Shown here one piece after another: positions 1 to 64,000 of a stretch of DNA of 64,000 nucleotides. The notes under the pieces were generated by a model. That model saw only the letters and a program-made list of their open reading frames with translations, was not told where the DNA came from and searched no databases. Source of the stretch: Microvirga sp. ACRRW (GTDB taxonomy: Bacteria; Pseudomonadota; Alphaproteobacteria; Rhizobiales; Beijerinckiaceae); NCBI RefSeq assembly GCF_022346925.1, contig NZ_JAKRNJ010000006.1, forward strand, positions 186,001-250,000, read 5' to 3'. The translations under genes and the position numbers were made by a program. How positions within the stretch are numbered: the first letter of the stretch is position 1; the number at the start of each line of letters is the position of its first letter.

Positions 1-1
1 G

Positions 2-1210
2 TCTGGAGCTGCTCCGCGGTGGGCATGGTCAGCGTTTCTACGGCCTGAGGTCCGTTCGAAGGACCCAATACGAATGATCCGGGCTATCGCAGGACGTTTG
101 GAACGCTTGCCCCCCGAAGCCCTAAGAAATATCGCCTATCCTGTGTCTGAATGGATGAAAGCTATCTCGGGCCGCTTATATAGCGACGCTTCTGGTTTGC
201 TTCCTGCCTTATGGGACCGAATGATGACGGGGCTCAAATCCTCGCCAGCGGAGCATCGGCACCGAGTCAATCGATCATGGGCCGACGATGCCCTCAATGC
301 CCCAGTCGGAAAACTTTTCGATTTTCTACTCAAAGATCCGGCAAAGGATGGGATCAGGCCCGGTGCTGGGTTCCCCTCTCATTGGACCACTCGAATTGAC
401 GATCTCCTCGCTTTACCCGGAGACATGCGGCGACACGCGCTTGTGATGCTCGGATTTCAGATCAATTGGCTATTCACGATTGATCCTTACTGGACAGAGC
501 GGCAGTTGCTCGCGCATGTCGGCGATAACGGACCAGACGGTGACGCAATTTGGGACGGTATGCTTTGGGCAGGGCGGCCTCCTATGAGGTCGTTGTATCC
601 TGCTCTAAAGGACGCACTACTCACTCGGACCCTGAAAACTAAGCGCCGGAGTGAGAACACAAATCTGGCTAGTTTTCTCTTGTTCGGTTGGGCGAACCAA
701 GCACCAACAGGAGAAAAGTTACTTACCGACATTGAGCTGCGCGAAGTCCTGATCCATACGGATGACGACTTTCGCCAGCAGCTGCTGTGGCAGCTGGAAC
801 GATGGTGTGTAGAGCCGGATAGTTCTTGGCGGGAAAGAGTTATTCCGTTTTTTAGCCACGTATGGCCGAAGCAACGAGCTCTTCGCACCCCGTTTATGTC
901 TGGTCACTTGGCGAACTTCGCACTTGCCGTCGGAGATCTCATGCCAGCTGTAGTGGAATTGATCGTCCCGAGGCTCGTACCAATTCGAAACACACCACTA
1001 CGATTTGAGTATATAGGTGAAGCGTCTGACATTCATCCAGCGAGAGGCCATCCAGTTTCGACGCTTGATCTATTATGGGCAGTCTTAGGTGAAGATGCAT
1101 CAACATGGCCATACCAGATTGAGAGCGCTCTCGATCTGTTGGCACAAGCATCGGAAACTGCTTTAGACTCACGTCTTTCCGAACTACGTCGCCGAATGGA
1201 TCTGTCTTAG
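2..1210 (+). CDS. C-terminal part of a large protein, DUF4020-like (5' end outside window)
   Basis: The reading frame is open from base 2, with no stop before the first internal ATG at 74, so the gene begins outside the window and only its last ~402 codons are seen. The visible part is alpha-helical and Trp-rich. The stretch around codons 130-170 (HWTTRIDDLLALPGDMRRHA, then NWLFTIDPYWTE) recalls, from memory, the DUF4020 C-terminal region found behind SIR2-like domains in defence proteins. No SIR2 domain can be confirmed here because it would lie upstream. The gene stands at the edge of a region full of orphan defence-like genes. Family assignment is inference; that it is the tail of a real long gene is well supported. 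Confidence 0.55.
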   Translation, partial: SGAAPRWAWSAFLRPEVRSKDPIRMIRAIAGRLERLPPEALRNIAYPVSEWMKAISGRLYSDASGLLPALWDRMMTGLKSSPAEHRHRVNRSWADDALNAPVGKLFDFLLKDPAKDGIRPGAGFPSHWTTRIDDLLALPGDMRRHALVMLGFQINWLFTIDPYWTERQLLAHVGDNGPDGDAIWDGMLWAGRPPMRSLYPALKDALLTRTLKTKRRSENTNLASFLLFGWANQAPTGEKLLTDIELREVLIHTDDDFRQQLLWQLERWCVEPDSSWRERVIPFFSHVWPKQRALRTPFMSGHLANFALAVGDLMPAVVELIVPRLVPIRNTPLRFEYIGEASDIHPARGHPVSTLDLLWAVLGEDASTWPYQIESALDLLAQASETALDSRLSELRRRMDLS

Positions 1211-1378
1211 GTTCGATGAATACTATTTGGGCAGGTCTCAGGAAATTCTTGCATCATAGCAGTTCGGTAAGGCAGCGAGATGTTGAACTGGCTGCCCTCG
1301 TGAGCACACACGGAAAGATTGTAGAAACTACGGGTTGCGCCTAATGCCCCTTCGCTGGTTAGATGCCAGGACTGCCCG

Positions 1379-2467
1379 CTACAACTTCGACGACCGAAGG
1401 CACTCCTCGCCACACTCAGTCAACCTGTCGATGAAATCAGCGGGCGCAGGCTGGTTATTGTGACGATCCGGTGCATCGGAGCGACTCATGTAATCGATCA
1501 GAGTGGAGACGATGCGCTTGGCTTCGCCTTGCGGCCACCACGCCCCCAAAGCTGCGGCTAGTCCGGCGTCACCGTCGAGATCGTACAAATCGTTGACAAG
1601 AAGCGGTGCAACCCGCGCCAAGCTCTTATCGGACGTTGCGAAAATGTATCGCCGCCGTTCCTGCTCACTTTTAAGGACCCGCTCGGCGAAATCGCTCAGA
1701 TACGTGATATCCCATGCTGCGTTCTTGGCTCCCTCTATAGCGCGATCACGGTCGGGGGAACGGAGGTATTTTATGAGCCTTTTACGGCTTCCGTTTGGCG
1801 AGAAATATAGAGATGCGAAGAGCGCAGCAGGTCCTGCCAGTAAGAAGTCCTGGTACAGCCAATGAAGCAGTTGCAGGGCTTTCTCGATATGAGGAAGGGG
1901 TTTGAGTTCGAGCTCGGCGATTTTCAAAGCGACGATGTAATTTCGTCTCCAGCGGTTAAGCGGGTAACTCAGATCCCTTTTCGCGTCTTCGCCAAGGTGT
2001 CGTTGTGGGCTCGCCGAAAAACTGCTCCGGCGCCCCAACGCAGCCTCGATCCATTCCCAGGTGTCGTGGTTGTCGGCGGTACGGAACCAGGCCAGCTCTT
2101 CATACGCCAGATCACTGCCGCCATGGTGGGCGAGCTCATGAAAGGCAATCGATGGTTCCATGAGCATGTCCATGGCTTTCGCGAATGCCAGCACATTGAC
2201 GGCATTCTTCATAGGTTGGTCAGGGGCGCCCCCCATGCCGTCCCTCTGCGCCCGAGCCATGCGCGAGACCAGATTTCGGTCCGGTAAGATCACCACGTCA
2301 TACTGCTCGTATTCCTGGGTATACATGAATCCGCGCAGATCCATGAGGCCTACTTCTGGAGGAATGTACCCAGGAACGAAGATCTTCGCATCTTCAATAG
2401 ACTTCCCGATTTCGGCGACCTCATCGAATGGGAAACCGCGACGGAATGATATGAACACGTCTTCCAT
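1379..2467 (-). CDS. Uncharacterised protein with HELAH motif, possible PIN-like fold
   Basis: 362 residues, ATG start, no membrane segments. Three conserved-looking acidic spots stand out: ILPDRN near residue 80, the AFHELAHHGG/AYEELAWF stretch near residues 108-128, and FATSDKSL near residue 275. A late ATSDKxL motif after an early LPDxN is reminiscent of PIN-like nuclease domains. HELAH alone would fit a zincin-type HExxH metal site, but no third zinc ligand is obvious. It is a stand-alone gene on the minus strand, convergent with the DUF4020-like gene. I do not recognise a named family; nuclease or metalloenzyme activity is only a suggestion. Confidence 0.6.
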   Translation of the reverse strand: MEDVFISFRRGFPFDEVAEIGKSIEDAKIFVPGYIPPEVGLMDLRGFMYTQEYEQYDVVILPDRNLVSRMARAQRDGMGGAPDQPMKNAVNVLAFAKAMDMLMEPSIAFHELAHHGGSDLAYEELAWFRTADNHDTWEWIEAALGRRSSFSASPQRHLGEDAKRDLSYPLNRWRRNYIVALKIAELELKPLPHIEKALQLLHWLYQDFLLAGPAALFASLYFSPNGSRKRLIKYLRSPDRDRAIEGAKNAAWDITYLSDFAERVLKSEQERRRYIFATSDKSLARVAPLLVNDLYDLDGDAGLAAALGAWWPQGEAKRIVSTLIDYMSRSDAPDRHNNQPAPADFIDRLTECGEECLRSSKL

Positions 2468-2592
2468 GGAATCTAACTTCAGTCTGCTATTGTGTCACGA
2501 AGCTAGCCATACACCCATTTACCTTCAACGAGGTCAATCGACCGTGGACGGGGATCCGAGAACACGGTCTCCCCGGGCCTCCGTCCCCTCGC

Positions 2593-2748
2593 CTATGAGA
2601 TACGGAGGTCACCGATCTCGTCGCACCGAACCGCCTCGCGCAGGACATTCTTCTGAATCTTCTCCATGGAAGTCTTGGGCAGGCCATGAAGGACCACCCT
2701 CCTCGGACACTTGAATCTTGCGAGTCCGCTGCGTTTCCGGCAGTCTGA
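2593..2748 (-). pseudogene. Remnant of an acyl-CoA synthetase (AMP-binding) C-terminus
   Basis: The minus-strand frame encodes ARFKCPRRVV, then LPKTSMEKIQKNVLRE. This is the C-terminal signature of fatty-acyl/acyl-CoA ligases, normally YKxPRxV followed by LPKTxTGKIQKxxLR. The catalytic lysine of the A10 motif is kept, but the usual TGK is MEK and the rest of the ~500-residue enzyme is missing. Upstream the frame passes into Arg-rich non-homologous sequence, and a shifted frame may carry a few more residues. It lies between unrelated orphan genes, as expected of scar DNA in an island. Confidence 0.7.
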
Positions 2749-2880
2749 TCGGCGCCCTCCCCGGCTCTGACGAGGACCACAATCCCGAGACGAAGGGTCG
2801 ATGGCTTCAGTGATGGGTGACCGACCGTACATCTCCGCCGAGCAGCGGGCCGAAGTCGCGTGCTTCATCGAGGATCTGAC

Positions 2881-2967
2881 AGTTTCGCATGAAGCTGGGT
2901 GGTATTGCTTGATTTCCCTTCATGGCGGCGGCTCGCCTGAGGCCATGAAGGGAAGTCTGGCGAAACT
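2881..2967. repeat. Nested inverted repeat (hairpin)
   Basis: Perfect 13-bp arms TTCCCTTCATGGC (2914-2926) and GCCATGAAGGGAA (2942-2954) enclose a 15-base loop that can itself pair (GGCG/CGCC). Outer 8-bp arms AGTTTCGC (2881-2888) and GCGAAACT (2960-2967) surround it. There is no T-run, so it is not a typical terminator. The rest of 2749-3115 has no convincing gene. It may be the end of a lost insertion element or a folded RNA element. Confidence 0.6.
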
Positions 2968-3115
2968 ATCCCGTCATGGAAAAGGTCGAACTGATGGAGA
3001 GCCTGCTCGACCGTGGTGTTCTGGACGAGGACGTCGCGTCTCGAAGCAGCCAGGTCGCTGCCGTGCAACCGGACCTGCGGAATCCAAGCTGTCACGCCAG
3101 CCTGGGCATCTGTCT

Positions 3116-4066
3116 TCACCCACCTTCATCAGCATCCTTCACTAGTTCAATGTGAATGATGCTGATCCCAAGCGGCTCAGACGCCTCGTCGTCACCTATC
3201 ACGTCACCGGGCGGCACTCCTCGATCTTCGAAGAAGGCAAAAGACCTCAATAAGTGAGAGTTGATTGAAGGACTGAGAGCTCTGAAAGACATCGTCTCCC
3301 AAAATCTTTGCTGGCCGCGCTTGGCTGGATAAGTAACGCCAAATGTTACATCCATAAGTTCGTCGACAAGTTCAGACCAGGGATCCCTACCGCCGGCCGC
3401 AGCTGGGCGCCCCGCAGCTCCACAAGCCATACGCATCAACGAAGTACCGAGGCTCGGCTTTCGGCGAGAATTCATTCTCTGTGCCGTCGGGACCTGGAAC
3501 CAATTACGCTGCGCTCCATGCAGATCGATGCCGCCAAAGCGGCAACCATCTGCCATTACGCCGGGGCAGCTCGGGTCATTCAGGTTTCGCGGGTGCGGTT
3601 TATATCCCATCGGCAGCGTGAACACAGGCCACCTAAGGTACAGGTTGCGTTGAGCCTTTCCGCTTGGGTCGAGGGAAATGTGTCCCGTCTTGGTAACCAA
3701 CTTCGCCTGCGTAAGAGTAGCCCGTCGGTCCACCACGTTGCCGGCTTGAATGAGGTCAACAACAATAAGTAGGTCTCCGAGCTCACGTCGCTCTGACTTC
3801 CCGGTGATCACATCCATAAAGTCGACGATCGGGCTGCCGTGGATCAGAATGGCTCTCGACGCTACTTCGATATTGAGCGGTGCCAAGATCGGCGCCCATG
3901 CTGTGGCGACCTGTGAGGCGCCTGCAATCACCGTTGCATGGGCAGCTTTCACCTCGCTGAGCGGTGGAGTACTGAATACAGGCGCGCCATACTTCAAGGC
4001 ATTCACGATGAGGGCATTGGCTGTCGCCTCTAAGGCTAAGGCGTTGACGGGGTCGAGAGTTAGCAA
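3116..4066 (-). CDS. Uncharacterised protein with restriction-endonuclease-like motif
   Basis: 316 residues, ATG start. Residues ~93-125 read ELGDLLIVVDL, then RRATLTQAKL. This E...D..IVV...QAK pattern matches the active-site strand arrangement of PD-(D/E)XK-type nuclease folds often found in phage-defence orphans. The remainder has a Gly/Ala-rich linker around residues 220-230 (CGAAGRPAAAGGRDPW) and a C-terminal region of no known similarity. It is monocistronic, on the same strand as the next upstream gene but 46 bases away. Real-gene status is supported by length and protein-like composition; nuclease function is inference. Confidence 0.6.
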   Translation of the reverse strand: MLTLDPVNALALEATANALIVNALKYGAPVFSTPPLSEVKAAHATVIAGASQVATAWAPILAPLNIEVASRAILIHGSPIVDFMDVITGKSERRELGDLLIVVDLIQAGNVVDRRATLTQAKLVTKTGHISLDPSGKAQRNLYLRWPVFTLPMGYKPHPRNLNDPSCPGVMADGCRFGGIDLHGAQRNWFQVPTAQRMNSRRKPSLGTSLMRMACGAAGRPAAAGGRDPWSELVDELMDVTFGVTYPAKRGQQRFWETMSFRALSPSINSHLLRSFAFFEDRGVPPGDVIGDDEASEPLGISIIHIELVKDADEGG

Positions 4067-4112
4067 GGTTCTTCCCTGAACATCAGATTACCTGTTTTAC
4101 CGCCGACAAGCC

Positions 4113-4895
4113 CTAAGTAGGATGGTAATTTCGGCCACGGTCGTTGATGGGGACACGTGGAGCAATTCGGTCGAACAGCCATTCGAGCTTTATTCGGTGC
4201 TTTGGATCATCGAGAGACCGAAGTTCGGCTGCAAGATGATGGAGGACGCAAATCAGGATTTCCCGCGACGACATTCGCGCGTCGAACGGAAGGCTCTCGG
4301 GCCGTCCGCCGTACTCTGAAAGGAATTGCCTGAACTCCGCCGGATCGCCCTGCCACCGCATCGTGTCGAGAAAGCCGTCATAGAAAGGATCTAGGAAGCG
4401 GAGTTCTCTGTCCGGCATAACCGGGAAATTGATCGCATTCAGTTCCGGCACCTCAGGATCAAGCAGCAAGCGGGGGTAAATCGCTATCTTTGACTCCAAT
4501 TCATATGCCCGGACGAGCCCTGGACCGAAGACAGACTTTGTATCGTGGTAGACATCCCCGATTGTTAAAGCCCCTCTGATGAAGAAGCCCCACAATGCAA
4601 GTGCTACCTGAATTCGGGACAGCGTCTCCAGAAAGTCTTGGATGACTTGGGAGTCATGAGGGATCGATATGACGACATTATCGGAGAACGACGAAAGCTG
4701 TCCGCCCAGTTCTTCGAATGCACCTTTGGTAACCCCAAGGGCAATGGTCACCAGGCGCAACTGAGCAAGACGATGCGGATTGCTCGCGGCTCGTTCAATC
4801 TTGTCTTTCCACCCGAGCACGTCGAAGTACGCGATAAGCCGTTTTTCGTAGCTCGCCTCGCCCATGCACGACAAGTGATCGTCGATCACAACCAA
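4113..4895 (-). CDS. Divergent class III nucleotide cyclase-like protein
   Basis: 260 residues. The order of motifs follows a class III cyclase catalytic domain: AYFDVLGWKDKI near residue 22 (beta-1, first metal Asp), LSSFSDNVVISIP near residue 70 (second metal Asp), then FIRGALTIGDVYH and VFGPGLVRAYELESKIA around residues 105-135. The last two correspond to the RxGIHxGE and xAxRLExxA parts of cyclases. It has no sensor domain or membrane segment. Pycsar-type pyrimidine cyclases are also small stand-alone class III relatives, but no cNMP-binding effector gene lies next to it, so a defence role is only a possibility. Confident as a gene, moderate for cyclase fold. Confidence 0.6.
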   Translation of the reverse strand: MVVIDDHLSCMGEASYEKRLIAYFDVLGWKDKIERAASNPHRLAQLRLVTIALGVTKGAFEELGGQLSSFSDNVVISIPHDSQVIQDFLETLSRIQVALALWGFFIRGALTIGDVYHDTKSVFGPGLVRAYELESKIAIYPRLLLDPEVPELNAINFPVMPDRELRFLDPFYDGFLDTMRWQGDPAEFRQFLSEYGGRPESLPFDARMSSREILICVLHHLAAELRSLDDPKHRIKLEWLFDRIAPRVPINDRGRNYHPT

Positions 4896-5062
4896 TGCCC
4901 TTCGTTACTGTCGACCCTGCTTATTTGGGGCCTTGAACTGTCATTTGAGTCTGACCATCGGCGCCTCGCGCTCTGGAAGCATAGTCTAATTCTGTCAGTC
5001 GCCCCGCTCAAGGTCTGATGCCTATAAGCTGGAACTGTGGTCCGAGATAGGGCTTAAGTGCA

Positions 5063-5335
5063 TCATGCTTGAGGGCGTATCGCAGGCTTCTTCCTCCTGA
5101 TTGCCTTATCGCCCTCCAAAAATCGCGTAATGGGCACCCTGAGACCTTCTGCAAGTTTTGCGGGGGTATCGATCGTTGCAGCCTTCTGCCCTCGCTCGAT
5201 GGAGGACAGATAGGCGCGGCTCATCCCGAGCTGAGCGGCAAGCTCTTCCTACCTGATGCCGAGCTGTACGCGCAACTCCTTCACGTTCCGCCCGAGAAGC
5301 GCCCTATGGGGAAGCACATTCGAATGATCGGCCAC
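5063..5335 (-). pseudogene. Broken XRE-family regulator, copy of the gene at 39196-39462
   Basis: Read from GTG (5335), the frame gives a helix-turn-helix protein closely matching the intact regulator at 39196-39462, including the shared segments HRALLGRNVK and QLGMSRAYLSSIERG. Codon 29, a glutamine (CAG) in the intact copy, is an amber TAG here (5249-5251), and the C-terminal tail differs (RRKKPAIRPQA). The GGATTCAATCC palindrome 27 bases upstream of the start is kept at the same distance as in the intact copy. Together with the next two entries it forms a decayed duplicate of the 39.2-40.4 kb module. Confidence 0.85.
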
Positions 5336-5676
5336 TGGATCGACGGCTTTCACGCACCTGAGGATTCAATCCTTCAACTGAACGTCGATTCCACCATTTG
5401 TGCAAGGGGCAAGCTCGGCACAAGGTGTGGCATCGTCACAAAGCCGCTCCCGGTTCCTCCAACTTTCCTGGACTGGACATGACCGAGCACTGACAGGCAA
5501 ATGACGTGCGAGATCAAGCGACCGCTCGTGCAGCTTTGGGATGGAATGAATATGGGACCAGAGCACCCAGTCTTCGCGTAGAAGAGACCGAGAAATTCAG
5601 GAGCTTGACTCCCAGCGGCAAAGTTGCCCCCTATAGAGTACAGAGCTAGCGAACGGCTCACGCGACCAAGACAGCT

Positions 5677-5754
5677 ATGAACCCTGAAATCGTGCAAGCC
5701 ACCATGGGCGCTGCCGCGCCTTCGAGGCCGCCACCTCCAGCGGCCTTCGTGTAG
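5677..5754 (+). other. Leader ORF, duplicate of the one at 39729-39806
   Basis: A 25-codon ORF starting MNPEIVQATMGAAAPSRPPP. It differs from the copy at 39729 by one silent change and two replacements (Met10 to Ile, Ala23 to Val). It contains four consecutive prolines (RPPPPA). The surrounding ~190 bases (5630-5820) are nearly identical to 39680-39870, more so than the coding DNA that follows. Here it precedes a truncated gene. Confidence 0.45.
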
Positions 5755-5791
5755 CACTCCGGGCTGGGAGGGGCCGATCAGTGTATGCGTC

Positions 5792-5926
5792 ATGTCCATA
5801 CTTGCCTCTCCCGCTACCAGCACCAGTGCCGCCACATACCCGATGCCCGGCTGTACGGGTTTTAGCTCCTTCAAGACCTCTCGGCCCATCCTCTATGCAG
5901 GATCACGACGAGTGGGAGTGAGGTGA
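5792..5926 (+). pseudogene. Truncated copy of the TnsA-like gene at 39844-40455
   Basis: The first ~36 codons (MSILASPATS, then PGCTGF and SFKTSRPILY) match the N-terminus of the 203-residue protein at 39844. The match ends abruptly at a run of unrelated codons and a TGA at 5924. The remaining five-sixths of the gene, the DUF6634 gene and the protease gene are absent. The leader upstream is better conserved than this coding stub. Confidence 0.8.
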
Positions 5927-6085
5927 GCTCTTTTAGCGAATTGTCTGCGTCGCAAGCCGCATTGGCTAGCCTTTCTAATTCTCCTCAGCATTGGCAGCTC
6001 AGATTTTGAACAGTGCCTGGGAGGCGGCATAAGTGGGGCGATAGGCGGGGCCAGTTCTATGTCCCCTCGACCCTATTTTGATCGA

Positions 6086-6577
6086 TCAGTTTCGACGCAC
6101 CCCGACACGTCGCTTTCGCACGGGGGCCTTCGGCTCAACAACAACTTCAATGCCCCCTGTCGAGAGGAGCCTGTCGTACCAATGGCCCTGATCGCCTCGA
6201 ATGATCTCGTTCGCCTGACGTACGAGATGGCCTATGTCCCGCCGCCCCTGCCCTTTTCCAAGGAGGGATTTCACTTCCTCAAACCTTCCTTGGTCGAGGA
6301 GGCCGGAAGCAGAGGTCCCACCCTGTATCTTGCGATCTAGAAGAGATCGATTGGTCTCTGCACTCCCGGTGTCTATGTACGCGAGCGCTTCGTGGAGGTT
6401 CGATAGCCTATCGACCGCCGCCTGTTCGGGCACCGCACCTGATCGCCATTCGTGGAGATCCTGAACAGAACATTCAAGGCATCGGGCCAGCCGTTCCCAG
6501 CTCCAACCTGTCATACGCCTCGCGGATGCGAGCATCGCGGGAATGCAATCATCATCTGCTACCATAAGGCTCACCAC
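6086..6577 (-). CDS. Helix-turn-helix protein, possible antitoxin-like
   Basis: 163 residues, start GTG 6577 or the in-frame ATG at 6565 (codon 5). Residues ~14-50 (MLASARRMTGWSWERLARCL, then VQDLHEWRSG) form a Cro/XRE-like helix-turn-helix. The middle (LLDRKIQGGTSASGLLDQGR, then FEEVKSLLG) resembles the C-terminal part of small antitoxin-type DNA-binding proteins. The tail is Arg/Lys-rich (KAPVRKRRVGVRR). No toxin gene adjoins it. The DNA-binding role is inferred from the helix-turn-helix pattern only. Confidence 0.6.
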   Translation of the reverse strand: MVSLMVADDDCIPAMLASARRMTGWSWERLARCLECSVQDLHEWRSGAVPEQAAVDRLSNLHEALAYIDTGSAETNRSLLDRKIQGGTSASGLLDQGRFEEVKSLLGKGQGRRDIGHLVRQANEIIRGDQGHWYDRLLSTGGIEVVVEPKAPVRKRRVGVRRN

Positions 6578-6710
6578 TCACCATGGCACCGCTTCTCGTT
6601 ATTAACGTGGGTGGCCCGCACGTTGTGGGCAAGTCGCTTATGGATATCGCTTCGCTATTCCTGCATCGGCTAAGAATAGACCTCTATCCAAGAGGACCCG
6701 GTAGGATAAA

Positions 6711-6881
6711 ATGTCTACTGAAGACTACGACTACGATTATCCAGTGCACAGCTATGACGCCAAATATGAAGCTGTCATGGCTCGTCATAGAAGGCAGAGG
6801 AACCTCGCGCTAGCCAGCATTATCCTCGCTAGCGTGGTAGGAGCCACACTAGGTTTTCTGATGAAAAACTCAGGCTTTTAA
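6711..6881 (+). CDS. Small single-pass membrane protein (56 aa)
   Basis: Begins at ATG 6711 behind GGTAGGATAAA. An acidic Tyr-rich N-terminus (MSTEDYDYDYP) and a basic patch (ARHRRQR) are followed by one hydrophobic helix (NLALASIILASVVGATLGFL) and a short tail, stop TAA at 6879. Charge placement predicts N-in topology. Composition is clearly non-random for such a short frame. No family recognised. Confidence 0.55.
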   Translation: MSTEDYDYDYPVHSYDAKYEAVMARHRRQRNLALASIILASVVGATLGFLMKNSGF

Positions 6882-7000
6882 GCCGCCCCCAGATTGTTCC
6901 GATCCTGTCTTCTCGGGTTAACCTGTTGGCGATGAGCAGGTGGGTAAAATCGATCTCAAGAACCTTAGGGTTCATGAATTGAGGGCCTGGAGATCGAAGA

Positions 7001-7999
7001 GTGCAGGAGCAGGCAGACCTTTTTCTGGGAGATCAGAGCTCCGAGGCGATCCGTATCCCGCCACTGGGGGATACGTCTCATAGCGAAAGGCGCAAGGCGC
7101 TACGCCTGAAGGCTGACGACTTCGAAGCTGCGGCACAAATTCTTGAGACGACAGGCGAGTATCGGGTTCTCCGCAGATTGAAGCCACGCCCGCTCGCCCC
7201 TCCCCGTCTCCTCAATGAGAACGAACGAATTGGTGTCATCGTCGATACCGAGACAACAGGCTTGGACCACACCAAAGATGAAATCATCGAGTTGGGCATG
7301 GTCGCATTCGTCTATGATGACAAAGGCTGTATCGGGGACATCATCGGCACCTTCAGTAAACTGCGGGAACCGTCGATCGCTATAAGCCCTGAGATCACCC
7401 GGATCACAGGTATCACGACAGAGATGGTGGCCGGCCATTCTCTAGACGCTGACGAAGTTCGTGAGTTCATCGCGCCGGCCCACCTCGTCATCGCTCACAA
7501 TGCCCGCTTTGATCGGCCCTTTTGCGAGCGCTTAACCCAAGAATTTTCCCACAAAGCCTGGGCATGCTCGCACGTTGAGATTCCGTGGGCAGACCTAGGT
7601 TTCGAGGGCTCAAAGCTCGGATACCTACTCAGCCATTGCGGCTGGTTTCATCAGGGCCATCGCGCTGTCGAGGATTGCCACGCTCTTCTCGAGGTTCTCG
7701 CAACCCCGGTGACTGCTGAAGGCAGATCGCCATTGGCACATCTGCTCACATCGGCAGAACGATCCGTCATCCGCATTTGGGCGGAAGGTAGCCCGTTTGA
7801 TATGAAAGATGCACTGAAGAAGCGCGGCTATCGCTGGAACGATGGCACGGATGGTCGCCCCAAATCCTGGTTCATTGAGATTCCCGACGAAGCGCACACG
7901 GCAGAGTTGGCGTTTCTTCGGCAAGAAATCTATCGACGGGATGTTGAGCCATATACTCAACGAATGACAGCCTTCGAACGGTTCCGGACGTTGCCTTAA
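7001..7999 (+). CDS. DEDDh 3'-5' exonuclease (DnaQ-like)
   Basis: 332 residues from a GTG start. The exonuclease domain spans residues ~75-235: Exo I VIVDTETTGL (catalytic D and E), Exo II AHNARFDRPF (D), and Exo III HRAVEDCHAL (H and D), so all DEDDh metal ligands are present. ITRITGIT, the substrate-strand motif of DNA polymerase III epsilon-type proteins, lies between. A ~75-residue N-terminal extension and ~90-residue C-terminal region (ending FERFRTLP) distinguish it from chromosomal DnaQ. In other bacteria such stand-alone proteins are annotated simply as 3'-5' exonucleases acting on DNA ends. It is monocistronic here. Confidence 0.9.
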   Translation: MQEQADLFLGDQSSEAIRIPPLGDTSHSERRKALRLKADDFEAAAQILETTGEYRVLRRLKPRPLAPPRLLNENERIGVIVDTETTGLDHTKDEIIELGMVAFVYDDKGCIGDIIGTFSKLREPSIAISPEITRITGITTEMVAGHSLDADEVREFIAPAHLVIAHNARFDRPFCERLTQEFSHKAWACSHVEIPWADLGFEGSKLGYLLSHCGWFHQGHRAVEDCHALLEVLATPVTAEGRSPLAHLLTSAERSVIRIWAEGSPFDMKDALKKRGYRWNDGTDGRPKSWFIEIPDEAHTAELAFLRQEIYRRDVEPYTQRMTAFERFRTLP

Positions 8000-8199
8000 C
8001 TATTTCTCACCTCAAGCAATCATTACATTGGTTTTTGGCGGCTCGACTAGTCACCACAACCGATATGCCGGCAGGCTAAGAAATGCAGATAGAGGATGTC
8101 GATCTACCGCAAAGACACCTCTCGCGGGCAGACCAAAGGCAAACCTTGACCACCACACTTTGGTGCGCGACCTTGAGCGAGTTCCACTGAGAGCTCGCA

Positions 8200-8295
8200 A
8201 TGACCCTTCATCAGCACATACAGAAGCACTGGAAGACTGCCGCAGTTGTCGCAGTGGTGGGCATCATTGCCTATAGCATCTCGTACTTCTGGTGA
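8200..8295 (+). CDS. Possible 31-residue membrane peptide
   Basis: ATG 8200 to TGA 8293. MTLHQHIQKHWK is followed by a continuous hydrophobic helix (TAAVVAVVGIIAYSISYFW). It has the charge-then-helix layout of small membrane proteins, and a GAGAGCTC stretch sits upstream as a weak ribosome site. Too short for certainty. Confidence 0.35.
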   Translation: MTLHQHIQKHWKTAAVVAVVGIIAYSISYFW

Positions 8296-8313
8296 GGTGC
8301 GAGCACTGCGGCC

Positions 8314-8601
8314 TCAGCAGCCTATCCGCTGCTTGATGGAATCGACCTGGGACCTCGATCGGCACACGTTCTCACAGGGAATGCCGTCGTCATCAGCATC
8401 TGCCCGGCTGTATCCACCGCACCACATCTCGACGGCCTCCTCACATGAGCTGGCGGCTTTGCAGCTTCGACGCTGAGCCACGACGAAATCTTTAACCCGT
8501 TCGACGGTGGGTTTGGCCGGCTCGTTCAGCAGGCCTCCCGCCGCTTGAACCGAGCCAGCCATTATCATTGCGGTCAGAACCACAGCGCGTCTCGTTCTCA
8601 T
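8314..8601 (-). CDS. Secreted excalibur calcium-binding domain protein
   Basis: 95 residues with an N-terminal signal peptide (MRTRRAVVLTAMIMAGSVQA, cut after AxA). The C-terminal half carries the excalibur motif: paired cysteines plus a DADDDGIPCE calcium loop at about residues 70-79. The excalibur domain binds Ca2+ outside the cytoplasm and is often fused or adjacent to staphylococcal-type nucleases. Here its start is nine bases after the stop of the secreted nuclease, so both are probably translated from one mRNA and act together in the periplasm. Confidence 0.85.
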   Translation of the reverse strand: MRTRRAVVLTAMIMAGSVQAAGGLLNEPAKPTVERVKDFVVAQRRSCKAASSCEEAVEMWCGGYSRADADDDGIPCENVCRSRSQVDSIKQRIGC

Positions 8602-8610
8602 GATAGGCCC

Positions 8611-9285
8611 CTAGCCTCTTGGAGCACGCCACCCGGCGGCTTTTGCTTCTTCTTCAGTGCAGAACCAACGTTCCCCGTCGGCTTCGTTGATGACTGTCTT
8701 CGCGTAGTTTCTGCTGCCTGGCAGGTGATAGACCTTGCCTGATCCTGATATGTTGCCCTTGATCGCGCATTTTCGTTCCGCGCCCGTTGAGGCTTCGGAC
8801 GACAAGCGCTCTCCCTTGCGCCATTCCCACGGCTTGACGAACTTTCCCGCCCACAGGCCACGATGTGACGCTTCCGCTCCAGCTTCATCCTTGGTGTATC
8901 GGCCATCAGAATACTGCGTGTACTGAAGCGCCCAACCCTCCCGGACCAGCTCTGCGTTTAGCTCCTTGCCGTTGGCACGGCAGACAGCCACGATGCGCCC
9001 ATAGCGGTCCCGATCCTCTTCATGGCAGGACACTCGGCCATTACGACCAATGATCGAGGCCAGCGCTTCCGCGGCCTTTGAACCGCACAGGTAACGTTTC
9101 CCGTATGCATTCTCACAGGTCTGCTGGCTTTCTGGAGCATCGACGCCATACAGGCGGATGCGGGATGACCGTCCCTCAATGGCGATGGTGTCGCCATCGA
9201 TGACCTCGGCGCGGCCCGAGAGACTTTGGGCAGTGGCAGGCGAAACGAGGAGAAGTAAGCTGAGGCAGGCAATATTTAGCTTCAT
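8611..9285 (-). CDS. Secreted staphylococcal-nuclease-like thermonuclease with C-terminal sunset domain
   Basis: 224 residues. Signal peptide at residues 1-19 (LSLLLLVSPATAQ). The SNase domain spans residues ~25-150 with VIDGDTI, RLYGVDAPES (active-site Arg and Glu) and DRYGRIVA (second Arg). A Cys-rich C-terminal module, residues ~170-224 (CAIKGNISGSGKVYHLPGSR, ending WFCTEEEAKAAGW), matches the sunset domain found behind bacterial SNases. It is predicted to degrade nucleic acid in the periplasm in a Ca2+-dependent way. First gene of a pair with the excalibur protein. Confidence 0.92.
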   Translation of the reverse strand: MKLNIACLSLLLLVSPATAQSLSGRAEVIDGDTIAIEGRSSRIRLYGVDAPESQQTCENAYGKRYLCGSKAAEALASIIGRNGRVSCHEEDRDRYGRIVAVCRANGKELNAELVREGWALQYTQYSDGRYTKDEAGAEASHRGLWAGKFVKPWEWRKGERLSSEASTGAERKCAIKGNISGSGKVYHLPGSRNYAKTVINEADGERWFCTEEEAKAAGWRAPRG

Positions 9286-9395
9286 TCGGGCACTCTGCTC
9301 TAATTCAGCTCTCCAAGCCAGATGGCCGACACTTCGACTGTTTGAATGCGGCAGGCCGCGGCACCTGATGGCTGACCTAAAGATCTATTTGGATG

Positions 9396-9429
9396 GTGGC
9401 ATGGCATTGTTTATGCAAAGCCATGCCAC
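9396..9429. repeat. Palindrome downstream of the HU gene
   Basis: Perfect 10-bp arms GTGGCATGGC (9396-9405) and GCCATGCCAC (9420-9429) around a 14-base loop, eight bases past the HU stop codon. On the minus strand there is no T-run, so it could stabilise the mRNA 3' end rather than act as an intrinsic terminator. Confidence 0.5.
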
Positions 9430-9437
9430 TTACGAGA

Positions 9438-9887
9438 TTAGATAGATTCTTTGAGGTCCTTGGCAGGCCGGAAGGCGATTTTCTTCGACGCCTTGATCTT
9501 CACAGGCTCACCCGTCTGAGGGTTGCGTCCCATACGCGCCGCTCGCTTGCGCACCTGTAGGATGCCGAGGCCCGACAGCCGAATTTTGTCGCCCTTCTTC
9601 AGGCTCTTGGCGATGATTTCGACCACCTGCGTCAGCATCTCGTTCGCCTGACGCTTCGGCAACTCATGGATCTCTGACAGGATGTCGGCGATGTTGCGCA
9701 GCGTCAGGATGCCATTCGATGTTGCAGCGGTTTTCACTGCCTTCTTTGGCACCTTGGCGGCTGCCTTCGTAGCTGTCTTGGATGCTGTGGCTTTGGCAGG
9801 CTTCTTGGCCGCCTTTGCAGCAGTTTTCGTCGCTGTCTTCGATGCGGCTTTGCGCGCCGGAGCTTTCTTGGTTGCAGCCTTTGCCAT
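9438..9887 (-). CDS. HU-family DNA-binding protein with long Lys/Ala-rich N-terminal tail
   Basis: Starts at ATG 9887 behind GAGGGA; an earlier in-frame ATG at 9929 lacks a ribosome site. Residues 1-60 are a low-complexity KAAxK tail like eukaryotic histone H1 tails. Residues ~60-149 form a complete HU/IHF fold (ILTLRNIADILSEIHELP, then GRNPQTGEPVKIKASK, the DNA-inserting arm, then FRPAKDLKE). Such tailed HU proteins are known in alpha- and betaproteobacteria as abundant chromosome-compacting proteins. No partner gene is adjacent. Confidence 0.93.
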   Translation of the reverse strand: MAKAATKKAPARKAASKTATKTAAKAAKKPAKATASKTATKAAAKVPKKAVKTAATSNGILTLRNIADILSEIHELPKRQANEMLTQVVEIIAKSLKKGDKIRLSGLGILQVRKRAARMGRNPQTGEPVKIKASKKIAFRPAKDLKESI

Positions 9888-10159
9888 TGAAGATCCCTCG
9901 TAAGAACTGTTGGTATGTTGGCTCGCCACATTGAATAGTGCTTAGGGCAACATATCCAAGGCTCTTCAACAGCATTTCCACAAGCTTACGCGCTCATGTG
10001 GTCAGTACATGTGCCTCCAAACATGGATCTTGAGGGAAACGTATGGCGCTCTTGATCTCCCCCGCCTTGTAAATTTGTTAAACGTGCAAAAGTAGTAGCG
10101 GTCTTGCAGCTAAGGTCTGACGGTTTGACACTCACCTTGTAATTGCAGGCGAGGTCGAG

Positions 10160-10552
10160 ATGACTGGCGGCAACGAAGTCCCAAAGGGGATCGAACCACC
10201 CATCGTAGAGGCACCTCCTCCACCGAGCGGTCTTATGGCTCGAATGCGATGGGCTTATTGGACCATCTATCGCTGGTTTCGACCGCTTACCGAAAAAGAG
10301 ATCTCCGATAGGCTCAAATCCTGGCGGGAGGAATACAGTGCGCCAGATCCAATGATCGGACTGGAGCCATATTCATCGGGCGTGGGCGCAGAGAGATGCT
10401 GCGTGATGAGGATTCCTGGTCTTGGAGTGAGATGCAGCACGGAACCGTCCAACGATAGAGAATGCCGAGCATTAGCGTGGAAGTACCATGAGGATGCCGT
10501 AGCCCACTTCTACGGAGATAGACCGTGCGTAAATTGTCAGCCGCTGCGCTAG
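10160..10552 (+). CDS. Uncharacterised Cys-containing protein
   Basis: 130 residues, ATG start behind GAGGTCGAG. Proline-rich beginning (IEPPIVEAPPPPSG), then an aromatic segment (MRWAYWTIYRWFRPLTEKEI) that could lie on a membrane surface, and a C-terminal half with six cysteines including a closing CVNC. No known family. It overlaps the following lipoprotein gene by 28 bases, suggesting coupled translation. Confidence 0.5.
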   Translation: MTGGNEVPKGIEPPIVEAPPPPSGLMARMRWAYWTIYRWFRPLTEKEISDRLKSWREEYSAPDPMIGLEPYSSGVGAERCCVMRIPGLGVRCSTEPSNDRECRALAWKYHEDAVAHFYGDRPCVNCQPLR

Positions 10553-11436
10553 CCATCCAACTCACAGCCCGAACCAATGTCATCCTAAAAACCTCTTTTT
10601 TGCTCGTTCCCTTTTCTCTTGGTGGCTGCGCGACGGTTGTTCCGTCATTCGATGTGCCGACAGATCCCTCGACCGAAAGTCCAACGGTCAAATCGATCGT
10701 AGACCGAGTGACATGCGAACTGGCCAACCTCGTCACGCCGGGCGCACCTAACGAAACAGATCTTCTCACGGGGCAATACGAAGTGGCGGTTCAACTCGAC
10801 TTGACGGTCAATGACACCGGTGGTCTCTCGCCTTCTCTGGCGTATATCAGCACGGGCGCACCCTTCATATTCAATGCTAACGCCAAATTTGAAAAATCCA
10901 GAGAGCAGTATTTTTCACAGAAACTCTACTATTCGCTCCTCGATCTGCGGCAAGAGCTGGATGATCGAGAAAAGGCATTCCGCAAGGGAAGCGCGACGAG
11001 GCTCATGACTGACTGCTCCAAAGACATTGAGACCAATCTCGCTGGCGATCTCGGCATCAGGCAAGTGGTCGATATGGCTCTTGGCGTTAACTACGGAAGG
11101 ACGACTGCGAAGATGTCAGACAAAGGAGCTTTCGGAGGCTCTGTGAACTTCACAGTCACGAAAAATCTAAGCGGAGTTGGCCCTACTTGGGCGTTGACCC
11201 ATTTCGTTGGCCCCGGTCCGCTTGCTTCAGCCTCAGAGGTCAACATCGATAAGCTTACGTACGCATTTGCGATCGCGGAGAAGCCGCTCAACTCGAAACA
11301 GCTAGCAGCACGCAAATTACAAGGACAGTTCGCAAGCGGAAGATCCGCGACCAATGCAGCAGCGGAGCAATTTGTGCAGCAACTGCAAGTTAATCAAATC
11401 AGCACGCAGCTTATGACCATTCGAGCACTACAATGA
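10525..11436 (+). CDS. Putative outer-membrane lipoprotein
   Basis: 303 residues from GTG 10525. An N-terminal hydrophobic segment (ILKTSFLLVPFSLGGCA) ends in a lipobox-like SLGGC, so the mature protein would begin at Cys35 and be lipid-anchored. The mature part is rich in beta-type alternation (QYEVAVQLDLTVNDTGG, GGSVNFTVTK) and ends in a Gln-rich helix. A Cys-Ala mature start favours the outer membrane over inner-membrane retention. Function unknown. Overlaps the preceding gene. Confidence 0.7.
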   Translation: MRKLSAAALAIQLTARTNVILKTSFLLVPFSLGGCATVVPSFDVPTDPSTESPTVKSIVDRVTCELANLVTPGAPNETDLLTGQYEVAVQLDLTVNDTGGLSPSLAYISTGAPFIFNANAKFEKSREQYFSQKLYYSLLDLRQELDDREKAFRKGSATRLMTDCSKDIETNLAGDLGIRQVVDMALGVNYGRTTAKMSDKGAFGGSVNFTVTKNLSGVGPTWALTHFVGPGPLASASEVNIDKLTYAFAIAEKPLNSKQLAARKLQGQFASGRSATNAAAEQFVQQLQVNQISTQLMTIRALQ

Positions 11437-11473
11437 GATGGCCCTCTGGAGCCCTGCCGGCATTCGCATGCAT

Positions 11474-11881
11474 TCAATTCAATCGGGTATCTGCTAGTCC
11501 TTTAATCTTCAGGATCATCTCCACCAAGTCCACGATCTTGCGCTGGATCTGAATGTCTTCGACTTGAGCAAAGGCCCTAATCAGGCGAACGCCCTCCGTT
11601 GTCGAGATGACTCTCCCTAACTCCTTGTCCTCGCCACTATCGAAATTTGCATCGCTGACGAGGCCAGCGAAGAAATAATCAATATCGACCTTTAGGATCT
11701 GACTGATCTCCAGGAGCCTGGAGGCGCTCACGCGGTTTGTTCCCTTTTCGTATTTCTGGACCTGCTGAAAGGTAAGACCAAGGGAATCTGAAAGCTTTTC
11801 CTGACTTATATTCAGTGCAATTCGTCTAGCTCGAATTTTATTGCCTATTTGCCTATCGATATCGGTCGTCGACTTCTTCAT
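11474..11881 (-). CDS. XRE-family transcriptional regulator
   Basis: Start set at ATG 11881 (MKKSTTDIDRQIGNKIRARR), because the longer frame would run into the upstream gene. Residues ~10-70 are a classical Cro/CI helix-turn-helix (NISQEKLSDSLGLTFQQVQK, then YEKGTNRVSA), a variant very common in Rhizobiales. The ~60-residue C-terminal part is helical (IQRKIVDLVEMILKIKG) and may dimerise. The upstream 69-codon gene ends 19 bases before it, so both probably share a transcript. Confidence 0.88.
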   Translation of the reverse strand: MKKSTTDIDRQIGNKIRARRIALNISQEKLSDSLGLTFQQVQKYEKGTNRVSASRLLEISQILKVDIDYFFAGLVSDANFDSGEDKELGRVISTTEGVRLIRAFAQVEDIQIQRKIVDLVEMILKIKGLADTRLN

Positions 11882-11900
11882 TAAACCAATCCGCACCTGC

Positions 11901-12110
11901 TTATTGCAGGACACTCGGGCGAGACGGGGCAAAAAACGATAGGATCCGGTCGACGTCATCCGTCAACCGCTTCCGCTCTTCTCCGGGCATAAGGGCAATC
12001 TGTTCGGCCACATATGCCTGGATACGCGGCCAATCAGCACCAAAGCGTTCCACTGCGTCCCGGCATAAATCAGCCAAGCTGATTGTTGTATTACTATTAC
12101 GTTCGGTCAT
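11901..12110 (-). CDS. Small uncharacterised helical protein (69 aa)
   Basis: ATG 12110. Sequence SLADLCRDAVERFGADWPRI, then YVAEQIALMPGEERKRLTDD is strongly amphipathic-helical and protein-like. It directly precedes the XRE regulator gene on the same strand, so it may be a partner of that regulator. No family recognised. Confidence 0.55.
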   Translation of the reverse strand: MTERNSNTTISLADLCRDAVERFGADWPRIQAYVAEQIALMPGEERKRLTDDVDRILSFFAPSRPSVLQ

Positions 12111-12217
12111 CTCCCCTCCGGTGTAACACTGGTGAAATACCGCCCCTCACAATAGCACCTTCAAAGCCTATGGAGTGCCGTGTTTCCTGCCCGTCAGTTT
12201 GTGTAGGGGGAAACTTC

Positions 12218-12799
12218 ATGGAACAGGTTAATCCAAAAGCCGGCCAGCAAGACAATCTTATCCGGGTTGAAGTCGTCACGACGCCTGAGCAGCTCCTTCA
12301 CGCCCAGGCAATCCGGGCCATTTGCTTCATGGAGGAGCACGGCGTCAGTGCCCGTCAGACCTATGACGGCAATGATTATCAGGCGACCCACATCATCGTC
12401 TATGCCGGGGATGAGCCGATTGGGACCGCAAGGATTCGTTGGTTCAAGGATTTCGCCAAGATGGAGCGCACCAGCTTTCGGAAGGCCTGGCGGAACCCTC
12501 GCATCATCAAGCGCGGCGCCGAGTTTATTTTCGAGCATATCAGCCGCAAAGGCTATGACTGCGTCATCACGCATGCCAAGCCGCCTTATTCGGTGCTCTG
12601 GCAACGGATGCTGGGGTTCAAGCCCGCACCTGGCAAGGAGCCTCTTCTGTTTGAGGGACACGACGAGCCTTACATCGAGCTCGTCAAAGAACTCACTCCG
12701 TCCCAAAACGCCATCACGCCTGCTTCCGATGTAGCCACTCTCTTCCGTGTGGAAGGCTACTGGGATGCTCAATCCGAGTTCGAGATGGTGGAAACATGA
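12218..12799 (+). CDS. GNAT-family N-acyltransferase
   Basis: Start ATG 12218, behind AGGGGGAAAC; the longer frame from 12083 has no ribosome site. 193 residues. The GNAT core is seen as IIVYAGDEPIGTARIRWF (beta-4/acetyl-CoA strand), an ERxxFRKAWR segment, then YDCVITHAKPPYSVLWQRML and GFKP (C-terminal beta-alpha-beta unit). The YDGNDYQATH stretch near residue 48 is like that of N-acyl amino acid synthases and autoinducer-type acyltransferases, but LuxI signature residues are not evident, so a quorum-signal role is not claimed. Overlaps the next gene by ATGA. Confidence 0.78.
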   Translation: MEQVNPKAGQQDNLIRVEVVTTPEQLLHAQAIRAICFMEEHGVSARQTYDGNDYQATHIIVYAGDEPIGTARIRWFKDFAKMERTSFRKAWRNPRIIKRGAEFIFEHISRKGYDCVITHAKPPYSVLWQRMLGFKPAPGKEPLLFEGHDEPYIELVKELTPSQNAITPASDVATLFRVEGYWDAQSEFEMVET

Positions 12800-13179
12800 G
12801 CACCAGTCTTCATCTCAATCCTCCTGACTTGGACCATGCCGATATGGATACAGTCGTGGACTACTTTCGCTCCCATCTTCAGCAGGTCGTGACCCTGCAC
12901 ACAGCCATGTTCCAACGGCTGCTTTTCGAAGGAGAAGGCGTGCCGCTCGAACTCGCTGAACTCTTTGACGATGCAGGCAACACCTACATCTCGCTCTCCG
13001 AGAGCATTAGCAAACTCCATGTCCAGAGAAATTGGTCACAGATTGAAGAGCAGCTTGATGCCGGCGTCGAACCTGCTCTGCGGCGGATCAAGGCGAAGAG
13101 TCGGATGAAACCAAGGGTTCGTCGGGCCAAACATCTCGCTCAGCCAGTCAAAAACAAGGCGCACCGGACGCGAGTTTAG
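12796..13179 (+). CDS. Uncharacterised helical protein with basic tail, coupled to the GNAT gene
   Basis: 127 residues, start overlapping the GNAT stop (ATGA), so the two are translationally coupled. The N-terminal ~85 residues are helical (DMDTVVDYFRSHLQQVVTLH, then ELAELFDDAGNTYISLSESI). The C-terminus is strongly basic (KAKSRMKPRVRRAKHLAQPV), suggesting nucleic acid or membrane contact. Its last 144 bases run antisense through the 3' end of the convergent LysR gene. Confidence 0.65.
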   Translation: MSTSLHLNPPDLDHADMDTVVDYFRSHLQQVVTLHTAMFQRLLFEGEGVPLELAELFDDAGNTYISLSESISKLHVQRNWSQIEEQLDAGVEPALRRIKAKSRMKPRVRRAKHLAQPVKNKAHRTRV

Positions 13180-14049
13180 ACGTTCCGTAAGCGCGATTGC
13201 GTATAGGGGTACGGAGATCTTAACATCCAATTCTAGCGGGAAGGCATTGGGCTCAAGGAGTGTATAGCTGCCAAGGAGCCCAATGCCGAGACCCGCTTTG
13301 ACAAGCATTCCGTAAGCCATCGAGTTGTCGCAGAAATGCGCGATCTGGCCTTGCGAGACAGCCCGGTTCCAAGAATCCCATAGGCCTGATTTGGCCATAT
13401 AAAATTCAGATTGCAGGAACAGATGATTCTGCAAATTCGAGCGCGTTGGGACACCGTAGTGCTGAGTGTAGGATTTCGCAACGATTGGAATGAAGTGAAG
13501 GTGCCCCAGCTTCTGCACGAAGACATCCGATCCTTCGATCGGACTGAAGCCGATCATCATATCGGTTTGATTGTCTCTTAGGCTTACGACATTAGCCGGG
13601 CTCTTCAGGTGGAGTTGGATCTTTGGATACTCGTCGGCAAATCCGGAGACTGCCGGCGCGACGAAGAAGGTATTCAGTCCATCCGTGATACTAATTCGAA
13701 CAATGCCTTCGGCATCCTTGTTCTCGGCCCTCAGATCATTGCTAAGAGCGAACAGGGAATGATCGAGTGTAGTGAGAGCCTGTGCAAGCGCCTGCCCTTT
13801 CGCAGTGAGCTTGACCCCATTCTTTGTCGGGACAAAGAGCTGAGACCCCATCAGGTCCTGTAGTCGCCGAACCTGACGTCCAACGGTCGGCGGACTCGTG
13901 TTGAGGATTTCTGCGGCCCGGTTGAAGGACTTCGCCTTTGCAACAGCAAGAAAGACGCGCAACTCACCCCAGAAGTGGCCGCTCAGGATATTCTCGTTGT
14001 CGAGAGGAGAACGAATAAGCTCTCGCTGTTCGGGATCGAATGGCTTCAT
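13036..14049 (-). CDS. LysR-family transcriptional regulator
   Basis: 337 residues. Winged helix-turn-helix at residues ~30-90 (FNRAAEILNTSPPTVGRQVR, then LQDLMGSQLFVPTKNGVKLT). The LysR-type effector domain follows (IVRISITDGLNTFFVAPAVS, then MVKAGLGIGLLGSY). Regulates unknown targets; in LysR families the divergent neighbour is often a target, and here that is the imuA promoter region, which already has a LexA site. Its 3' end overlaps the GNAT-operon gene tail-to-tail by 144 bases. Confidence 0.92.
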   Translation of the reverse strand: MKPFDPEQRELIRSPLDNENILSGHFWGELRVFLAVAKAKSFNRAAEILNTSPPTVGRQVRRLQDLMGSQLFVPTKNGVKLTAKGQALAQALTTLDHSLFALSNDLRAENKDAEGIVRISITDGLNTFFVAPAVSGFADEYPKIQLHLKSPANVVSLRDNQTDMMIGFSPIEGSDVFVQKLGHLHFIPIVAKSYTQHYGVPTRSNLQNHLFLQSEFYMAKSGLWDSWNRAVSQGQIAHFCDNSMAYGMLVKAGLGIGLLGSYTLLEPNAFPLELDVKISVPLYAIALTERLNSRPVRLVFDWLSEMFGPTNPWFHPTLRLDPPQSRFDAGIKLLFNL

Positions 14050-14185
14050 TGGTTCTCAATAGAAAAAGCAAACCCTCAGGTTGAGAAACAAAATTGCATA
14101 ACTCACTTAGAGCTGCAAATGACACTTCGTGTGATCATCGAATCCGTGCTTTTCCCCCGAAATTCACAGGCACTTCTGCGTGTAT

Positions 14186-14219
14186 TTGACTCAGCGACAA
14201 ATGAGAACATAATAGGAAC
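14186..14219 (+). promoter_or_regulatory. SOS promoter with LexA box for imuA-imuB-dnaE2
   Basis: TTGACT (14186-14191), 16-base spacer, CATAAT (14208-14213). The LexA box GAAC-ATAATAG-GAAC (14205-14219) covers the -10 hexamer. GAAC-N7-GAAC is the established alphaproteobacterial LexA site (GTTC-N7-GTTC on the other strand). Binding would block polymerase until LexA cleavage after DNA damage. Confidence 0.88.
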
Positions 14220-14239
14220 ATCCTCAACACGAACTTGAA

Positions 14240-15004
14240 TTGGCGCGGATCATGCATGCCGGGCAACGGGACAGGCTTGCCGATTTACGGCTGCGGATTG
14301 CGCGATTGGAAAGCGGGCACGGCAAGGGAAAGCCTCTCCCCTTCAGGCTTCCCGAACTCGACTCCCACCTTCCCATGGGCGGGCTGCCTCGCGGAGCTCT
14401 GCACGAGATGATCGAGGCGGGGATGGCTTCCGAGTTCGCGGGAAGCACCACCCTGTTCACCGCCGGGATCGCGGCCCGCCTCAAGGGACCTGTGTTGTGG
14501 TGCCTGACCCGTCGCGATCTGTTCGCCCCTGGTCTGCTGCGGGCGGGTCTCCATCCTGACCGGGTCATCTATGCTGAGGCCTCCCGTGACCGGGACATCC
14601 TACCCCTCGTCGAGGAAGGCCTCCATGAGAAGGGACTTGCCGCCGTCGTCGGCGAAGTCACGCGCATGGGACTGACGGCATCGCGGCGGCTGCAACTCGC
14701 CGCCGAGGCGTCCGGCGTGATGGCCCTGATCATCCGTCGCTGGTGGACCGTCGCCGAGAAGGATCTGGTCGCCATTCCCACCGCAGCCACGACCCGCTGG
14801 CGGGTTGCCCCTGCCCCATCCGAACTCATGCCGGCGCCCGGCCTTGGACGGGAACGCTGGCAAGTCGAACTCCTGCGCTGCCGTGGCGCCGAACCCCGTA
14901 CCTGGATTCTGGAGGCCTGCGATGCGAAGGGTCGTCTCGCTCTACCTGCCGACCTGGCCGACCGATCGGATCAGGCGGCGCACCAGCGAGCCGCCGCGCG
15001 ATGA
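14240..15004 (+). CDS. imuA: ImuA, SOS mutagenesis accessory protein (SulA/RecA-like)
   Basis: 254 residues from TTG 14240; ATG 14252 (codon 5) is an alternative start. RecA-like fold recognisable from HLPMGGLPRGALHEMIEAG near residue 38 and the following ATPase-core strands (GPVLWCLTRRDLFAPGLLRA), but a canonical Walker A lysine is not evident, as usual for ImuA. It functions with ImuB and DnaE2 in DNA-damage-induced translesion synthesis. Its 3' end overlaps imuB by 83 bases. First gene behind the LexA-controlled promoter. Confidence 0.9.
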   Translation: MARIMHAGQRDRLADLRLRIARLESGHGKGKPLPFRLPELDSHLPMGGLPRGALHEMIEAGMASEFAGSTTLFTAGIAARLKGPVLWCLTRRDLFAPGLLRAGLHPDRVIYAEASRDRDILPLVEEGLHEKGLAAVVGEVTRMGLTASRRLQLAAEASGVMALIIRRWWTVAEKDLVAIPTAATTRWRVAPAPSELMPAPGLGRERWQVELLRCRGAEPRTWILEACDAKGRLALPADLADRSDQAAHQRAAAR

Positions 15005-16424
15005 GCCTCTGGTGACCGTGCACACCGTCGGCTCGCGCCGGGTCGTGCGCGCGGCTTGCGCGGCTGCGCAAGGGATTGGCCTGCATGTCGGCATGGCGCT
15101 CGCGCAGGCACAGGCGCTCGTTCCCAACCTGCACGTCGTCGATGCCACGCCGGACGAAGACGAAGCCTCGCTGCGGGAGCTGGCGCGCTGGGCCATCAAC
15201 TACTCGCCCGTGGTATCGCCCGATCCACCAGACGGACTCTGGATCGACATTGCCGGCGCAGCGCATCTGTTCGGCAGCGAGGAAGAACTGCTCCGGGATC
15301 TGATCAGCCGCCTGACACGCCAGGGCATCGGCGCCAAAGCGGCGGTCGCCGATATTCCGGGCGCGGCCTGGGCCGTTGCGCGTTACGGCGCGGGTGGTGT
15401 CGTGCCGACGGGCCGCGCCGTCGACGCCATTGCAACCTTGTCGATCCGGGCTTTGCGGATTTCTGCCGAGAAACTCAGTCCCCTACATCGGCTCGGCATC
15501 GAGCGCATCGGCCAGCTGGCCGCCATGCCCCGCGCACCATTGGTTCGACGCTTCGGCCGGGATGTGGCGCTCCGTCTTGATCAAGCGCTGGGTCATGCGT
15601 TTGAGCCGATCACACCGCTGATCCCCAAGGAGACGGCGACGGCATCGCGGGCCTTCGCGGAGCCCATCGGCCGGATCGAGGATCTCAAGAGTGTGGTGCA
15701 GCATCTGGCGAAGGATCTGTGCCGGCAGCTGGAACGCCGGGGAGAAGGCGTGCGCCGTCTCGACCTCCTGGTGCAACGCGTCGATCAGAAGAGCGCCTGC
15801 CTGCGCGTCGGAACGGCTCAAGCCAACCGGGATACGGCCCATCTCGCCAAGCTCTTCGACGAGCGCCTGCAAACGATCGATCCCGGCTTCGGCATCGAGG
15901 AGATCATCCTTGTCGCCGGCAAGGTTGAGCCGCTGCAGGACAAACAAGTCCAGGTGCGAGGCCTTGGCGAGGACGACACGGGTGAAGCGGATATCGGTCG
16001 TCTCGTCGACCGTCTCGGTGTCCGCATCGGCATGAGAAAGGTCTACCGTCTCGCACCCGTGCAGAGCCTCGTGCCGGAGCGCATGGCGCGCAAAATCTCG
16101 GCCTTGGCACCGCCGACGGGCTCTGTCTGGCCAGAGACCCTGCCACGGCCGACGCGCCTGCTTGATCCTCCTGAATCCGTGGTCGCGACGGCGCTTCTTC
16201 CCGATCACCCTCCCCGCTTCTTCGTCTGGCGCAGGGTCCGTCACATGGTCGCCAAGGCCGACGGCCCTGAGCGCATCACGCCGGAATGGTGGAACGGCGA
16301 CAAAGGCTCAAGCGCCCGGGACTATTACCGCGTCGAGACCGAGCAAGGCGGACGCTTCTGGATCTTTCGCGATGCGCCGACCGCCGAGGGTGGGCGCTGG
16401 TGGATGCATGGTCTTTTTTCATGA
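14922..16424 (+). CDS. imuB: ImuB, catalytically inactive Y-family polymerase homologue
   Basis: 500 residues, start ATG 14922 (MRRVVSLYLPTWPTDRIRRR), inside the end of imuA; this is the usual position. The Y-family palm/finger is seen in GIGLHVGMALAQAQALVPNL and GLWIDIAGAAHLFGSEEELL, where active Pol IV has SIDEAYLD; the acidic pair is replaced, so it is not expected to polymerise. ImuB normally links DnaE2 to the beta clamp. The C-terminal half (PARFFVWRR-like, GGRWWMHGLFS end) is the typical ImuB tail. Co-transcribed with imuA and dnaE2. Confidence 0.93.
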   Translation: MRRVVSLYLPTWPTDRIRRRTSEPPRDEPLVTVHTVGSRRVVRAACAAAQGIGLHVGMALAQAQALVPNLHVVDATPDEDEASLRELARWAINYSPVVSPDPPDGLWIDIAGAAHLFGSEEELLRDLISRLTRQGIGAKAAVADIPGAAWAVARYGAGGVVPTGRAVDAIATLSIRALRISAEKLSPLHRLGIERIGQLAAMPRAPLVRRFGRDVALRLDQALGHAFEPITPLIPKETATASRAFAEPIGRIEDLKSVVQHLAKDLCRQLERRGEGVRRLDLLVQRVDQKSACLRVGTAQANRDTAHLAKLFDERLQTIDPGFGIEEIILVAGKVEPLQDKQVQVRGLGEDDTGEADIGRLVDRLGVRIGMRKVYRLAPVQSLVPERMARKISALAPPTGSVWPETLPRPTRLLDPPESVVATALLPDHPPRFFVWRRVRHMVAKADGPERITPEWWNGDKGSSARDYYRVETEQGGRFWIFRDAPTAEGGRWWMHGLFS

Positions 16425-16442
16425 TGGAAGGTTGTTTTGACA

Positions 16443-19400
16443 ATGTATGCTGAACTTCAGGTCACGACCCATTTCTCGTTCCTGCGCGGCGCCTCGAGTC
16501 CGCAGGAATTGTTCGAGCAGGCCAAGCTTCTCGGCATCACGGCGCTCGGCATCACCGACCGCAACTCGCTCGCCGGCATCGTGCGCGCTTATGAAGCCTC
16601 GCGCGAAACGGGCATCCGCCTCGTTGTCGGCTGCCGGCTTGATCTCACCGATGGCACATCGCTTCTCGTCTATCCGACGGATCGTGCCGCCTATTCACGT
16701 CTGTGCCGGCTGCTCAGCATCGGCAAGAGCCGCGGCGGCAAAGGACAATGCCATCTCACATGGGACGATGTGGTCGCGTGGAACGAGGGTCTTCTGGCCG
16801 TTCTGTTGAGTGATGAAGCGGATGATGAACTTGCCTACAACCTTGCTCGTCTGAAACAGACCTTCGGCAACCGCGCCTACATGGCGCTGATCCGGCGCTT
16901 TGCCCCCAACGAGCATCTACGGCTGCATGCCATCGAACAGGTGGCACAAGCTGCGAGAGTGCCGACCATCGCTATGGGCGACGTGCTCTACCACCATCCG
17001 GAGCGCCGCCGCTTGCAGGATGTCGTCTCCTGCATTCGCGAAGGCTGCACCATCGACGAGGCTGGGTATCGGTTGGAGCGCCATGCTGATCGCTATCTCA
17101 AGGATCCAACCGAGATGCAGCGCCTGTTCGAGCGCCATCCGGAAGCCTTCCGGCGCGTTCGAGAGGTCTTGGACCGCTGCACGTTCTCGCTCGATGAGCT
17201 GCGCTACCAGTACCCATCCGAAACAGAGGCCGGCGAGACGGCACAGGAGAAGCTGGAGCGGCTCACCTGGGAGGGCGCGAAGAAGCGCTACCCGGACGGC
17301 ATCCCCGATGTGGTCGCGACAACCTGTCGGCATGAGCTGCATCTGATCGAAGACTTGGGATACGCGCCGTACTTCCTCACGGTCCATGCCATCGTGAGCT
17401 TCGCCAGGTCACGCGGCATCCTGTGCCAGGGACGCGGCTCGGCGGCTAACTCCGCCGTCTGTTTCGTGCTCGGCATCACCTCGATCAACCCCACCGAGCA
17501 TGATCTGCTGTTCGAGCGCTTCGTCTCCCAGGAACGGCGTGAGCCGCCGGATATCGATGTCGATTTCGAGCACGAGCGCCGTGAGGAAGTGATCCAGTGG
17601 ATCTACGATACCTATGGCCGCCATCGCGCGGCACTGACAGCTGTCGTGTCGACCTACCGGGCCAGAGGTGCCGTCCGGGAGGTCGGCAAGGCGCTCGGCG
17701 TGCCCGAGGATGTGACAGCTGGGCTCTCCAGCCTCGTCTGGGGCTGGGGCAATGACGGAGTGACCGAGAAAGAGGCGAAAGAGCTCAATCTCAATCTCGA
17801 CGATCCGCGCCTGCGCATGACGCTGGAGCTGGCCTCCGAGCTGATTGGCGCCCCGCGTCATCTCTCGCAGCATCCAGGAGGCTTCGTGCTCACCCAGGAT
17901 CGTCTCGACGATCTCGTGCCGATCGAGCCGGCGGCCATGGAAAACCGTCAGATCATCGAGTGGGACAAGAACGACATCGACACCCTCAAGTTCATGAAGG
18001 TCGATGTGCTGGGGCTCGGCATGCTCGGCTGCATGCGCCGCGCCTTTGATCTCCTGCGCGACCACAAGGGCGTGGACATGGACATCGCCACGATCCCGGG
18101 CGAGGACAAGGCCACTTACGCCATGATCCGGAAGGCCGATACGGTTGGCACGTTCCAGATCGAGAGCCGCGCCCAGATGGCGATGCTGCCGCGCATGAAG
18201 CCGAAGACCTTTTATGACATCGTCATCCAGGTCGCGATCGTCCGTCCTGGCCCGATCCAGGGCGACATGGTGCATCCGTACCTGCGCCGCCGCGAAGGTC
18301 GTGAGGCGCCGGAATATCCACGCCCCGAACTCGAGCGCGTCCTGAAGAAGACGCTCGGAGTGCCGCTGTTCCAGGAGCAGGCCATGCGCGTCGCCATCGA
18401 GTGCGCCGGCTTCACACCGTCGGAAGCCGATCAGCTCAGGCGTGCCATGGCAACGTTCAAGCTGACAGCCGGCGTCTCCAAGTTCCGCGACAAGCTGATC
18501 TCCGGCATGACCGCGCGCGGCTACGATGCCGACTTTGCCGAGCGCACCTTCAAGCAACTCGAAGGCTTCGGCTCTTATGGCTTTCCGGAGAGCCATGCGG
18601 CGAGCTTCGCTAAGATCGCCTATGCCTCATCCTGGCTGAAGTGCCACCATCCAGACGTGTTCTGCTGCGCTATCCTGAACGCGCAGCCCATGGGCTTTTA
18701 CGCGCCCGCCCAGTTGGTGCGGGATGCTCAGGCTCATGGCATCGAGGTACGCCCCGTCAACGTCAACCACTCGCGCTGGGACTGTACTCTGGAGCCAACC
18801 CGGAATCCGGGACGCTTCGCAGTCCGGCTCGGACTGAGGATGGTGCACGGTCTTTCCAATGCGGATGCTGCCATGATCCCGATTGCCCGGGTGGAGCAGC
18901 CCTACACCTCCATTGAAGATCTCCAGTGGCGTGCCGGGCTTCCGGCAGTAGCGCTTAAACGTCTCGCTGAGAGCGACGCCTTCGGATCTCTCCGTGACGA
19001 TCGCCGTAAGGCACTTTGGACTATCGAAGGCTTGGCAGACGGCGTCCTGCCCTTGTTTGCGGCAGCAAACGAACGGGATCGTGCCACTCGGCCCGAGATC
19101 ATCGAGCCCTCAGTGGATCTCGTGCCAATGACGGAGGGGCGCGAGGTCGTGGAGGATTATCGTTCCATCGGCTTGTCGCTACGCCGGCATCCCGTGTCCT
19201 TTCTGCGCCAGGAGCTGACCGGGCGCCGGATCCGATCCTGCGCCGATCTTCAGCACGTCCGGGACGGACAGCGGGTGACGGCGGCGGGCCTGGTTCTCGT
19301 CCGTCAGAAGCCCGGCTCCGCCAAGGGCGTGACCTTCATGACGATCGAGGACGAGACCGACGTCGCTAACCTCGTGATCTGGTCCGCCGTTTTCGAGAAG

Positions 19401-19697
19401 CACCGCCGGCTGATCCTGTCATCCGGCATGATCGGCTGCCGCGGCCGGCTCCAGCGCGAGGGCGACGTGACCCACCTGATCGCCGAGCACTTCATCGATC
19501 TGTCGGATCTTCTGCGCTCGGTAGCAGACCGTGACAGCGAGTTCCGTTTGCGGAGCGGACGTGGTGACGAGGCAAAGGCCGGCACACGGGATTGGGTTCG
19601 CAACGGGCCTCGTGACGATCTTGAACGACCGGACGCTCACCAGGCCGAGCTCTACCATGACGCTGTCATCAGGATTGCATCACGCAACTTTCGCTGA
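16443..19697 (+). CDS. dnaE2: Error-prone DNA polymerase DnaE2
   Basis: 1084 residues from ATG 16443 behind GGAAGG (TTG 16437 is an alternative). N-terminal PHP domain ([20 protein letters not shown]), C-family polymerase core with catalytic [16 protein letters not shown] near residue 380, helix-hairpin-helix region, and C-terminal OB fold ([18 protein letters not shown]) at ~965. Length and order match the DnaE2 family. It performs SOS-induced lesion bypass with ImuA/ImuB. The last ~140 codons exist a second time as a broken copy at 27976-28406. Confidence 0.96.
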
Positions 19698-19701
19698 CGA
19701 G
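19683..19701 (+). repeat. 19-bp direct repeat at dnaE2 3' end (copy 1)
   Basis: CGCAACTTTCGCTGACGAG spans the dnaE2 stop codon. The same 19 bases occur at 28392-28410, at the end of the dnaE2 remnant. Identity stops four bases after TGA in both copies, so the pair bounds an 8.7-kb block. Confidence 0.6.
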
Positions 19702-20086
19702 GGATCAACTAGGATTACGCTCGCTGCAACGATTTCGGACAATTCTTGACAACTCTAGAAGGCACTTTCTGAGAACATTCTGCCACTAAAGGTGCTATAT
19801 AGACGTTCACGTAGCTCAGGCTTCACTTGCCTCGCGGAGTTCCGGCAAACCAACCTCATAATTTGATCTGCACAAATCTGAGCCATCACGGCTTACGAAA
19901 TGCCAATAAGGATATCCTGGCATCTTATAGATCGAGTAAAATTGAAATTTAACTCAGCTTGGGAGAAGAACTGCGCTGGCCCGGCCTTTCGCCGGTAGAA
20001 AATGTCTGCAATGCTTTTACCGTTGACGCGTAAGACACATTCCGTTTGCGATCGTATGTGCAGGTCTCAATTGAATTACTGAGGAA
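19702..20086. other. Intergenic stretch without recognisable gene
   Basis: About 385 bases, visibly AT-richer than dnaE2. No ORF with protein-like sequence, no hairpin with a T-run, and no repeat was seen. It starts directly at the 19-bp repeat, so it is the left flank of the inserted block. Confidence 0.5.
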
Positions 20087-20095
20087 GTGAATAAA

Positions 20096-20545
20096 ATGCA
20101 GAGCACTTTCCCAATTCTTCCATCCTTAACGTCCGTTACACCAATCAAAAATGCGATATTTGAGACAGACTTGATGCCTTTGTTCAATGCTATGGAAACA
20201 GCGCTAGGGCCTATCGATGTCCGAGACCACATGAAGGTGGACATCAGGATGCCACGAGGAGCCTTACACTTCGGATATGCGTCTGCCATAGGCAATATGC
20301 ATTGGGAGCCCGCCGAGATCAGACTCATAACCTCATCAGGAACGGTATTAATCCTCGTGATCTTGAGTGACTTCAGCGACCTTTCCCATCTTCAGAGCAA
20401 GCTAACTCATTGGAGTAGCGAAGAGGCAGACTTTGTCATCAGGATCGACGGGATTTATTTGTCTCTCTGCGCCTTGCGCCACCTGATTATTCAAGTTCTT
20501 AACTGTTACGCGCCATTCTCAGTCAGCGTGACCACGACTGAATGA
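20096..20545 (+). CDS. Uncharacterised protein (149 aa)
   Basis: Start ATG 20096, with GAGGA ten bases upstream; GTG 20087 is in frame but lies inside that ribosome site. Mixed alpha/beta composition: EIRLITSSGTVLILVILSDF and DFVIRIDGIYLSLCALRHLI look like core strands/helices. No signal peptide. Convergent with, and overlapping by 40 bases, the gene at 20506-21450. No family recognised. Confidence 0.5.
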   Translation: MQSTFPILPSLTSVTPIKNAIFETDLMPLFNAMETALGPIDVRDHMKVDIRMPRGALHFGYASAIGNMHWEPAEIRLITSSGTVLILVILSDFSDLSHLQSKLTHWSSEEADFVIRIDGIYLSLCALRHLIIQVLNCYAPFSVSVTTTE

Positions 20546-21450
20546 AGACTTCCTGGAGCAATCTCAATTTGATTGGGATCACCTCCATCCACCTGTCGAA
20601 AGCGAACGTCTCCGTAAACATAGCATTGATGTAAGGTCTGTTTTGAATCGGCAGCAGCCTTCAGAGCAAGTGAGAGGAGCTTCCATCGCTTGGCGGCATT
20701 GAGTGCCTCGTAGGTGATGAAAGTTGACAACCTGCACTCGGTGCCATCAGCCAGCTTTGGGCGAGCCAAGAACCGAATTGCGTAACCGTTCCTGAAGGCT
20801 CGTACGTTTGCTCGACCGTAATATATTCTATTGTAGCGATGATGAGGTGTACAGAACATCGCGAAAGTAAACGCGCTCCTGTAAGTCAAACTGAGCCCCG
20901 CTAAGCGCAATCTTGTGTCGCGCAACTCCTCGTCGCTCATTGCTTCGAAGCAACGGACAACCTTTTCAAGATTGCATGTTTCAGGAAGCCGTTCCCGAAT
21001 GAATCTTACAAGCGCTTGGCGGCGCTCCTGAGCGACGGTACCTCTTAGAACCCCCTCAAGTCCCGTCCAATCGTGATCGGCCGCATCCCCGTCTACCGTC
21101 GGGTCGAACACTGATATAAGTTCGCTACGCTGTAGCCCATTTACTCTTGGAAGGCTCTCATCAGCATCGATCTCTTGGACAGCCTGATCGAAGATCACCC
21201 ATGGGCATCCATCCCAGTGCGGGTCCTTGCTAAACCGGAAGTGGGGGCGGCGATGGATTGGATCAATCCCCATAATCCTCTTGTAGTTCACACCAAAAAT
21301 TCGGGGATTTCCATTCTGGCGACATTCATCGTGAGGACAGCGGAAATGCAGATCCCCTGCCCCGCCCCTCTCCAACCAAATGTAATGGGCATCGGTGATC
21401 TCAACAACCGCATCAACCTCCTCACAATAAGCTTTTGGGATACTCATCAC
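20506..21450 (-). CDS. Uncharacterised protein with CoiA-like zinc-binding N-terminus
   Basis: 314 residues. The N-terminal ~85 residues hold a Cys/His pattern: FRCPHDECRQ, then HFRFSKDPHWDGCPW. This resembles the zinc finger that begins CoiA-like competence/defence nucleases, where a CxxC pair is followed by FxHxxxxxxxxC. The rest (residues 100-314) has no clear catalytic motif; KLADGTECRLSTFITYEALN is the best conserved-looking strand. The gene at 34727-36181 in this window has a related zinc-finger layout. DNA-related function is a guess. Confidence 0.55.
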   Translation of the reverse strand: MMSIPKAYCEEVDAVVEITDAHYIWLERGGAGDLHFRCPHDECRQNGNPRIFGVNYKRIMGIDPIHRRPHFRFSKDPHWDGCPWVIFDQAVQEIDADESLPRVNGLQRSELISVFDPTVDGDAADHDWTGLEGVLRGTVAQERRQALVRFIRERLPETCNLEKVVRCFEAMSDEELRDTRLRLAGLSLTYRSAFTFAMFCTPHHRYNRIYYGRANVRAFRNGYAIRFLARPKLADGTECRLSTFITYEALNAAKRWKLLSLALKAAADSKQTLHQCYVYGDVRFRQVDGGDPNQIEIAPGSLHSVVVTLTENGA

Positions 21451-21649
21451 ATATACCTACGACTCTGTCGTGTAAGTAAATAGCACATCTGCTCTTCTCG
21501 ACCGCTCCAACCGCAGCTTCAGCTTGTAGCCTCTAGCTTCAAGCGTCGTGTTCAAACTAGCAATTGGAGACTGGCATGAATGTCATGTGGCAATGTCGCG
21601 TGAAGGACTACAGAACCGATTAGCTGGGCTCTGAAAGTCGGTCGACCTA

Positions 21650-23203
21650 TCAGATCGATTGATTATAGGCGCCGACTTCCGGGTTCTGGCGAATGACACT
21701 GTCAATTGCGCTGAACATCTCGTGCATCCGCAATTTTGATACGGGACTCTCAATGACTACGACCAGCTCAGGTTTATTTGAAGAGGCTCGGACAAGGCCC
21801 CAAGTACCGTCCGAAGTTGTTACACGAACTCCGTTGACAGTAAGAAGCTCACTGATTGGCTGCCCCGCAACCATCTCCCCGATTTCCTTCATTGTCGTAA
21901 AGCGCCGCATAATCCGTTCGACCACATCATACTTGACCTCATCCCGGCAATAAGGAGCCATCGTAGGGGAGCTCCAGGTTTGAGGCATTTCCTCATATAG
22001 ATCTGCCAATGTCTTACCGGGATTTCGGTCGAGCATATCCATCACAGCAATTGCGGTGACGAGGCCATCGTCATACCCACGCCCTATGGGCGCATTGAAG
22101 AAGAAGTGACCAGACTTCTCAAAGCCGGCCAATGCCTTCAAGTCACGCACACGACGCTTGATGTAGGAATGGCCAGTTTTCCAATAGTCAACTTCCGCTC
22201 CGAGCTGCTTCAATGCAGGATCGCTGGAGAACAGACCCGTCGACTTCACATCAACCACAAATAGCGAAGGACCATGTATCTTTGCGAGATCCCTTGCAAG
22301 CAATACGCCAACCTTATCCGCAAATAGCTCACGACCCACGTTATCGACAACGCCACAGCGGTCGCCGTCACCGTCGAAGCCAAAAGCAATATCCGCACGA
22401 TGAGTCCCTACTGCCTCTCCCATCGCATGAAGCATAGCCATGTCTTCGGGGTTGGGGTTGTAGCGGGGAAAGGAATGGTCAAGCTGGGTGTCGAGTGGGA
22501 TCACCTCACAGCCAAGGGCTTGAAGAATGGCTGGTGCAAAAGCGCCAGCTGTACCGTTTCCACAAGCCACCACAACCTTGAGCTTGCGATTGATCTTAGG
22601 TCGCCTGGTCAGCTCATCAATGTAGTATCTCGCGAAGTCCTCGTGGAAATAATATGATCCACCGCCCGCCAAATCAAAATCGCCCGAGAGCACAATCTCT
22701 TTAAGCGCTGACATTTCGTCCGGTCCGAAGGTGACAGGCCTCTCAAAACCCATCTTAATGCCAGTCCATCCATTCTCGTTGTGGGAAGCGGTCACCATCG
22801 CGACGCAGGCGCAATCGAGCTTGAATTGAGCGAAATAGGCCATCGGCGAGAGCGCTAGACCAATATCATGCACCCTCATTCCGGCGGCCATCAGACCCGA
22901 GACGAGCGCCATCTTGACCGCAGACGAGTACCCCCGGAAATCATGCCCGGTAACAATTTCCATTGGCACCCCTCGGCGGCGCGCCAGTGTACCGATCCCA
23001 ATTCCAACGGCCTGAGCGCCCATTAGGTTAAGCTCCGGCGCATTTGAGGAGCCATGGCAACCAAACCACCACCGTGCATCATATTCACGAAAGCCCGTCG
23101 GCTTCACCAGGGGCAGGCTCTCAAAGTCAGCACTGTTCGGGAGAAGGATGGGTCGCACTCGCGGGTACACGATTGATTCTCCATCCATAGCGTTAGAATC
23201 CAT
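21650..23203 (-). CDS. Phosphomannomutase/phosphoglucomutase family enzyme
   Basis: 517 residues with all four alpha-D-phosphohexomutase motifs: the phosphoserine loop TASHNENGW (residue ~140), metal loop FGFDGDGDRCGVV (~275), sugar loop EKSGHFFF (~362) and phosphate site RASSNKPELVVV (~475). Interconverts hexose-6-P and hexose-1-P, or a related phosphosugar. An extra ~45-residue N-terminus precedes the usual domain 1. Last gene of a five-gene minus-strand operon; only two bases separate it from the NUDIX gene, so they are coupled. Confidence 0.92.
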   Translation of the reverse strand: MDSNAMDGESIVYPRVRPILLPNSADFESLPLVKPTGFREYDARWWFGCHGSSNAPELNLMGAQAVGIGIGTLARRRGVPMEIVTGHDFRGYSSAVKMALVSGLMAAGMRVHDIGLALSPMAYFAQFKLDCACVAMVTASHNENGWTGIKMGFERPVTFGPDEMSALKEIVLSGDFDLAGGGSYYFHEDFARYYIDELTRRPKINRKLKVVVACGNGTAGAFAPAILQALGCEVIPLDTQLDHSFPRYNPNPEDMAMLHAMGEAVGTHRADIAFGFDGDGDRCGVVDNVGRELFADKVGVLLARDLAKIHGPSLFVVDVKSTGLFSSDPALKQLGAEVDYWKTGHSYIKRRVRDLKALAGFEKSGHFFFNAPIGRGYDDGLVTAIAVMDMLDRNPGKTLADLYEEMPQTWSSPTMAPYCRDEVKYDVVERIMRRFTTMKEIGEMVAGQPISELLTVNGVRVTTSDGTWGLVRASSNKPELVVVIESPVSKLRMHEMFSAIDSVIRQNPEVGAYNQSI

Positions 23204-23205
23204 TA

Positions 23206-23952
23206 TCAGGTACCTCTGCGCATTTCCGGTTCCAGCGAAAACGCTGAGCGCAAGTAAGACAGCATGAATGCAGGTATCCGCGCTTCATCAAGGTCTTTAT
23301 GGTCCCGTACGATATGGAGGCGCACCAACTCGGGATCTCTCTGTTGGGCCAATCCGCGTGTCACCTTCGCAACAATTTCCTCGGCTGTACCTTTGGCTCG
23401 CATCGGCTTCATACATGCGATTCGAGGTCCATCGAGCACAAGCGTCCAGCCTGCTGCCGGAACAACGTCATTTGACGATAAGGTCGTCTCTTCGTGGAGC
23501 TCACGAAAGGCGCTTGCCTCCAAGTCCACCTTTAAGCCCATGACATCCGCGAGATCCGGCGTTCCAGCTGGAAACTGAATGCGACCCGGGAGAGAGGTTC
23601 CGGTACTCATCTCGCCGAGCAAGAATGCACCGTCATCCGATATTAGAGCCGCCATTGCAAAGCAATTGCGGATTGACGGATCCGGCCACCCAAAGTCACG
23701 CCAGGCTGAGAACGACTTATAGTCCGTCTCAAGGAACGTGCCGCGAAGAACACGCTTCTCTCCGGATTCCGCAACAATCTGATGTTTATCCAATAGCAGC
23801 ACACGCCCGTTAAACTGCGCAGGATTACGAGCTAGCAATCCCTGCCAGTGAGCGTCTATTTCGCCCGCGAACTTACTCTCGAAGTCCCAAGCACGTGGAG
23901 CAAAATCGAAGTCAAGTTCGTCGACATCCAGTAGAGTTGTATTGATTATCAT
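23206..23952 (-). CDS. NUDIX hydrolase
   Basis: 248 residues. The Nudix box is read as GLKVDLEASAFRELHEETTL (residues ~140-160), matching the REUXEEXGU core at RELHEET, with the preceding strand FPAGTPDLADVMG. Such enzymes cleave nucleoside diphosphates linked to a second group, for example NDP-sugars. Sitting directly before a phosphohexomutase in a sugar-type operon, an NDP-sugar or sugar-phosphate substrate is plausible but not shown. The ~100-residue N-terminal extension has no known motif. Confidence 0.85.
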   Translation of the reverse strand: MIINTTLLDVDELDFDFAPRAWDFESKFAGEIDAHWQGLLARNPAQFNGRVLLLDKHQIVAESGEKRVLRGTFLETDYKSFSAWRDFGWPDPSIRNCFAMAALISDDGAFLLGEMSTGTSLPGRIQFPAGTPDLADVMGLKVDLEASAFRELHEETTLSSNDVVPAAGWTLVLDGPRIACMKPMRAKGTAEEIVAKVTRGLAQQRDPELVRLHIVRDHKDLDEARIPAFMLSYLRSAFSLEPEMRRGT

Positions 23953-24094
23953 TTATCTTACCTGCCCCGGATTTATTATAGACTGCGACGCATATCATGG
24001 GTGCTCCGCATCTAAATATTCGAACTACCACAGTCTCCGCGCTTCTACCTGATCGGCTTTTCGCAAAGTCTTGAGACCGTCTGACATTCCCGTC

Positions 24095-25288
24095 TCAACG
24101 AGACGGCGTTGAAATTGGTATTGACCAAAGGGTCGCTGCAGTCGCGAGTGTACAGAACAGCAAAACTGCCATTCCGAGATCGGTTGTAGATGTAATCCAC
24201 CCCTGCAAGGCCGGCATTATGATTGCTCCGAAAGCACCAGCCGCCGCCATATATCCAGTGACGGATCCTCTGTTATTGGCAAAGAGATTGGAAGCGGACG
24301 CGATGAGGATCGGATAGACGGCTGCTAGGCCCAGGCCGAGCAGTACTGCGCTTACGAAAATCAATTCAATCGAGGAGAATGGCAAAACCATTGCGGCAGC
24401 TCCTACTGTCGAGATGACGATCGAACCACGGATGACCGCTCGCTCACCACACCTTGCCGTTATAAATCCTAGAAAGAACCGTCCCCCGGTCATCGCGAAC
24501 CAGAACGCCGACGTAACAAGTGCAGCTTGTTGGGTACTGGAGTTGGTGAGCTTCTGAGTGTGGCTATAGAGCCAGTCAGCAGCCGTAAATACCGCGCCGC
24601 TGTTCAACATGATGCCACATAAAAATGGAAGTAATGTTAGGCTGAGTGCCCGCGAAGCGTGGCCTTCATTAGCTTTTCGGGGCGCCTGCCGATTCTGTAC
24701 TAAATCCTTTGTAGTGAGGGAGTAAAGCGCGCCAGCAACAACCACCATGCAAGCACTGATGAAGTAGATGAAGTGGATTCCTTGACCACGAAGCAACTCG
24801 ACGAACCAAGGGCCAACCATGCCCCCCAGGCCATAAACACCCTGCAGCACTGTCATGATGGCAGGCGCACGTCCTGCATATACCCGACCGATCACAACTT
24901 GCGGCGCAAGGTTGTAGGCGCTGTGACCTATGCCCCACACCACCGCTGAAAAGATCGCGAGCGTAAAGCCATTGAATGTCACCATCGAAAGCCCGATAGC
25001 CATGGTTAGGCCGCCAACAAAAGCAAGGATACGTAGATCATGCTTGTCAGCAGCCCCTCCAAGCGCGAGGAAGCCGGCAAACTGGCCTAATTGGCGACCG
25101 GACCGAAGGATGCCAGCCGTTGCCGCTGACACCCCAATCACAGCGGCTACATCACTAATGGTTGGCCCAATGATAGATGAAGTCAGCCCGAAAATGAAAA
25201 ACGCAAGCGCACACGAGGCCATAAGACTGTGTGCAAGGATTGGGCTTATATCCTCGGCATTAATCGGCGCGCCTGCTGATGACGACAT
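24095..25288 (-). CDS. MFS transporter
   Basis: 397 residues, almost wholly hydrophobic with about twelve predicted membrane helices. Begins with a helix after LAHSLMASCALAFFIFGLTS and contains the MFS loop GRQLGQFAGFLALGGAADKH between helices 2 and 3. No periplasmic binding protein or ATPase is nearby. Within this operon of sugar-modifying enzymes it is likely to move a sugar-like substrate or export the product. Separated from the ADH gene by 43 bases and from the NUDIX gene by 142 bases. Confidence 0.9.
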   Translation of the reverse strand: MSSSAGAPINAEDISPILAHSLMASCALAFFIFGLTSSIIGPTISDVAAVIGVSAATAGILRSGRQLGQFAGFLALGGAADKHDLRILAFVGGLTMAIGLSMVTFNGFTLAIFSAVVWGIGHSAYNLAPQVVIGRVYAGRAPAIMTVLQGVYGLGGMVGPWFVELLRGQGIHFIYFISACMVVVAGALYSLTTKDLVQNRQAPRKANEGHASRALSLTLLPFLCGIMLNSGAVFTAADWLYSHTQKLTNSSTQQAALVTSAFWFAMTGGRFFLGFITARCGERAVIRGSIVISTVGAAAMVLPFSSIELIFVSAVLLGLGLAAVYPILIASASNLFANNRGSVTGYMAAAGAFGAIIMPALQGWITSTTDLGMAVLLFCTLATAATLWSIPISTPSR

Positions 25289-25331
25289 CTGCTATTCCTA
25301 AGCTCTAATTAGAGGATCGTTCGAGACCATG

Positions 25332-26570
25332 TTAAGCGACGCTAGCGCCTACCCAGCGTCGGTGTCCCGCATCATTAATCTGAGTATAATCGGGGGCGTC
25401 CGCTGCGAGTATCGTTGCGAATGTATTCACTTGATATAGGCAACTGACAGGCAGATCTGCCTGAGTTGTGAATACGCCATCAACGTGGATACCGAGATGC
25501 TGCATCTTGCGCGACAGATAGCCAATGCCCCTCAGCTCCATTTCGTCGGAATTTTCGAAATAATGCGGCAATATAATGCACATTGAGCCGAGCAAAGAGG
25601 GAGAAACATTGGGGCCAACAGCCTCCACAATTCCAACTCCCTCATGGCCAAGCACTAGTCCTGGGCGTAAGTCCGCGCTTTTTGTTCCGCGCAGAACGCG
25701 CCGATCTGTTTCACAAACGCTGAACCGCTTCATGCGCACGCGAGCTGTTCCGGGAGCAGGCACAGGGATCGGATCAAACTCAGACAGTTCAATAGATCCG
25801 CGGCTCGCGCCGGCTATCACGCGGCGGTCAGATTGAGCTGGATGATCCAGCCGGAAGACGACCTTCAAGTGGCTTTGATAGAGTTCTCTATCTTTGATCA
25901 TCTGAACAATGGCAGGTACGCTAGTACTGCTAGAATCGATCAATGCGCCATCGATACCTTCAACAATTCCGGTTTGGACGATCTTGTAAATTCTCGGATT
26001 TGCCGCAAGGAGCGCCAACGCCTCTCCAATCTCTCCAGGGTGATATCCAGAGGATCCGACCAGGCGAATGTTCCTTGAAACGGTTCGTACTTCTTCGTTT
26101 CGGTGGATTGTCTCGAGGTCGTGACCTTCACAATTGGGAAGCTCATCTCGGCTCTTGTGGTTGATCCCCGAGAAAAGGATCACTGTACCTGCATTCCCTG
26201 CTGTCTCGATGGATACCATCGAGGCTTCCGGATCGCTAGTCGCGACAACTGCGAGATCAGAAGTCGCTATTGTTTGTGAAGAGCTGTGAAGCGATACGAA
26301 CGGCAACAGGCGTTCAAGCAGGATACGCCGCGCCGGATCCGGCTCAACTACCTGAATATTCGCGTTCCAGAAGCGGCTTCGAACCTGGATGACATGTAAA
26401 ACGCCGATCGGTCCACCGCCGAAGATGGTTATGGTTCTCGGGTTCAAAAATGGCGGAAGCCTCTTATATGCGTGAATGACACACGCTAGCGGCTCAGCCA
26501 ATACGAGTAGATCTGTGTACTCTGCCCGACTCAAAGTTTGCATCTTTCCCTCCATTTTCTGTGAATTCAT
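25332..26570 (-). CDS. Zn-type alcohol dehydrogenase with permuted domain order
   Basis: 412 residues. In ordinary medium-chain dehydrogenases a GroES-like catalytic domain comes first and the Rossmann domain second. Here it is reversed: residues ~10-240 begin with LAEPLACVIHAYKRL and the nucleotide-binding IFGGGPIGVLHVIQV. Residues ~265-400 hold the GroES-like part: PVPAPGTARVRMKRFSVCET, VLGHEGVGIVEAVGPNVSP, then PVSCLYQVN. The catalytic Cys (SVCETD) and GHE of the zinc site are kept. The start is three bases after the end of the upstream gene, so no missing N-terminal domain lies before it. Confidence 0.78.
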   Translation of the reverse strand: MNSQKMEGKMQTLSRAEYTDLLVLAEPLACVIHAYKRLPPFLNPRTITIFGGGPIGVLHVIQVRSRFWNANIQVVEPDPARRILLERLLPFVSLHSSSQTIATSDLAVVATSDPEASMVSIETAGNAGTVILFSGINHKSRDELPNCEGHDLETIHRNEEVRTVSRNIRLVGSSGYHPGEIGEALALLAANPRIYKIVQTGIVEGIDGALIDSSSTSVPAIVQMIKDRELYQSHLKVVFRLDHPAQSDRRVIAGASRGSIELSEFDPIPVPAPGTARVRMKRFSVCETDRRVLRGTKSADLRPGLVLGHEGVGIVEAVGPNVSPSLLGSMCIILPHYFENSDEMELRGIGYLSRKMQHLGIHVDGVFTTQADLPVSCLYQVNTFATILAADAPDYTQINDAGHRRWVGASVA

Positions 26571-26573
26571 GCG

Positions 26574-27608
26574 CTATTGTAAGCTCACTCGACAGCTTTG
26601 CCGGGCGCTTAAAACAGCGGCCTCAATGAGTTCGACGATTTCTCTTGCGGAACTTGGCTCAACAGGAAGCGGCCCACCGTTCGTGATGGCGTCTGCCATC
26701 ATCAAATAGAACGTTCGCCATGAGCCAGCCTCTGGTGTTACAGAAGTCCGTCCGCCATTTGGATCTATGCGGATTCCCCACCCGCTCTCGGGCTCTATCC
26801 CGAAACCTTCGGCGGAAGGATCCATCGAGCGACGGATATGGACTTCCTGAACATCGAGACCTGGCTTCAGAAACGATCCTTTTCGACCATTCACACGATA
26901 GCGGTATCCGCCATCTGCCACGATCGAATTGGCGGCTAGCGATATTCTGAGTGGACCTTTTCCCATCCAGATCTCGAAGCCATCGTCTACGACGCCACCG
27001 GATCTCTGAATGAATACGTCAGCTTGGATCCATTCAGGTCTTCCAAATAATTGGACAGCCTGATCGAGAAGATGCGGGCCCAGATCGTAAAGCAGACCAG
27101 CTCCGTGACCTGGCTGTTCACGCCATCGATCTCGCACTTCGATGCGGAATCGGTCCCACCGTGCGTGGAACGAGAAGATCTCACCGAGAGAACCAGATTC
27201 AATCTGCTTTCGAACCGTCAGATAATCGCTATCCCATCGCCGATTGTGATAGCAGGAAAGCTTCAAATTGCGGCGATCCGCAGCTTCGATTAAGCGATCA
27301 GCCTCGCTTGTCGTTACGCAAAACGGCTTATCAATAACAACATGCTTGCCTGCTTCGAGAGCCGCCATAGCCTGTGGGAAGTGCAGCTCGTTCGGCGTTG
27401 CTAAAACGACCAAGTCTATGTCGTTCCGAACCAAAAGATCTTGGAAGTCCGTCGTCACATCTACAGTAGGCAGATCGTGAGCGATTTGCTCACGCCGCGA
27501 CGACACGACAGCACGAATAGTCATGCCGGCGGCACGGATTAGCGGCGCGTGCAGATATTGTCCCGCTAAACCGTATCCGGCCAATCCTACAGAGAGCGGC
27601 GAAGCCAT
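26574..27608 (-). CDS. Gfo/Idh/MocA-family oxidoreductase
   Basis: 344 residues from ATG 27608 (GGAAGACG upstream); ATG 27689 behind GGGAGG would add 27 residues. N-terminal Rossmann fold (LSVGLAGYGLAGQYLHAPLI), the family motif as DKPFCVT (usually EKP), and a C-terminal sheet domain with YHNRRWDSDY and DLGPHLLDQAVQLFG (H of the active site). NAD(P)-dependent oxidation or reduction of a sugar or inositol-like substrate is expected. It is the first gene of the operon and lies three bases before the permuted dehydrogenase. Confidence 0.9.
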   Translation of the reverse strand: MASPLSVGLAGYGLAGQYLHAPLIRAAGMTIRAVVSSRREQIAHDLPTVDVTTDFQDLLVRNDIDLVVLATPNELHFPQAMAALEAGKHVVIDKPFCVTTSEADRLIEAADRRNLKLSCYHNRRWDSDYLTVRKQIESGSLGEIFSFHARWDRFRIEVRDRWREQPGHGAGLLYDLGPHLLDQAVQLFGRPEWIQADVFIQRSGGVVDDGFEIWMGKGPLRISLAANSIVADGGYRYRVNGRKGSFLKPGLDVQEVHIRRSMDPSAEGFGIEPESGWGIRIDPNGGRTSVTPEAGSWRTFYLMMADAITNGGPLPVEPSSAREIVELIEAAVLSARQSCRVSLQ

Positions 27609-27975
27609 CGTCTTCCGCCGAGCTAATACGGAATCTATTTTGCTTCCTGACCCGATGCTCATCACGACCGCCTTGCCATACCCAAACATGCTCTTGGAGA
27701 CCTCCCAAAAGCTGTAATACTATTTAGCTGGCAACTAACCCGCGCTCAACCTACAGTCAAGTGGCAGATCGCTATTTTAACTTTCGGTTGCGAGTGTCCC
27801 GCCCTGGTCTCGATTACTCACGTGGAATAGCGTACGATTTCAGAGGGCCTTCTAGCGACCGGCTAGAAATCCGGCATTGGGGCCTGAGCGATCAGCCCCA
27901 GCCCCGTAGACTTCCCGCACGATAAACTGTGAGCAACGGATCCGGCCCTATGCCGATGCCCATCGGATCGGGATG

Positions 27976-28406
27976 AGTAGCAGGTGACGGTGGCGGGCCT
28001 TGTCCTCGTCCGTCAGAAGCCCGGTTCCGCCAAGGGCATGACCTTCATGACCATCGAGGACGAGACCGACGTCGCCAATCTCGTGATCTGGTCCGCCGTC
28101 TTCGAGAAGCCTCGCCGGCTGACCCTGTCGTCGGGCATGATCGGCTGCCGCGGCCAGCTTCAACGCGAGGGCTGAGTGACCCACCTGATCGCCGAGCATT
28201 TTCTCGACCTGTCCGATCTCCTACGCTCGGTGGCGGATCGCGGCACCGAATTGCGTCTGCGTAGCGGGCGAGGAGACGAGGCAAAGGCCGGCACACGTGG
28301 TTTGCTTCGCAACGGAGCAAAGGGCATTCTCGAACGGCCGGACGCTGCCAATGCAGAGTACGAACAGGACGCTGTCATCAAGGTGGCGTCGCGCAACTTT
28401 CGCTGA
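27976..28406 (+). pseudogene. Broken copy of the dnaE2 3' end
   Basis: Matches the last ~140 codons of dnaE2 (compare [32 protein letters not shown]). The aspartate codon of GDVTHL is a TGA here (28173-28175), splitting the frame. Upstream of ~27976 similarity disappears, so 85% of the gene is missing. Divergence from the intact copy is substantial, so it is either an old duplication or the remnant of another strain's dnaE2. Confidence 0.9.
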
Positions 28407-28410
28407 CGAG
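28392..28410 (+). repeat. 19-bp direct repeat at dnaE2 3' end (copy 2)
   Basis: CGCAACTTTCGCTGACGAG, identical to 19683-19701 and again covering the dnaE2 stop codon. The two copies frame the block holding the sugar-type operon. Confidence 0.6.
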
Positions 28411-28478
28411 AAGATCGTCCAGGAACCGCGCTCGGCACGTAACCGGTACGCTGGTCATGAACAGCCGCCTTCGCCTCA

Positions 28479-29870
28479 CTACCCGCCCCTCGTACTGGAT
28501 TCGTGCTCCATAAGCAGAAGTGTGACCGATGAGAGCACAGAGTTCGCCCAGATGGTGCTGCACTCGATATCGCCGTCACGCTCGAACCAGTGCGTGGCGC
28601 CTGGGATGAGATCAAACGGGATGGGGTATGCGGCCAGCGGATTATGGAACACTTCCAGCTCCTGACACCAAGCCTCGCCCCGCGGCCAGAGCGCCTCATA
28701 TTCCGGGCTGTCAACCGACAGCTTGAATGGGATTGGCTCCAGTGCGCCGGGAGTTCGGTCGTAGAGGATGCCGCTCCGGATCATCGTCAAGCCACGAGGA
28801 CGCCACCCGGCAAGGAAGCCCATGCGGTTGAACTTAGCAAGTGTCGCTGCATTGCTGAAGATAACCGCCGACAAATGAGCGAAGTTAGGATCACGAAAGA
28901 GGCCCGCCGGGATTTCGTGCTTACCCGTTAGATTGGCGATCGGCGTCCCGATCGCGCGGCGGTGCCCGCCATCTTCCTCGACATCAGCGCGCATGCCATA
29001 GAGGTAAGTAGGCAAAGCCTCCCGGCTCCAGATCATTGAGCCGGGCGCATGGAAGTCGGCGATAGCAAGGGCAAAAGATCGATCTTTCACATGGTCGAGC
29101 TCATGGTAGTTGCGCTGGAGCTTGCCGCGCAGTGTCTTAGCGAAGCGCTCGGCGGGGCTCCCGGTCAGACGCTCGTTATGGTCCTCCGGCGCATGTACCC
29201 AATCACTGAACCGGTCGGCTCGTGGGGTCTCAGAGTTGGCAGTCACGGCCTCAATCCAGCACTCGGCACCATTCTTCTCAATCCAGAAATCAGGCGAGAC
29301 ATGGTCTTGACGGACGAGCGCGCCCTGCTCGCGAAAGCAGGCGAGAAGGTAGAGTTCGAACAGCCGTGACGCAAAGTTCCTCGTCTGAAAATCAGAGACA
29401 AAGTTGGCGTCTGGGTTGGGAAGCGCGAGATAGCATTCACCGATCGCCATCAGAGCCGGCAGATGGCTGATCGTGTTCGTCAGCAACTCGAACTCCCGGG
29501 ATGTCCCGCGTGGCCCAGGCTTCATCAAAAGCGGACGGCGTCTAGCACCGGGCCGCAACGGCTCAGGCGCATCGCCGCCGCACATGCTGATTTTGAGGTT
29601 CTCAAGCGCCACTTTCGAAGTAGGATAGGGGCCACCTTCATCTACAACGGTCCAGCGATGATCGATACGCCGACGTAGGGCCAACGTGGTGAAAATACCG
29701 CGCTCCGGGTCGAGAAGGATGCAGCCGCTCGCGCTACCGCGTCCGGCTTGATAGGTGCGGAAGATTTGCACAGGATCGAAGTTGGGTCCGCGTTCGAGAG
29801 AGAGCGTGTAGAGCTCGAATTGCCGCTGGCTGATCGGTGTGATCTGCCGCTGCACATCAACGGCAGCCAT
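28479..29870 (-). CDS. Nuclease-like protein, larger paralogue (463 aa)
   Basis: ATG 29870 with GGAGG upstream. Around residues 170-215 it reads SRLFELYLLACFREQGALV, SPDFWIEKN and CWIEAVTA: an E...PD...(I)EA array of the PD-(D/E)XK type, lacking the usual lysine. A later segment (NFAHLSAVIFSNAATLAKFN and VFHNPLAAYPIP) is shared with the next gene upstream (RFANISGVIWS, YVHNPLAQIALP), so the two proteins are paralogues. Third gene of the operon from the promoter at 31425-31460. Nuclease activity is inferred from the motif array. Confidence 0.65.
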   Translation of the reverse strand: MAAVDVQRQITPISQRQFELYTLSLERGPNFDPVQIFRTYQAGRGSASGCILLDPERGIFTTLALRRRIDHRWTVVDEGGPYPTSKVALENLKISMCGGDAPEPLRPGARRRPLLMKPGPRGTSREFELLTNTISHLPALMAIGECYLALPNPDANFVSDFQTRNFASRLFELYLLACFREQGALVRQDHVSPDFWIEKNGAECWIEAVTANSETPRADRFSDWVHAPEDHNERLTGSPAERFAKTLRGKLQRNYHELDHVKDRSFALAIADFHAPGSMIWSREALPTYLYGMRADVEEDGGHRRAIGTPIANLTGKHEIPAGLFRDPNFAHLSAVIFSNAATLAKFNRMGFLAGWRPRGLTMIRSGILYDRTPGALEPIPFKLSVDSPEYEALWPRGEAWCQELEVFHNPLAAYPIPFDLIPGATHWFERDGDIECSTIWANSVLSSVTLLLMEHESSTRGG

Positions 29871-29921
29871 ACCCAGCCTCCCTGCCCTGCTGATGGCAAA
29901 TCATTCGGCGGCGGCGCGTCG

Positions 29922-30842
29922 TCATGGCGATGCGTCCGCCTGGGCCAGGATATCGCTAGCTTCCCATTCATTGCCAAGCCAAGTCGTTACGAACTCGCGA
30001 TCCCAGATGCCCCAGTTCCTGGGTAGCGCGATCTGCGCTAACGGATTGTGGACATAGGTGATTGGCCGGGCTTGGCGCGACAGATTGCCGATGCCAATTC
30101 GCGACCAGATCACACCTGATATATTGGCGAAGCGCTCGTCGACGAAGGCGGTGCGCGGAATTGGACTGCGCTCGCGCTGAATGAAGGGCGCTGGGTGAAA
30201 GCCTTCTTCAAGAATGTCTCCGGTGTCCCGATCGATGGTGACGTAGGCATCGCCGATAGGAAACAATGTCGTCATAATGAGGGGCAAGGGCCGTTCCGAG
30301 ACATAGACGCCGAATCGGCTGGCACTGATCGCGATGATGCGGGTGTCTTCCGGCGCGATCACACCTTGTTCGATGTAGCCGCTAATCTTCTGCGCCTTGG
30401 TCCAGAATGCGCCGGAAGTCCGAAGCTGCGCCTGCCGTATAGGCGCACCAACAAAACCGCCGCCTTCATTGATCGGTATAGGTCGTACAATCTGGTCTGG
30501 GCCTGAAGCGCCTTCGTCCGGAGTAATAGCCTCGATCCATATTCGGTAACCGTCCTCAAGAACGCAAAGATCCGGCTGACCGCCCTGCCGTTGGCGCTCG
30601 ACCACGGGAAGCAAGGTACGGCCCGCCTCAAGCAGTGTGCAACCAAGATACATCTCCCAGAATCGGCCATCGACGTCACGCGCAAAGCCCTGCCGGAAAT
30701 CGGGATCGGCATAGGGCTCATACCGCATCCACATCTCTTGCAGCATGGCGCGAAGCTCCTGCTCAATCTGAAACTCGGCAGCCTTCAGGTTCTCGAACGC
30801 AGGATCGAGATTGGCGCCATCAATGTCAAAGAGGTCGCTCAT
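29922..30842 (-). CDS. Nuclease-like protein, smaller paralogue (306 aa)
   Basis: Residues ~60-115 contain RFWEMYLGCTLLEAGRTLL, GGQPDLCVL and IWIEAITP, the same E...PD...IEA arrangement as the 463-residue neighbour. The C-terminal RFANISGVIWSR and YVHNPLAQIALP are also shared. No signal peptide or membrane helix. It lies 12 bases after the first operon gene and 51 before the third. The family is unnamed to me; restriction-endonuclease-like fold is a motif-based inference. Confidence 0.65.
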   Translation of the reverse strand: MSDLFDIDGANLDPAFENLKAAEFQIEQELRAMLQEMWMRYEPYADPDFRQGFARDVDGRFWEMYLGCTLLEAGRTLLPVVERQRQGGQPDLCVLEDGYRIWIEAITPDEGASGPDQIVRPIPINEGGGFVGAPIRQAQLRTSGAFWTKAQKISGYIEQGVIAPEDTRIIAISASRFGVYVSERPLPLIMTTLFPIGDAYVTIDRDTGDILEEGFHPAPFIQRERSPIPRTAFVDERFANISGVIWSRIGIGNLSRQARPITYVHNPLAQIALPRNWGIWDREFVTTWLGNEWEASDILAQADASP

Positions 30843-30854
30843 CGTCTTCTCGTC

Positions 30855-31409
30855 TCATGCCCGGCGTAGCCCCCGTTCGATCCGCACGCGATGATAGCCA
30901 TGCAAATGGACCTCCTGGCGGAGTTGCCTGATGTCGTGGACGCCAAATGCCACCGCCGCCTTCAACGGGCTGGCGAAGGTTGCATAGAAGGTCCAGCGTG
31001 TGCCAGCCGGCAATGTCGGATTCTGCCGCCGGTCAGTAATGACGACGTCGCGCGGGTCACTTGTGTTGCGAAAGGCATGGAAGGTGAACCAGTCGGACCG
31101 GCGATATCTCGCCGCTTTGGTGAAGGGCACGGACTGAACTTTCACGTCGATCTGGTCGAGTACCCAATCACGCTGCTCAAGGATCTGCCGCACCATATGG
31201 CCGACCATCTGCTTCACGCGGTCGGCTAGCACGTCCTCGCGGAATTCCGCAAGGAGTTGCTCCTCAATGCCCTCAACTGCAGGCTTTCCCAGTTCAGATG
31301 CCGTTTCGAGGCGGGCGACATTCTCGAGCCGCGTTAGAAATGCCCAGATGCGCTGGCCTAACTCGGACGCGTAGAGCGAGGCAAATTTCTCAGGTCTATA
31401 GGTGAACAT
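30855..31409 (-). CDS. Uncharacterised protein, first gene of nuclease-like operon
   Basis: Start ATG 31409 (MFTYRPEKFASLYASELGQR) behind GGATGG; the longer frame would begin upstream of the promoter. 184 residues: a helical N-terminal half (IWAFLTRLENVARLETASEL, LADRVKQMVGHMVRQILEQR) and a beta-rich C-terminal half (TRWTFYATFASPLKAAVAFG), ending Arg-rich. No recognised family. Transcription would start only ~15 bases upstream. Confidence 0.6.
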   Translation of the reverse strand: MFTYRPEKFASLYASELGQRIWAFLTRLENVARLETASELGKPAVEGIEEQLLAEFREDVLADRVKQMVGHMVRQILEQRDWVLDQIDVKVQSVPFTKAARYRRSDWFTFHAFRNTSDPRDVVITDRRQNPTLPAGTRWTFYATFASPLKAAVAFGVHDIRQLRQEVHLHGYHRVRIERGLRRA

Positions 31410-31424
31410 GACAGGCCATCCTTT

Positions 31425-31460
31425 ACCGGGCAAATATGCCCGGTTACTGGCCAATGTCAA
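31425..31460 (-). promoter_or_regulatory. Promoter with palindromic operator over the -10
   Basis: On the minus strand TTGACA (31460-31455), 17-base spacer, ATATTT (31437-31432). A perfect palindrome ACCGGGCATATTTGCCCGGT (8-bp arms, 31425-31444) covers the -10. The geometry is that of a repressor operator controlling the three genes 31409-28479. Confidence 0.8.
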
Positions 31461-31555
31461 TAGTATCGCATCAAACGGAAAAGCGAGTCGTCCCAATGCA
31501 GAGCGGCGGGCCATCCGCTATGGATCAGACGCAGTGCTTCCTCAGCAGTTAGCTG

Positions 31556-34456
31556 TTACCGGGATAGTTGTTCGGAGATATCGTACCTCCGTTCTCTTTG
31601 CCGGAAGGCTCTTGCACCACCCTCAAGAATTGCGCACACCCTATCCCGAATCCCTTGCGGACCATTATCTTCAAGAGCACCGGAGCTATACCTTATCCGG
31701 GGCAAGCCAGCTTGCTTCTGACAGTCGGCAACCACAACCTGCTCGGCGTCAGTGTTAACGACCAGGTTGGGATTATGCGTAACGAGAATTATCTGACGGT
31801 CACGCTTGGCGTGCCGAAAATGAGGGACGAGGAGCTTGTAAATCGAGTCGTTATCGAGATTTTCCTCTGGCTGGTCCACAATTAAGGGGCGGCGGTCATC
31901 CCGGTCCATAACAAGATAAAGGATAAGCAGGACAATTCCCTTTGTCCCGGGTGAGAGCTTTTCTAAGTCTGTGCCGTTGTATTTCAGACCATAGCGCAGC
32001 GATGTATGATCCAATTCGAACATCCACTCGAGCAACATCGTGGGCTGTACCGACGGCCTCAAGTACGACGGTGACTTCGACTCAACATCGAACATCGAAG
32101 CGAGCGCATCGAACGCTGCCTCGACGGCGATTCTGTTTCCTCCTGACCACGCTGGAGCTAATTCTGTCTTGGCGAACTTCTCCAGTTCGTCCAATGAGAC
32201 CGGCAGAGCGGAGTGCCGGCGTCCATCGATTAGAGCGTGGAAATTCTCAAGCCAATCGTCGATGCTGGTATGCCACCGGATCGAGAAATCGATCGGACGT
32301 TCTGCCGCATTAAGTTCCTCGAACTCCGTCCTCACTGGCGCGTACAAGTCCTCCAGGATCGCTTGCTCTCTCGTCAACGTGTCGAAGAAGGCGACGTAAG
32401 CGGCCTTCATTTCGGACCGGATCGCCGAACGGCGGTTCGCCTCCGGGCCCTCGACGTGAGCGATTTCGTCTCCCAAGCGTGCAGCGTGCTCCTCTTCTCT
32501 CGTGATCTGCGCTTGAAGCGCTTGGATCCTATCCCGCAGGACGCGGTCTTCGGAAGCACGACGCTTGACCTCGTCTAGCAGCCGTTGTGCACCGCGTATG
32601 GTTCCTGGGTAAGCGAAGTCATCCCCCTGGACTGTATTCCAATCTGTCTGAAGAGCCTCACGATGCCGTTCGATTGCTACATCGACTGTGGGACCAAACC
32701 GCGGGCGGAAGGCCTCCCGTTCGAGCCCAAGGATACCAAGGGTATCCAACATCGACTCGATCTCGCCGAAGAATCCCTCCGCGTCGGCTTTGAAAGCTTC
32801 GATACGGACCATGAGATCATCGGCAGTCAGAAGCTTTTCGCGAATGCCAGCCGCTTGAGCCTGAAGCTGCGACAGCTCTTGTTCCCGGGCGGCCAGATCC
32901 TCCGCGAACGCGGCCGCATCGCCTGTGGCGATGCTTACCACCTCCGCCCTCAAATCGTCCCGCCGCTTTTGGCAGCCGGCAAGCTCCTCGCGCTTGGAGG
33001 GGAGTGTGTCATGGCGCACCTTGAGTTGTACGAGTTCGTCAATGAGGCGCGCCATGTCCCCACGCAACCGGCTTCGCTCATTGCGCAAGGAGGCCGTGAG
33101 ACGATCTCGTAGACTGGAAAACGAGGATGAGCCGAATCGATCTCCTACCGGAGTGAAATTGAAGATGACCCTCTCGATTTCACCAACAAGCTCACGACCG
33201 TCGTAATCCTCTGAGCACAGCCGTTCTACAAATCGTTGCGAGAGATAACGAGCACGCTCGTCTCCCCCGGGATCGGACGGCGAGACAACCGTCTCCTCAC
33301 CGTTACGCCACCGAAGGCGAACGCTAACCCCGTCCAAGTAGTTGCCAGCCCTCTCAAGGAAGGACTTTCCCTCGTCGCCCTGCCAGCTTCCCGTTGCACA
33401 CGCGACGAGTTCAGCCAGAGCAGATTTGCCCGATCCTCGGGCTCCGATAATTGCGACAAGGCCAGCATTGAGTGGCAAGACGGCCGGCTCGAACCACCCC
33501 CCGCTGCCATCGCTCTCGATTGAGATGCTATCGATGACCTGGGAATCGATGTGCCTGGCGGGATGTTCTGCGTCGATGACGACCCGCTCCGCCGGCTCGT
33601 GCAGGACCTGTCTCAATCCTTCAAAGGTCGGATCCGCTTTGATCCAGCAATAGCGACGGCCGTCGGGTTCGAATAGCGTCACAAGCGCATGTGCGTCGGA
33701 GCCATGAAGGCACGGTTTTGGTCCGTTGCACCTTCTCATGGTTTCAAGGTCTATCTCATTCCCGGTCCCGCCTAACCAGAACGAACGGTCGCCTGCATTC
33801 GATGTGAAGATTGCGTGGCATCGGCTGGAAATCTGCATCCGCGCAGCGGCCCATCCCCCATTGTATGGGAGACCGCTGAGTCCATCGCGGCCTCCTGCCA
33901 TGACCAAAAGCGAGTTCGACCGAAGCCACTCCTCAGCATCGAGCCAACCGAAGAATAAGCTGGCGTCGATTTTGAACTGGTTTACACCTTCCTTGAATGC
34001 CGTGTGACGTTCGGCAAGCTGGGGATTGAAGTGGCGTCCGAGCCGCTCCAGGTCATCGGGCGTGCAAGAATAGTTTTCTCCGTTGAACTGGAATCTCAGA
34101 GCGCGGAATGCGCGTTCGATCCGATCCTCATGATCAGGTTCTTCGGGTGATATCAACAAATGCGCATTGAGGGACTGCCCGCTCGTGGTCTGCGGAGCAA
34201 GCCGAAATTCTATGTTGGGCACGAGGAGTTCGATGTTCCGGAGCCTACCCTGCTCCTTGTAGCGCCGCATGACGGAGTAGTTCCCAACGGTCAGGTAGTC
34301 TGTGACCCCAATCACCCTGACTTCGGTCTGGCCTTCTATCGCTTCCAGGTAGGCTTCCCATCCTCTAGGCCCGAATTGATCGTTGAGGGCCGTACCAGGA
34401 GTATGGACGTGAAGATCCCAGCGCCGCCATTCAGAACCCCGCGGAAAGCTAGTCAT
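31556..34456 (-). CDS. PHP-domain and SMC-like ATPase, TrlF type
   Basis: 966 residues, ATG 34456 behind GAGGGG. The N-terminal PHP domain begins WRRWDLHVHTPGTA (metal HxH at residues 16/18) and closes with CLHGSDAHA near residue 250. An SMC/Rad50-type ATPase follows: Walker A IIGARGSGKSALAE (~338-345), a coiled-coil region (residues ~480-720), and Walker B PLIVDQPEENLDND with ILVTHNPNLVVN near the end. This layout matches proteins annotated as TrlF family AAA-like ATPase. A DNA- or RNA-targeting defence role is inferred from architecture and island context. It ends ~95 bases before the promoter of the nuclease-like operon on the same strand. Confidence 0.85.
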   Translation of the reverse strand: MTSFPRGSEWRRWDLHVHTPGTALNDQFGPRGWEAYLEAIEGQTEVRVIGVTDYLTVGNYSVMRRYKEQGRLRNIELLVPNIEFRLAPQTTSGQSLNAHLLISPEEPDHEDRIERAFRALRFQFNGENYSCTPDDLERLGRHFNPQLAERHTAFKEGVNQFKIDASLFFGWLDAEEWLRSNSLLVMAGGRDGLSGLPYNGGWAAARMQISSRCHAIFTSNAGDRSFWLGGTGNEIDLETMRRCNGPKPCLHGSDAHALVTLFEPDGRRYCWIKADPTFEGLRQVLHEPAERVVIDAEHPARHIDSQVIDSISIESDGSGGWFEPAVLPLNAGLVAIIGARGSGKSALAELVACATGSWQGDEGKSFLERAGNYLDGVSVRLRWRNGEETVVSPSDPGGDERARYLSQRFVERLCSEDYDGRELVGEIERVIFNFTPVGDRFGSSSFSSLRDRLTASLRNERSRLRGDMARLIDELVQLKVRHDTLPSKREELAGCQKRRDDLRAEVVSIATGDAAAFAEDLAAREQELSQLQAQAAGIREKLLTADDLMVRIEAFKADAEGFFGEIESMLDTLGILGLEREAFRPRFGPTVDVAIERHREALQTDWNTVQGDDFAYPGTIRGAQRLLDEVKRRASEDRVLRDRIQALQAQITREEEHAARLGDEIAHVEGPEANRRSAIRSEMKAAYVAFFDTLTREQAILEDLYAPVRTEFEELNAAERPIDFSIRWHTSIDDWLENFHALIDGRRHSALPVSLDELEKFAKTELAPAWSGGNRIAVEAAFDALASMFDVESKSPSYLRPSVQPTMLLEWMFELDHTSLRYGLKYNGTDLEKLSPGTKGIVLLILYLVMDRDDRRPLIVDQPEENLDNDSIYKLLVPHFRHAKRDRQIILVTHNPNLVVNTDAEQVVVADCQKQAGLPRIRYSSGALEDNGPQGIRDRVCAILEGGARAFRQRERRYDISEQLSR

Positions 34457-34726
34457 GTGCCCCTCAACTCCTGCGACCGGCGGCTGAGCCGCTAGGCAGT
34501 CTTACCGAACTGTTGAATCATTCATCGCATGTTGCGGAATCTCCGACCAGAGAACGGAACCGGTACGGGTCACGACAGATACCGCGATGTGAAGGATTTT
34601 TGGCCCCACCATGAGTTGGCACGCGCCTTAGGCAACCTAGGCCAGAGAGAATGATCGCTTCTTGGTCGCTATGCTTCCTACTGGAGGCGATGGCGGCCAA
34701 TGCAAGCGGTTCTTAAACCATTCAAA

Positions 34727-36181
34727 CTATGGGGTCTCCTGCTGCAATTCGGAGACTTCGGGATCGTCCGCAAGCGGCCGGACCCAATCTGGCAGGCACC
34801 CCAGATACGTCATCTGTTCCCTGATCCTCATATCAAAGACCTCCGGTATGACGTCAGCGAGGACAGCCCACTCCGCTTCGTGTGCCAGGCACAGGTTTCC
34901 TTCCATCACCGCAAACGCACGCTCTAGATGCTCGTCGACGGATTTCGGGAGTACTTGGCTCAGACGCGTATTGTCGATGAGATACCGAATAATCAGGGCG
35001 TATTGGTGCATGCCCAAATTCTCGCGCTGCATGATCAGGTTGATGAGATGCGCCGTCGGCACCGGCTTGGTGACGTAGCTCACCCGGGTGCCAGGGTTTG
35101 CCGCATGCGCGGCAATAGAAAGCGCAAAAGCAACGAGAACGCACAGGAAGAATTCGCTCTCGTCGTCCCGGGAGGTCGACATAGGACCGTAGCGTTGTTT
35201 CCAGTCCTCGACTTCCCCTTTCAGTCCATCTGGAACGCGCCTCATCCGGCGCCACTCTCCGTCTGGAAATCGGCTGAGCACCTTGTGCCAGCGTCTCCGT
35301 ACTGCCTTGGAGCGCTCTAGCAGCGGCGCTGAGATCCTATCCTCCAGGAACGGTAGACCGTGCTCGGGGTATGTCAACCCGTCCAAAGTCACCAGCTTGG
35401 GTGGTTCAAACCCGCCGTCGTTCCGCCTGAGATGGCACGACAACACGATAGTACCCAGCTCGTTCGAAGCCTCAAGTGCGGCTTGATCCATGACGAATGC
35501 ATTGCCCCTGTGGCGACGGATGATGTCCTCGAAGGATTGTGGCAACTGATCGGCATCGAGATCGAGCCCGTGCAGCACCCAGATCAAGCTGACCCCTTCC
35601 GCACCGTAATGGATCTCTCGCCCCGCAACTTCGGGCTGCTGGGTTCGTGAAAGCTGAACCTCGAAGGCTGTCTCGGAACGGTGAGACCATTGGACGAGTA
35701 CGTCGGGATAGCGGCCCCGCCCGTGTGTTTCCGGTTTCCGATAGTTATTGATCGCACTACCGATGTAGCGCGGATCGGCCTTTGCTGCGCTCTCGAGGAC
35801 ACGGCACAGGCGGGCGTGCAGTTCGGATTCCTGATGCCCATCATATTGCAGCGCCCGCAGCTGATCGGGCGACAGGCGCTGTCCGGTATTCCAGAGGCAG
35901 GGGGCCTTGGCGTTCGCATGATGGGAAAAGAGCGGCAAGTTGCGAGCCCCGCGCCGCCGTGTGCCGATGAATAGCGGTTCGCCGCACTGGAGACACCTGA
36001 TGCTTAGACCCCGCACAGGGTCAAGCCTGTGCTCGGATGCTCTGTCGCGAATGTGTCCCCACTCATCGGGAGCCATCGACAGCAGTTTCCGGGCCGAAAG
36101 AGAATAGAGCAGGTTCCTAGTCCCATCGGATGTAACTTGCTCGACCAGTGCTGTCTCCACGGTTCGTTCCGGCAAATCCAT
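34727..36181 (-). CDS. CoiA/DUF6035-like nuclease
   Basis: 484 residues, ATG 36181 with GGAG ten bases upstream. Residues ~60-100 have a zinc finger (RCLQCGEPLF, then PLFSHHANAKAPCLW). A nuclease-like core follows near residues 155-180: YPDVLVQWSHRSETAFEVQL (D...ExQ), the CoiA/PD-(D/E)XK variant in which Q replaces K. The C-terminal ~250 residues are helical and unassigned. CoiA-like proteins are known in competence and appear as orphans in defence islands. It sits just upstream of the TrlF-type gene on the same strand. Confidence 0.72.
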   Translation of the reverse strand: MDLPERTVETALVEQVTSDGTRNLLYSLSARKLLSMAPDEWGHIRDRASEHRLDPVRGLSIRCLQCGEPLFIGTRRRGARNLPLFSHHANAKAPCLWNTGQRLSPDQLRALQYDGHQESELHARLCRVLESAAKADPRYIGSAINNYRKPETHGRGRYPDVLVQWSHRSETAFEVQLSRTQQPEVAGREIHYGAEGVSLIWVLHGLDLDADQLPQSFEDIIRRHRGNAFVMDQAALEASNELGTIVLSCHLRRNDGGFEPPKLVTLDGLTYPEHGLPFLEDRISAPLLERSKAVRRRWHKVLSRFPDGEWRRMRRVPDGLKGEVEDWKQRYGPMSTSRDDESEFFLCVLVAFALSIAAHAANPGTRVSYVTKPVPTAHLINLIMQRENLGMHQYALIIRYLIDNTRLSQVLPKSVDEHLERAFAVMEGNLCLAHEAEWAVLADVIPEVFDMRIREQMTYLGCLPDWVRPLADDPEVSELQQETP

Positions 36182-36250
36182 GCTCTCGACTCCACTACGC
36201 GATCTTGATCCTGGGCAAGGTGGGAGGCACAGAGAACACGATTCCAGATC

Positions 36251-36742
36251 TTATTCACTGCGATTTTGGTTGGTTACGCCTCGACCCGCGTGACCGGCTC
36301 CGCTACGGCAGGGACGATGCCGCCGGCGACTACATCGTAACGATCCTTGGAGAGTTGGTGACGGATGCCTCCCTGGCCGAGTTGAGTGACTATAGCGTCT
36401 CCTACCTATTCGCGCGTCCGGATGGACATGACCGACACGGCGCCATTGAAGCGCATGCAGCAAGTTTCGGCGTAAGACATTCCGCCTCGAGGGCGGCGGT
36501 ACAATGGCACGTTCTTGAAAGCCGGACTGCTCGGTAAGATCTGCAATCTCATGTATCCGGTCATCAATGGGCTGGCCGGGGTGCCGCGCATTTTCAAGTA
36601 TTTGGGACAGCCAGATAAGCGGCCGGCTGGACGCCAGTCGCATCGCCATCTCATCAGAGAAACGTCGGATGGCAGTATGGCCCGGCTCCGTTACCGGGTA
36701 GAGGACGCTTCTTTCGGCCGTTAACTCTCGTAATTCATCCAA
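36251..36742 (-). CDS. Doubtful hypothetical gene
   Basis: Open frame from TTG 36742. The first ~110 codons are protein-like (LASSRPLIWLSQILENARHP, DDRIHEIADLTEQSG). The last 50 are Arg-rich and look like an off-frame read, so a frameshift near 36410 or a wrong frame is possible. Another minus frame there (VGDAIVTQLGQGGIRHQL) is protein-like but has no start. Treat as weak. Confidence 0.3.
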   Translation of the reverse strand: MDELRELTAERSVLYPVTEPGHTAIRRFSDEMAMRLASSRPLIWLSQILENARHPGQPIDDRIHEIADLTEQSGFQERAIVPPPSRRNVLRRNLLHALQWRRVGHVHPDARIGRRRYSHSTRPGRHPSPTLQGSLRCSRRRHRPCRSGAGHAGRGVTNQNRSE

Positions 36743-36972
36743 ACGCCCTCAGCACATGACTGGCACTAAGGTTTGCAACAGGTCAGTCGCCACTGCCCCT
36801 TCTCTTCACGAATGTCGGCTGAGGCCGGACGAGCCCGCCCAAGCTGAACTGCGAACTCGACCGCTACCTCCCAAGACGGGTTGCCACGATGATCTCAGCC
36901 TCATCATAGTGGCCTGGTGACGTTCCAGCACTTGCTCAATGTGCACTCAGGGGATGCAGCCAGGAGAGGATC

Positions 36973-37392
36973 CTGGAGATTGACGGCCTTCATCATGTGG
37001 CTCTCCCATGTGCCGACCTGGAGCGCTCCCGTCGCTTCTACGTGGAGGTCCTCGGATTGACAGAGATATCGCGACCTAGCTTGCCTGTGGCCGGGGCGTG
37101 GTTCCAAGTGGATAATCGCCAGGAATTACACCTCGTTGTGGGTGATCCTAAGGCAACATTCCGGAGCCCGAAAGGGATGGATACAAACGACATCCACTTT
37201 GCCATTCGGGTTGCCAGCTATGCACAGGCTCTGGAAGCGCTCCGAGCCAAGGGGTATCGCGAGGACACGGGTCCTGATGATCCGATGGGCATCAGTGTCT
37301 CTATACGTGTTGGATACCCGCAAATCTACATTCTCGATCCCGATCGCAACATCATCGAAATCAACGCCGCAAGCGCCGACTTAGAGCATTGA
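36973..37392 (+). CDS. VOC-family (glyoxalase/dioxygenase-fold) protein
   Basis: Two beta-alpha-beta-beta-beta units: LHHVALPCADLERSRRFYVE with VLGLTEISR, then NDIHFAIRV and YILDPDRNIIEINA. Metal ligands appear as the His of GLHH and the Glu of NIIEIN. The LHHVAL motif lies before the first ATG/GTG, so the start is uncertain: GTG 36997 cuts the motif, while CTG 36973, six bases behind AGGAGAGG, would include it. The substrate cannot be told from sequence. No operon partner. Confidence 0.8.
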   Translation: MEIDGLHHVALPCADLERSRRFYVEVLGLTEISRPSLPVAGAWFQVDNRQELHLVVGDPKATFRSPKGMDTNDIHFAIRVASYAQALEALRAKGYREDTGPDDPMGISVSIRVGYPQIYILDPDRNIIEINAASADLEH

Positions 37393-37837
37393 ACTGCCCT
37401 TTCACCTACGAGGTCTGTACTGGCGTGATGCTTCAAGATCTTAGCCAGCGAAGGTCAGATTGCGGTCATAAGCAGAAGTTCGCTGCTGCCTATGTAGGTC
37501 CGCTTACTCCCTGCGATGCGTAACCTCACTGCGATCGCGAGCATACAAATAAGGGTTCAATCTCAGTGATTTGTTGCCTTGAATTGCCGTACCCCGCGAG
37601 GATGGGAAATTCAGGACCAGATTCTCGATGAGTTGCCCACGAAGGATTGTGTCGATCTGCTCCATAAACCTGTAAGATCAATATGTTACGAACTACCCAG
37701 TGGAGGCGTTTGTACCTATACTCGGGAGCTGCATCATCGGATGCCGTTGGCGGCAAAATTGTACCGATATCGAAGTTTGGAATCCCGAGCGGTCCGGCAG
37801 TGCAATATAGGTCATGATTGAGGTGAGACCTTTCGTT
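37393..37837. other. Intergenic stretch without recognisable gene
   Basis: About 445 bases. Short frames on both strands have no protein-like features. No inverted repeat with a T-run, tRNA or insertion sequence end was seen. Confidence 0.5.
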
Positions 37838-39112
37838 ATGCAGATGACACGCCTTGAGCTTTATAACCGGGTTTGCCACCAACCTCTCAGTAAAGTCGCA
37901 CCGGAGCTCGGAGTTTCCGGTACGGCGCTGGCGGCTATCTGCAAACGCTATCAGGTTCCTTACCCCGGATCGGGGTACTGGACCCGCAAGTCCCTCGGAC
38001 TTCCGGCAGAGCTACCTCCACTGCCAGAGGGGCCTGATGAAGCCATTGAAGTAATACCATCAGTCGCTAAGCCGCGAAAAAAGCGAACGCCAGAAGAAGG
38101 CTTCTCGCGCAAGACAAGGCCCATCGCGAAAGCCCATCGTCCGGCACGTCACCCGGTGCTTTTTGGTGTCGAAGAACATTTTCGAAAAACACGGGACGTT
38201 GAAAACGGCGAATTCCTCAGGCCTTACAAGAGAATCCTGCCGGATCTGATTTCATCAGAAACAGCGTTGCTGCGCGCACTCTCAATCGCTAACGACCTAT
38301 ACCTGGCGCTCGCCGAGCAAGGATATCGGGTTCACATCGCTCAGGCTGCCGAGAATCTGCATCGCATCCATGTTAGGGAGCAAGAGGTGGAGCGAAAAGA
38401 TCGCAGATACGGCCGATACAGCTCAGGACACATCTGGGCCCCGGACCGACCGACTGTCTTCTATATCGGCACGGTACCAATTGGCCTCGCTCTCACGGAG
38501 ATGACCGAGCGAGTGACCATGCGATACTTCAACGGTGATTACCATCGGGAGGACATCGCCCTCATACGTTCGGCCAGAGCTTGGCAGCTGACGCACTCCT
38601 GGACAACAGAGCAGGATATACCCTGCGGGCGCTTCCGGATCGTTGCCTACTCCCCAAAAAAAGGCGTTGATTGGTCTGTCAGCTGGCAGGAAACGGAGCA
38701 GCAGTTGCTTGGCACGTTGATCCCAAGAATTGTCGAGACGTTGAGGGCCTCCAAGAACAATCTGCGACGCCTCATGGACGCCGAGGATGCGGCGGAGGTG
38801 AAGAGGAAAAAAGAGTGGGAAGAACAGTGGGAGCGCTATGAAAGACAGGAGGACGCCCGCAAGACGGCTCAAGCTCTTACCGATAGCCGTCAACAGCTTG
38901 CGGAAATTATCGAGAGGTGGGGAAGAGCAGTTATCGTCGAGCGCTTCTTCGCCGATGCAGAAGAGCGCCTGAAGAGTACGAATAACGAGCGTCGGCAGCG
39001 CCTAGAGGAGCGTCTGACGCTCGCTAGGGAGATGATGGAGGGTGTAGATCCGTTGGACTTTATCGAAAAGTGGTTAGCGCCGGACGAGAGACACCGTTCA
39101 AAATTCCCCTAG
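37838..39112 (+). CDS. Helix-turn-helix-containing protein with charged helical C-terminus
   Basis: 424 residues from ATG 37838 with AGGTGA ten bases before; ATG 37844 is an equal alternative. The N-terminus RLELYNRVCHQPLSKVAPEL, then GVSGTALAAICKRYQVP is a helix-turn-helix. A middle domain (residues ~120-290) contains TVFYIGTVPIGLALTEMTER and a WTTEQDIPCGRFRIVAY strand set. The last ~130 residues are a Glu/Arg-rich coiled coil (KRKKEWEEQWERYERQEDAR). This arrangement is common in uncharacterised island proteins. Probably DNA-binding. Confidence 0.7.
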   Translation: MQMTRLELYNRVCHQPLSKVAPELGVSGTALAAICKRYQVPYPGSGYWTRKSLGLPAELPPLPEGPDEAIEVIPSVAKPRKKRTPEEGFSRKTRPIAKAHRPARHPVLFGVEEHFRKTRDVENGEFLRPYKRILPDLISSETALLRALSIANDLYLALAEQGYRVHIAQAAENLHRIHVREQEVERKDRRYGRYSSGHIWAPDRPTVFYIGTVPIGLALTEMTERVTMRYFNGDYHREDIALIRSARAWQLTHSWTTEQDIPCGRFRIVAYSPKKGVDWSVSWQETEQQLLGTLIPRIVETLRASKNNLRRLMDAEDAAEVKRKKEWEEQWERYERQEDARKTAQALTDSRQQLAEIIERWGRAVIVERFFADAEERLKSTNNERRQRLEERLTLAREMMEGVDPLDFIEKWLAPDERHRSKFP

Positions 39113-39195
39113 AGTTTAATAACCTGACGTCAATGCATTGCTAGTTAGGAATACTACGCTCGGCGACAAAGACACCGAACCGCCTGGAAGCGTAG

Positions 39196-39462
39196 TCAAT
39201 TCTTCCCTTTCCGCTTGCCCTTTTCATCGGTCGGAACCTCCTCCAACAAACGAGCGATCGTCACGTCGAGACCTTCTGCAAGTCTTGCAATCGTATCGAT
39301 TGTCGCTGCCTTTTCACCTCGTTCGATCGAAGACAGGTACGCGCGGCTCATTCCTAGCTGCATGGCAAGGCTTTCCTGTCCGAGGCCCCGCATGGTTCGT
39401 AACGCCTTCACGTTTCTCCCGAGAAGCGCTCTGTGAGGCGAGACATTCGAATTATCGGCCAT
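39196..39462 (-). CDS. XRE-family repressor of the protease module
   Basis: 89 residues, ATG 39462. A canonical Cro/CI helix-turn-helix: LRTMRGLGQESLAMQLGMSR, then AYLSSIERGEKAATID, followed by a Lys-rich tail (KGKRKGKN). Divergent from the TnsA-like/DUF6634/AAA-protease operon, so it probably represses both directions. The palindrome GGATTCAATCC lies 27 bases upstream of its start and is preserved in the decayed copy at 5362-5372. A broken relative is at 5063-5335. Confidence 0.9.
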   Translation of the reverse strand: MADNSNVSPHRALLGRNVKALRTMRGLGQESLAMQLGMSRAYLSSIERGEKAATIDTIARLAEGLDVTIARLLEEVPTDEKGKRKGKN

Positions 39463-39488
39463 TGAGCCAACAGCTTCCGCTCTAATGA

Positions 39489-39499
39489 GGATTCAATCC
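39489..39499. promoter_or_regulatory. Candidate operator palindrome GGATTCAATCC
   Basis: GGATT-C-AATCC, an 11-base palindrome 27 bases upstream of the XRE start codon. It is conserved at the same spacing in the duplicate (5362-5372). Half-sites AAGGATT/AATCCTT recur three times in 42845-42905, past the end of the protease gene. Confidence 0.5.
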
Positions 39500-39728
39500 T
39501 TTAAATGAACGTCGATTCCTTCATTTGTGCAAGGGGACACGCTCGCGGCTCGCTGTCAGAATTTCGACGACCAAAGCTACTGTGCAGATGACCGATAGGT
39601 AAGCGTCGCGACTGCTGATGGATATCTTCCTACTCACTATGGATATGCCGTGGCACTTGACTCACGGCGCCAAAGATGACCTCTATAGAGTACAGAGCTA
39701 GCGAACGGCTCACCCGACCAAGACAGCT

Positions 39729-39806
39729 ATGAACCCTGAAATCGTGCAAGCCACCATAGGCGCTGCGGCGCCTTCGAGGCCGCCACCTCCAGCGGTCTTC
39801 GTGTAG
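39729..39806 (+). CDS. Conserved 25-codon leader ORF with tetraproline
   Basis: ATG 39729 to TAG 39804, starting MNPEIVQATIGAAAPSRPPP and continuing with a fourth proline. It ends 37 bases before the TnsA-like gene. The duplicate at 5677-5754 keeps frame, length, stop and all four prolines. Runs of prolines slow ribosomes in the absence of EF-P, so it could be an attenuator peptide; alternatively the DNA or RNA is conserved for another reason. No strong ribosome site. Confidence 0.4.
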   Translation: MNPEIVQATIGAAAPSRPPPPAVFV

Positions 39807-39843
39807 CACTCTGGGCTGGGAGGGGCCGATCAGTGTATGCGTC

Positions 39844-40455
39844 ATGTCCATACTTGCCTCTCCCGCTACCAGCATCAATACCGCCAACTTTCCCCTTCCC
39901 GGCTGTACGGGCTTCATCTCATTCAAGACGACCCGGCCCATTCTCTACACAGCTCGGTTTATAAGAGACGCACTTGTGCAGTTGACGCTCGATTCAAGCG
40001 TCACTCTCATCGAGCCCCTCCCCGTCCCGATCCAAAATCTACCCGAGATAGTCCGGTCGGCCGTCATCGCACGGCGAGACGGTACTCGCTTGATCGTGGG
40101 TTTCATCGACACACCGCCAGAGCCGTCGGACGCCTTTCCAAGTCCGCTCGATGATTTGCCGACCGTACTTATCGCCAGAGAACAGGTTTTGGCTGAACCG
40201 CGCTGCTCCATTGCGCGAATGGTATGGGCCTGTCGGAAAACCCTCGTGTCCCCGGGCAATCGAGTCCGCATTCTTCATGCGCTCTCGAAATCGTGCGACG
40301 GCCTATCGTTGATCGATCTCAGCAATGTCGTGCGGGGACCGGAAGACCCAATCGATGCGATCCTGGCACTCGCCTGCGAGGGGCTCTTAGCGGTGGATAC
40401 GTCACAGCCCGTGACGCCAGAAAGCGTTGTTCGCCGCATTAGGCGCATCACCTAA
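39844..40455 (+). CDS. TnsA-like protein with degenerate catalytic site
   Basis: 203 residues. It can be aligned by eye along its length to the TnsA at 43712-44458. The FRGAV...RQVRFESLLE start aligns with FKTTRPILYTARFIRDALVQ, and the strand HYLDYIIDHEDETRTAVTIK with RSAVIARRDGTRLIVGFID. The C-terminal winged-helix-like part aligns as LIDDGILKLTGTTCLTRDSL with ALACEGLLAVDTSQPVTPES. The nuclease residues of TnsA (Glu, Asp, Lys) are replaced, so no DNA cleavage is expected. First full gene of the operon with DUF6634 and the AAA protease. The paralogy is inferred without a search. Confidence 0.6.
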   Translation: MSILASPATSINTANFPLPGCTGFISFKTTRPILYTARFIRDALVQLTLDSSVTLIEPLPVPIQNLPEIVRSAVIARRDGTRLIVGFIDTPPEPSDAFPSPLDDLPTVLIAREQVLAEPRCSIARMVWACRKTLVSPGNRVRILHALSKSCDGLSLIDLSNVVRGPEDPIDAILALACEGLLAVDTSQPVTPESVVRRIRRIT

Positions 40456-40533
40456 TCGCACGAACCTTCATGGCCTCGGAATCCGTCGGCGCACATAGCG
40501 CGCCAACCATACCTTTTTGCCTGGAGAACGATA

Positions 40534-40857
40534 ATGAAGACTGGCTATTTCGGCGGCAACGCCACAGCACTGCTCGAAAAACTTAATAATCTGAAAGCGG
40601 ATATCGCTGCCATTCAGAATGGGCACGGCCCTACCGAGGATGAACTTGCAACCGCACCGATCCTCACACACTGGTCATTCACCAGTCGTCCTCAGATCTG
40701 CCTTCAGGGTTTCGGAATAGACCATCCGCTCCTTGGCACGACACAGATCGTCACGTCGGGGCTTTTTGCCATCGATCCCTCCGCGGGCTGGGCACGGACC
40801 TACTCGCGCTTCTATCGATTGGCCCTCCCCGGGATTCCCGTAGGAGGTCGCTCATGA
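40534..40857 (+). CDS. DUF6634-family protein
   Basis: 107 residues, ATG behind GGAGAACGATA. The C-terminal two-thirds (PILTHWSFTSRPQICLQGFG, then HPLLGTTQIVTSGLFAIDPS) is a compact block that I associate from memory with DUF6634, a small family of unknown function in Rhizobiales. The N-terminal helix (NATALLEKLNNLKADIAAIQ) may be a coiled coil. Its stop overlaps the start of the protease gene (ATGA), so the two are translationally coupled and probably work together. Confidence 0.75.
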   Translation: MKTGYFGGNATALLEKLNNLKADIAAIQNGHGPTEDELATAPILTHWSFTSRPQICLQGFGIDHPLLGTTQIVTSGLFAIDPSAGWARTYSRFYRLALPGIPVGGRS

Positions 40858-42821
40858 GCATGTTTACAGACGAACTCGGCAACATCGCGCCGATGCAGCT
40901 TGCAAAAGATTCACCCAAGTCTCGCCGCACAGTCATCGCTCTCACATGCTTGGAGCCCTCCCTCCCTCGCGGTTTCAAAACCCGTCTTGAACGGGAAGCC
41001 CTCGTCATTCTCGTCCACCTGCCCGATGACACATGGGCTGATGCGGTTGAGGACGCTTTCAAAGGCTGTCTCCCCTTCTCGCGGCCGCCGATCGTCCTCG
41101 ATGGCGAAAATGCACGAGGTAGGGATCTGCGTTGGTTCAAGATGCAGGCAGCTAGTGCTCTGGCGGAGGGACGTTGTTTCGTCATTTTATGCGATGATGC
41201 AAAGATAAATCTCAATGCCGCATTGGCGACAATCGCAGATGTCGAGATCACCCTCGCGCCACCATCGTCCAAAACGATACGCAAGCTCATGAGGTCATTG
41301 AGTTCAGAATCTGAACCGATCAGAGTGTCGTCCAATCTCACCGACGACCTTTGCAAAGACCTCGATTTCAATGAAATCGCGATGATATTTCGGCCCGGCC
41401 TCAAGCCCGCGGAAATTGTCCGACGCCTGCAAGCCGTTCGCGCTTCGAAGCAGCTCCCTGTTGGGCAACCGTTGCGGACGAAGCATGGGCAGGATCCTTC
41501 CACACCGCATCTTCAAGATCTCTACGGCTATGGTGAGGCTAAAACATGGGGCTTGGAACTGCTTGACGACCTTGCAGCGTTCCGCGAGGGCCGCCTTCCC
41601 TTTACCGCTCTCTCAGCACGGGTTGTGCTGACCTCGGAACCCGGACTCGGCAAGACGAGCTTCGTGCGCAGTCTCGCACGATCAGCCAACCTGCCACTCG
41701 TCGCCTCCTCCGTCGCCAGTTGGTTCACGACAAGCTCAGGCTATCTCGATGGCGTCTTGCGGGCGATCGACAAAGTCTTCGCCGAGGCACGTGAGAAGGC
41801 TCCCGCCATCCTCTTCCTCGATGAAATCGACGCTTTGCCAAGCAGAGCTAGGCTGAATGAGCGTGGAAAGAGTTTTTGGCTCCCTGTTGTCACCCACATG
41901 CTCACCCTGCTAGACTCCGCAGTCTCTGCTGAGAACGAGAAGCTCATTATCGTTTCGGCAACAAATCACGCTGAGGCGCTCGATCCAGCTTTGCTCCGGC
42001 CCGGTCGCCTTGATCGTGTCATCAGGATTGACCACCCGGACATACCGTCTATCGCCGGCATCTTGCGCCAGCACCTCGGCGCGGATCTTTCCGAACACGA
42101 CCTTGGCCCGATCGCGCAACTCGCCGTAGGCGCAACGGGTGCCGAGCTGATGGGCCTCGTGAAAAAGGCGCGCGCACTCGCCCGGATGGCGGATCGACCT
42201 CTGCGGCTCAGCGATTTGACCGAGGCGCTGGCGCCGACATCCTCAGGCCGTTCCGCCGAATTGGATCGCGTGATTGCGGTTCATGAAGCTGGGCATGCCG
42301 TCGTCGCAACCATTCTCATGCCGGACATGGTGAGCCATGCCTCCTTGACCCGACTCGGGTCCGCCGACGGGCATACGAGAATGCTCCTCACGGATGGAAG
42401 CTTGATGACGCGAGCCTCAATTGAGGATGCGGTTACGATGCTTCTCTCGGGCTATGCTGCCGAGGAGCTCTGCTTCTCTGCGGCGAGTACGGGATCAACG
42501 ACTGATCTTTCCACCGCGACCCGGTTGTTATTCCTTGTCCATGGCGCTGCTGGACTCGGCGAGACACTCGCGCCAATCGGAAAGCCGGAAAACGCCGAGC
42601 ACGCACTGCTGCTCGATTCGAGCTTGCGCAGAGTCATTGAGAAGGAACTTCGGCAGCTCCTCCAGCGCGCACGAACTTTGCTTCGAGAAAATAGTGACGC
42701 ACTTGATGCGGTCACCGACAGGCTCCTGGCTGAGCGAATTCTTTCAAGCCAGGCGATTAAGTGCCTCGTGATGCAGACACGCAAAGGATTCACCCGAACA
42801 TCACGAAAAGCAATCGAATGA
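40854..42821 (+). CDS. Soluble FtsH-like AAA+ ATPase with M41 zinc protease domain
   Basis: 655 residues. Residues 1-200 have no membrane helix, unlike FtsH, which has two. AAA+ core: Walker A SEPGLGKTS (261-269), Walker B ILFLDEIDALP (319-329), sensor SATNHAEALDPALLRPGRLD with arginine fingers (368-388). M41 protease: HEAGHAVV (His477, Glu478, His481) and the third ligand in GYAAEEL, then STTDLSTAT (Asp551). All catalytic residues of both domains are present, so an active ATP-driven protease is expected. Coupled to DUF6634; 890 bases separate it from tnsA. The N-terminal domain presumably selects substrates. Confidence 0.9.
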   Translation: MSMFTDELGNIAPMQLAKDSPKSRRTVIALTCLEPSLPRGFKTRLEREALVILVHLPDDTWADAVEDAFKGCLPFSRPPIVLDGENARGRDLRWFKMQAASALAEGRCFVILCDDAKINLNAALATIADVEITLAPPSSKTIRKLMRSLSSESEPIRVSSNLTDDLCKDLDFNEIAMIFRPGLKPAEIVRRLQAVRASKQLPVGQPLRTKHGQDPSTPHLQDLYGYGEAKTWGLELLDDLAAFREGRLPFTALSARVVLTSEPGLGKTSFVRSLARSANLPLVASSVASWFTTSSGYLDGVLRAIDKVFAEAREKAPAILFLDEIDALPSRARLNERGKSFWLPVVTHMLTLLDSAVSAENEKLIIVSATNHAEALDPALLRPGRLDRVIRIDHPDIPSIAGILRQHLGADLSEHDLGPIAQLAVGATGAELMGLVKKARALARMADRPLRLSDLTEALAPTSSGRSAELDRVIAVHEAGHAVVATILMPDMVSHASLTRLGSADGHTRMLLTDGSLMTRASIEDAVTMLLSGYAAEELCFSAASTGSTTDLSTATRLLFLVHGAAGLGETLAPIGKPENAEHALLLDSSLRRVIEKELRQLLQRARTLLRENSDALDAVTDRLLAERILSSQAIKCLVMQTRKGFTRTSRKAIE

Positions 42822-43711
42822 CCTTTGCGACCCTTGTACAATAAGGATTTCTTCGTCTGCGCAATAATATTGAATCCTTACTGTCAATAATCGCGCCAAA
42901 GGATTGAGTATTTGTAGCAAAGAATTCATTCAAGAATTCAACAAATGTGGACGACATCCCATAACAACGGAGAAAATCAACAGATCAAGCTCTGCATGTT
43001 AACGATTTATTAACCAGATATGACGCCTATCAACCGAATCACTACTTGTATCGATCGGGATTTCGAGGAATCAATCTTTGGGGATCCCATTGATTCCAAA
43101 TGTCAGGAGAATTGCCATGCACTGGCCGTAAACAAAAAAGGCGCACCAAATCCGCGAGGATCTAATGCGCCTTAATTCTCGATCGCCGCTTTTAGCTTGG
43201 AGGCAGGAGCGGCGACAAATTTGGATCAGATAATCCAATGAAGGCACTCTGCCACACGTGCTTGCGGATCGCAAGTCAGCCGGCGAATTTTCGTGCCTCA
43301 TGGATGTCCGGTCACCTGAACCCTTTCGAATTTACAGGTGCTCCATGAAACCAAACTTGCATCCTTCTACAAACCACAGATCACGTCTGCGCGCATTGAT
43401 CAGGCAGATTGCCGATCGAGCTACCGTTGTCGGTTCAACTCAAGCTCCCACGGCCGCAGACTGTGGCTCCATCACACGGACTGCAACGGATAGCCTGGTC
43501 TATCACCCGCACCCGGGCCGCAGATGTGCGCCTGATCCTCAAGGCACAGGCATGCGAAATGCCGATGCCATTGCGGATGCTTCTGTCCCGACACGCGGAC
43601 GCGCTCCCCGCCGAATAGCGGCCTGATCTGACGCAGCCGCGCAGTCCGCGCCCATCACATCCCACCATCATCCCTTCGGACAACCGTTCCGGAGCACAGG
43701 AGAACTTTGCC
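42822..43711. other. Long non-coding region before tnsA, possible transposon end
   Basis: About 890 bases. 42840-43060 is AT-rich, with half-sites AAGGATT/AATCCTT three times and two GAATTC boxes (42925-42950). In Tn7 the transposon end lies just upstream of tnsA, so TnsB-binding repeats are expected here, but no clear set with a matching inverted end was found. 43133-43173 is a hairpin (separate entry). A 69-codon frame (43409-43618, TTG start) is weakly protein-like and is not claimed. Confidence 0.45.
43133..43173 (-). terminator. Intrinsic terminator on the minus strand
   Basis: Minus-strand read: AAGGCGCA, inner stem ATCC-tcgc-GGAT, TGCGCCTT, then a T-run (TTTTTTG). Outer arms 43166-43173 and 43138-43145. 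No protein gene ends here on that strand, so it may close a short untranslated transcript starting between tnsA and 43180. Confidence 0.6.
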
Positions 43712-44458
43712 ATGAGCAAGCCCAATCTACCCCGCCTTCCCCAGTCCTTCCGCCGCCCAGACATCCTGCCTGAGCCAACTTGGTCCCGGCGCGCTGGCAA
43801 GCTCTGGGTTCCGCCTGAGCCCAGCAAATCCGAGCGCAAGATTCCTCTCAAGTCGATCGCCTCCTTCCGCGGTGCCGTCCTCGATACCGCGGCGAACCGC
43901 CAGGTCCGCTTCGAGAGCCTGCTCGAGGAAAAGGTCCTGTGTCTTGTGCAAGCCTTCAGGAAAGACATCCGCGCGATCCACGATCAGGTGCTTGTGACCT
44001 ACCGCGACGGGAAGGGTGTGCCGCACAAGCACTACCTCGACTACATAATCGATCACGAGGACGAGACCCGGACCGCGGTCACGATCAAGCCCGCCAGCAA
44101 GGTCGAGAGCAGCCGCATCCGTTGGGTGCTCGGCCAGATCCGTGCCCAACACAGAGGCACACTTGCCCACCGCTTCGTGCTGATCTCCAGCGACAGCGTC
44201 ACGCCCGACCGGGTGGCTACCGCCCGCCTGATCCTACGGGCCCGCCGCCTGCGTAACGAGGCGGCTATCGCGTCGATCCGCCCGCTCGCCGAAACCCTTA
44301 CCGGAGCGGCTCCGATCTCGGCGCTGCTCTCCGCCACCCGCAATGACGCCCTCGGGTTCATGGCCGTGGTGAACCTGATCGACGACGGCATCCTCAAGCT
44401 CACCGGTACCACCTGCCTCACCCGCGACAGCCTCGTCCAAGCCGTCGCATCCCGCTGA
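43712..44458 (+). CDS. tnsA: TnsA-like heteromeric transposase endonuclease
   Basis: 248 residues, ATG with AGGAGA nine bases upstream. The nuclease core has VRFESLLEEKVLCLVQAFRK (catalytic Glu, residues ~70-90), then HKHYLDYIID (Asp) and TAVTIKPAS (Lys near 132), i.e. the E-D-K triad of Tn7 TnsA, which cuts the 5' strands at the element ends. A winged-helix-like C-terminus (DALGFMAVVNLIDDGILKLT) follows and would bind TnsC. First gene of tnsABC-tniQ; 23 bases to tnsB. Confidence 0.85.
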   Translation: MSKPNLPRLPQSFRRPDILPEPTWSRRAGKLWVPPEPSKSERKIPLKSIASFRGAVLDTAANRQVRFESLLEEKVLCLVQAFRKDIRAIHDQVLVTYRDGKGVPHKHYLDYIIDHEDETRTAVTIKPASKVESSRIRWVLGQIRAQHRGTLAHRFVLISSDSVTPDRVATARLILRARRLRNEAAIASIRPLAETLTGAAPISALLSATRNDALGFMAVVNLIDDGILKLTGTTCLTRDSLVQAVASR

Positions 44459-44481
44459 TCCTTAACCCAGGAGTGTTTCCC

Positions 44482-46674
44482 ATGACGAACGCTACCTCTT
44501 TTCCCGCCCTCACCTCTGACACCGCCATCGAGCGCGTGATCGCGCCGCGCCGCTTCACCCGGTACGACCGCATCACCATCGACGGCACCGCTCGCATCCC
44601 GCTCTCCAGCACCGGAAACGGGCACGTGATGCGCCGTCTCGACGACCCCAACCTTAGCGAGACCTTCACCCATGCCGAGCTCGACACGCTGCACCGCCAG
44701 GGCCGTCTCAAAGTCGAGCGCAATTATTTCCATGCCGTCCAGGCCGAGCTGCGCTCGCTGACCGGAAATGTGACCCTGCTCGACCTGACGCAGCGTGCTC
44801 GAACGACTGTCATCTTCCGCCAGCGCATCTGCGACCGCTTCCTGCAACTACAAGCCCAAGGTCTCGTCTCCCTCTCCGACAAGTCCATGAAGATCGCGAT
44901 CAAGACCATCAGGGCCGAGCTGATTGATGAGGAAGACGCAAAGGGCCGCCACAGCTCCAAGTCCATTGTCCTGCCGCGGGCACCCAGTCCGCGCACCGTG
45001 CGCCGTTGGCTGAAGCAGTACGAGGCCTGCGGCTTCGAACCCATGAGCCTGTGCGACCGCTACGCGCTCAGTGGCGACCGCACGCTGCGCCTGCCGCTCG
45101 AGGAGCGGCAGCTCATGGACACCTATGCCGAGCGGTACCTGAGCACGCTCAAGCCCAGCATGGCGACGCTCTACGCCAACCTCAAGGAGGAGATCAACAC
45201 GCGCAACCAAGCGCGCAAGGCTTCAAAAAAACGGCCTCTCGTCACCCCCAGCCGCGCCGCGTTCGAGCGGGTAATCGGCAAGATGGACCCGATGCAGGTC
45301 TACGCCGCCCGCGAGGGCGAGGAAGCCGCGAAGAAAAAGTTCTTCATCGTCAACGGCGGCCTTCAGGTCAGCCGCCCGCTTGAGCGCGTCGAGCTCGACG
45401 AGTGGACCATCCAGCTTCAGTCTCTACTGGTCGACGCTGGGGTCTGGAAGACCATGACTGCAGAAGAGCGCAAGGCGATCGGGACCCACCGCTTCAAGCT
45501 CGTGACGGCGATTGACGCCTACTCGCGCTGCATCCTCTCGGCCCGTGTTGTGAAGGAAGTTTCCTCAGCCGCCACCATCGCCGTTATCGCCATGGGCATG
45601 TCCGACAAGAGTGCCTATGCGCTCGCTGCGGGATGCACTGCGGCGTGGGACCAGGGCACCGATGCTGCGTGGGAGACCGCCTGCAACGATGCCGGATCCG
45701 CCCAGATCGCCGACGACGTGCGCGCCGTCTATCTTGGCCTGGACATCCGCCACCACATCACCCCGGCGGGCGTGCCGCAGTTGCGCGCGCGCAAGGAGCG
45801 CTTCTACCGCTCGATCCACGAGATGCTCGTCGCCCTGTTCGAGGGCCGCACCTTCGCCGACATCTTCGAGAAGGGCGATTACAACGGCGAAGCCCGCGCT
45901 TCCACTACCGCCGATATCCTCGGCCAGGCAATCGTGCGCTGGCTCGTCGACGTCCATCATCAGCGGCCCCACGCAGGCCTCGGCGGCCGCACGCCGGCCA
46001 ATGTGTACCGCGACGGCGTGCAGGAGCACGGTATCCTGCCAGGGCCGGACGCGGACCAAGCCCGCGCGCTCTTCGGCACCACCGTCAAGCGCCGCATCAC
46101 CAATTCGGGCGTACGCTTCCTTGGTTTGAATTATCAGTCGCTCGAGCTTCAGAAGGCGCGTCGCCACGTAGGCCAGAAGCCAGTACTGGTCCGCATCGAT
46201 CCCGACAATCTGGGCCACGTCTCGGTGCGCACCAAGGACGGCTGGCTGACCGTCGCCTGCAAACGCGAAGGCTTCGAAGGCGTGCCCGTCCAACGCTGGG
46301 TCGCCGCGCAGGCAGTGCTGCGCCGCAAGTATGCCGACGAGGCCAAACTGACCGAAGACGTGGTGTTCGCAGCCATGCGCGAGATCCGCGCCATGGCCGA
46401 CGAGGCCGCACGACGCGCGGGCATCGCCTCTCCGATCCTGCGCGGCGTCGACTACGACAAGTTCGAGCGGCTGCACTTCCGCACGTTCGATCTGGACCGT
46501 GCCGTCGGCGAAGCCGCGGACATTGAGGACCTGCTGTTCGACGCCGAAGCCGACACCGCGTCCGCGTCGAGTGACGACGACGTGGCCTCGGCTGCTGGTC
46601 CCGTATCCCTCGATGAGGACGAATTCGAAGACGGCTTCGACGACTACGGCGGCTCCTTCTTCACCAAGGAGTGA
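44482..46674 (+). CDS. tnsB: TnsB-like DDE transposase (Mu C-terminal type)
   Basis: 730 residues from ATG 44482, behind CAGGAG (GTG 44473 is in frame but overlaps that site). Helix-turn-helix DNA-binding N-terminus, then an RNase H fold: first Asp in VELDEWTIQLQ (~308), strand FKLVTAIDAYSRCILSARVV, second Asp in ACNDAGSAQIADDV, and Glu in ARKERFYRSIH, giving a complete DDE. C-terminal Mu-type beta barrel and an acidic Asp/Glu tail (EDEFEDGFDDYGG). Joins 3' ends to target DNA and binds the element ends and TnsC. Confidence 0.92.
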   Translation: MTNATSFPALTSDTAIERVIAPRRFTRYDRITIDGTARIPLSSTGNGHVMRRLDDPNLSETFTHAELDTLHRQGRLKVERNYFHAVQAELRSLTGNVTLLDLTQRARTTVIFRQRICDRFLQLQAQGLVSLSDKSMKIAIKTIRAELIDEEDAKGRHSSKSIVLPRAPSPRTVRRWLKQYEACGFEPMSLCDRYALSGDRTLRLPLEERQLMDTYAERYLSTLKPSMATLYANLKEEINTRNQARKASKKRPLVTPSRAAFERVIGKMDPMQVYAAREGEEAAKKKFFIVNGGLQVSRPLERVELDEWTIQLQSLLVDAGVWKTMTAEERKAIGTHRFKLVTAIDAYSRCILSARVVKEVSSAATIAVIAMGMSDKSAYALAAGCTAAWDQGTDAAWETACNDAGSAQIADDVRAVYLGLDIRHHITPAGVPQLRARKERFYRSIHEMLVALFEGRTFADIFEKGDYNGEARASTTADILGQAIVRWLVDVHHQRPHAGLGGRTPANVYRDGVQEHGILPGPDADQARALFGTTVKRRITNSGVRFLGLNYQSLELQKARRHVGQKPVLVRIDPDNLGHVSVRTKDGWLTVACKREGFEGVPVQRWVAAQAVLRRKYADEAKLTEDVVFAAMREIRAMADEAARRAGIASPILRGVDYDKFERLHFRTFDLDRAVGEAADIEDLLFDAEADTASASSDDDVASAAGPVSLDEDEFEDGFDDYGGSFFTKE

Positions 46675-46760
46675 CCATGCCCGTCCTGCCCCGCCCCCGG
46701 GAGCCGCCCGTCGGCTCCCGCCTGCCCGTTCCTCCCGTTCCGAACCTTATTGGAGTCCCT

Positions 46761-47957
46761 ATGACCGACCCGCAGAACCCGCACCTCTCCACCGCCGTCA
46801 CCTTCTTCAACCCTGCCGCACCGACACCTGAGGTTTCGCCCGTGAGCGACACCGCCCATCCCGCCGTCTCTGAGACGCCAGCTGATGATCCCGTCGCCCG
46901 CCTGCGCCGTCTCCAGGGCGACAAGCGCGCCGCCCGCAACGCCCGAGAGCTAGAGGTTCAGGCGGCCCATTTCGAGACGGACCGTGACAAAGATGTGAGG
47001 AAGGGTCTTGAGGAGTTGGCCGATACGCTTCTGCGCAACCTCGCCGCCGTCGAGTCGGATGAGCACGAGGCGCATGGCCGCCTCGCCGAGGGGCGAACGT
47101 TCGTGCTGATCGGCGGCTCCGGCGCCGGCAAGTCGCGAACCCTCCAGCATCAGTTCGCCACCAACCCCGAATTTCTGACAGATGACGGCAAGCCCAGTCC
47201 GCTCCTCCTGTCGGTCACAGCGCCGGCCCCCTGCACCATGAGAATCCTCGCCAAGACAATCAACACCGCAACAGGCTATCAGACCCACCGTGATCCCAAA
47301 GAATCCGAGGCGTGGGATCTCGTGCGCCACAATCTCGAGCTGCGTGGCATGCGCTTCCTGCACATCGACGAGTTCCAGCACGCGCTCCTGAGCCGCAACC
47401 CGGTCGAGATCCAGAAGATCCGCGACTCGTTGAAAAGCCTGTTGCAGAACCCGCGGTGGCCCGTGAACCTGATCCTGTCCGGCCTGCCCGAAGTTGCCGC
47501 CTTCATCGAGGAAGACGTCCAAATCCGGCGCCGCTGCACTTTCGTGCGCTTCGATCCTCTGCGCTTTCCCAAGGACGTTCCCATGGTCAAGAGCATGATA
47601 GCCTTCTACGGTAAGACCAAGGGCGGGCTCGATCTCGGCGACGTCCGCAGGACCGAACTCGTGTCGCGGCTGATGCATGCCAGCCTAGGTGAGCTCGGCC
47701 TCACGATCGAGTTCATCCAAGATGCAATCGGCCAGGCGCTGAGGGCCGAGTCCCCGACACTGGAGACAGTGCACTTCGCCAAGGCCTACGACAGGCGCAC
47801 CGGATGTCCGGAGGGGCTCAACGTCTTCACCGCCCAAGGCGACTGGACGGCGATCGATGCCCGCCGGGCGCTGTTCCCCGACGAGGCAGCCGATGAGGAC
47901 GAGGCGAACGAGGCTGGGAAGAAATCCAAGAAATCCAGCAACCCGAGGACCAAGTGA
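46761..47957 (+). CDS. tnsC: TnsC/TniB-like AAA+ ATPase
   Basis: 398 residues from ATG 46761 (GGAG six bases before). An upstream ATG at 46677, next to the tnsB stop, would add a Pro-rich stretch of 28 residues. Walker A FVLIGGSGAGKSRTLQ, Walker B MRFLHIDEFQHAL, and an arginine-rich sensor region (QIRRRCTFVRFDPLRFP) are present. In Tn7-like systems TnsC forms filaments on target DNA and passes the target choice of TniQ to TnsAB. Its stop overlaps tniQ by one base (TGATG). Confidence 0.9.
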   Translation: MTDPQNPHLSTAVTFFNPAAPTPEVSPVSDTAHPAVSETPADDPVARLRRLQGDKRAARNARELEVQAAHFETDRDKDVRKGLEELADTLLRNLAAVESDEHEAHGRLAEGRTFVLIGGSGAGKSRTLQHQFATNPEFLTDDGKPSPLLLSVTAPAPCTMRILAKTINTATGYQTHRDPKESEAWDLVRHNLELRGMRFLHIDEFQHALLSRNPVEIQKIRDSLKSLLQNPRWPVNLILSGLPEVAAFIEEDVQIRRRCTFVRFDPLRFPKDVPMVKSMIAFYGKTKGGLDLGDVRRTELVSRLMHASLGELGLTIEFIQDAIGQALRAESPTLETVHFAKAYDRRTGCPEGLNVFTAQGDWTAIDARRALFPDEAADEDEANEAGKKSKKSSNPRTK

Positions 47958-49798
47958 TGCAGACCATCGTTCCCGTTCCCATCACCCTAGGTGCGGACGA
48001 GTCGCTGGCCAGCCTGAATTCAGGCCTAGCATCCCTGTTCCGGCGAACCGCGCGCACCTTCTGCCTCGACATGGCCTACTCATTCCAGGCGATCGTCGAT
48101 GGTGAGGCGGCCGCCATCAGGCGGCTTGCCGAATTGAGCCGGATCGACGCCGCCAACCTCGAAGCTGCGGCCCTCGTGCGGGTCGGAGAGCGCCAGTACA
48201 GACTCGGGGGCGAGATCTTCACTCGCACCAGCCTCAGCCGCCGGACATTGCGCGGCTGCCCCCATTGTCTCCTCGACGACATGGCGGGCGGCAGCGTTCC
48301 TGAACGCCGTCCCTACGGGCGCAATGCTTGGCTGATCGCCCCGCTGCGCACCTGTCCCCAGCACAATTGCGGCCTCGTGGAGCTGTCGCGCGACGAGACA
48401 CCCGGCCTGATGCACGACTTCGCCTTTCTGGTGAAGCCCGTCCTCCCGCGGCTCGAGCAGCTTGCGCTGCAAGCGCCGGAACGCCAGCCGTCGGCGCTCG
48501 AGAAGGCGCTGGGCGACCGCCGTCTCGGCCGGCCGATCTCGCCTTTCCTCGACAGTCTGCCCTTCTATGCCGGGGCGCGGTTGTGCGAGATAGTCGGAGC
48601 GGTGGCCAAACATGGCGCGCAGGTCCGCCTCGAAACCCTGTCCGAGGCAGACTGGTACGACGCTGGCGCCGTTGGGTTCGCCATCGCGGAGCCGGGCGAA
48701 GGCAGCCTGCGCATGTTCCTGTCCGGCCTCCAAGACGCTTTCCGCTATGATCGGAACGGCTCGGGACCGAAGGCTATGTTCGGGCGCCTGCACGACTGGC
48801 TTGCGCATGAAACCGATGACACCGCCTACGATCCGATCCGCGACATTATCCGGCGCCATGTCGCCGAGACCATGCCGATCGGCGACGGCGAGCTCGTCCT
48901 TGGACAGGCAGTGGAGCGCAAGGTCCACTCCGTGCATTCCGCATCGCGCGAGTACGGCGTCCATCCCAAGCGGCTCAGGAAACTTCTGCACGCTGCGGGC
49001 CACATCCGGGAGTCGTCTGCAAAACTCAGCGATGAGCGGACGGTGTTCGATGCTCGGGCCGCTCAATCTTTCCTTGAGCAAGTGGCGGACTCCCTACCGC
49101 TGACCCAGGCCCGGGCATATCTGAACGCGCCGCGGCCGCATGAGCGGTTGCTGTTCGAGGCCGGCTTCATCCGCCCGATGATCCTGGGCGGCACGGAGGA
49201 CCTCAATCACCATGCTTTTGCCCGTTCGGATCTCGACGCCTTCCTCGCCCGGCTCATGGCGCGAGTATCGGTCGAGGGTGAGGCGGATCTTGTATCCATT
49301 CTGCAAGCGGCGAAGAAGGCGAACTGCTCGGCAATGGAAATCGTCGGGCTGATCCTGGACGGGCGGCTGGTGCGCGTCGGACGCGACGCGCGGACGACGG
49401 GTTACCTCTCGGTTCTCGTCGACCCTAATGAGATCAAGCCCCTCGTGCGCCGGCCTGACCATGGCGGCCTGTCCCTGCGCGCAGTCGAGAAGGCGCTCGG
49501 CACCGACACCCGAGTGGTAAAGGCGCTGATCGCAGCTGGTCACCTGCCCGCGACGCGGGTGATCCATCCGGTCAAGCGCAATGAGCAGACCGTGGTGCTG
49601 CCGTCCGAAGTCGAGATATTCGCGGCACGCTTCGTATCGCTGAGCACAATTGCACGCGAGCACGGCTGGGCGATGCGGACGCTGAAGCCGGCCCTGCGCC
49701 AGGCCGGGATCGTACCGTGCTTCGATCCCGGTGAGGTACACGCCAGCTTCTACGAGCGTGACGCGATCCGAGTCTGGACGGCGTCCCTGCACACTTAA
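47957..49798 (+). CDS. tniQ: TniQ/TnsD-family target-selection protein
   Basis: 613 residues, ATG 47957. The N-terminal TniQ domain has a zinc-binding set LRGCPHCLLDD and LRTCPQHNCGLVEL (CxxC...CxxH). A long C-terminal part (residues ~330-613) contains repeated helix-turn-helix-like segments (REYGVHPKRLRKLLHAAGHI, STIAREHGWAMRTLKPALRQ), so it resembles TnsD in size and layout rather than the short TniQ of CRISPR-associated elements. It probably binds a fixed attachment site. No cas gene or CRISPR array is present in the window. Followed by a strong terminator. Confidence 0.9.
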   Translation: MQTIVPVPITLGADESLASLNSGLASLFRRTARTFCLDMAYSFQAIVDGEAAAIRRLAELSRIDAANLEAAALVRVGERQYRLGGEIFTRTSLSRRTLRGCPHCLLDDMAGGSVPERRPYGRNAWLIAPLRTCPQHNCGLVELSRDETPGLMHDFAFLVKPVLPRLEQLALQAPERQPSALEKALGDRRLGRPISPFLDSLPFYAGARLCEIVGAVAKHGAQVRLETLSEADWYDAGAVGFAIAEPGEGSLRMFLSGLQDAFRYDRNGSGPKAMFGRLHDWLAHETDDTAYDPIRDIIRRHVAETMPIGDGELVLGQAVERKVHSVHSASREYGVHPKRLRKLLHAAGHIRESSAKLSDERTVFDARAAQSFLEQVADSLPLTQARAYLNAPRPHERLLFEAGFIRPMILGGTEDLNHHAFARSDLDAFLARLMARVSVEGEADLVSILQAAKKANCSAMEIVGLILDGRLVRVGRDARTTGYLSVLVDPNEIKPLVRRPDHGGLSLRAVEKALGTDTRVVKALIAAGHLPATRVIHPVKRNEQTVVLPSEVEIFAARFVSLSTIAREHGWAMRTLKPALRQAGIVPCFDPGEVHASFYERDAIRVWTASLHT

Positions 49799-49823
49799 CC
49801 GAACGCCATTCTCCAAACGCTTC

Positions 49824-49854
49824 AAGCCTCCGGGACTGCCCGGGGGCTTTTTTT
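49824..49854 (+). terminator. Intrinsic terminator after tniQ
   Basis: AAGCCTCCGGG-actg-CCCGGGGGCTT, 11-bp stem (one G-T pair) followed by seven Ts, 26 bases past the tniQ stop. Ends the tnsABC-tniQ transcript. Confidence 0.92.
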
Positions 49855-50152
49855 GTTGCCTATGCCCAGAAATCAGTCTGCGAGGGGAAGTACGCCGCAG
49901 GTGCGGCAGAATTCGAGGCTCCAGAGTGCTGACAAACTATAGGGTACAAAGTTGGAAGCTTGCGGCACATAGGAATATATATTCGTTACATTGCAAACAC
50001 TTACACCTGCTCCAGCGGCATCCTTTGGGGTCTTCCACAGCCATGCGCTTCCGGGGTTTTTGCTAGCCAAAGAACAAATGATGAATCAATTATCGCTTTA
50101 GGTTGCAAGTCGCAATATATACAACTCATAAGCTGGTGAGAGAGCAAACTCA

Positions 50153-50314
50153 ATGTCCATGCGCATTCGATACTACTGCCGAAACTGTGGCCATAAATTT
50201 GAGGTCACAATCCTCACAGATGAAGAAGTTCGTGAAGCTCAGCGTCGAGGTAAGTCCGTTGGGCAGGCGCACTGCCCTCAATGTAATCGGATCGACCTTG
50301 AGAAGGATCGGTAA
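50153..50314 (+). CDS. Small zinc-ribbon protein (53 aa)
   Basis: ATG 50153 (or 50159) to TAA 50312. YYCRNCGHKFEV and AHCPQCNR form a CxxC...CxxC zinc ribbon separated by a helix (TDEEVREAQRRGKS). It precedes the TIR gene by 61 bases on the same strand and is overlapped by a longer meaningless frame. Perhaps a small regulatory or nucleic-acid-binding partner in the TIR operon. Confidence 0.7.
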   Translation: MSMRIRYYCRNCGHKFEVTILTDEEVREAQRRGKSVGQAHCPQCNRIDLEKDR

Positions 50315-50375
50315 CCTCCTGGGCTCGTCATTCGACGAGCCCTTTACGCACCCCTGAGCAGATTAGGAGAGCAGT

Positions 50376-51323
50376 TTGTCGACCGTATTCTTCTCTTACT
50401 CGCATAAAGATGAAGATCTTCGTGACCGCCTTGAGGTTCACCTCGCAATGCTTAAGCGGCAGGGTCTTATCGATGCTTGGCATGATAGGCGCATTGCCGT
50501 TGGCAGCGATCTCGATAACAGCATACGCTCTGAATTAGAAAAGGCAGAGGTAATCCTGCTCCTAGTTTCACCTGACTTCCTAGCGTCCGACTATTGCTAT
50601 GATATTGAAGTGACGCGCGCGATGGAGCGTCATGTTGCTGGCGAGGCGAGAGTAATTCCTATCATACTACGCCATTGCGAATGGAAGTCTGCCCCGTTCG
50701 GAAAGCTACTTGCAGCACCCAAAGACGGAAAGCCAATCAATACATGGACTGACTTAGATGAGGCATTCCTTGATGTTGTGCAGAAAATCAAAACCGCTCT
50801 TCCAAAGGCTAAGCCTTCACTTGTTACACCACACCGTGAGCAGATGAGTACAAAGTCCATCTCTCATGGAGCGCGTTCTAGCAACCTGCGTCTTGCTAAG
50901 ACCTTTACAGAAGCGGACAAAGACCGCTTCTTGGATGAAGGATTTTCCTTCATGGCGAAGTTTTTCGAAAACTCATTGCAGCAACTGCAAGAGCGAAATG
51001 AGGGTATAGAAACAACCTTCAAGCAGATTGATGCGAACCGTTTTACAGCGGTGATCTACCGTCATGGAAAGTCTCTCTCGCGGTGTAAAATCCAGCTGGG
51101 CGGACGGTTTGAAACAGGCATCACATTTTCTTCAAACGATCGCATTGATGACGGGAGCTATAATGAGAGCCTTGATGTAGAGGCGGATGACCAAGGTCTC
51201 TACTTCAAAGCCTCTGGTATGTGGAGTTGGGGTGAGCAGCCTAAACGACACCTGACTTATGAAGGAGCTGCTGAGTACTTTTGGTCCATGCTTATGAGAC
51301 CCATACAGGATCGGCAGCAGTAG
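50376..51323 (+). CDS. TIR-domain protein
   Basis: 315 residues from TTG 50376 with AGGAGAG eight bases before. Residues 1-145 are a TIR fold: VFFSYSHKDEDLRDRLEVHL, box 2-like IAVGSDLDNSIRSELEKAEV, ILLLVSPDFLASDYCYDIEV. Glu78, in CYDIE, sits where NADase-active TIRs have their catalytic glutamate. Residues ~160-315 are an unassigned domain, perhaps a sensor. Bacterial TIR proteins often deplete NAD+ or make signal nucleotides in phage defence. AT-richer than the tns genes. Confidence 0.85.
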   Translation: MSTVFFSYSHKDEDLRDRLEVHLAMLKRQGLIDAWHDRRIAVGSDLDNSIRSELEKAEVILLLVSPDFLASDYCYDIEVTRAMERHVAGEARVIPIILRHCEWKSAPFGKLLAAPKDGKPINTWTDLDEAFLDVVQKIKTALPKAKPSLVTPHREQMSTKSISHGARSSNLRLAKTFTEADKDRFLDEGFSFMAKFFENSLQQLQERNEGIETTFKQIDANRFTAVIYRHGKSLSRCKIQLGGRFETGITFSSNDRIDDGSYNESLDVEADDQGLYFKASGMWSWGEQPKRHLTYEGAAEYFWSMLMRPIQDRQQ

Positions 51324-51332
51324 GTTCAACAA

Positions 51333-52307
51333 ATGTGGCTGGGCTTAGCCAGCCTTTCTTTTCAATGGGACGCACCGGCTATGAGCGATGGAAAAGAAGG
51401 CGGCAAGACAGATTGCGTTGTGCATGATCACCCTGTGCCACCGGAGGAGATGGCACGTTACAGCCCTGTCCGTGACCCGGATGCTGAGCAGGATATCGCG
51501 CGATACGTTGAGCTAGAAACAGAACAAGACGTTAAACACGTTGAAAAGGTCAAAGAAGAGTACGTTCTAGGCGCGAAATATGAGATCTGGGATGTTGTGA
51601 CGGATGAGGACCGCTGGTGGGTAATTACTAATCTAACAAATTTATACTCACAAAAGCACTTTCCTAGCCTTGACTATACACTGTCATTTCACATCGGCTT
51701 GATGATGAGGCTAAGGTCACGCTCTTCATCAGAAGAAGAGAGTGACTACGAGCCATTTGAGGAGCTTCATCGTCGTCAACAGCAGGCTCATAATCGACAT
51801 GAGCGCGCAATTGAGCCTGAGGAGTTTCAAGCTATCGGCTTGATGCTTAGGGAATGCCTACTCTCTCTAATTGCTGCACTGCGCCGTCACGTCTTGGTAC
51901 CTCATGATGTGGAACATCCTAAAAACGCAGACTTTGTCGGTTGGTTTGAACTCCTAATGAATATTCTGTGCCCAGGTTCTTCGAACAAGCAGTTGCGGCA
52001 CTACATAAAAGCTCTCGGAAAAGAGACTTGGCAGCTTGCAAATTGGCTAGCGCATGACCGCGATGCGAATTCAGCAGCATCATCGATCTGTATACACTCA
52101 TGCGATACCCTCTTAGGTCATGCCATTCAGCTTACAGTACGAAATAGAACAGGAGATATTGACGCTTGTCCACGCTGCAAATCGAGAGACATAAGAAGCC
52201 ATTATGATCGGTATATCGGTCCTGATGGAGACTATTACTCGACATGCGGCTCATGTGGCTGGTCAGATCACCCTGAAACACACGCTAAGGATAGCAATGT
52301 CGAATAG
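51333..52307 (+). CDS. Uncharacterised protein with C-terminal zinc ribbon, TIR operon
   Basis: 324 residues from ATG 51333; ATG 51381 (MSDGKEGG) is an alternative start. The middle (WWVITNLTNLYSQKHFPSLD, then YTLSFHIGLMMRLRSR) is a conserved-looking helical block. The C-terminus has DACPRCKSRDI and YYSTCGSCGWSD, a CxxC...CxxC zinc ribbon. The gene starts nine bases after the TIR stop, so the two are co-transcribed. Function unknown; by position it may be the sensor or target of the TIR effector. Confidence 0.65.
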   Translation: MWLGLASLSFQWDAPAMSDGKEGGKTDCVVHDHPVPPEEMARYSPVRDPDAEQDIARYVELETEQDVKHVEKVKEEYVLGAKYEIWDVVTDEDRWWVITNLTNLYSQKHFPSLDYTLSFHIGLMMRLRSRSSSEEESDYEPFEELHRRQQQAHNRHERAIEPEEFQAIGLMLRECLLSLIAALRRHVLVPHDVEHPKNADFVGWFELLMNILCPGSSNKQLRHYIKALGKETWQLANWLAHDRDANSAASSICIHSCDTLLGHAIQLTVRNRTGDIDACPRCKSRDIRSHYDRYIGPDGDYYSTCGSCGWSDHPETHAKDSNVE

Positions 52308-52352
52308 TAATCAGCCAAATTCCCGATCAATGCGCCTCCGCGCAAAACAACC

Positions 52353-52814
52353 GTGACAAAATCCACGGCAACCATGCAGATGCCAGCACCCGCCTCTCAG
52401 CAGGGACCACCCCCTCCCTCCCAACTCATCGACGCGAAAATCGCGGAGCTGAAGGATTGGCGCGGTGCGACGCTGGCGAAGGTTCGGGCGCTCATCAGGC
52501 AGGCCGATCCTGACGTGGTCGAGGAGGTGAAATGGCGCGGGGTTCCTGTGTGGGAGCATGCGGGGATCATCTGCACCGGCGAGACGTATAAGAGCGCCGT
52601 GAAGCTGACCTTTCTCAAGGGCGCTGCGCTGGAGGACCCGGCGGGGCTTTTCAATGCCAGCTTAGAGGGCAATGCGCGCCGCGCTATCGATCTTCATGAA
52701 GGCGCGGTGATCGATGAGGAGGCGTTCAAGGCGCTCATCCGCGCCGCTGTCGCGCTCAATATGTCCAAGGCGGCTAAGCCGAAGAAGAGCCCATCGACGG
52801 GACATAAGATTTAA
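52353..52814 (+). CDS. DUF1801 domain protein
   Basis: 153 residues from GTG 52353; ATG 52374 is possible. The DUF1801 core shows IDAKIAELKDWRGATLAKVR, then VVEEVKWRGVPVWEHAGIIC and VKLTFLKGA with ALEDPAGLFNASLEGNARRA. This family has an iron-sulfur-scaffold-like fold and no assigned reaction. Lys/Ala-rich C-terminus. Returns to the GC-rich codon use of the core chromosome and lies four bases before the FMN reductase gene, hence an operon. Confidence 0.85.
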   Translation: MTKSTATMQMPAPASQQGPPPPSQLIDAKIAELKDWRGATLAKVRALIRQADPDVVEEVKWRGVPVWEHAGIICTGETYKSAVKLTFLKGAALEDPAGLFNASLEGNARRAIDLHEGAVIDEEAFKALIRAAVALNMSKAAKPKKSPSTGHKI

Positions 52815-52818
52815 GCCC

Positions 52819-53331
52819 ATGCACCTCCTCGCCCTGTCCGGCAGCCTGCGCGCGGGCTCGTTCAACACCAGCGCCTTGCGCGCGCTGCAAAAGCTCGCGC
52901 CGGGGGGTGTCGCGGTTGAGTTCTACGAGGGCATCGGTGCCCTGCCCCATTTCAATCCCGATGTGGAGATGAGCGCGCTGCCGGAGAGCGTCGCGGATTT
53001 GCGGTGGCAGGTGGCGGCAGCGGATGGCGTAGTGATCGCCTGTCCCGAATATGCCCATGGGATTCCGGGCGCGTTCAAGAACGCGCTCGATTGGCTCGTC
53101 GGCTGCGAGAATTTTCCCGGCAAGCCGGTGATGCTCATCAACACCGCGCCCCGCGCCTCTCATGCGCAGGCGCAGCTGGCGGAGATCCTCAAGACCATGT
53201 CCGCACGAATGGTGCCTGAGGCCGGCGTGACCGTCGATCTGCGCGAGGCCGATGCCATGAGCACCTTGCAAGCCGGGCTCGCGGCTTTCGTCGATGCATG
53301 CAGGCAGGCTGCGGGGATGGCTCTCGGTTGA
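52819..53331 (+). CDS. NADPH-dependent FMN reductase family protein
   Basis: 170 residues, start ATG 52819. Flavodoxin-like fold with LLALSGSLRAGSFNTSALRA (FMN phosphate loop), VVIACPEYAHGIPGAFKNAL with DWLVG (isoalloxazine loop) and KPVMLINTAPRASHAQAQLA. Matches the ChrR/YieF-like FMN reductases that reduce quinones, azo dyes or metals. Co-transcribed with the DUF1801 gene. Confidence 0.92.
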   Translation: MHLLALSGSLRAGSFNTSALRALQKLAPGGVAVEFYEGIGALPHFNPDVEMSALPESVADLRWQVAAADGVVIACPEYAHGIPGAFKNALDWLVGCENFPGKPVMLINTAPRASHAQAQLAEILKTMSARMVPEAGVTVDLREADAMSTLQAGLAAFVDACRQAAGMALG

Positions 53332-53350
53332 GCGTGATGCTGCGGGCGCA

Positions 53351-53821
53351 CTACAGCCAGCGCCGGACGCGGGTGCGGTAGTTGCGATAGACCTCGCCGA
53401 ACTTGCGTTCGAGATAGGCTTCCTCGCGCGCTACGACGCCATAGCGGATGACGAGCGCAAACGGCACCAGCATCAACAGCAACCAGAGATCGTTGAACGC
53501 GATACTTAAAGCCACCAACCCTAAGAACATGCCGAGATAGATGGGATTGCGCGTGAAGCGGTAAGGCCCGCTCTCGACGATGGCGGTGGTGGGCCGGTTC
53601 GTCGGGACGTTGGAACCGGCCCCGGTCATCGTCCTGATGGCCCAGGCTGCCAGCGCCAGTGCGGCAACGAAGATGATCGTGCCGATCAAGCCCGCAGGCC
53701 AATCGTCCGGCACAAACGGCAGGGCTGCTACCCAGTTGAGCGCAAGCCCGGCCAAGATGGCGAGCCCCCATGCGACCGGCGGATGGATGAGGACGTGAGC
53801 ATTGTCCGTTGTGTCAGCCAT
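53351..53821 (-). CDS. Isoprenylcysteine carboxyl methyltransferase (ICMT)/PEMT-like membrane protein
   Basis: 156 residues with about four membrane helices (GLAILAGLALNWVAALPFVP, LIGTIIFVAALALAAWAIRT, FLGLVALSIAFNDLWLLLML). The methyltransferase signature is ESGPYRFTRNPIYLGMFLG with REEAYLERKFGEVYRNYRTR near the C-terminus, the SAM-binding region of the ICMT/PEMT superfamily. In bacteria the substrate is mostly unknown. Convergent with the FMN reductase gene, 19 bases apart. Confidence 0.88.
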   Translation of the reverse strand: MADTTDNAHVLIHPPVAWGLAILAGLALNWVAALPFVPDDWPAGLIGTIIFVAALALAAWAIRTMTGAGSNVPTNRPTTAIVESGPYRFTRNPIYLGMFLGLVALSIAFNDLWLLLMLVPFALVIRYGVVAREEAYLERKFGEVYRNYRTRVRRWL

Positions 53822-54231
53822 GGCGCCGATCTCCTGTCCGTGTCCGCGCCCCCTCGCCGCCCCGTCATCCCAGAGCTTAAGCAGCAGGCGTGATCATCAG
53901 CAGGATAAGCCGCCTGAACCTCTCCTGTCATTCCCGCGCAGGCGCGCTTGAGAGGTTGCACGGGGAGCGTGGCGATCCATAAACTCCAGCTTTGAGAACA
54001 CGTGGGAAGCGTCACGCTTCAATCGATCGCTCTCGCGATTCCGGATCTCCACCTGCCTGGTCTGACAGAAGGTGCGCGGGCGCGATGCCATGGCAGGATC
54101 ATCCCTTTTGAGACAATTGGCCAACCTCAGGTTTCGCATCCTGACAATGGATAAAATTCATGGCCAAGCTGGAACGGTACGGATCGGGCGCACGTTGGGA
54201 CCGCTACTGAGATTGTTGAAGGAGTTCTCAG
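53822..54231. other. Intergenic region, repeat-like debris
   Basis: 410 bases. Contains GTCATTCCCGCGCAGG and similar pieces typical of dispersed intergenic repeats, no protein-like frame. The promoter of the 54232 gene should lie near its right end. Confidence 0.4.
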
Positions 54232-54582
54232 ATGCGTCTTATTCAAACCGGTCCTCTCGCCGCTGCTCTTGCCGTCGGCATCAGTGCGACGGCATCCGCC
54301 CAATCCGTGGAAATCCGCACGCGGACCTCGTCCGATCACATGCTGCACGATGACGACGTGAGAACCACGCGCGTCGTTCGTGAGCGCCGCGTGGTGCGCG
54401 AGCCTTCCACCACGTCGACCGTCACCACCACCCGTCGCGGCGCATCCTATTATGCTCCCGGTCAGGTGAAGAAGCGCGTCACCGTCCGCTCGGCCCGCGA
54501 GTTCGCTCCCGGCCATCGCATGCATGACGATGACGGGGTGAGCACGACGGTCGTGCGCCGCCGCGTTCACACCATCGACTGA
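54232..54582 (+). CDS. Small secreted basic/Thr-rich protein
   Basis: 116 residues. Signal peptide MRLIQTGPLAAALAVGISATASAQ. The mature part has two copies of a HMLHDDD/HRMHDDD element (residues ~36-42 and ~100-105) separated by VVRERRVVREP and a TTSTVTTTRR stretch. The HxxHDDD repeats look like possible metal-binding turns. No known family. Followed by a clear terminator. Confidence 0.65.
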   Translation: MRLIQTGPLAAALAVGISATASAQSVEIRTRTSSDHMLHDDDVRTTRVVRERRVVREPSTTSTVTTTRRGASYYAPGQVKKRVTVRSAREFAPGHRMHDDDGVSTTVVRRRVHTID

Positions 54583-54604
54583 TTTTAGTGAAGCGTCGAA
54601 CGAG

Positions 54605-54631
54605 AAAGGCAGGGCCTGTGCCCTGCCTTTT
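54605..54631 (+). terminator. Intrinsic terminator
   Basis: AAAGGCAGGGC-ctgt-GCCCTGCCTTT, perfect 11-bp stem running into TTTT, 22 bases past the stop of the secreted protein gene. Confidence 0.88.
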
Positions 54632-54644
54632 GACGTTCCGCCAT

Positions 54645-54863
54645 CGTCATCCCGGGGCCGCGCAGCAGAACCCGGGATCGCAGGACGAGAATGGCGCAAA
54701 TCCCCTCTCCCGAGTGGGTGAGGGGCAGGGGTGAGGAAGCGCCCTTGCCGGAGAGGACATGCCCTCACCCGGAGCTGCGCTCCGACCTCTCCCGCTCGGG
54801 AGAGGTATTCCCGTGCTTTACTCGGCTGACGATCCCGGCTCGGCTGCGCCGTCCGGGATGACG
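54645..54863. repeat. Intergenic palindromic repeat element
   Basis: Outer inverted arms CGTCATCCCGG (54645-54655) and CCGGGATGACG (54853-54863). Inside are nested pairs built of CCTCTCCCG/CGGGAGAGG and CCCTCACCCGGAGCTGCGCT-type units. This nested form is typical of dispersed repeats between genes in Rhizobiales chromosomes. No coding content. Confidence 0.65.
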
Positions 54864-54916
54864 GGAGGTGGACAGGGAGGACGCCTTGGTCGGATGCAAA
54901 TGTTCTTCTTTTGTTC

Positions 54917-54945
54917 TTGACAAGGTTCCTAACCTTGGCTATAGG
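54917..54945 (+). promoter_or_regulatory. Strong sigma-70-like promoter for the candidate RNA
   Basis: TTGACA (54917-54922), 17-base spacer, TATAGG (54940-54945). No ORF with a ribosome site follows; the transcript would start near 54952 at the base of the foldable region. Confidence 0.6.
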
Positions 54946-54949
54946 TTGT

Positions 54950-55110
54950 GTGTCCCGGCTCAACGAGGGGCGCGCTCGCGAGGCGTCGTGATTGTCGGAG
55001 CCGGGAGCGGTCCTGTGTCAGGTTTCGCAAGCCTGTCGGCGGGAGGCCCATCGTTGAAAGACACGGTGTACGCCTAAAAGAACCGTGCGCGAGGAGCCGT
55101 CGGGTTCTTC
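54950..55110 (+). ncRNA. Candidate structured small RNA
   Basis: About 160 bases downstream of a near-consensus promoter. It can close by GTGTC (54950-54954)/GACAC (55060-55064) and TCAACGA (54960-54966)/TCGTTGA (55051-55057). It carries a perfect internal hairpin CAGGTTT-cgc-AAGCCTG (55019-55035), and could alternatively pair CCCGGCTC (54954-54961) with GAGCCGGG (54998-55005). AAGAACC...GGTTCTT (55078-55109) may be a terminator, although its T-tail is weak. It lacks the SRP-RNA GGAAG loop and RNase P or tmRNA signatures. A 6S-like rod is possible. Confidence 0.4.
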
Positions 55111-55220
55111 TCTCACTCACAGCATCGAGCCGGACGCCTCCTCGCGCCTCCCTCGACCCCATCACCTTCGGACCGCACCGGTCGCGAGGTCATTCTCCCA
55201 TGCCTTTGAGATTTTGCGCT

Positions 55221-56117
55221 TCAGCGAAAGCGGCCCCACAGCACGCTGGCAAGCGGCATCATGTGGTTGCGCCTGAGCGCGATGATCAGGACGCCGCACA
55301 GGGCCAATCCCGTTCCGAGCGCCATGCGGGCGTCGAAATGATCGCCCGTGATGACGATGCCCATCCCCACCGTCATCAGCGGATTCATGATCAGCAGAGG
55401 CGCGATCAGGTTGGCGGGATATTTGCCGATCAGGCCGTAATAGATCGTGTGGGCGACGAGCGACACGATGAGGGCGGAAAACAGAAGAGCCGCCACGAAG
55501 GGCCATCCGGCCTGCGTGGCCCGGGTGAGCTGCCCGGTCTCGAGGCCCGCCGTCAGGAACACGAGAGGCAGGACGGAGGCGAGCCCGATCCAGGCTTGGA
55601 ACTGCATGGGCTTCACGCCCTTGATCTGCTTCATCATCACGGCGGCGAGCGATCCGGCGGCGGCTCCGAGCAGGATCAGGAGAAGGCCGGCCGAGAGAGG
55701 AAACCCGCTCGACGGGTCCCACATGACGAGCATGCCGCCGATGAAGGTGATCGCAATGCCGAGCCCCCTCCTCCAGTGGATCCTCTCGCCGAGCATGGCC
55801 ACGGAGAGCAGCGTCGTGATCGGCAGCCCGAGCTGGCCTACGATCGAGGCGCTGGACGGGCTCGCCGTCCTGATGCCGAGAAAGAACAGGGCAAAGCCAC
55901 CGCCGCCCATGAGGAAGCCGACCACCAGCATGCGCCACGTGGGCTTCGGGGCGGGCAGCAGCCACGGCAGGGTCACGAGGCCCACAATGCCGAAGCGGAT
56001 CGCCGCGTAGAACAGCGGCGGGATCTCCATCCCTGACACGACGAGCTTGCTGACGACCGTATGCGCCGCCCACACGAAGCAGACGAAGAGCATCAGGAGG
56101 AAATCACGAAAGGCCAT
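55221..56117 (-). CDS. DMT (EamA) family transporter
   Basis: 298 residues from ATG 56117 (MAFRDFLLMLFVCFVWAAHT); the longer frame from 56186 adds a polar tail. Ten predicted membrane helices in two EamA repeats, with GERIHWRRGLGIAITFIGGM closing the first. Substrate unknown; such proteins are often exporters of amino acids or metabolites. Single gene. Confidence 0.92.
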   Translation of the reverse strand: MAFRDFLLMLFVCFVWAAHTVVSKLVVSGMEIPPLFYAAIRFGIVGLVTLPWLLPAPKPTWRMLVVGFLMGGGGFALFFLGIRTASPSSASIVGQLGLPITTLLSVAMLGERIHWRRGLGIAITFIGGMLVMWDPSSGFPLSAGLLLILLGAAAGSLAAVMMKQIKGVKPMQFQAWIGLASVLPLVFLTAGLETGQLTRATQAGWPFVAALLFSALIVSLVAHTIYYGLIGKYPANLIAPLLIMNPLMTVGMGIVITGDHFDARMALGTGLALCGVLIIALRRNHMMPLASVLWGRFR

Positions 56118-56395
56118 GGTTTGAGATAACTTAAGCCGTTGCCGCACTACAAATGTCGAGAGCGTGGGGCTGGTATGCCGTCCCATGCGGAACGATCTCC
56201 TACCGGAATTGGCTCACGGCCGTAAGTAGGCTTTCCGCTCTAGGTCGGAGACCGGGAAGGTGCGCCACGGCACGCGCTTTCCTTGCGCTTCCTTGACTTG
56301 CGCGTCGGAGAGGCAGAGCCTTTCCTTCGCGGCGGATGCTTTCTCGCCGCCCGCGTTTGCGTCCGCCTGATCAACCCTTTTTCCGGGAGGTCGGA

Positions 56396-56872
56396 ATGCA
56401 GTCGTCCACGATTAAGGCCGCCCTATGCGGCTCGGCCCTTCTTCTTTCTCTCACCCCCGCCCTCGCCCAGCAGCAGCAGCACACCATGGTCAATGCCGCC
56501 GACGTGACCTGGAAAGATGGTCCTCCTTCCCTGCCCAAAGGCGCGCAGATGTCGGTGCTCTACGGGGACCCGTCGAAGGACGGCATCTTCATGATGCGCC
56601 TGAAGCTCCCGGCGAACTACAAGATCCCGCCGCACACCCACGCGGTCGATGAGGTCGTCACCGTCGTCGACGGCGAGTTCAATCTCGGTATGGGGCCGCA
56701 ATTCGACGCCGCGAAGACCAAAGCCATCACGACAGGCGGCGTGATCGCCATGGCGCCGGGCACGCAGCATTATGTGCAGATCAACCAGGAGACCGTCGTG
56801 CAGTTGAGCACGCGAGGCCCCTGGAGCATCGCCTACGTGAATCCGGCGGACGATCCGCGCAAGTCGCAATAG
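56396..56872 (+). CDS. Secreted cupin-domain protein
   Basis: 158 residues from ATG 56396 with GGGAGG upstream. Signal peptide (ALCGSALLLSLTPALAQ). Cupin motif 1 is KIPPHTHAVDEVVTVVDGEF (metal His pair and Glu) and motif 2 GGVIAMAPGTQHYVQI (His). One metal-binding double-stranded beta-helix in the periplasm; substrate unknown. The family is close to the ChrR/anti-sigma-like cupins of alphaproteobacteria. Confidence 0.9.
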   Translation: MQSSTIKAALCGSALLLSLTPALAQQQQHTMVNAADVTWKDGPPSLPKGAQMSVLYGDPSKDGIFMMRLKLPANYKIPPHTHAVDEVVTVVDGEFNLGMGPQFDAAKTKAITTGGVIAMAPGTQHYVQINQETVVQLSTRGPWSIAYVNPADDPRKSQ

Positions 56873-56940
56873 GCTGGTCGCTTCCGGCTGCGCGGCCCTC
56901 GCCCTTCTCCAGGCTCAGGCCGGCCTCGGCCTGGGCCCGC

Positions 56941-57282
56941 TCACCTTCCTGTCCGCGCCCCGCCGTTCGCGTATTTGGTGCAGATGGTCATGAGCTTGGT
57001 CATCTCGGCATTGTAGTCGCGCAGGGTCTCCTCGAGCCAGCGCGTCTGAATCGCCGCCGCGTCCGTCGGAGTCTTGCAGGCCATTATCTCGCGGGTGGTC
57101 TCGCCGTCCTTTTCAAGACGCATCGACACGAAGCCCATCATCTCGCGCTGGCATTCGGCAGCTGCGCTGAACCACGTTTCCGTGGCGACTGCCAACGCGC
57201 GGCTGCCTTCACCTGACAGGGCAAGCTCATGGGTGCTGCGCATCGCATCCGATAGCCGGGACGTCTTCGACATACTGGTCAT
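56941..57282 (-). CDS. Phasin-family protein
   Basis: 113 residues, ATG 57282 with GGAGAG. Wholly amphipathic-helical (SGEGSRALAVATETWFSAAA, then ECQREMMGFVSMRLEKDGET), the phasin pattern of proteins that coat polyhydroxyalkanoate granules. It lies next to the fabI/DUF3141/ackA/pta block, consistent with acyl-CoA and PHA metabolism. Confidence 0.75.
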   Translation of the reverse strand: MTSMSKTSRLSDAMRSTHELALSGEGSRALAVATETWFSAAAECQREMMGFVSMRLEKDGETTREIMACKTPTDAAAIQTRWLEETLRDYNAEMTKLMTICTKYANGGARTGR

Positions 57283-57333
57283 GGATCGCTCTCCTTCGTT
57301 CCAAGACGTTGTCCGCCAAGCCCAAGGATAGCC

Positions 57334-58140
57334 TCAGGCCATGATGCTGAGCCCGCCATCCACGTAAGTGGTGGTTCCGGTGAGCCGCCGCGCGAAGGGT
57401 GTCGTCAGATAGGCGGCTGTGAGGCCGACATCGTCGATGTCGACAAGCTCGCCGATGGGGGCCCGCTCGACGGCTTCGGTGAGAAGCACGTCGAAATCCT
57501 TCAGGCCGGAGGCCGCGCGGGTTTTCAGCGGGCCGGGCGAGACGGCATGAACCCGGATGTGCCTGTCGCCCAACTCGTAGGCGAGATAGCGGACGGCGCT
57601 CTCCAGCGCCGCCTTCACCGGGCCCATGAGGTTGTAGTTCGGCACCACCTTGTTGGCGCCGTGATAGCTCATCGCCAGAAGGGTTCCGCCTTCGCTCATC
57701 AGGGGCTCGGCCAGCCGCGCCATGCGGATGAAGGAATGGCAGGAAATGTCCATCGCCACCTTGAATCCCTCGTCGGAACTGTCGAGAAGACGCCCCTGCA
57801 GATCCTCCTTCGGCGCGAAGGCGATGGAGTGCAGCGCGATGTCGAGGCTGCCCCAGGTCTCGCGGATCTGCCGGAAGACGTCTTCGAGCTCTCCGCTGCG
57901 CCCGACATCGCAGGGTGCGACAATCGAAGCACCAAGCTCCTTGGCGAGAGGCTCCACATAAGGTCGAGCCTTCTCGTTGAGGTAGGTCACCGCGAGATCC
58001 GCGCCGAGCTGGCGGAAGACCCGCGCACAGCCATAGGCAATCGAATGCTCGTTGGCGATGCCGATGATGAGGGCGCGCTTGCCGTGCAGAACCTTCGATT
58101 GAAGGGCGACATTGGTCCGTTCGGCCGATTGATCGTTCAT
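57334..58140 (-). CDS. fabI: Enoyl-ACP reductase FabI
   Basis: 268 residues. FabI-type SDR: nucleotide loop LIIGIANEHSIAYGCARVF (the GxxxxxSxAxG form), active site MSYHGANKVVPNYNLMGPVK with Tyr and Lys spaced YNLMGPVK (Y-x6-K), and the ending YVDGGLSIMA. Reduces enoyl-ACP with NADH in fatty-acid elongation. Its start overlaps the DUF3141 stop by four bases (ATGA). It carries a longer N-terminus than typical (SAERTNVALQSKVLHGKR), and is probably a second fabI of the genome specialised for this operon. Confidence 0.93.
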   Translation of the reverse strand: MNDQSAERTNVALQSKVLHGKRALIIGIANEHSIAYGCARVFRQLGADLAVTYLNEKARPYVEPLAKELGASIVAPCDVGRSGELEDVFRQIRETWGSLDIALHSIAFAPKEDLQGRLLDSSDEGFKVAMDISCHSFIRMARLAEPLMSEGGTLLAMSYHGANKVVPNYNLMGPVKAALESAVRYLAYELGDRHIRVHAVSPGPLKTRAASGLKDFDVLLTEAVERAPIGELVDIDDVGLTAAYLTTPFARRLTGTTTYVDGGLSIMA

Positions 58141-60569
58141 GGACTTGCCTTCGTGCGTCGATGGTCGCGCGGGCGGCGGGGAGCGCTTGGCCTCGGCCTC
58201 GGCACTGCCCCAGTGATGTTCTCCGGCAGCGTCACCGTAATCGGCCCGGCCTTAGCCTCGCCACCAATTTCTTCCTCGGAGAGAAGCCGCCTGATCTCAG
58301 CCATCACATCAATCTGTTTGGCATTGGGCTCGATCTGGCTCTCGAGTCGGTCGAGCAAGGTGAGCAGCCCGCGCCGATCCGCCGCCGTCCGCAGAAGCTT
58401 CGGCAATGCCCTGAGCGCCTTTTCCGGCTCGAAGTCGACAATGTAGGACTGCTCGCGAATGATCGCGCGGGCGGCTTCTGCAGGCATGTCAACGAGACCG
58501 ATGTCCTTGCCCACGAGGTCCCGCGCTCGCTTCATGGCCGAAAGCCGCCGTCGTCCGGTGCCTGCTTTCATCAAGAGAAGCGCCGTGCGGACGATGGCCC
58601 GTGTCGGGTCACCGTCGTCAATATGCGCCAAAGCCTCCTTCACAACCGGAGCGCCTCGCACGTCGATGGGCTCATCCGCTATGGCTCCCTTGTCATCGGC
58701 CGCCATGCCAACGCTGGCCGAACCGTAAATGCGAAAGAATGTGTTCTCTACCGCCGCATCGCGCAAATCACGATAGAGACCCCACGTGGCCGATGTCGCG
58801 GCTGCGGTCCAGCGCTCCATCATGGCCATGGGGCCATCACCTTTGGCGGGCACCCGGTTCGCCCTCGCCATGTCCGCCATGCCCTGCAGCGGCCACAGAA
58901 ACGGGTTCAGATCCGACACCGCCCAGCGCTGCGCCCGTTGCGGATGCATGGCCCGCCGCACGGCCGCTCCTGTCGGCGTCACGACCGACGAAACGAGAGG
59001 ATGGACAAAGGTTTCATAGGCGGCTGCGAGTGTCTCGGATGTGGCCTCGACCGCCTTGAACGGCAGCTCGTCCTTGCGACCGTATTTCTGCAGAACCTGA
59101 AGCTCCTCGACCCGGCGCTCGGTCAGCAGCACGTCGTAGCGCACGCTGCCATTCGCCTTGTGCTCCTCGACCTGCATGCCGTAGAGGCCCGGTGGGAGAT
59201 GCTCGATATACTCGATCAGATCGACGATCTGCGTGTGCTCCCGCTTGGCAACGGCACCGGACACGAAGATGCCGAGGTGGCCGACGCTCTTGTGCATCAG
59301 GCCGACGATGACTTGCCCGTTCGCCTTGAGGGCTTCCGTGGTCGGATAGAGATCCGCGACCCAATTGAACGCCTGCTGTGGAGGCGTGATGTTGTCGCCA
59401 AGCGACGCGAACAGAATGATGGGCGACTGGATCGCCCGCAGATCGAAGGCGCGTCCTTCGGACCATTCCGCATCACCATCCGCGAGGTTATTGCCCACGA
59501 ACAGGTTCTCGACGATCCATTTGATCTCCTGCCGGTCCATCAGGAAGAAGCCGCCCCACCAGCGCTCGAATTCGAGGAAGCGTTCCGGTTCGGTGTCGAT
59601 CTTCGAGAAAAGCGTGTAGTACTTGTCGAAATAGGTGTTGGCCGGGTTGAGATACTCGAAGTTCTCGACGAGATGGGCGCCGTCGAACCTGTCGGCGCCG
59701 AGATCGCTGGCGAGAAGCGCAGGCCAGGTTCCACCGAGAATACCGCCTGCATAGCGCATGGGATTTTCGCCGTCGTTGCCGGCCCAGTAAGACATCGGCG
59801 CGCCGTTGATCACGATGGGGCCGACGAGGTCCGGTTCGAGTGCGCCGACGAGCATCGAGGCCCAGCCCCCCTGGCAGTTGCCAATCACCACCGGCTTACG
59901 GGTCTTCGGGTGACGCTCGCCGACGATACGCAGGAACTCGGCCTCGGCGCGGGAGACATCCGCAAGCGTTTGTCCGGGCACCGGCTCCGGGAAGAAGATG
60001 ACGAAATAGACCGGATGGCCCGCCTTGAGCGCCACACCCACCTGCGAGTCCTGCTTGAACCCGCCGATCCCTGGCCCGTGCCCTGCGCGCGGGTCGATGA
60101 TGACGAAAGGCCGCCGTTCGGGATCGGTCTCGACGCCCTTTGGCGGAGTGATGCGCACAAGGGCATAGTTCGCAGGGCGTTCGAAGATGCGTGCGTCCGC
60201 GATCATCTCCCAGTCGAAATCCAGCAGAGGCGGCTTGCCGGCCTTCTCGTGCTCGATCCAGTTGTTGCCACGCTGCCGCAGCGTGTCCCAGAACAGGATG
60301 GATCGTTGAGTGAAGTCGAGCCAGTAGGAACTGGCGTCGCGCCAAAGATCCAACGGAGACATCCGATCCATGGGCCTGTCGCTCCATGCATCACTCGCCG
60401 CCCGCATCGCCTCAAGATAGCGCTGCATGGCCTTGGCATAACGCTCCTGATAGACCTCTGTGACCTTCACATGCATGCGGCCCAGTTCTGTCAACCGCGT
60501 ATCCAAGTCCTGCCGCTCAGGTTCGAGAACCGGCTCGTTTCTTAGCATTGGTCTGATCCGTCCATACAA
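58137..60569 (-). CDS. DUF3141-family alpha/beta-hydrolase-like protein
   Basis: 810 residues. N-terminal helical region (MHVKVTEVYQERYAKAMQRY), then an alpha/beta-hydrolase domain. The nucleophile elbow is IGNCQGGWASML, a GxCxGG box like that of PHA synthases, which use Cys. An Asp in FASLGDNITPPQQAF and a His in LMHKSVGHLGIF complete a plausible triad. A ~350-residue C-terminal part is specific to DUF3141. Related to PHA synthase by the box; its activity is unknown. Forms an operon with fabI downstream and ackA-pta upstream. Start 60569 lacks a good ribosome site; ATG 60548 is possible. Confidence 0.88.
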   Translation of the reverse strand: MYGRIRPMLRNEPVLEPERQDLDTRLTELGRMHVKVTEVYQERYAKAMQRYLEAMRAASDAWSDRPMDRMSPLDLWRDASSYWLDFTQRSILFWDTLRQRGNNWIEHEKAGKPPLLDFDWEMIADARIFERPANYALVRITPPKGVETDPERRPFVIIDPRAGHGPGIGGFKQDSQVGVALKAGHPVYFVIFFPEPVPGQTLADVSRAEAEFLRIVGERHPKTRKPVVIGNCQGGWASMLVGALEPDLVGPIVINGAPMSYWAGNDGENPMRYAGGILGGTWPALLASDLGADRFDGAHLVENFEYLNPANTYFDKYYTLFSKIDTEPERFLEFERWWGGFFLMDRQEIKWIVENLFVGNNLADGDAEWSEGRAFDLRAIQSPIILFASLGDNITPPQQAFNWVADLYPTTEALKANGQVIVGLMHKSVGHLGIFVSGAVAKREHTQIVDLIEYIEHLPPGLYGMQVEEHKANGSVRYDVLLTERRVEELQVLQKYGRKDELPFKAVEATSETLAAAYETFVHPLVSSVVTPTGAAVRRAMHPQRAQRWAVSDLNPFLWPLQGMADMARANRVPAKGDGPMAMMERWTAAATSATWGLYRDLRDAAVENTFFRIYGSASVGMAADDKGAIADEPIDVRGAPVVKEALAHIDDGDPTRAIVRTALLLMKAGTGRRRLSAMKRARDLVGKDIGLVDMPAEAARAIIREQSYIVDFEPEKALRALPKLLRTAADRRGLLTLLDRLESQIEPNAKQIDVMAEIRRLLSEEEIGGEAKAGPITVTLPENITGAVPRPRPSAPRRPRDHRRTKASP

Positions 60570-60577
60570 GGTTGGGA

Positions 60578-61087
60578 TTATGTTTTCGTATCACCCCACT
60601 TGAGGAAGAAGCCGACATCGCCCGGCAGCCCGCCCGGCCATTCGATGATCAGAGCGCTCAACCTGAAGCCCGCGGGCCGGAGCTGGTCACGCCACAATTC
60701 GTAGGCCTGGCGCGGGCGCCCGGTGAGCGTGTCGGGCCATCCCGGATCGGAATTGTTGATCGCGCGGCCATGGTCCGTGCACAGCGCATTGGGAAAGCGC
60801 ATGACCATTAGCTCGTTCTGGCCGCGCTCCGCCGCCGACCGCAGCTTCGAGCGCAGCGGCTGCAAGATCTCCTGCAATGCCTCCGGCGTGAGGTCTATGG
60901 GTGTGGCCATGCGCTTGATCAGGTCCTGGCGGGCCTTCTCGGCGCGATCCATGCCATCGACCGACTTCATGGCCTTCGCCATCTGCATTTCGGTCATGTA
61001 GTTGCGTAGGTCATCCGCCGACATGAACGTCTCGACCGCAAGGCTCTCTTGAGCCTTCTCATCCGGTTTACTCTTAAGCGTTTCCAT
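60578..61087 (-). CDS. Uncharacterised protein between ackA and DUF3141
   Basis: 169 residues from ATG 61087 with GGGAGG eight bases upstream (an earlier ATG at 61108 overlaps ackA). Helical N-terminus (SADDLRNYMTEMQMAKAMKS), middle LTPEALQEILQPLRSKLRSA, and a C-terminal ERGQNELMVMRFPNALCTDH with GRAINNSDPGWPDTL strand set. It lies conserved-style inside this operon, so it probably serves the same pathway. No domain recognised. Confidence 0.75.
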   Translation of the reverse strand: METLKSKPDEKAQESLAVETFMSADDLRNYMTEMQMAKAMKSVDGMDRAEKARQDLIKRMATPIDLTPEALQEILQPLRSKLRSAAERGQNELMVMRFPNALCTDHGRAINNSDPGWPDTLTGRPRQAYELWRDQLRPAGFRLSALIIEWPGGLPGDVGFFLKWGDTKT

Positions 61088-61104
61088 GACACCGACCTCC
61101 CTGT

Positions 61105-62313
61105 TCATGATGCGAGTTTGGCTTGAACGGCATCGAGCACGCTGCGCGTCTGCCGGGCGATCACCAGTTCTTCATTGGTGGGAATGACCCATGCCGTGGG
61201 CCCTGATCCGGCCGAGATGCGCGGTCCGCCTGTCCGATTAGCAGCTTCATCGATGGTGAGACCGGCCCATGCGAGGCCTGCGATCACCTCGGCGCGGGTC
61301 GCCACGTCGTTCTCACCGATCCCAGCGGTGAACACGAGTCCGTCGAGGCCGCCAAGCGCAGCAACGAGGGAGCCGATCTCGCGCGTAATACGGTAGACGA
61401 ACATGTCGATGGCGCGCTTGGCATCGGCATTCGTCGCTGCCTTCGACCGCAGCGTCCGCATATCGTTCGAGATTCCGGAGACTCCGAGAAGTCCGGACTT
61501 GGTATAGAGCATGCGCTCAGCCTCTTCGGGAGAGAGCTTCATCTCGCGCAGCATATAAAAGACGACACCGGCATCGATGGCGCCGCAACGGGTGCCCATG
61601 GGCAGGCCGTCGAGGGCGGAAAAACCCATGGTTGTCGCGATGCTGGTTCCGTCATTCAAGGCACAGAGGCTCGCGCCGTTCCCGAGATGGGCGACTATGA
61701 CCCGCCCCTCCGCGAGGCGAGGATCGTAGTCCTTTAGGACTGACGCGATGTAATCGTAGGAAAGGCCATGGAACCCGTAGCGGCGCACACCTCGCTCGCG
61801 CATATCGCGTGGCAGGGCGAACAGGCTCGCGATGTCGGACTGCGTCTGATGAAAGCCAGTATCGAAGCAGGCAACCTGAGGCATGCCCGGAAGCCTTCGC
61901 TGGACGATCTTGATCGGTTCGAGATTGTGCGGCTGATGCAGCGGCGCGAGCGGCACCAGTTTCTCAAGTTCCTGAATGACGGCCTCGTCGATCAATGTCG
62001 GCGCGGCAAAGGCCCCACCGCCATGAACGACCCGGTGTCCGATGGCCGCAAGCTTGCGGTTCTCCTGATGGGAGCGCAGCCACGATATGAGATGCATCAG
62101 CGCTTCCTCATGCCCGATGCCGTCGCCGGAACTCCATGTCATCTCATCGAGGGGCGTGCCGCCCGTGTCCTTAACGATGAAATGGACAGCACCTCCAAGA
62201 CCCTCGTAGAACCCCTTCCAGACGAGCCGAGGTTCCATGCCATCGAACATGTCGTAGACCTGGAACTTGAGGCTCGAAGAGCCCGCGTTCAGAACGATGA
62301 GGACGGGAGTCAT
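61105..62313 (-). CDS. ackA: Acetate kinase
   Basis: 402 residues, full length. ASKHA-fold motifs: LIVLNAGSSSLKFQVYD (phosphate 1), RRYGFHGLSYDYIA, IVAHLGNGASLCALNDG (phosphate 2), GFSALDGLPMGTRCGAID and TAGIGENDVATRAEV (adenosine). Makes ATP from acetyl phosphate, reversibly. Follows pta with three bases between, so the pair forms an acetyl-CoA/acetate pathway. Confidence 0.96.
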   Translation of the reverse strand: MTPVLIVLNAGSSSLKFQVYDMFDGMEPRLVWKGFYEGLGGAVHFIVKDTGGTPLDEMTWSSGDGIGHEEALMHLISWLRSHQENRKLAAIGHRVVHGGGAFAAPTLIDEAVIQELEKLVPLAPLHQPHNLEPIKIVQRRLPGMPQVACFDTGFHQTQSDIASLFALPRDMRERGVRRYGFHGLSYDYIASVLKDYDPRLAEGRVIVAHLGNGASLCALNDGTSIATTMGFSALDGLPMGTRCGAIDAGVVFYMLREMKLSPEEAERMLYTKSGLLGVSGISNDMRTLRSKAATNADAKRAIDMFVYRITREIGSLVAALGGLDGLVFTAGIGENDVATRAEVIAGLAWAGLTIDEAANRTGGPRISAGSGPTAWVIPTNEELVIARQTRSVLDAVQAKLAS

Positions 62314-62316
62314 GCT

Positions 62317-63291
62317 TTAGACCTCCGGCATGGCGAGCTGCTTGCGTTGTGCATCGGCAACGAGAGACGCGACTGCACATGAGGCCAGCCGGGTGATGGT
62401 CGAGTCGGCCCGGCTCGTGAGGATCACAGGAACGCGCGCGCCGAGCACGATTCCCGCCGCATCCGCATCGGCCAGGAAAGTCAGGCTCTTGGCGAGCATG
62501 TTGCCGGCTTCGAGATCGGGCACCACCAGGACATTGGCCTGCCCAGCGACCGGGGATTGGATCTTCTTGATCTTGGCCGCGCCGAGATCGATGGCATTGT
62601 CGAGTGCGAGTGGACCATCAACGATCCCACCGGTGATTTGCCCGCGATCGGCCATTTTGCAGAGCGCCGCGGCCTCGATGGTCGAGGGCACCTTCGGGTT
62701 CACGGTCTCCATCGCCGACAAGATCGCCACGCGCACCGGATCGACCCGCAAGGCGCGAGCGAGGTCGATGGCGTTTTGAACGATGTGGACCTTGTCCTCC
62801 AGCGTCGGCGCGATGTTGACCGCCGCGTCGGTAATGATAAGCGCCGTCTCATGGTCAGGAACATCCATGACGAAGCAATGGCTGATCCGGCGCGCAGTCC
62901 TGAGGCCGCCTTCGCGGCGGACGATGGCACCCATGAGCTCATCGGTGTGCAGGCTGCCCTTCATCAATGCCTCGGCCTGCCCGGATTTCACGAGATCGAC
63001 CGCCGCATCCGCCGCCGCATGGCTGTGCGGAGCATCAACGATCCGCATATTGGACATATCCCCACCAAGAGATTCCGCAGCTGCCATGATCTTGGTCTGC
63101 GGCCCGACGAGGATCGGCTCGATCAGGCCGAGTTCCGCCGCCTCGAGAACCGCGCCCAGGGAAGCCGCATCGCATGGATGAACCACGGCAACCTTCAGCT
63201 TCGGCAGAGATCGTGCGACCGCAACCAGCCGGTCGTATTTGTCATGCCGTCGCTGAGATGCATCTTGAGCTGAAACCGCAACCGTCATCAT
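62317..63291 (-). CDS. pta: Phosphate acetyl/butyryltransferase
   Basis: 324 residues from ATG 63291, with GAGGAGG directly upstream. Short single-domain PTA/PTB type: LKVAVVHPCDAASLGAVLEA, AEALMKGSLHTDELMGAIVR, FVMDVPDHETALIITDAAVN and VVPDLEAGNMLAKSLTFLA. Converts acyl-CoA plus phosphate to acyl phosphate for AckA. The short family includes both acetyl and butyryl enzymes, so the substrate is open. First gene of the minus-strand operon. Confidence 0.92.
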   Translation of the reverse strand: MMTVAVSAQDASQRRHDKYDRLVAVARSLPKLKVAVVHPCDAASLGAVLEAAELGLIEPILVGPQTKIMAAAESLGGDMSNMRIVDAPHSHAAADAAVDLVKSGQAEALMKGSLHTDELMGAIVRREGGLRTARRISHCFVMDVPDHETALIITDAAVNIAPTLEDKVHIVQNAIDLARALRVDPVRVAILSAMETVNPKVPSTIEAAALCKMADRGQITGGIVDGPLALDNAIDLGAAKIKKIQSPVAGQANVLVVPDLEAGNMLAKSLTFLADADAAGIVLGARVPVILTSRADSTITRLASCAVASLVADAQRKQLAMPEV

Positions 63292-63493
63292 GGCCTCCTC
63301 GCCGTACACACGATGGGCTGTTGTCATTGGCACCGGGCGCGAAGAGACCTGCGGGTACGGGATTTTAACCCAAACTCGCGCTTGCTTCGGCTGGTTTTCC
63401 TGCCGAGAGAATTATGACCTCTTCGAGCCCTGCTGCTTGACCCGTTGAGCCATCGAATTGACAGTTTCGGACAGGCAACGATGCGCGGATATG

Positions 63494-64000
63494 TCACCCA
63501 TGATGGCCGTCGCATCGCCAATTCGTTGGTGTCTGGCCCGACCAGCGGCGGAAGGCCCGCGTAAAAGCGCTTGCTTCGGAATAGCCGAGAGCAGCCGCGA
63601 TTTGCGCAAGCGGCACCTCGGTATCCTGCAGCAATTGCCGAGCGATCTCGAACCGGATCTCGTTGGTGAGGGCTCTGTAACCCATCCCCCCATTCTTCAA
63701 GCGGCGGCTCAGAGTACGGCGGTGCATCGCCAGGAGCTCAGCTATGTCATCCGCCGTACATCGATGATGCGTCAATCGCGTGCGCAACAAACGCCGGATA
63801 TCGTCGGAGAATTCTGAAACCTCGGTGCCTTTCAGCTGCTGGATGCGCTCCTCCAGCAGAACACGCACCATGGGATCCGCACCACAAATGCGCAGCTTCA
63901 GATCCTGGACCGGAAAGACGATGGAAGCACTCTCCTGATTAAACCGCACGGGCGCCCGGAAATGACGCCGGTACGGCTCCTGATCCGCCGGGCGTGTCCG
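63494..64000 (-). CDS. AraC-family regulator, N-terminus outside window
   Basis: The frame is open to the last base, so the gene extends beyond the window. The visible ~168 residues end in the AraC double helix-turn-helix: TADDIAELLAMHRRTLSRRL, then PLAQIAAALGYSEASAFTRA with FRRWSGQTP. The upstream piece (RRHFRAPVRFNQESASIVFP) matches the end of the arabinose-binding-type N-terminal domain (OruR/OtpR-like). It is upstream of pta on the same strand, with 200 bases between, so it could control that operon, but this is not shown. Confidence 0.85.
   Translation of the reverse strand, partial: RTRPADQEPYRRHFRAPVRFNQESASIVFPVQDLKLRICGADPMVRVLLEERIQQLKGTEVSEFSDDIRRLLRTRLTHHRCTADDIAELLAMHRRTLSRRLKNGGMGYRALTNEIRFEIARQLLQDTEVPLAQIAAALGYSEASAFTRAFRRWSGQTPTNWRCDGHHG

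Follow-up and report, generated by a model that had tools for sequence, protein, structure and literature searches.

A soluble AAA+/M41 protease and a TnsA-like protein lacking nuclease residues beside Tn7-like transposition genes: a possible control module

RESULTS

A protease module precedes a Tn7-like operon

Positions 39196-42821 of the window (the whole 64,000-nucleotide stretch of DNA that was analysed) carry an XRE gene on the minus strand and genes for a 203-amino acid protein (X203), a DUF6634 protein and a soluble AAA+/M41 protease (PROT), with tnsABC-tniQ following. The first-pass annotation had reported this gene set next to Tn7-like transposition genes, and we confirmed it. X203 has the TnsA fold and has lost the nuclease residues, PROT has intact catalytic residues, the genes lie in an operon, and the protease recurrently docks on the tnsA side of Tn7-like elements. 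We tentatively propose that PROT is an element-carried protease that, together with DUF6634 and with the dead TnsA paralogue X203 as its adaptor, acts on the transposition complex. We also consider it possible, with similar reserve, that Tn7-like transposons of the window's order and its relatives (the named ones being mostly Alphaproteobacteria) carry the module as an accessory that can be exchanged. The features are as follows.

39196-39462, minus strand: XRE-family (Cro/C1-type) HTH regulator, 88 aa (HTH_3, E 6.4e-14)
39488-39500, unstranded: perfect palindrome AGGATTCAATCCT between the XRE and X203 genes, a candidate operator
39844-40455, plus strand: X203, TnsA-like, without nuclease residues, with a C-terminal winged helix
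40534-40857, plus strand: DUF6634 protein, operon partner of PROT (PF20339, E 4e-17)
40854-42821, plus strand: PROT, soluble AAA+/M41 (FtsH-like) unfoldase-protease
42843-42909, unstranded: three AAGGATTnnnT half-sites, alternating in orientation, in the interval from the PROT gene to tnsA, candidate XRE sites
43712-44458, plus strand: the Tn7-like element's TnsA, which retains the catalytic Glu, Asp and Lys
44473-46674, plus strand: TnsB-type DDE transposase
46671-47957, plus strand: TnsC (TniB-like AAA+ ATPase; TniB, E 5e-12)
47954-49798, plus strand: TniQ (TniQ, E 4.5e-15)
5200-5905, plus strand: relic second copy of the XRE gene, promoter and X203 N-terminus

A defence gene, ThsB, lies at 50376.

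PROT, DUF6634 and X203

PROT matched the M41 peptidase family PF01434 with 75.6 bits (cut-off 29.9) and scored below the NCBIfam FtsH equivalog cut-off (178.5 vs. 600 bits). Its earlier description as a soluble FtsH-like protease with its catalytic residues held up, as the AAA+ and M41 catalytic residues (HExxH and the distal Asp zinc ligand) are kept in 62/62 unsplit members longer than 600 aa, and hydropathy revealed no membrane helix in the PROT of the window, where the top 19-residue stretch scored 1.33. The protein has its own N-terminal alpha/beta domain (approximately residues 24-200), a part that the fold comparison barely covered. Among its relatives, seven loci have separate AAA and M41 genes. 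The DUF6634 match (PF20339) reached 62.9 bits (cut-off 27), and this gene adjoins that of the protease at many loci, lying between the split AAA and M41 genes in two of them (L066 and L104).

X203 matches TnsA by profile at 97%, and its structural alignment to TnsA (1F1Z) spans 180 residues. The suggestion that the 39844 protein resembles TnsA minus the nuclease residues was borne out, in that its structure model, when compared with TnsA, has the TnsA fold and the catalytic Glu, Asp and Lys are absent from the window copy. Across 21 sequences, the Glu and the Lys were each found in 0/21, and the Asp in 11/21. X203 was commoner at tns-linked PROT loci than at others (15/26 vs. 9/41 among loci with 2.5 kb upstream; p 0.004), although a few of the loci compared had been fetched via X203 itself. 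It also occurs without nearby tns genes and, at one locus (L143), without the protease, 378 bp before tnsA. The 190-bp stretch upstream of X203 was considered as a structured RNA; there was no Rfam match in the window, and it folded no better than its shuffles.

The Tn7-like element and its boundaries

By gene content the region 43712-49798 is Tn7-like, with tnsA, tnsB, tnsC and tniQ in one operon and the TnsA catalytic residues present. We sought the ends of the window element as terminal inverted repeats with 5-bp duplications, and as repeats in the intervals flanking tnsA and tniQ, and found nothing above noise in either search. In annotated plasmid elements backbone-like genes come after tniQ, so the tnsA side looks internal to the element. 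In Tn7, the flanking attachment-site gene is glmS; PROT was provisionally set aside as a gene of this kind because no TnsB-site-like repeat run was seen between PROT and tnsA and because the tnsA side looks internal. Visual inspection of four gaps had suggested a conserved hairpin between PROT and tnsA, which we also dropped. When each interval was compared with four shuffles, its best hairpin exceeded them all in 6/15 gaps and in 4/8 protease-free controls upstream of tnsA, so the hairpin is not special.

PROT is frequent beside tns genes

To 397 genomes of the window's order belong 29 TnsB places (at most two candidates were scored per genome), and PROT lies within 10 kb at 15/29. Twenty-one of the 29 are informative, seven having been excluded for short upstream flanks (L253, L258, L262, L264, L266, L267 and a 3.2-kb contig of G132) together with the second copy in G050; the short flanks of the six that were fetched (all but the G132 contig) held no PROT. 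Six of the 21 informative elements have no PROT within 10 kb. Two places with <1.3 kb upstream (L153 and L154) were kept because the protease fragment extends to the contig edge, and when both are dropped the count is 13/19 places with usable flanks. At L277 a PROT-profile score of 112 bits came from another AAA protein, which was excluded from the count. In 8 of the 15, PROT is 466-891 bp upstream of tnsA on the same strand, with DUF6634 in between in two.

For 34 elements identified through TnsB or TnsA, profile counts gave 15 with PROT, nine with X203 and seven with DUF6634, while BLAST clustering of the same elements gave 17 (two being other AAA proteins), six and six, respectively. No unrelated gene family was present in more than three, the next BLAST family being in three. 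In the 25 TnsB-positive genomes, 13/33 PROT genes (>340 bits; lower-scoring places excluded, and 7/33 places from G375 alone) lie within 10 kb of tnsB, vs. 0.18 expected. All 15 of the 15 PROT genes within 26 kb of tnsB are on the tnsA side (binomial p 6e-5). Strand is not fixed, as nearby PROT genes run with tns in 10/15 (p 0.30, not significant), and L036 has PROT on the tniQ side.

These counts bear on the idea that the module and the tns genes meet only as common residents of genomic islands. Both are island genes and many PROT copies lie away from tns; however, no other gene family docks comparably, the position is invariably the tnsA side within the 26 kb, with co-directional genes 0.5-0.9 kb apart in eight elements, and X203 is itself a TnsA homologue. 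We therefore regard mere co-residence as unlikely.

The neighbour tabulation proposed with the first-pass annotation came out in two ways. In one scan, tns genes were found at 11/49 PROT loci, all selected through the protease alone, vs. 0/31 ordinary FtsH loci (Fisher p 0.005), but the stored flanks (≤10 kb) of the other 38/49 contained none. Given the frequency of PROT at TnsB places, the Tn7 link is strong, but it is not exclusive. PROT lies within 10 kb in 0/9 plasmid elements (five Rhodobacterales and four Hyphomicrobiales; 9/37 records fetched) and in 0/4 further elements at the class level, from a sample in which L271 has TnsB fragments only and G693 was not fetched.

The pairing arose repeatedly and PROT changes partners

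On the PROT tree, from which protease rows of <380 aa were excluded, the tns-linked rows are scattered, which requires no fewer than 14 changes in direct adjacency and indicates that the pairing arose repeatedly. The share of tns-linked rows (26/74) should not be read as an unbiased rate, many loci having entered the set via TnsB, TnsA, X203 or DUF6634. Co-inheritance of PROT and TnsB was not found: the trees disagree, and a Mantel test on 23 of the 26 linked loci showed no correlation between PROT and TnsB distances (r 0.057, p 0.21), so the pair was not inherited together. At one locus without tns (L049), the DNA of the module is 77% identical to that of L046.

Elsewhere, the partners of PROT include X203, a metallophosphoesterase and a PD-(D/E)XK-like protein. 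The PD-(D/E)XK-like partner is present at 7/7 split AAA/M41 loci; taking it for an X203 homologue was rejected, there being no profile similarity. In one plasmid copy the annotation names the partner GIY-YIG, for which the Pfam score stayed under the cut-off. The neighbours of non-tns PROT copies include integrases, resolvases and relaxases. Of the 72 genes on the downstream-gene list, from which ten split or partial rows had been left out, 67 were scanned. TIR and CBASS genes occur near two plasmid copies (L027 and L028). Against PADLOC-DB of 2023, PROT matched IetA and TRIP13 over the AAA domain only, and X203 and DUF6634 matched nothing.

The main rival to control of transposition is that the module is defence cargo, in which PROT (with DUF6634) would be a sensor or regulator core, X203, the PD-(D/E)XK-like protein, the phosphoesterase and GIY-YIG its swapped partners, and the place beside tnsA a favoured cargo slot. 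Defence systems more typically show such swapping of partners, nuclease-like and phosphoesterase genes among them, and the absent PROT-TnsB co-inheritance, the ThsB, TIR and CBASS genes, and the mobility genes beside non-tns copies all point the same way. However, the PADLOC matches of PROT do not go beyond its AAA domain, the lost active site makes X203 unlikely to be a nuclease effector in this copy, PROT is in 15/34 elements where every other gene family is in three or fewer, and X203 is specifically of the TnsA fold. We consider defence cargo a serious possibility, although on balance we lean against it.

XRE and candidate operator sites

Regulation of the module by XRE, as originally suggested, is weakly backed. 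The palindrome AGGATTCAATCCT occurs twice in the window at ≤1 mismatch, vs. 0.11 expected, and is kept in the relic copy, while AAGGATTnnnT half-sites number eight, vs. 1.3 expected. Searching 67 other protease loci with the window XRE gave no close homologue and four weak matches (20-24 bits) some kilobases off. We consequently rejected the idea that XRE is conserved with the module. One plasmid copy, L027, does have an annotated HTH regulator divergent from its DUF6634 gene.

ImmR and ImmA of ICEBs1 are a repressor-protease derepression pair, and by analogy XRE could repress both the module and tnsABC via the AAGGATT sites until the protease destroyed it, freeing transposition. The palindrome in the XRE/X203 interval and its relic, the three half-sites before tnsA, and the divergent regulator in L027 would fit such a switch. 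We nevertheless think it very improbable, given that a close XRE homologue is present at 0/67 other loci and that the peptidase of PROT is M41 by Pfam, with no ImmA-type peptidase domain matched.

DISCUSSION

A possible role in transpososome control

The stable MuA product complex is pulled apart by host ClpX. We envisage that PROT may do likewise, with X203 engaging TnsC or TnsAB through a surface resembling that of TnsA and through its C-terminal winged helix, and so serving as the adaptor that would deliver the transposition complex to PROT. PROT would then pull apart a very stable product complex after insertion, and/or hold the levels of TnsA and TnsC, and the rate of transposition, low. 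X203 as an adaptor, the identity of the substrate and the sign of the effect are our inferences, and control of transposition, or action on TnsA/TnsC, which the first-pass annotation had also suggested, may be read in the same way. One paper offers a precedent: there, a stable product complex is believed to stay behind after the action of Tn7-like and CRISPR-associated transposases, ClpX is proposed to dismantle the post-transposition complex of CRISPR-associated Tn7-like elements, and host ClpX improves human-cell integration by at least one such transposase (PMC12326709).

A fuller version, which we hold to be rather doubtful, is that a family of Tn7-like elements has its own proteolytic machine, a mobile-element counterpart of host ClpX, in which a dead TnsA mimic is the adaptor and PROT disassembles or meters TnsABC, and which has passed repeatedly from element to element and found use elsewhere with nuclease-like partners. 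If elements do bring their own unfoldase and TnsA-mimic adaptor, a dedicated disassembly or dosage factor would be named, transpososome turnover would become directly testable, and engineered systems would gain a matched unfoldase. If the module instead serves defence, it would represent a proteolytic system whose nuclease-like partners can be interchanged, and of which the searches made found no description.

Comparison with known systems

X203 shares profile and fold with TnsA of Tn7 over most of its length, the C-terminal winged helix included, but it lacks the catalytic Glu and Lys, coexists with an intact TnsA and is in an operon with a protease. PROT belongs with FtsH and the M41 AAA+ zinc metalloproteases; unlike FtsH, it has no membrane helix by hydropathy and a different N-terminal domain, it adjoins DUF6634 and X203, and seven related loci have AAA and M41 split. 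The anti-phage system IetAS couples the AAA ATPase IetA with an S8 peptidase. The ATPase of PROT is related to IetA; by contrast, PROT has its own M41 peptidase, and no PADLOC model was matched by either X203 or DUF6634. With ClpX, as it acts on MuA and, as proposed in PMC12326709, on CRISPR-associated Tn7-like transposases, the likeness would be a functional analogy, that of an AAA+ unfoldase working on a transposition complex; ClpX, however, is a host protein, whereas PROT is carried by the element with a fused peptidase and a putative substrate.

The protease gene recurs on the tnsA side of Tn7-like elements

We screened 397 genomes from the window's order for TnsB, scoring at most two candidates per genome, and found it in 25 genomes at 29 places, around which the DNA was scanned with profiles built in this analysis. 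The soluble FtsH-like AAA+/M41 protease lay within 10 kb upstream of tnsA/tnsB at 15 of the 29 places, and at 15 of the 21 that were informative once seven with short upstream flanks and one second copy had been set aside. For two of the 15 (L153 and L154) the flanks are very short, and we retained them since a fragment of the protease extends to the end of the contig; 13/19 is therefore the fairer figure, or 12/18 if the window itself is also removed. In eight elements the protease gene shares the tnsA strand, with 466-891 bp separating its end from tnsA; DUF6634 lies in this gap in two of them. The informative elements without the protease inside 10 kb were L143, L152, L156, L157, L263, and L265; in L156 and L157 it is also on the tnsA side, 21-24 kb off, and in L143 the TnsA-like protein lacking nuclease residues (X203) stands alone, 378 bp before tnsA.

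Counted from the protease, profile matches above 340 bits occurred at 33 places in the 25 TnsB-positive genomes, seven of them in one genome. Thirteen of the 33 were within 10 kb of tnsB, compared with 0.18 expected under random placement, and 15 were within 26 kb, all on the tnsA side (binomial p = 6e-5); sharing of the tns strand by these nearby genes was not significant (10/15, p = 0.30). A protease-anchored scan of genome contigs, in which the best 80 loci of 445 relatives were listed, comprised 49 protease loci and 31 ordinary FtsH loci. The stored flanks held tns genes in 11 of the former and none of the latter (Fisher p = 0.005), a test less clean than the TnsB-anchored one, since the FtsH control loci span many phyla. 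In one of the 11 (L036), tniQ is 9 kb off and the protease is on the tniQ side. Nine plasmids were common to the TnsB listing and the 60 best protease rows, a count that omits one Burkholderia record whose match resembles ordinary FtsH. Judged by eye from two tables, the protease was 18-97 kb from TnsB in six of these, always on the tnsA side and profile-confirmed only in L028, and more than 0.8 Mb away in the other three.

For 34 elements listed through TnsB or TnsA, we counted the gene families in the upstream 10 kb. By profile, the protease was present in 15, X203 in nine, and DUF6634 in seven; BLAST clustering alone gave 17 (two of which are other AAA proteins), six, and six, with the next family in three elements and all others in two or fewer. 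No protease gene was found within 10 kb of nine plasmid elements (five from Rhodobacterales and four from Hyphomicrobiales; 9 of 37 matching records examined), or of four class-level elements outside the order sample, one of which (L268) carries two DUF6634 genes.

Partner genes of the protease

The commonest upstream partner of the protease is X203, which precedes it in 15 of 26 tns-linked rows versus 9 of 41 others with at least 2.5 kb available upstream (p = 0.004), a few of these loci having been retrieved via X203 itself. At other loci a calcineurin-like phosphoesterase takes the place of X203 or accompanies it; one plasmid copy has in this role a protein with a GIY-YIG annotation, whose Pfam match falls below the cut-off. 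The phosphoesterase gene adjoins the protease gene in L028, L033, L038, L051, L070, and L158, and in L028 and L051 it overlaps the end of the protease gene by 4 bases. At loci without tns genes, the genes 3′ of the protease are varied; among 67 following genes scanned there were three phosphoesterase, three phage integrase, two resolvase, and two relaxase matches.

In seven loci (L029, L066, L075, L083, L085, L091, and L104), AAA and M41 are encoded by separate genes, and DUF6634 lies between them in L066 and L104. A PD-(D/E)XK-like protein is encoded upstream in all seven; it has PD and D-x-K motifs, which we take to be nuclease motifs. It had no profile similarity to X203, and two copies scanned matched no Pfam family; the split loci are a candidate separate system. 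X203 relatives without a protease in the ~20 kb examined occur at L145 (G000:C4) and L146, of which one belongs to the genome the window comes from, and L159 has DUF6634 without a protease nearby.

Probable repeated recruitment of a movable unit

In a protease tree (FastTree, 74 rows), which has several weak forks and long branches, the tns-linked rows are scattered, requiring at least 19 changes for tns genes within 10 kb and at least 14 for direct adjacency. A Mantel test on 23 of the 26 linked loci showed no correlation between protease and TnsB distances (r = 0.057, p = 0.21). Furthermore, the modules of L046, with tns genes, and L049, without them, share 77% DNA identity, and the similarity ends near the borders of the module. 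The pairing therefore seems to have arisen by recruiting a movable unit repeatedly, rather than from one old linkage.

A relic module and other features of the window

The window contains the following additional features:

5200-5905: relic of the XRE regulator gene, promoter stretch, and first 37 X203 codons
29922-34456 (-): further defence-like cargo: a 966-aa protein resembling Ppl (PADLOC E 7e-31) and a protein weakly matching PD-T7-1/PD-T7-5 models
50376-51323: homologue of the Thoeris TIR protein ThsB, directly after tniQ (PADLOC E 1e-126)
~52.35 kb: point, close to this ThsB homologue, at which chromosomal-looking genes are read as resuming

The relic, which has 95% DNA identity over 201 bp upstream of X203 and less in its XRE part, suggests that the island contains another module, now decayed. 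Over ~190 bp upstream of X203 (39660-39860 and 5608-5808), the copies are more alike than in the adjoining coding parts; this stretch had no Rfam family, no unusual fold, and no match in the plasmid collection. The interval from XRE to X203 contains a palindrome, AGGATTCAATCCT, that the relic at 5.4 kb also retains, and there are three half-sites in the gap separating the protease from tnsA. The window's XRE may thus add local control. The regulator is not conserved with the module (four weak and no close matches at 67 other protease loci), although in plasmid copy L027 a gene annotated as an HTH regulator is oriented divergently from DUF6634.

A DNA polymerase gene, presumably dnaE2-like, has its 3′ end duplicated (27937-28410 and 19227-19701, 82% identity), as though an element had integrated at this site, bringing its own gene end.

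A possible adaptor role and comparison with known systems

Because the AAA+ protease adjoins an inactive paralogue of a transposase subunit, the arrangement suggests that X203 serves as an adaptor, which would bring the protease to complexes holding TnsA's partners. TnsC would be the natural candidate, given that the fold matches include the TnsA-TnsC complex 1T0F. Nearly as likely is that the module is defence cargo, a reading that fits its exchange of partners, its mobile contexts, the defence genes nearby, and the absent co-inheritance. However, it leaves unexplained why no other gene family docks likewise beside tnsA, nor does it account for a TnsA homologue being the most frequent partner at that position.

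In the literature searched, which mostly excludes subscription papers, DUF6634 was not mentioned, and the items examined on Tn7-like elements with protease and TnsA gave no description of the module. Nor was the module described in literature on Tn7-like cargo genes or ClpX with TnsB, on peptidase M41 and anti-phage activity, or on calcineurin-like phosphoesterase, AAA+ protease, and defence. The sole FtsH mention alongside Tn7-like transposons concerned HflK in a figure legend, and the part examined of a Tn7 target-selector survey mentions no such protease, 'protease' there meaning laboratory reagents (PMC10293859).

The precedent for the proposed mechanism is ClpX. According to one study, ClpX makes a Tn7-like CRISPR-associated system integrate more in human cells, clpX deletion lowered the activity of that system in an E. 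coli selection, and the post-transposition complex is hypothesised to be disassembled by ClpX (PMC12326709).
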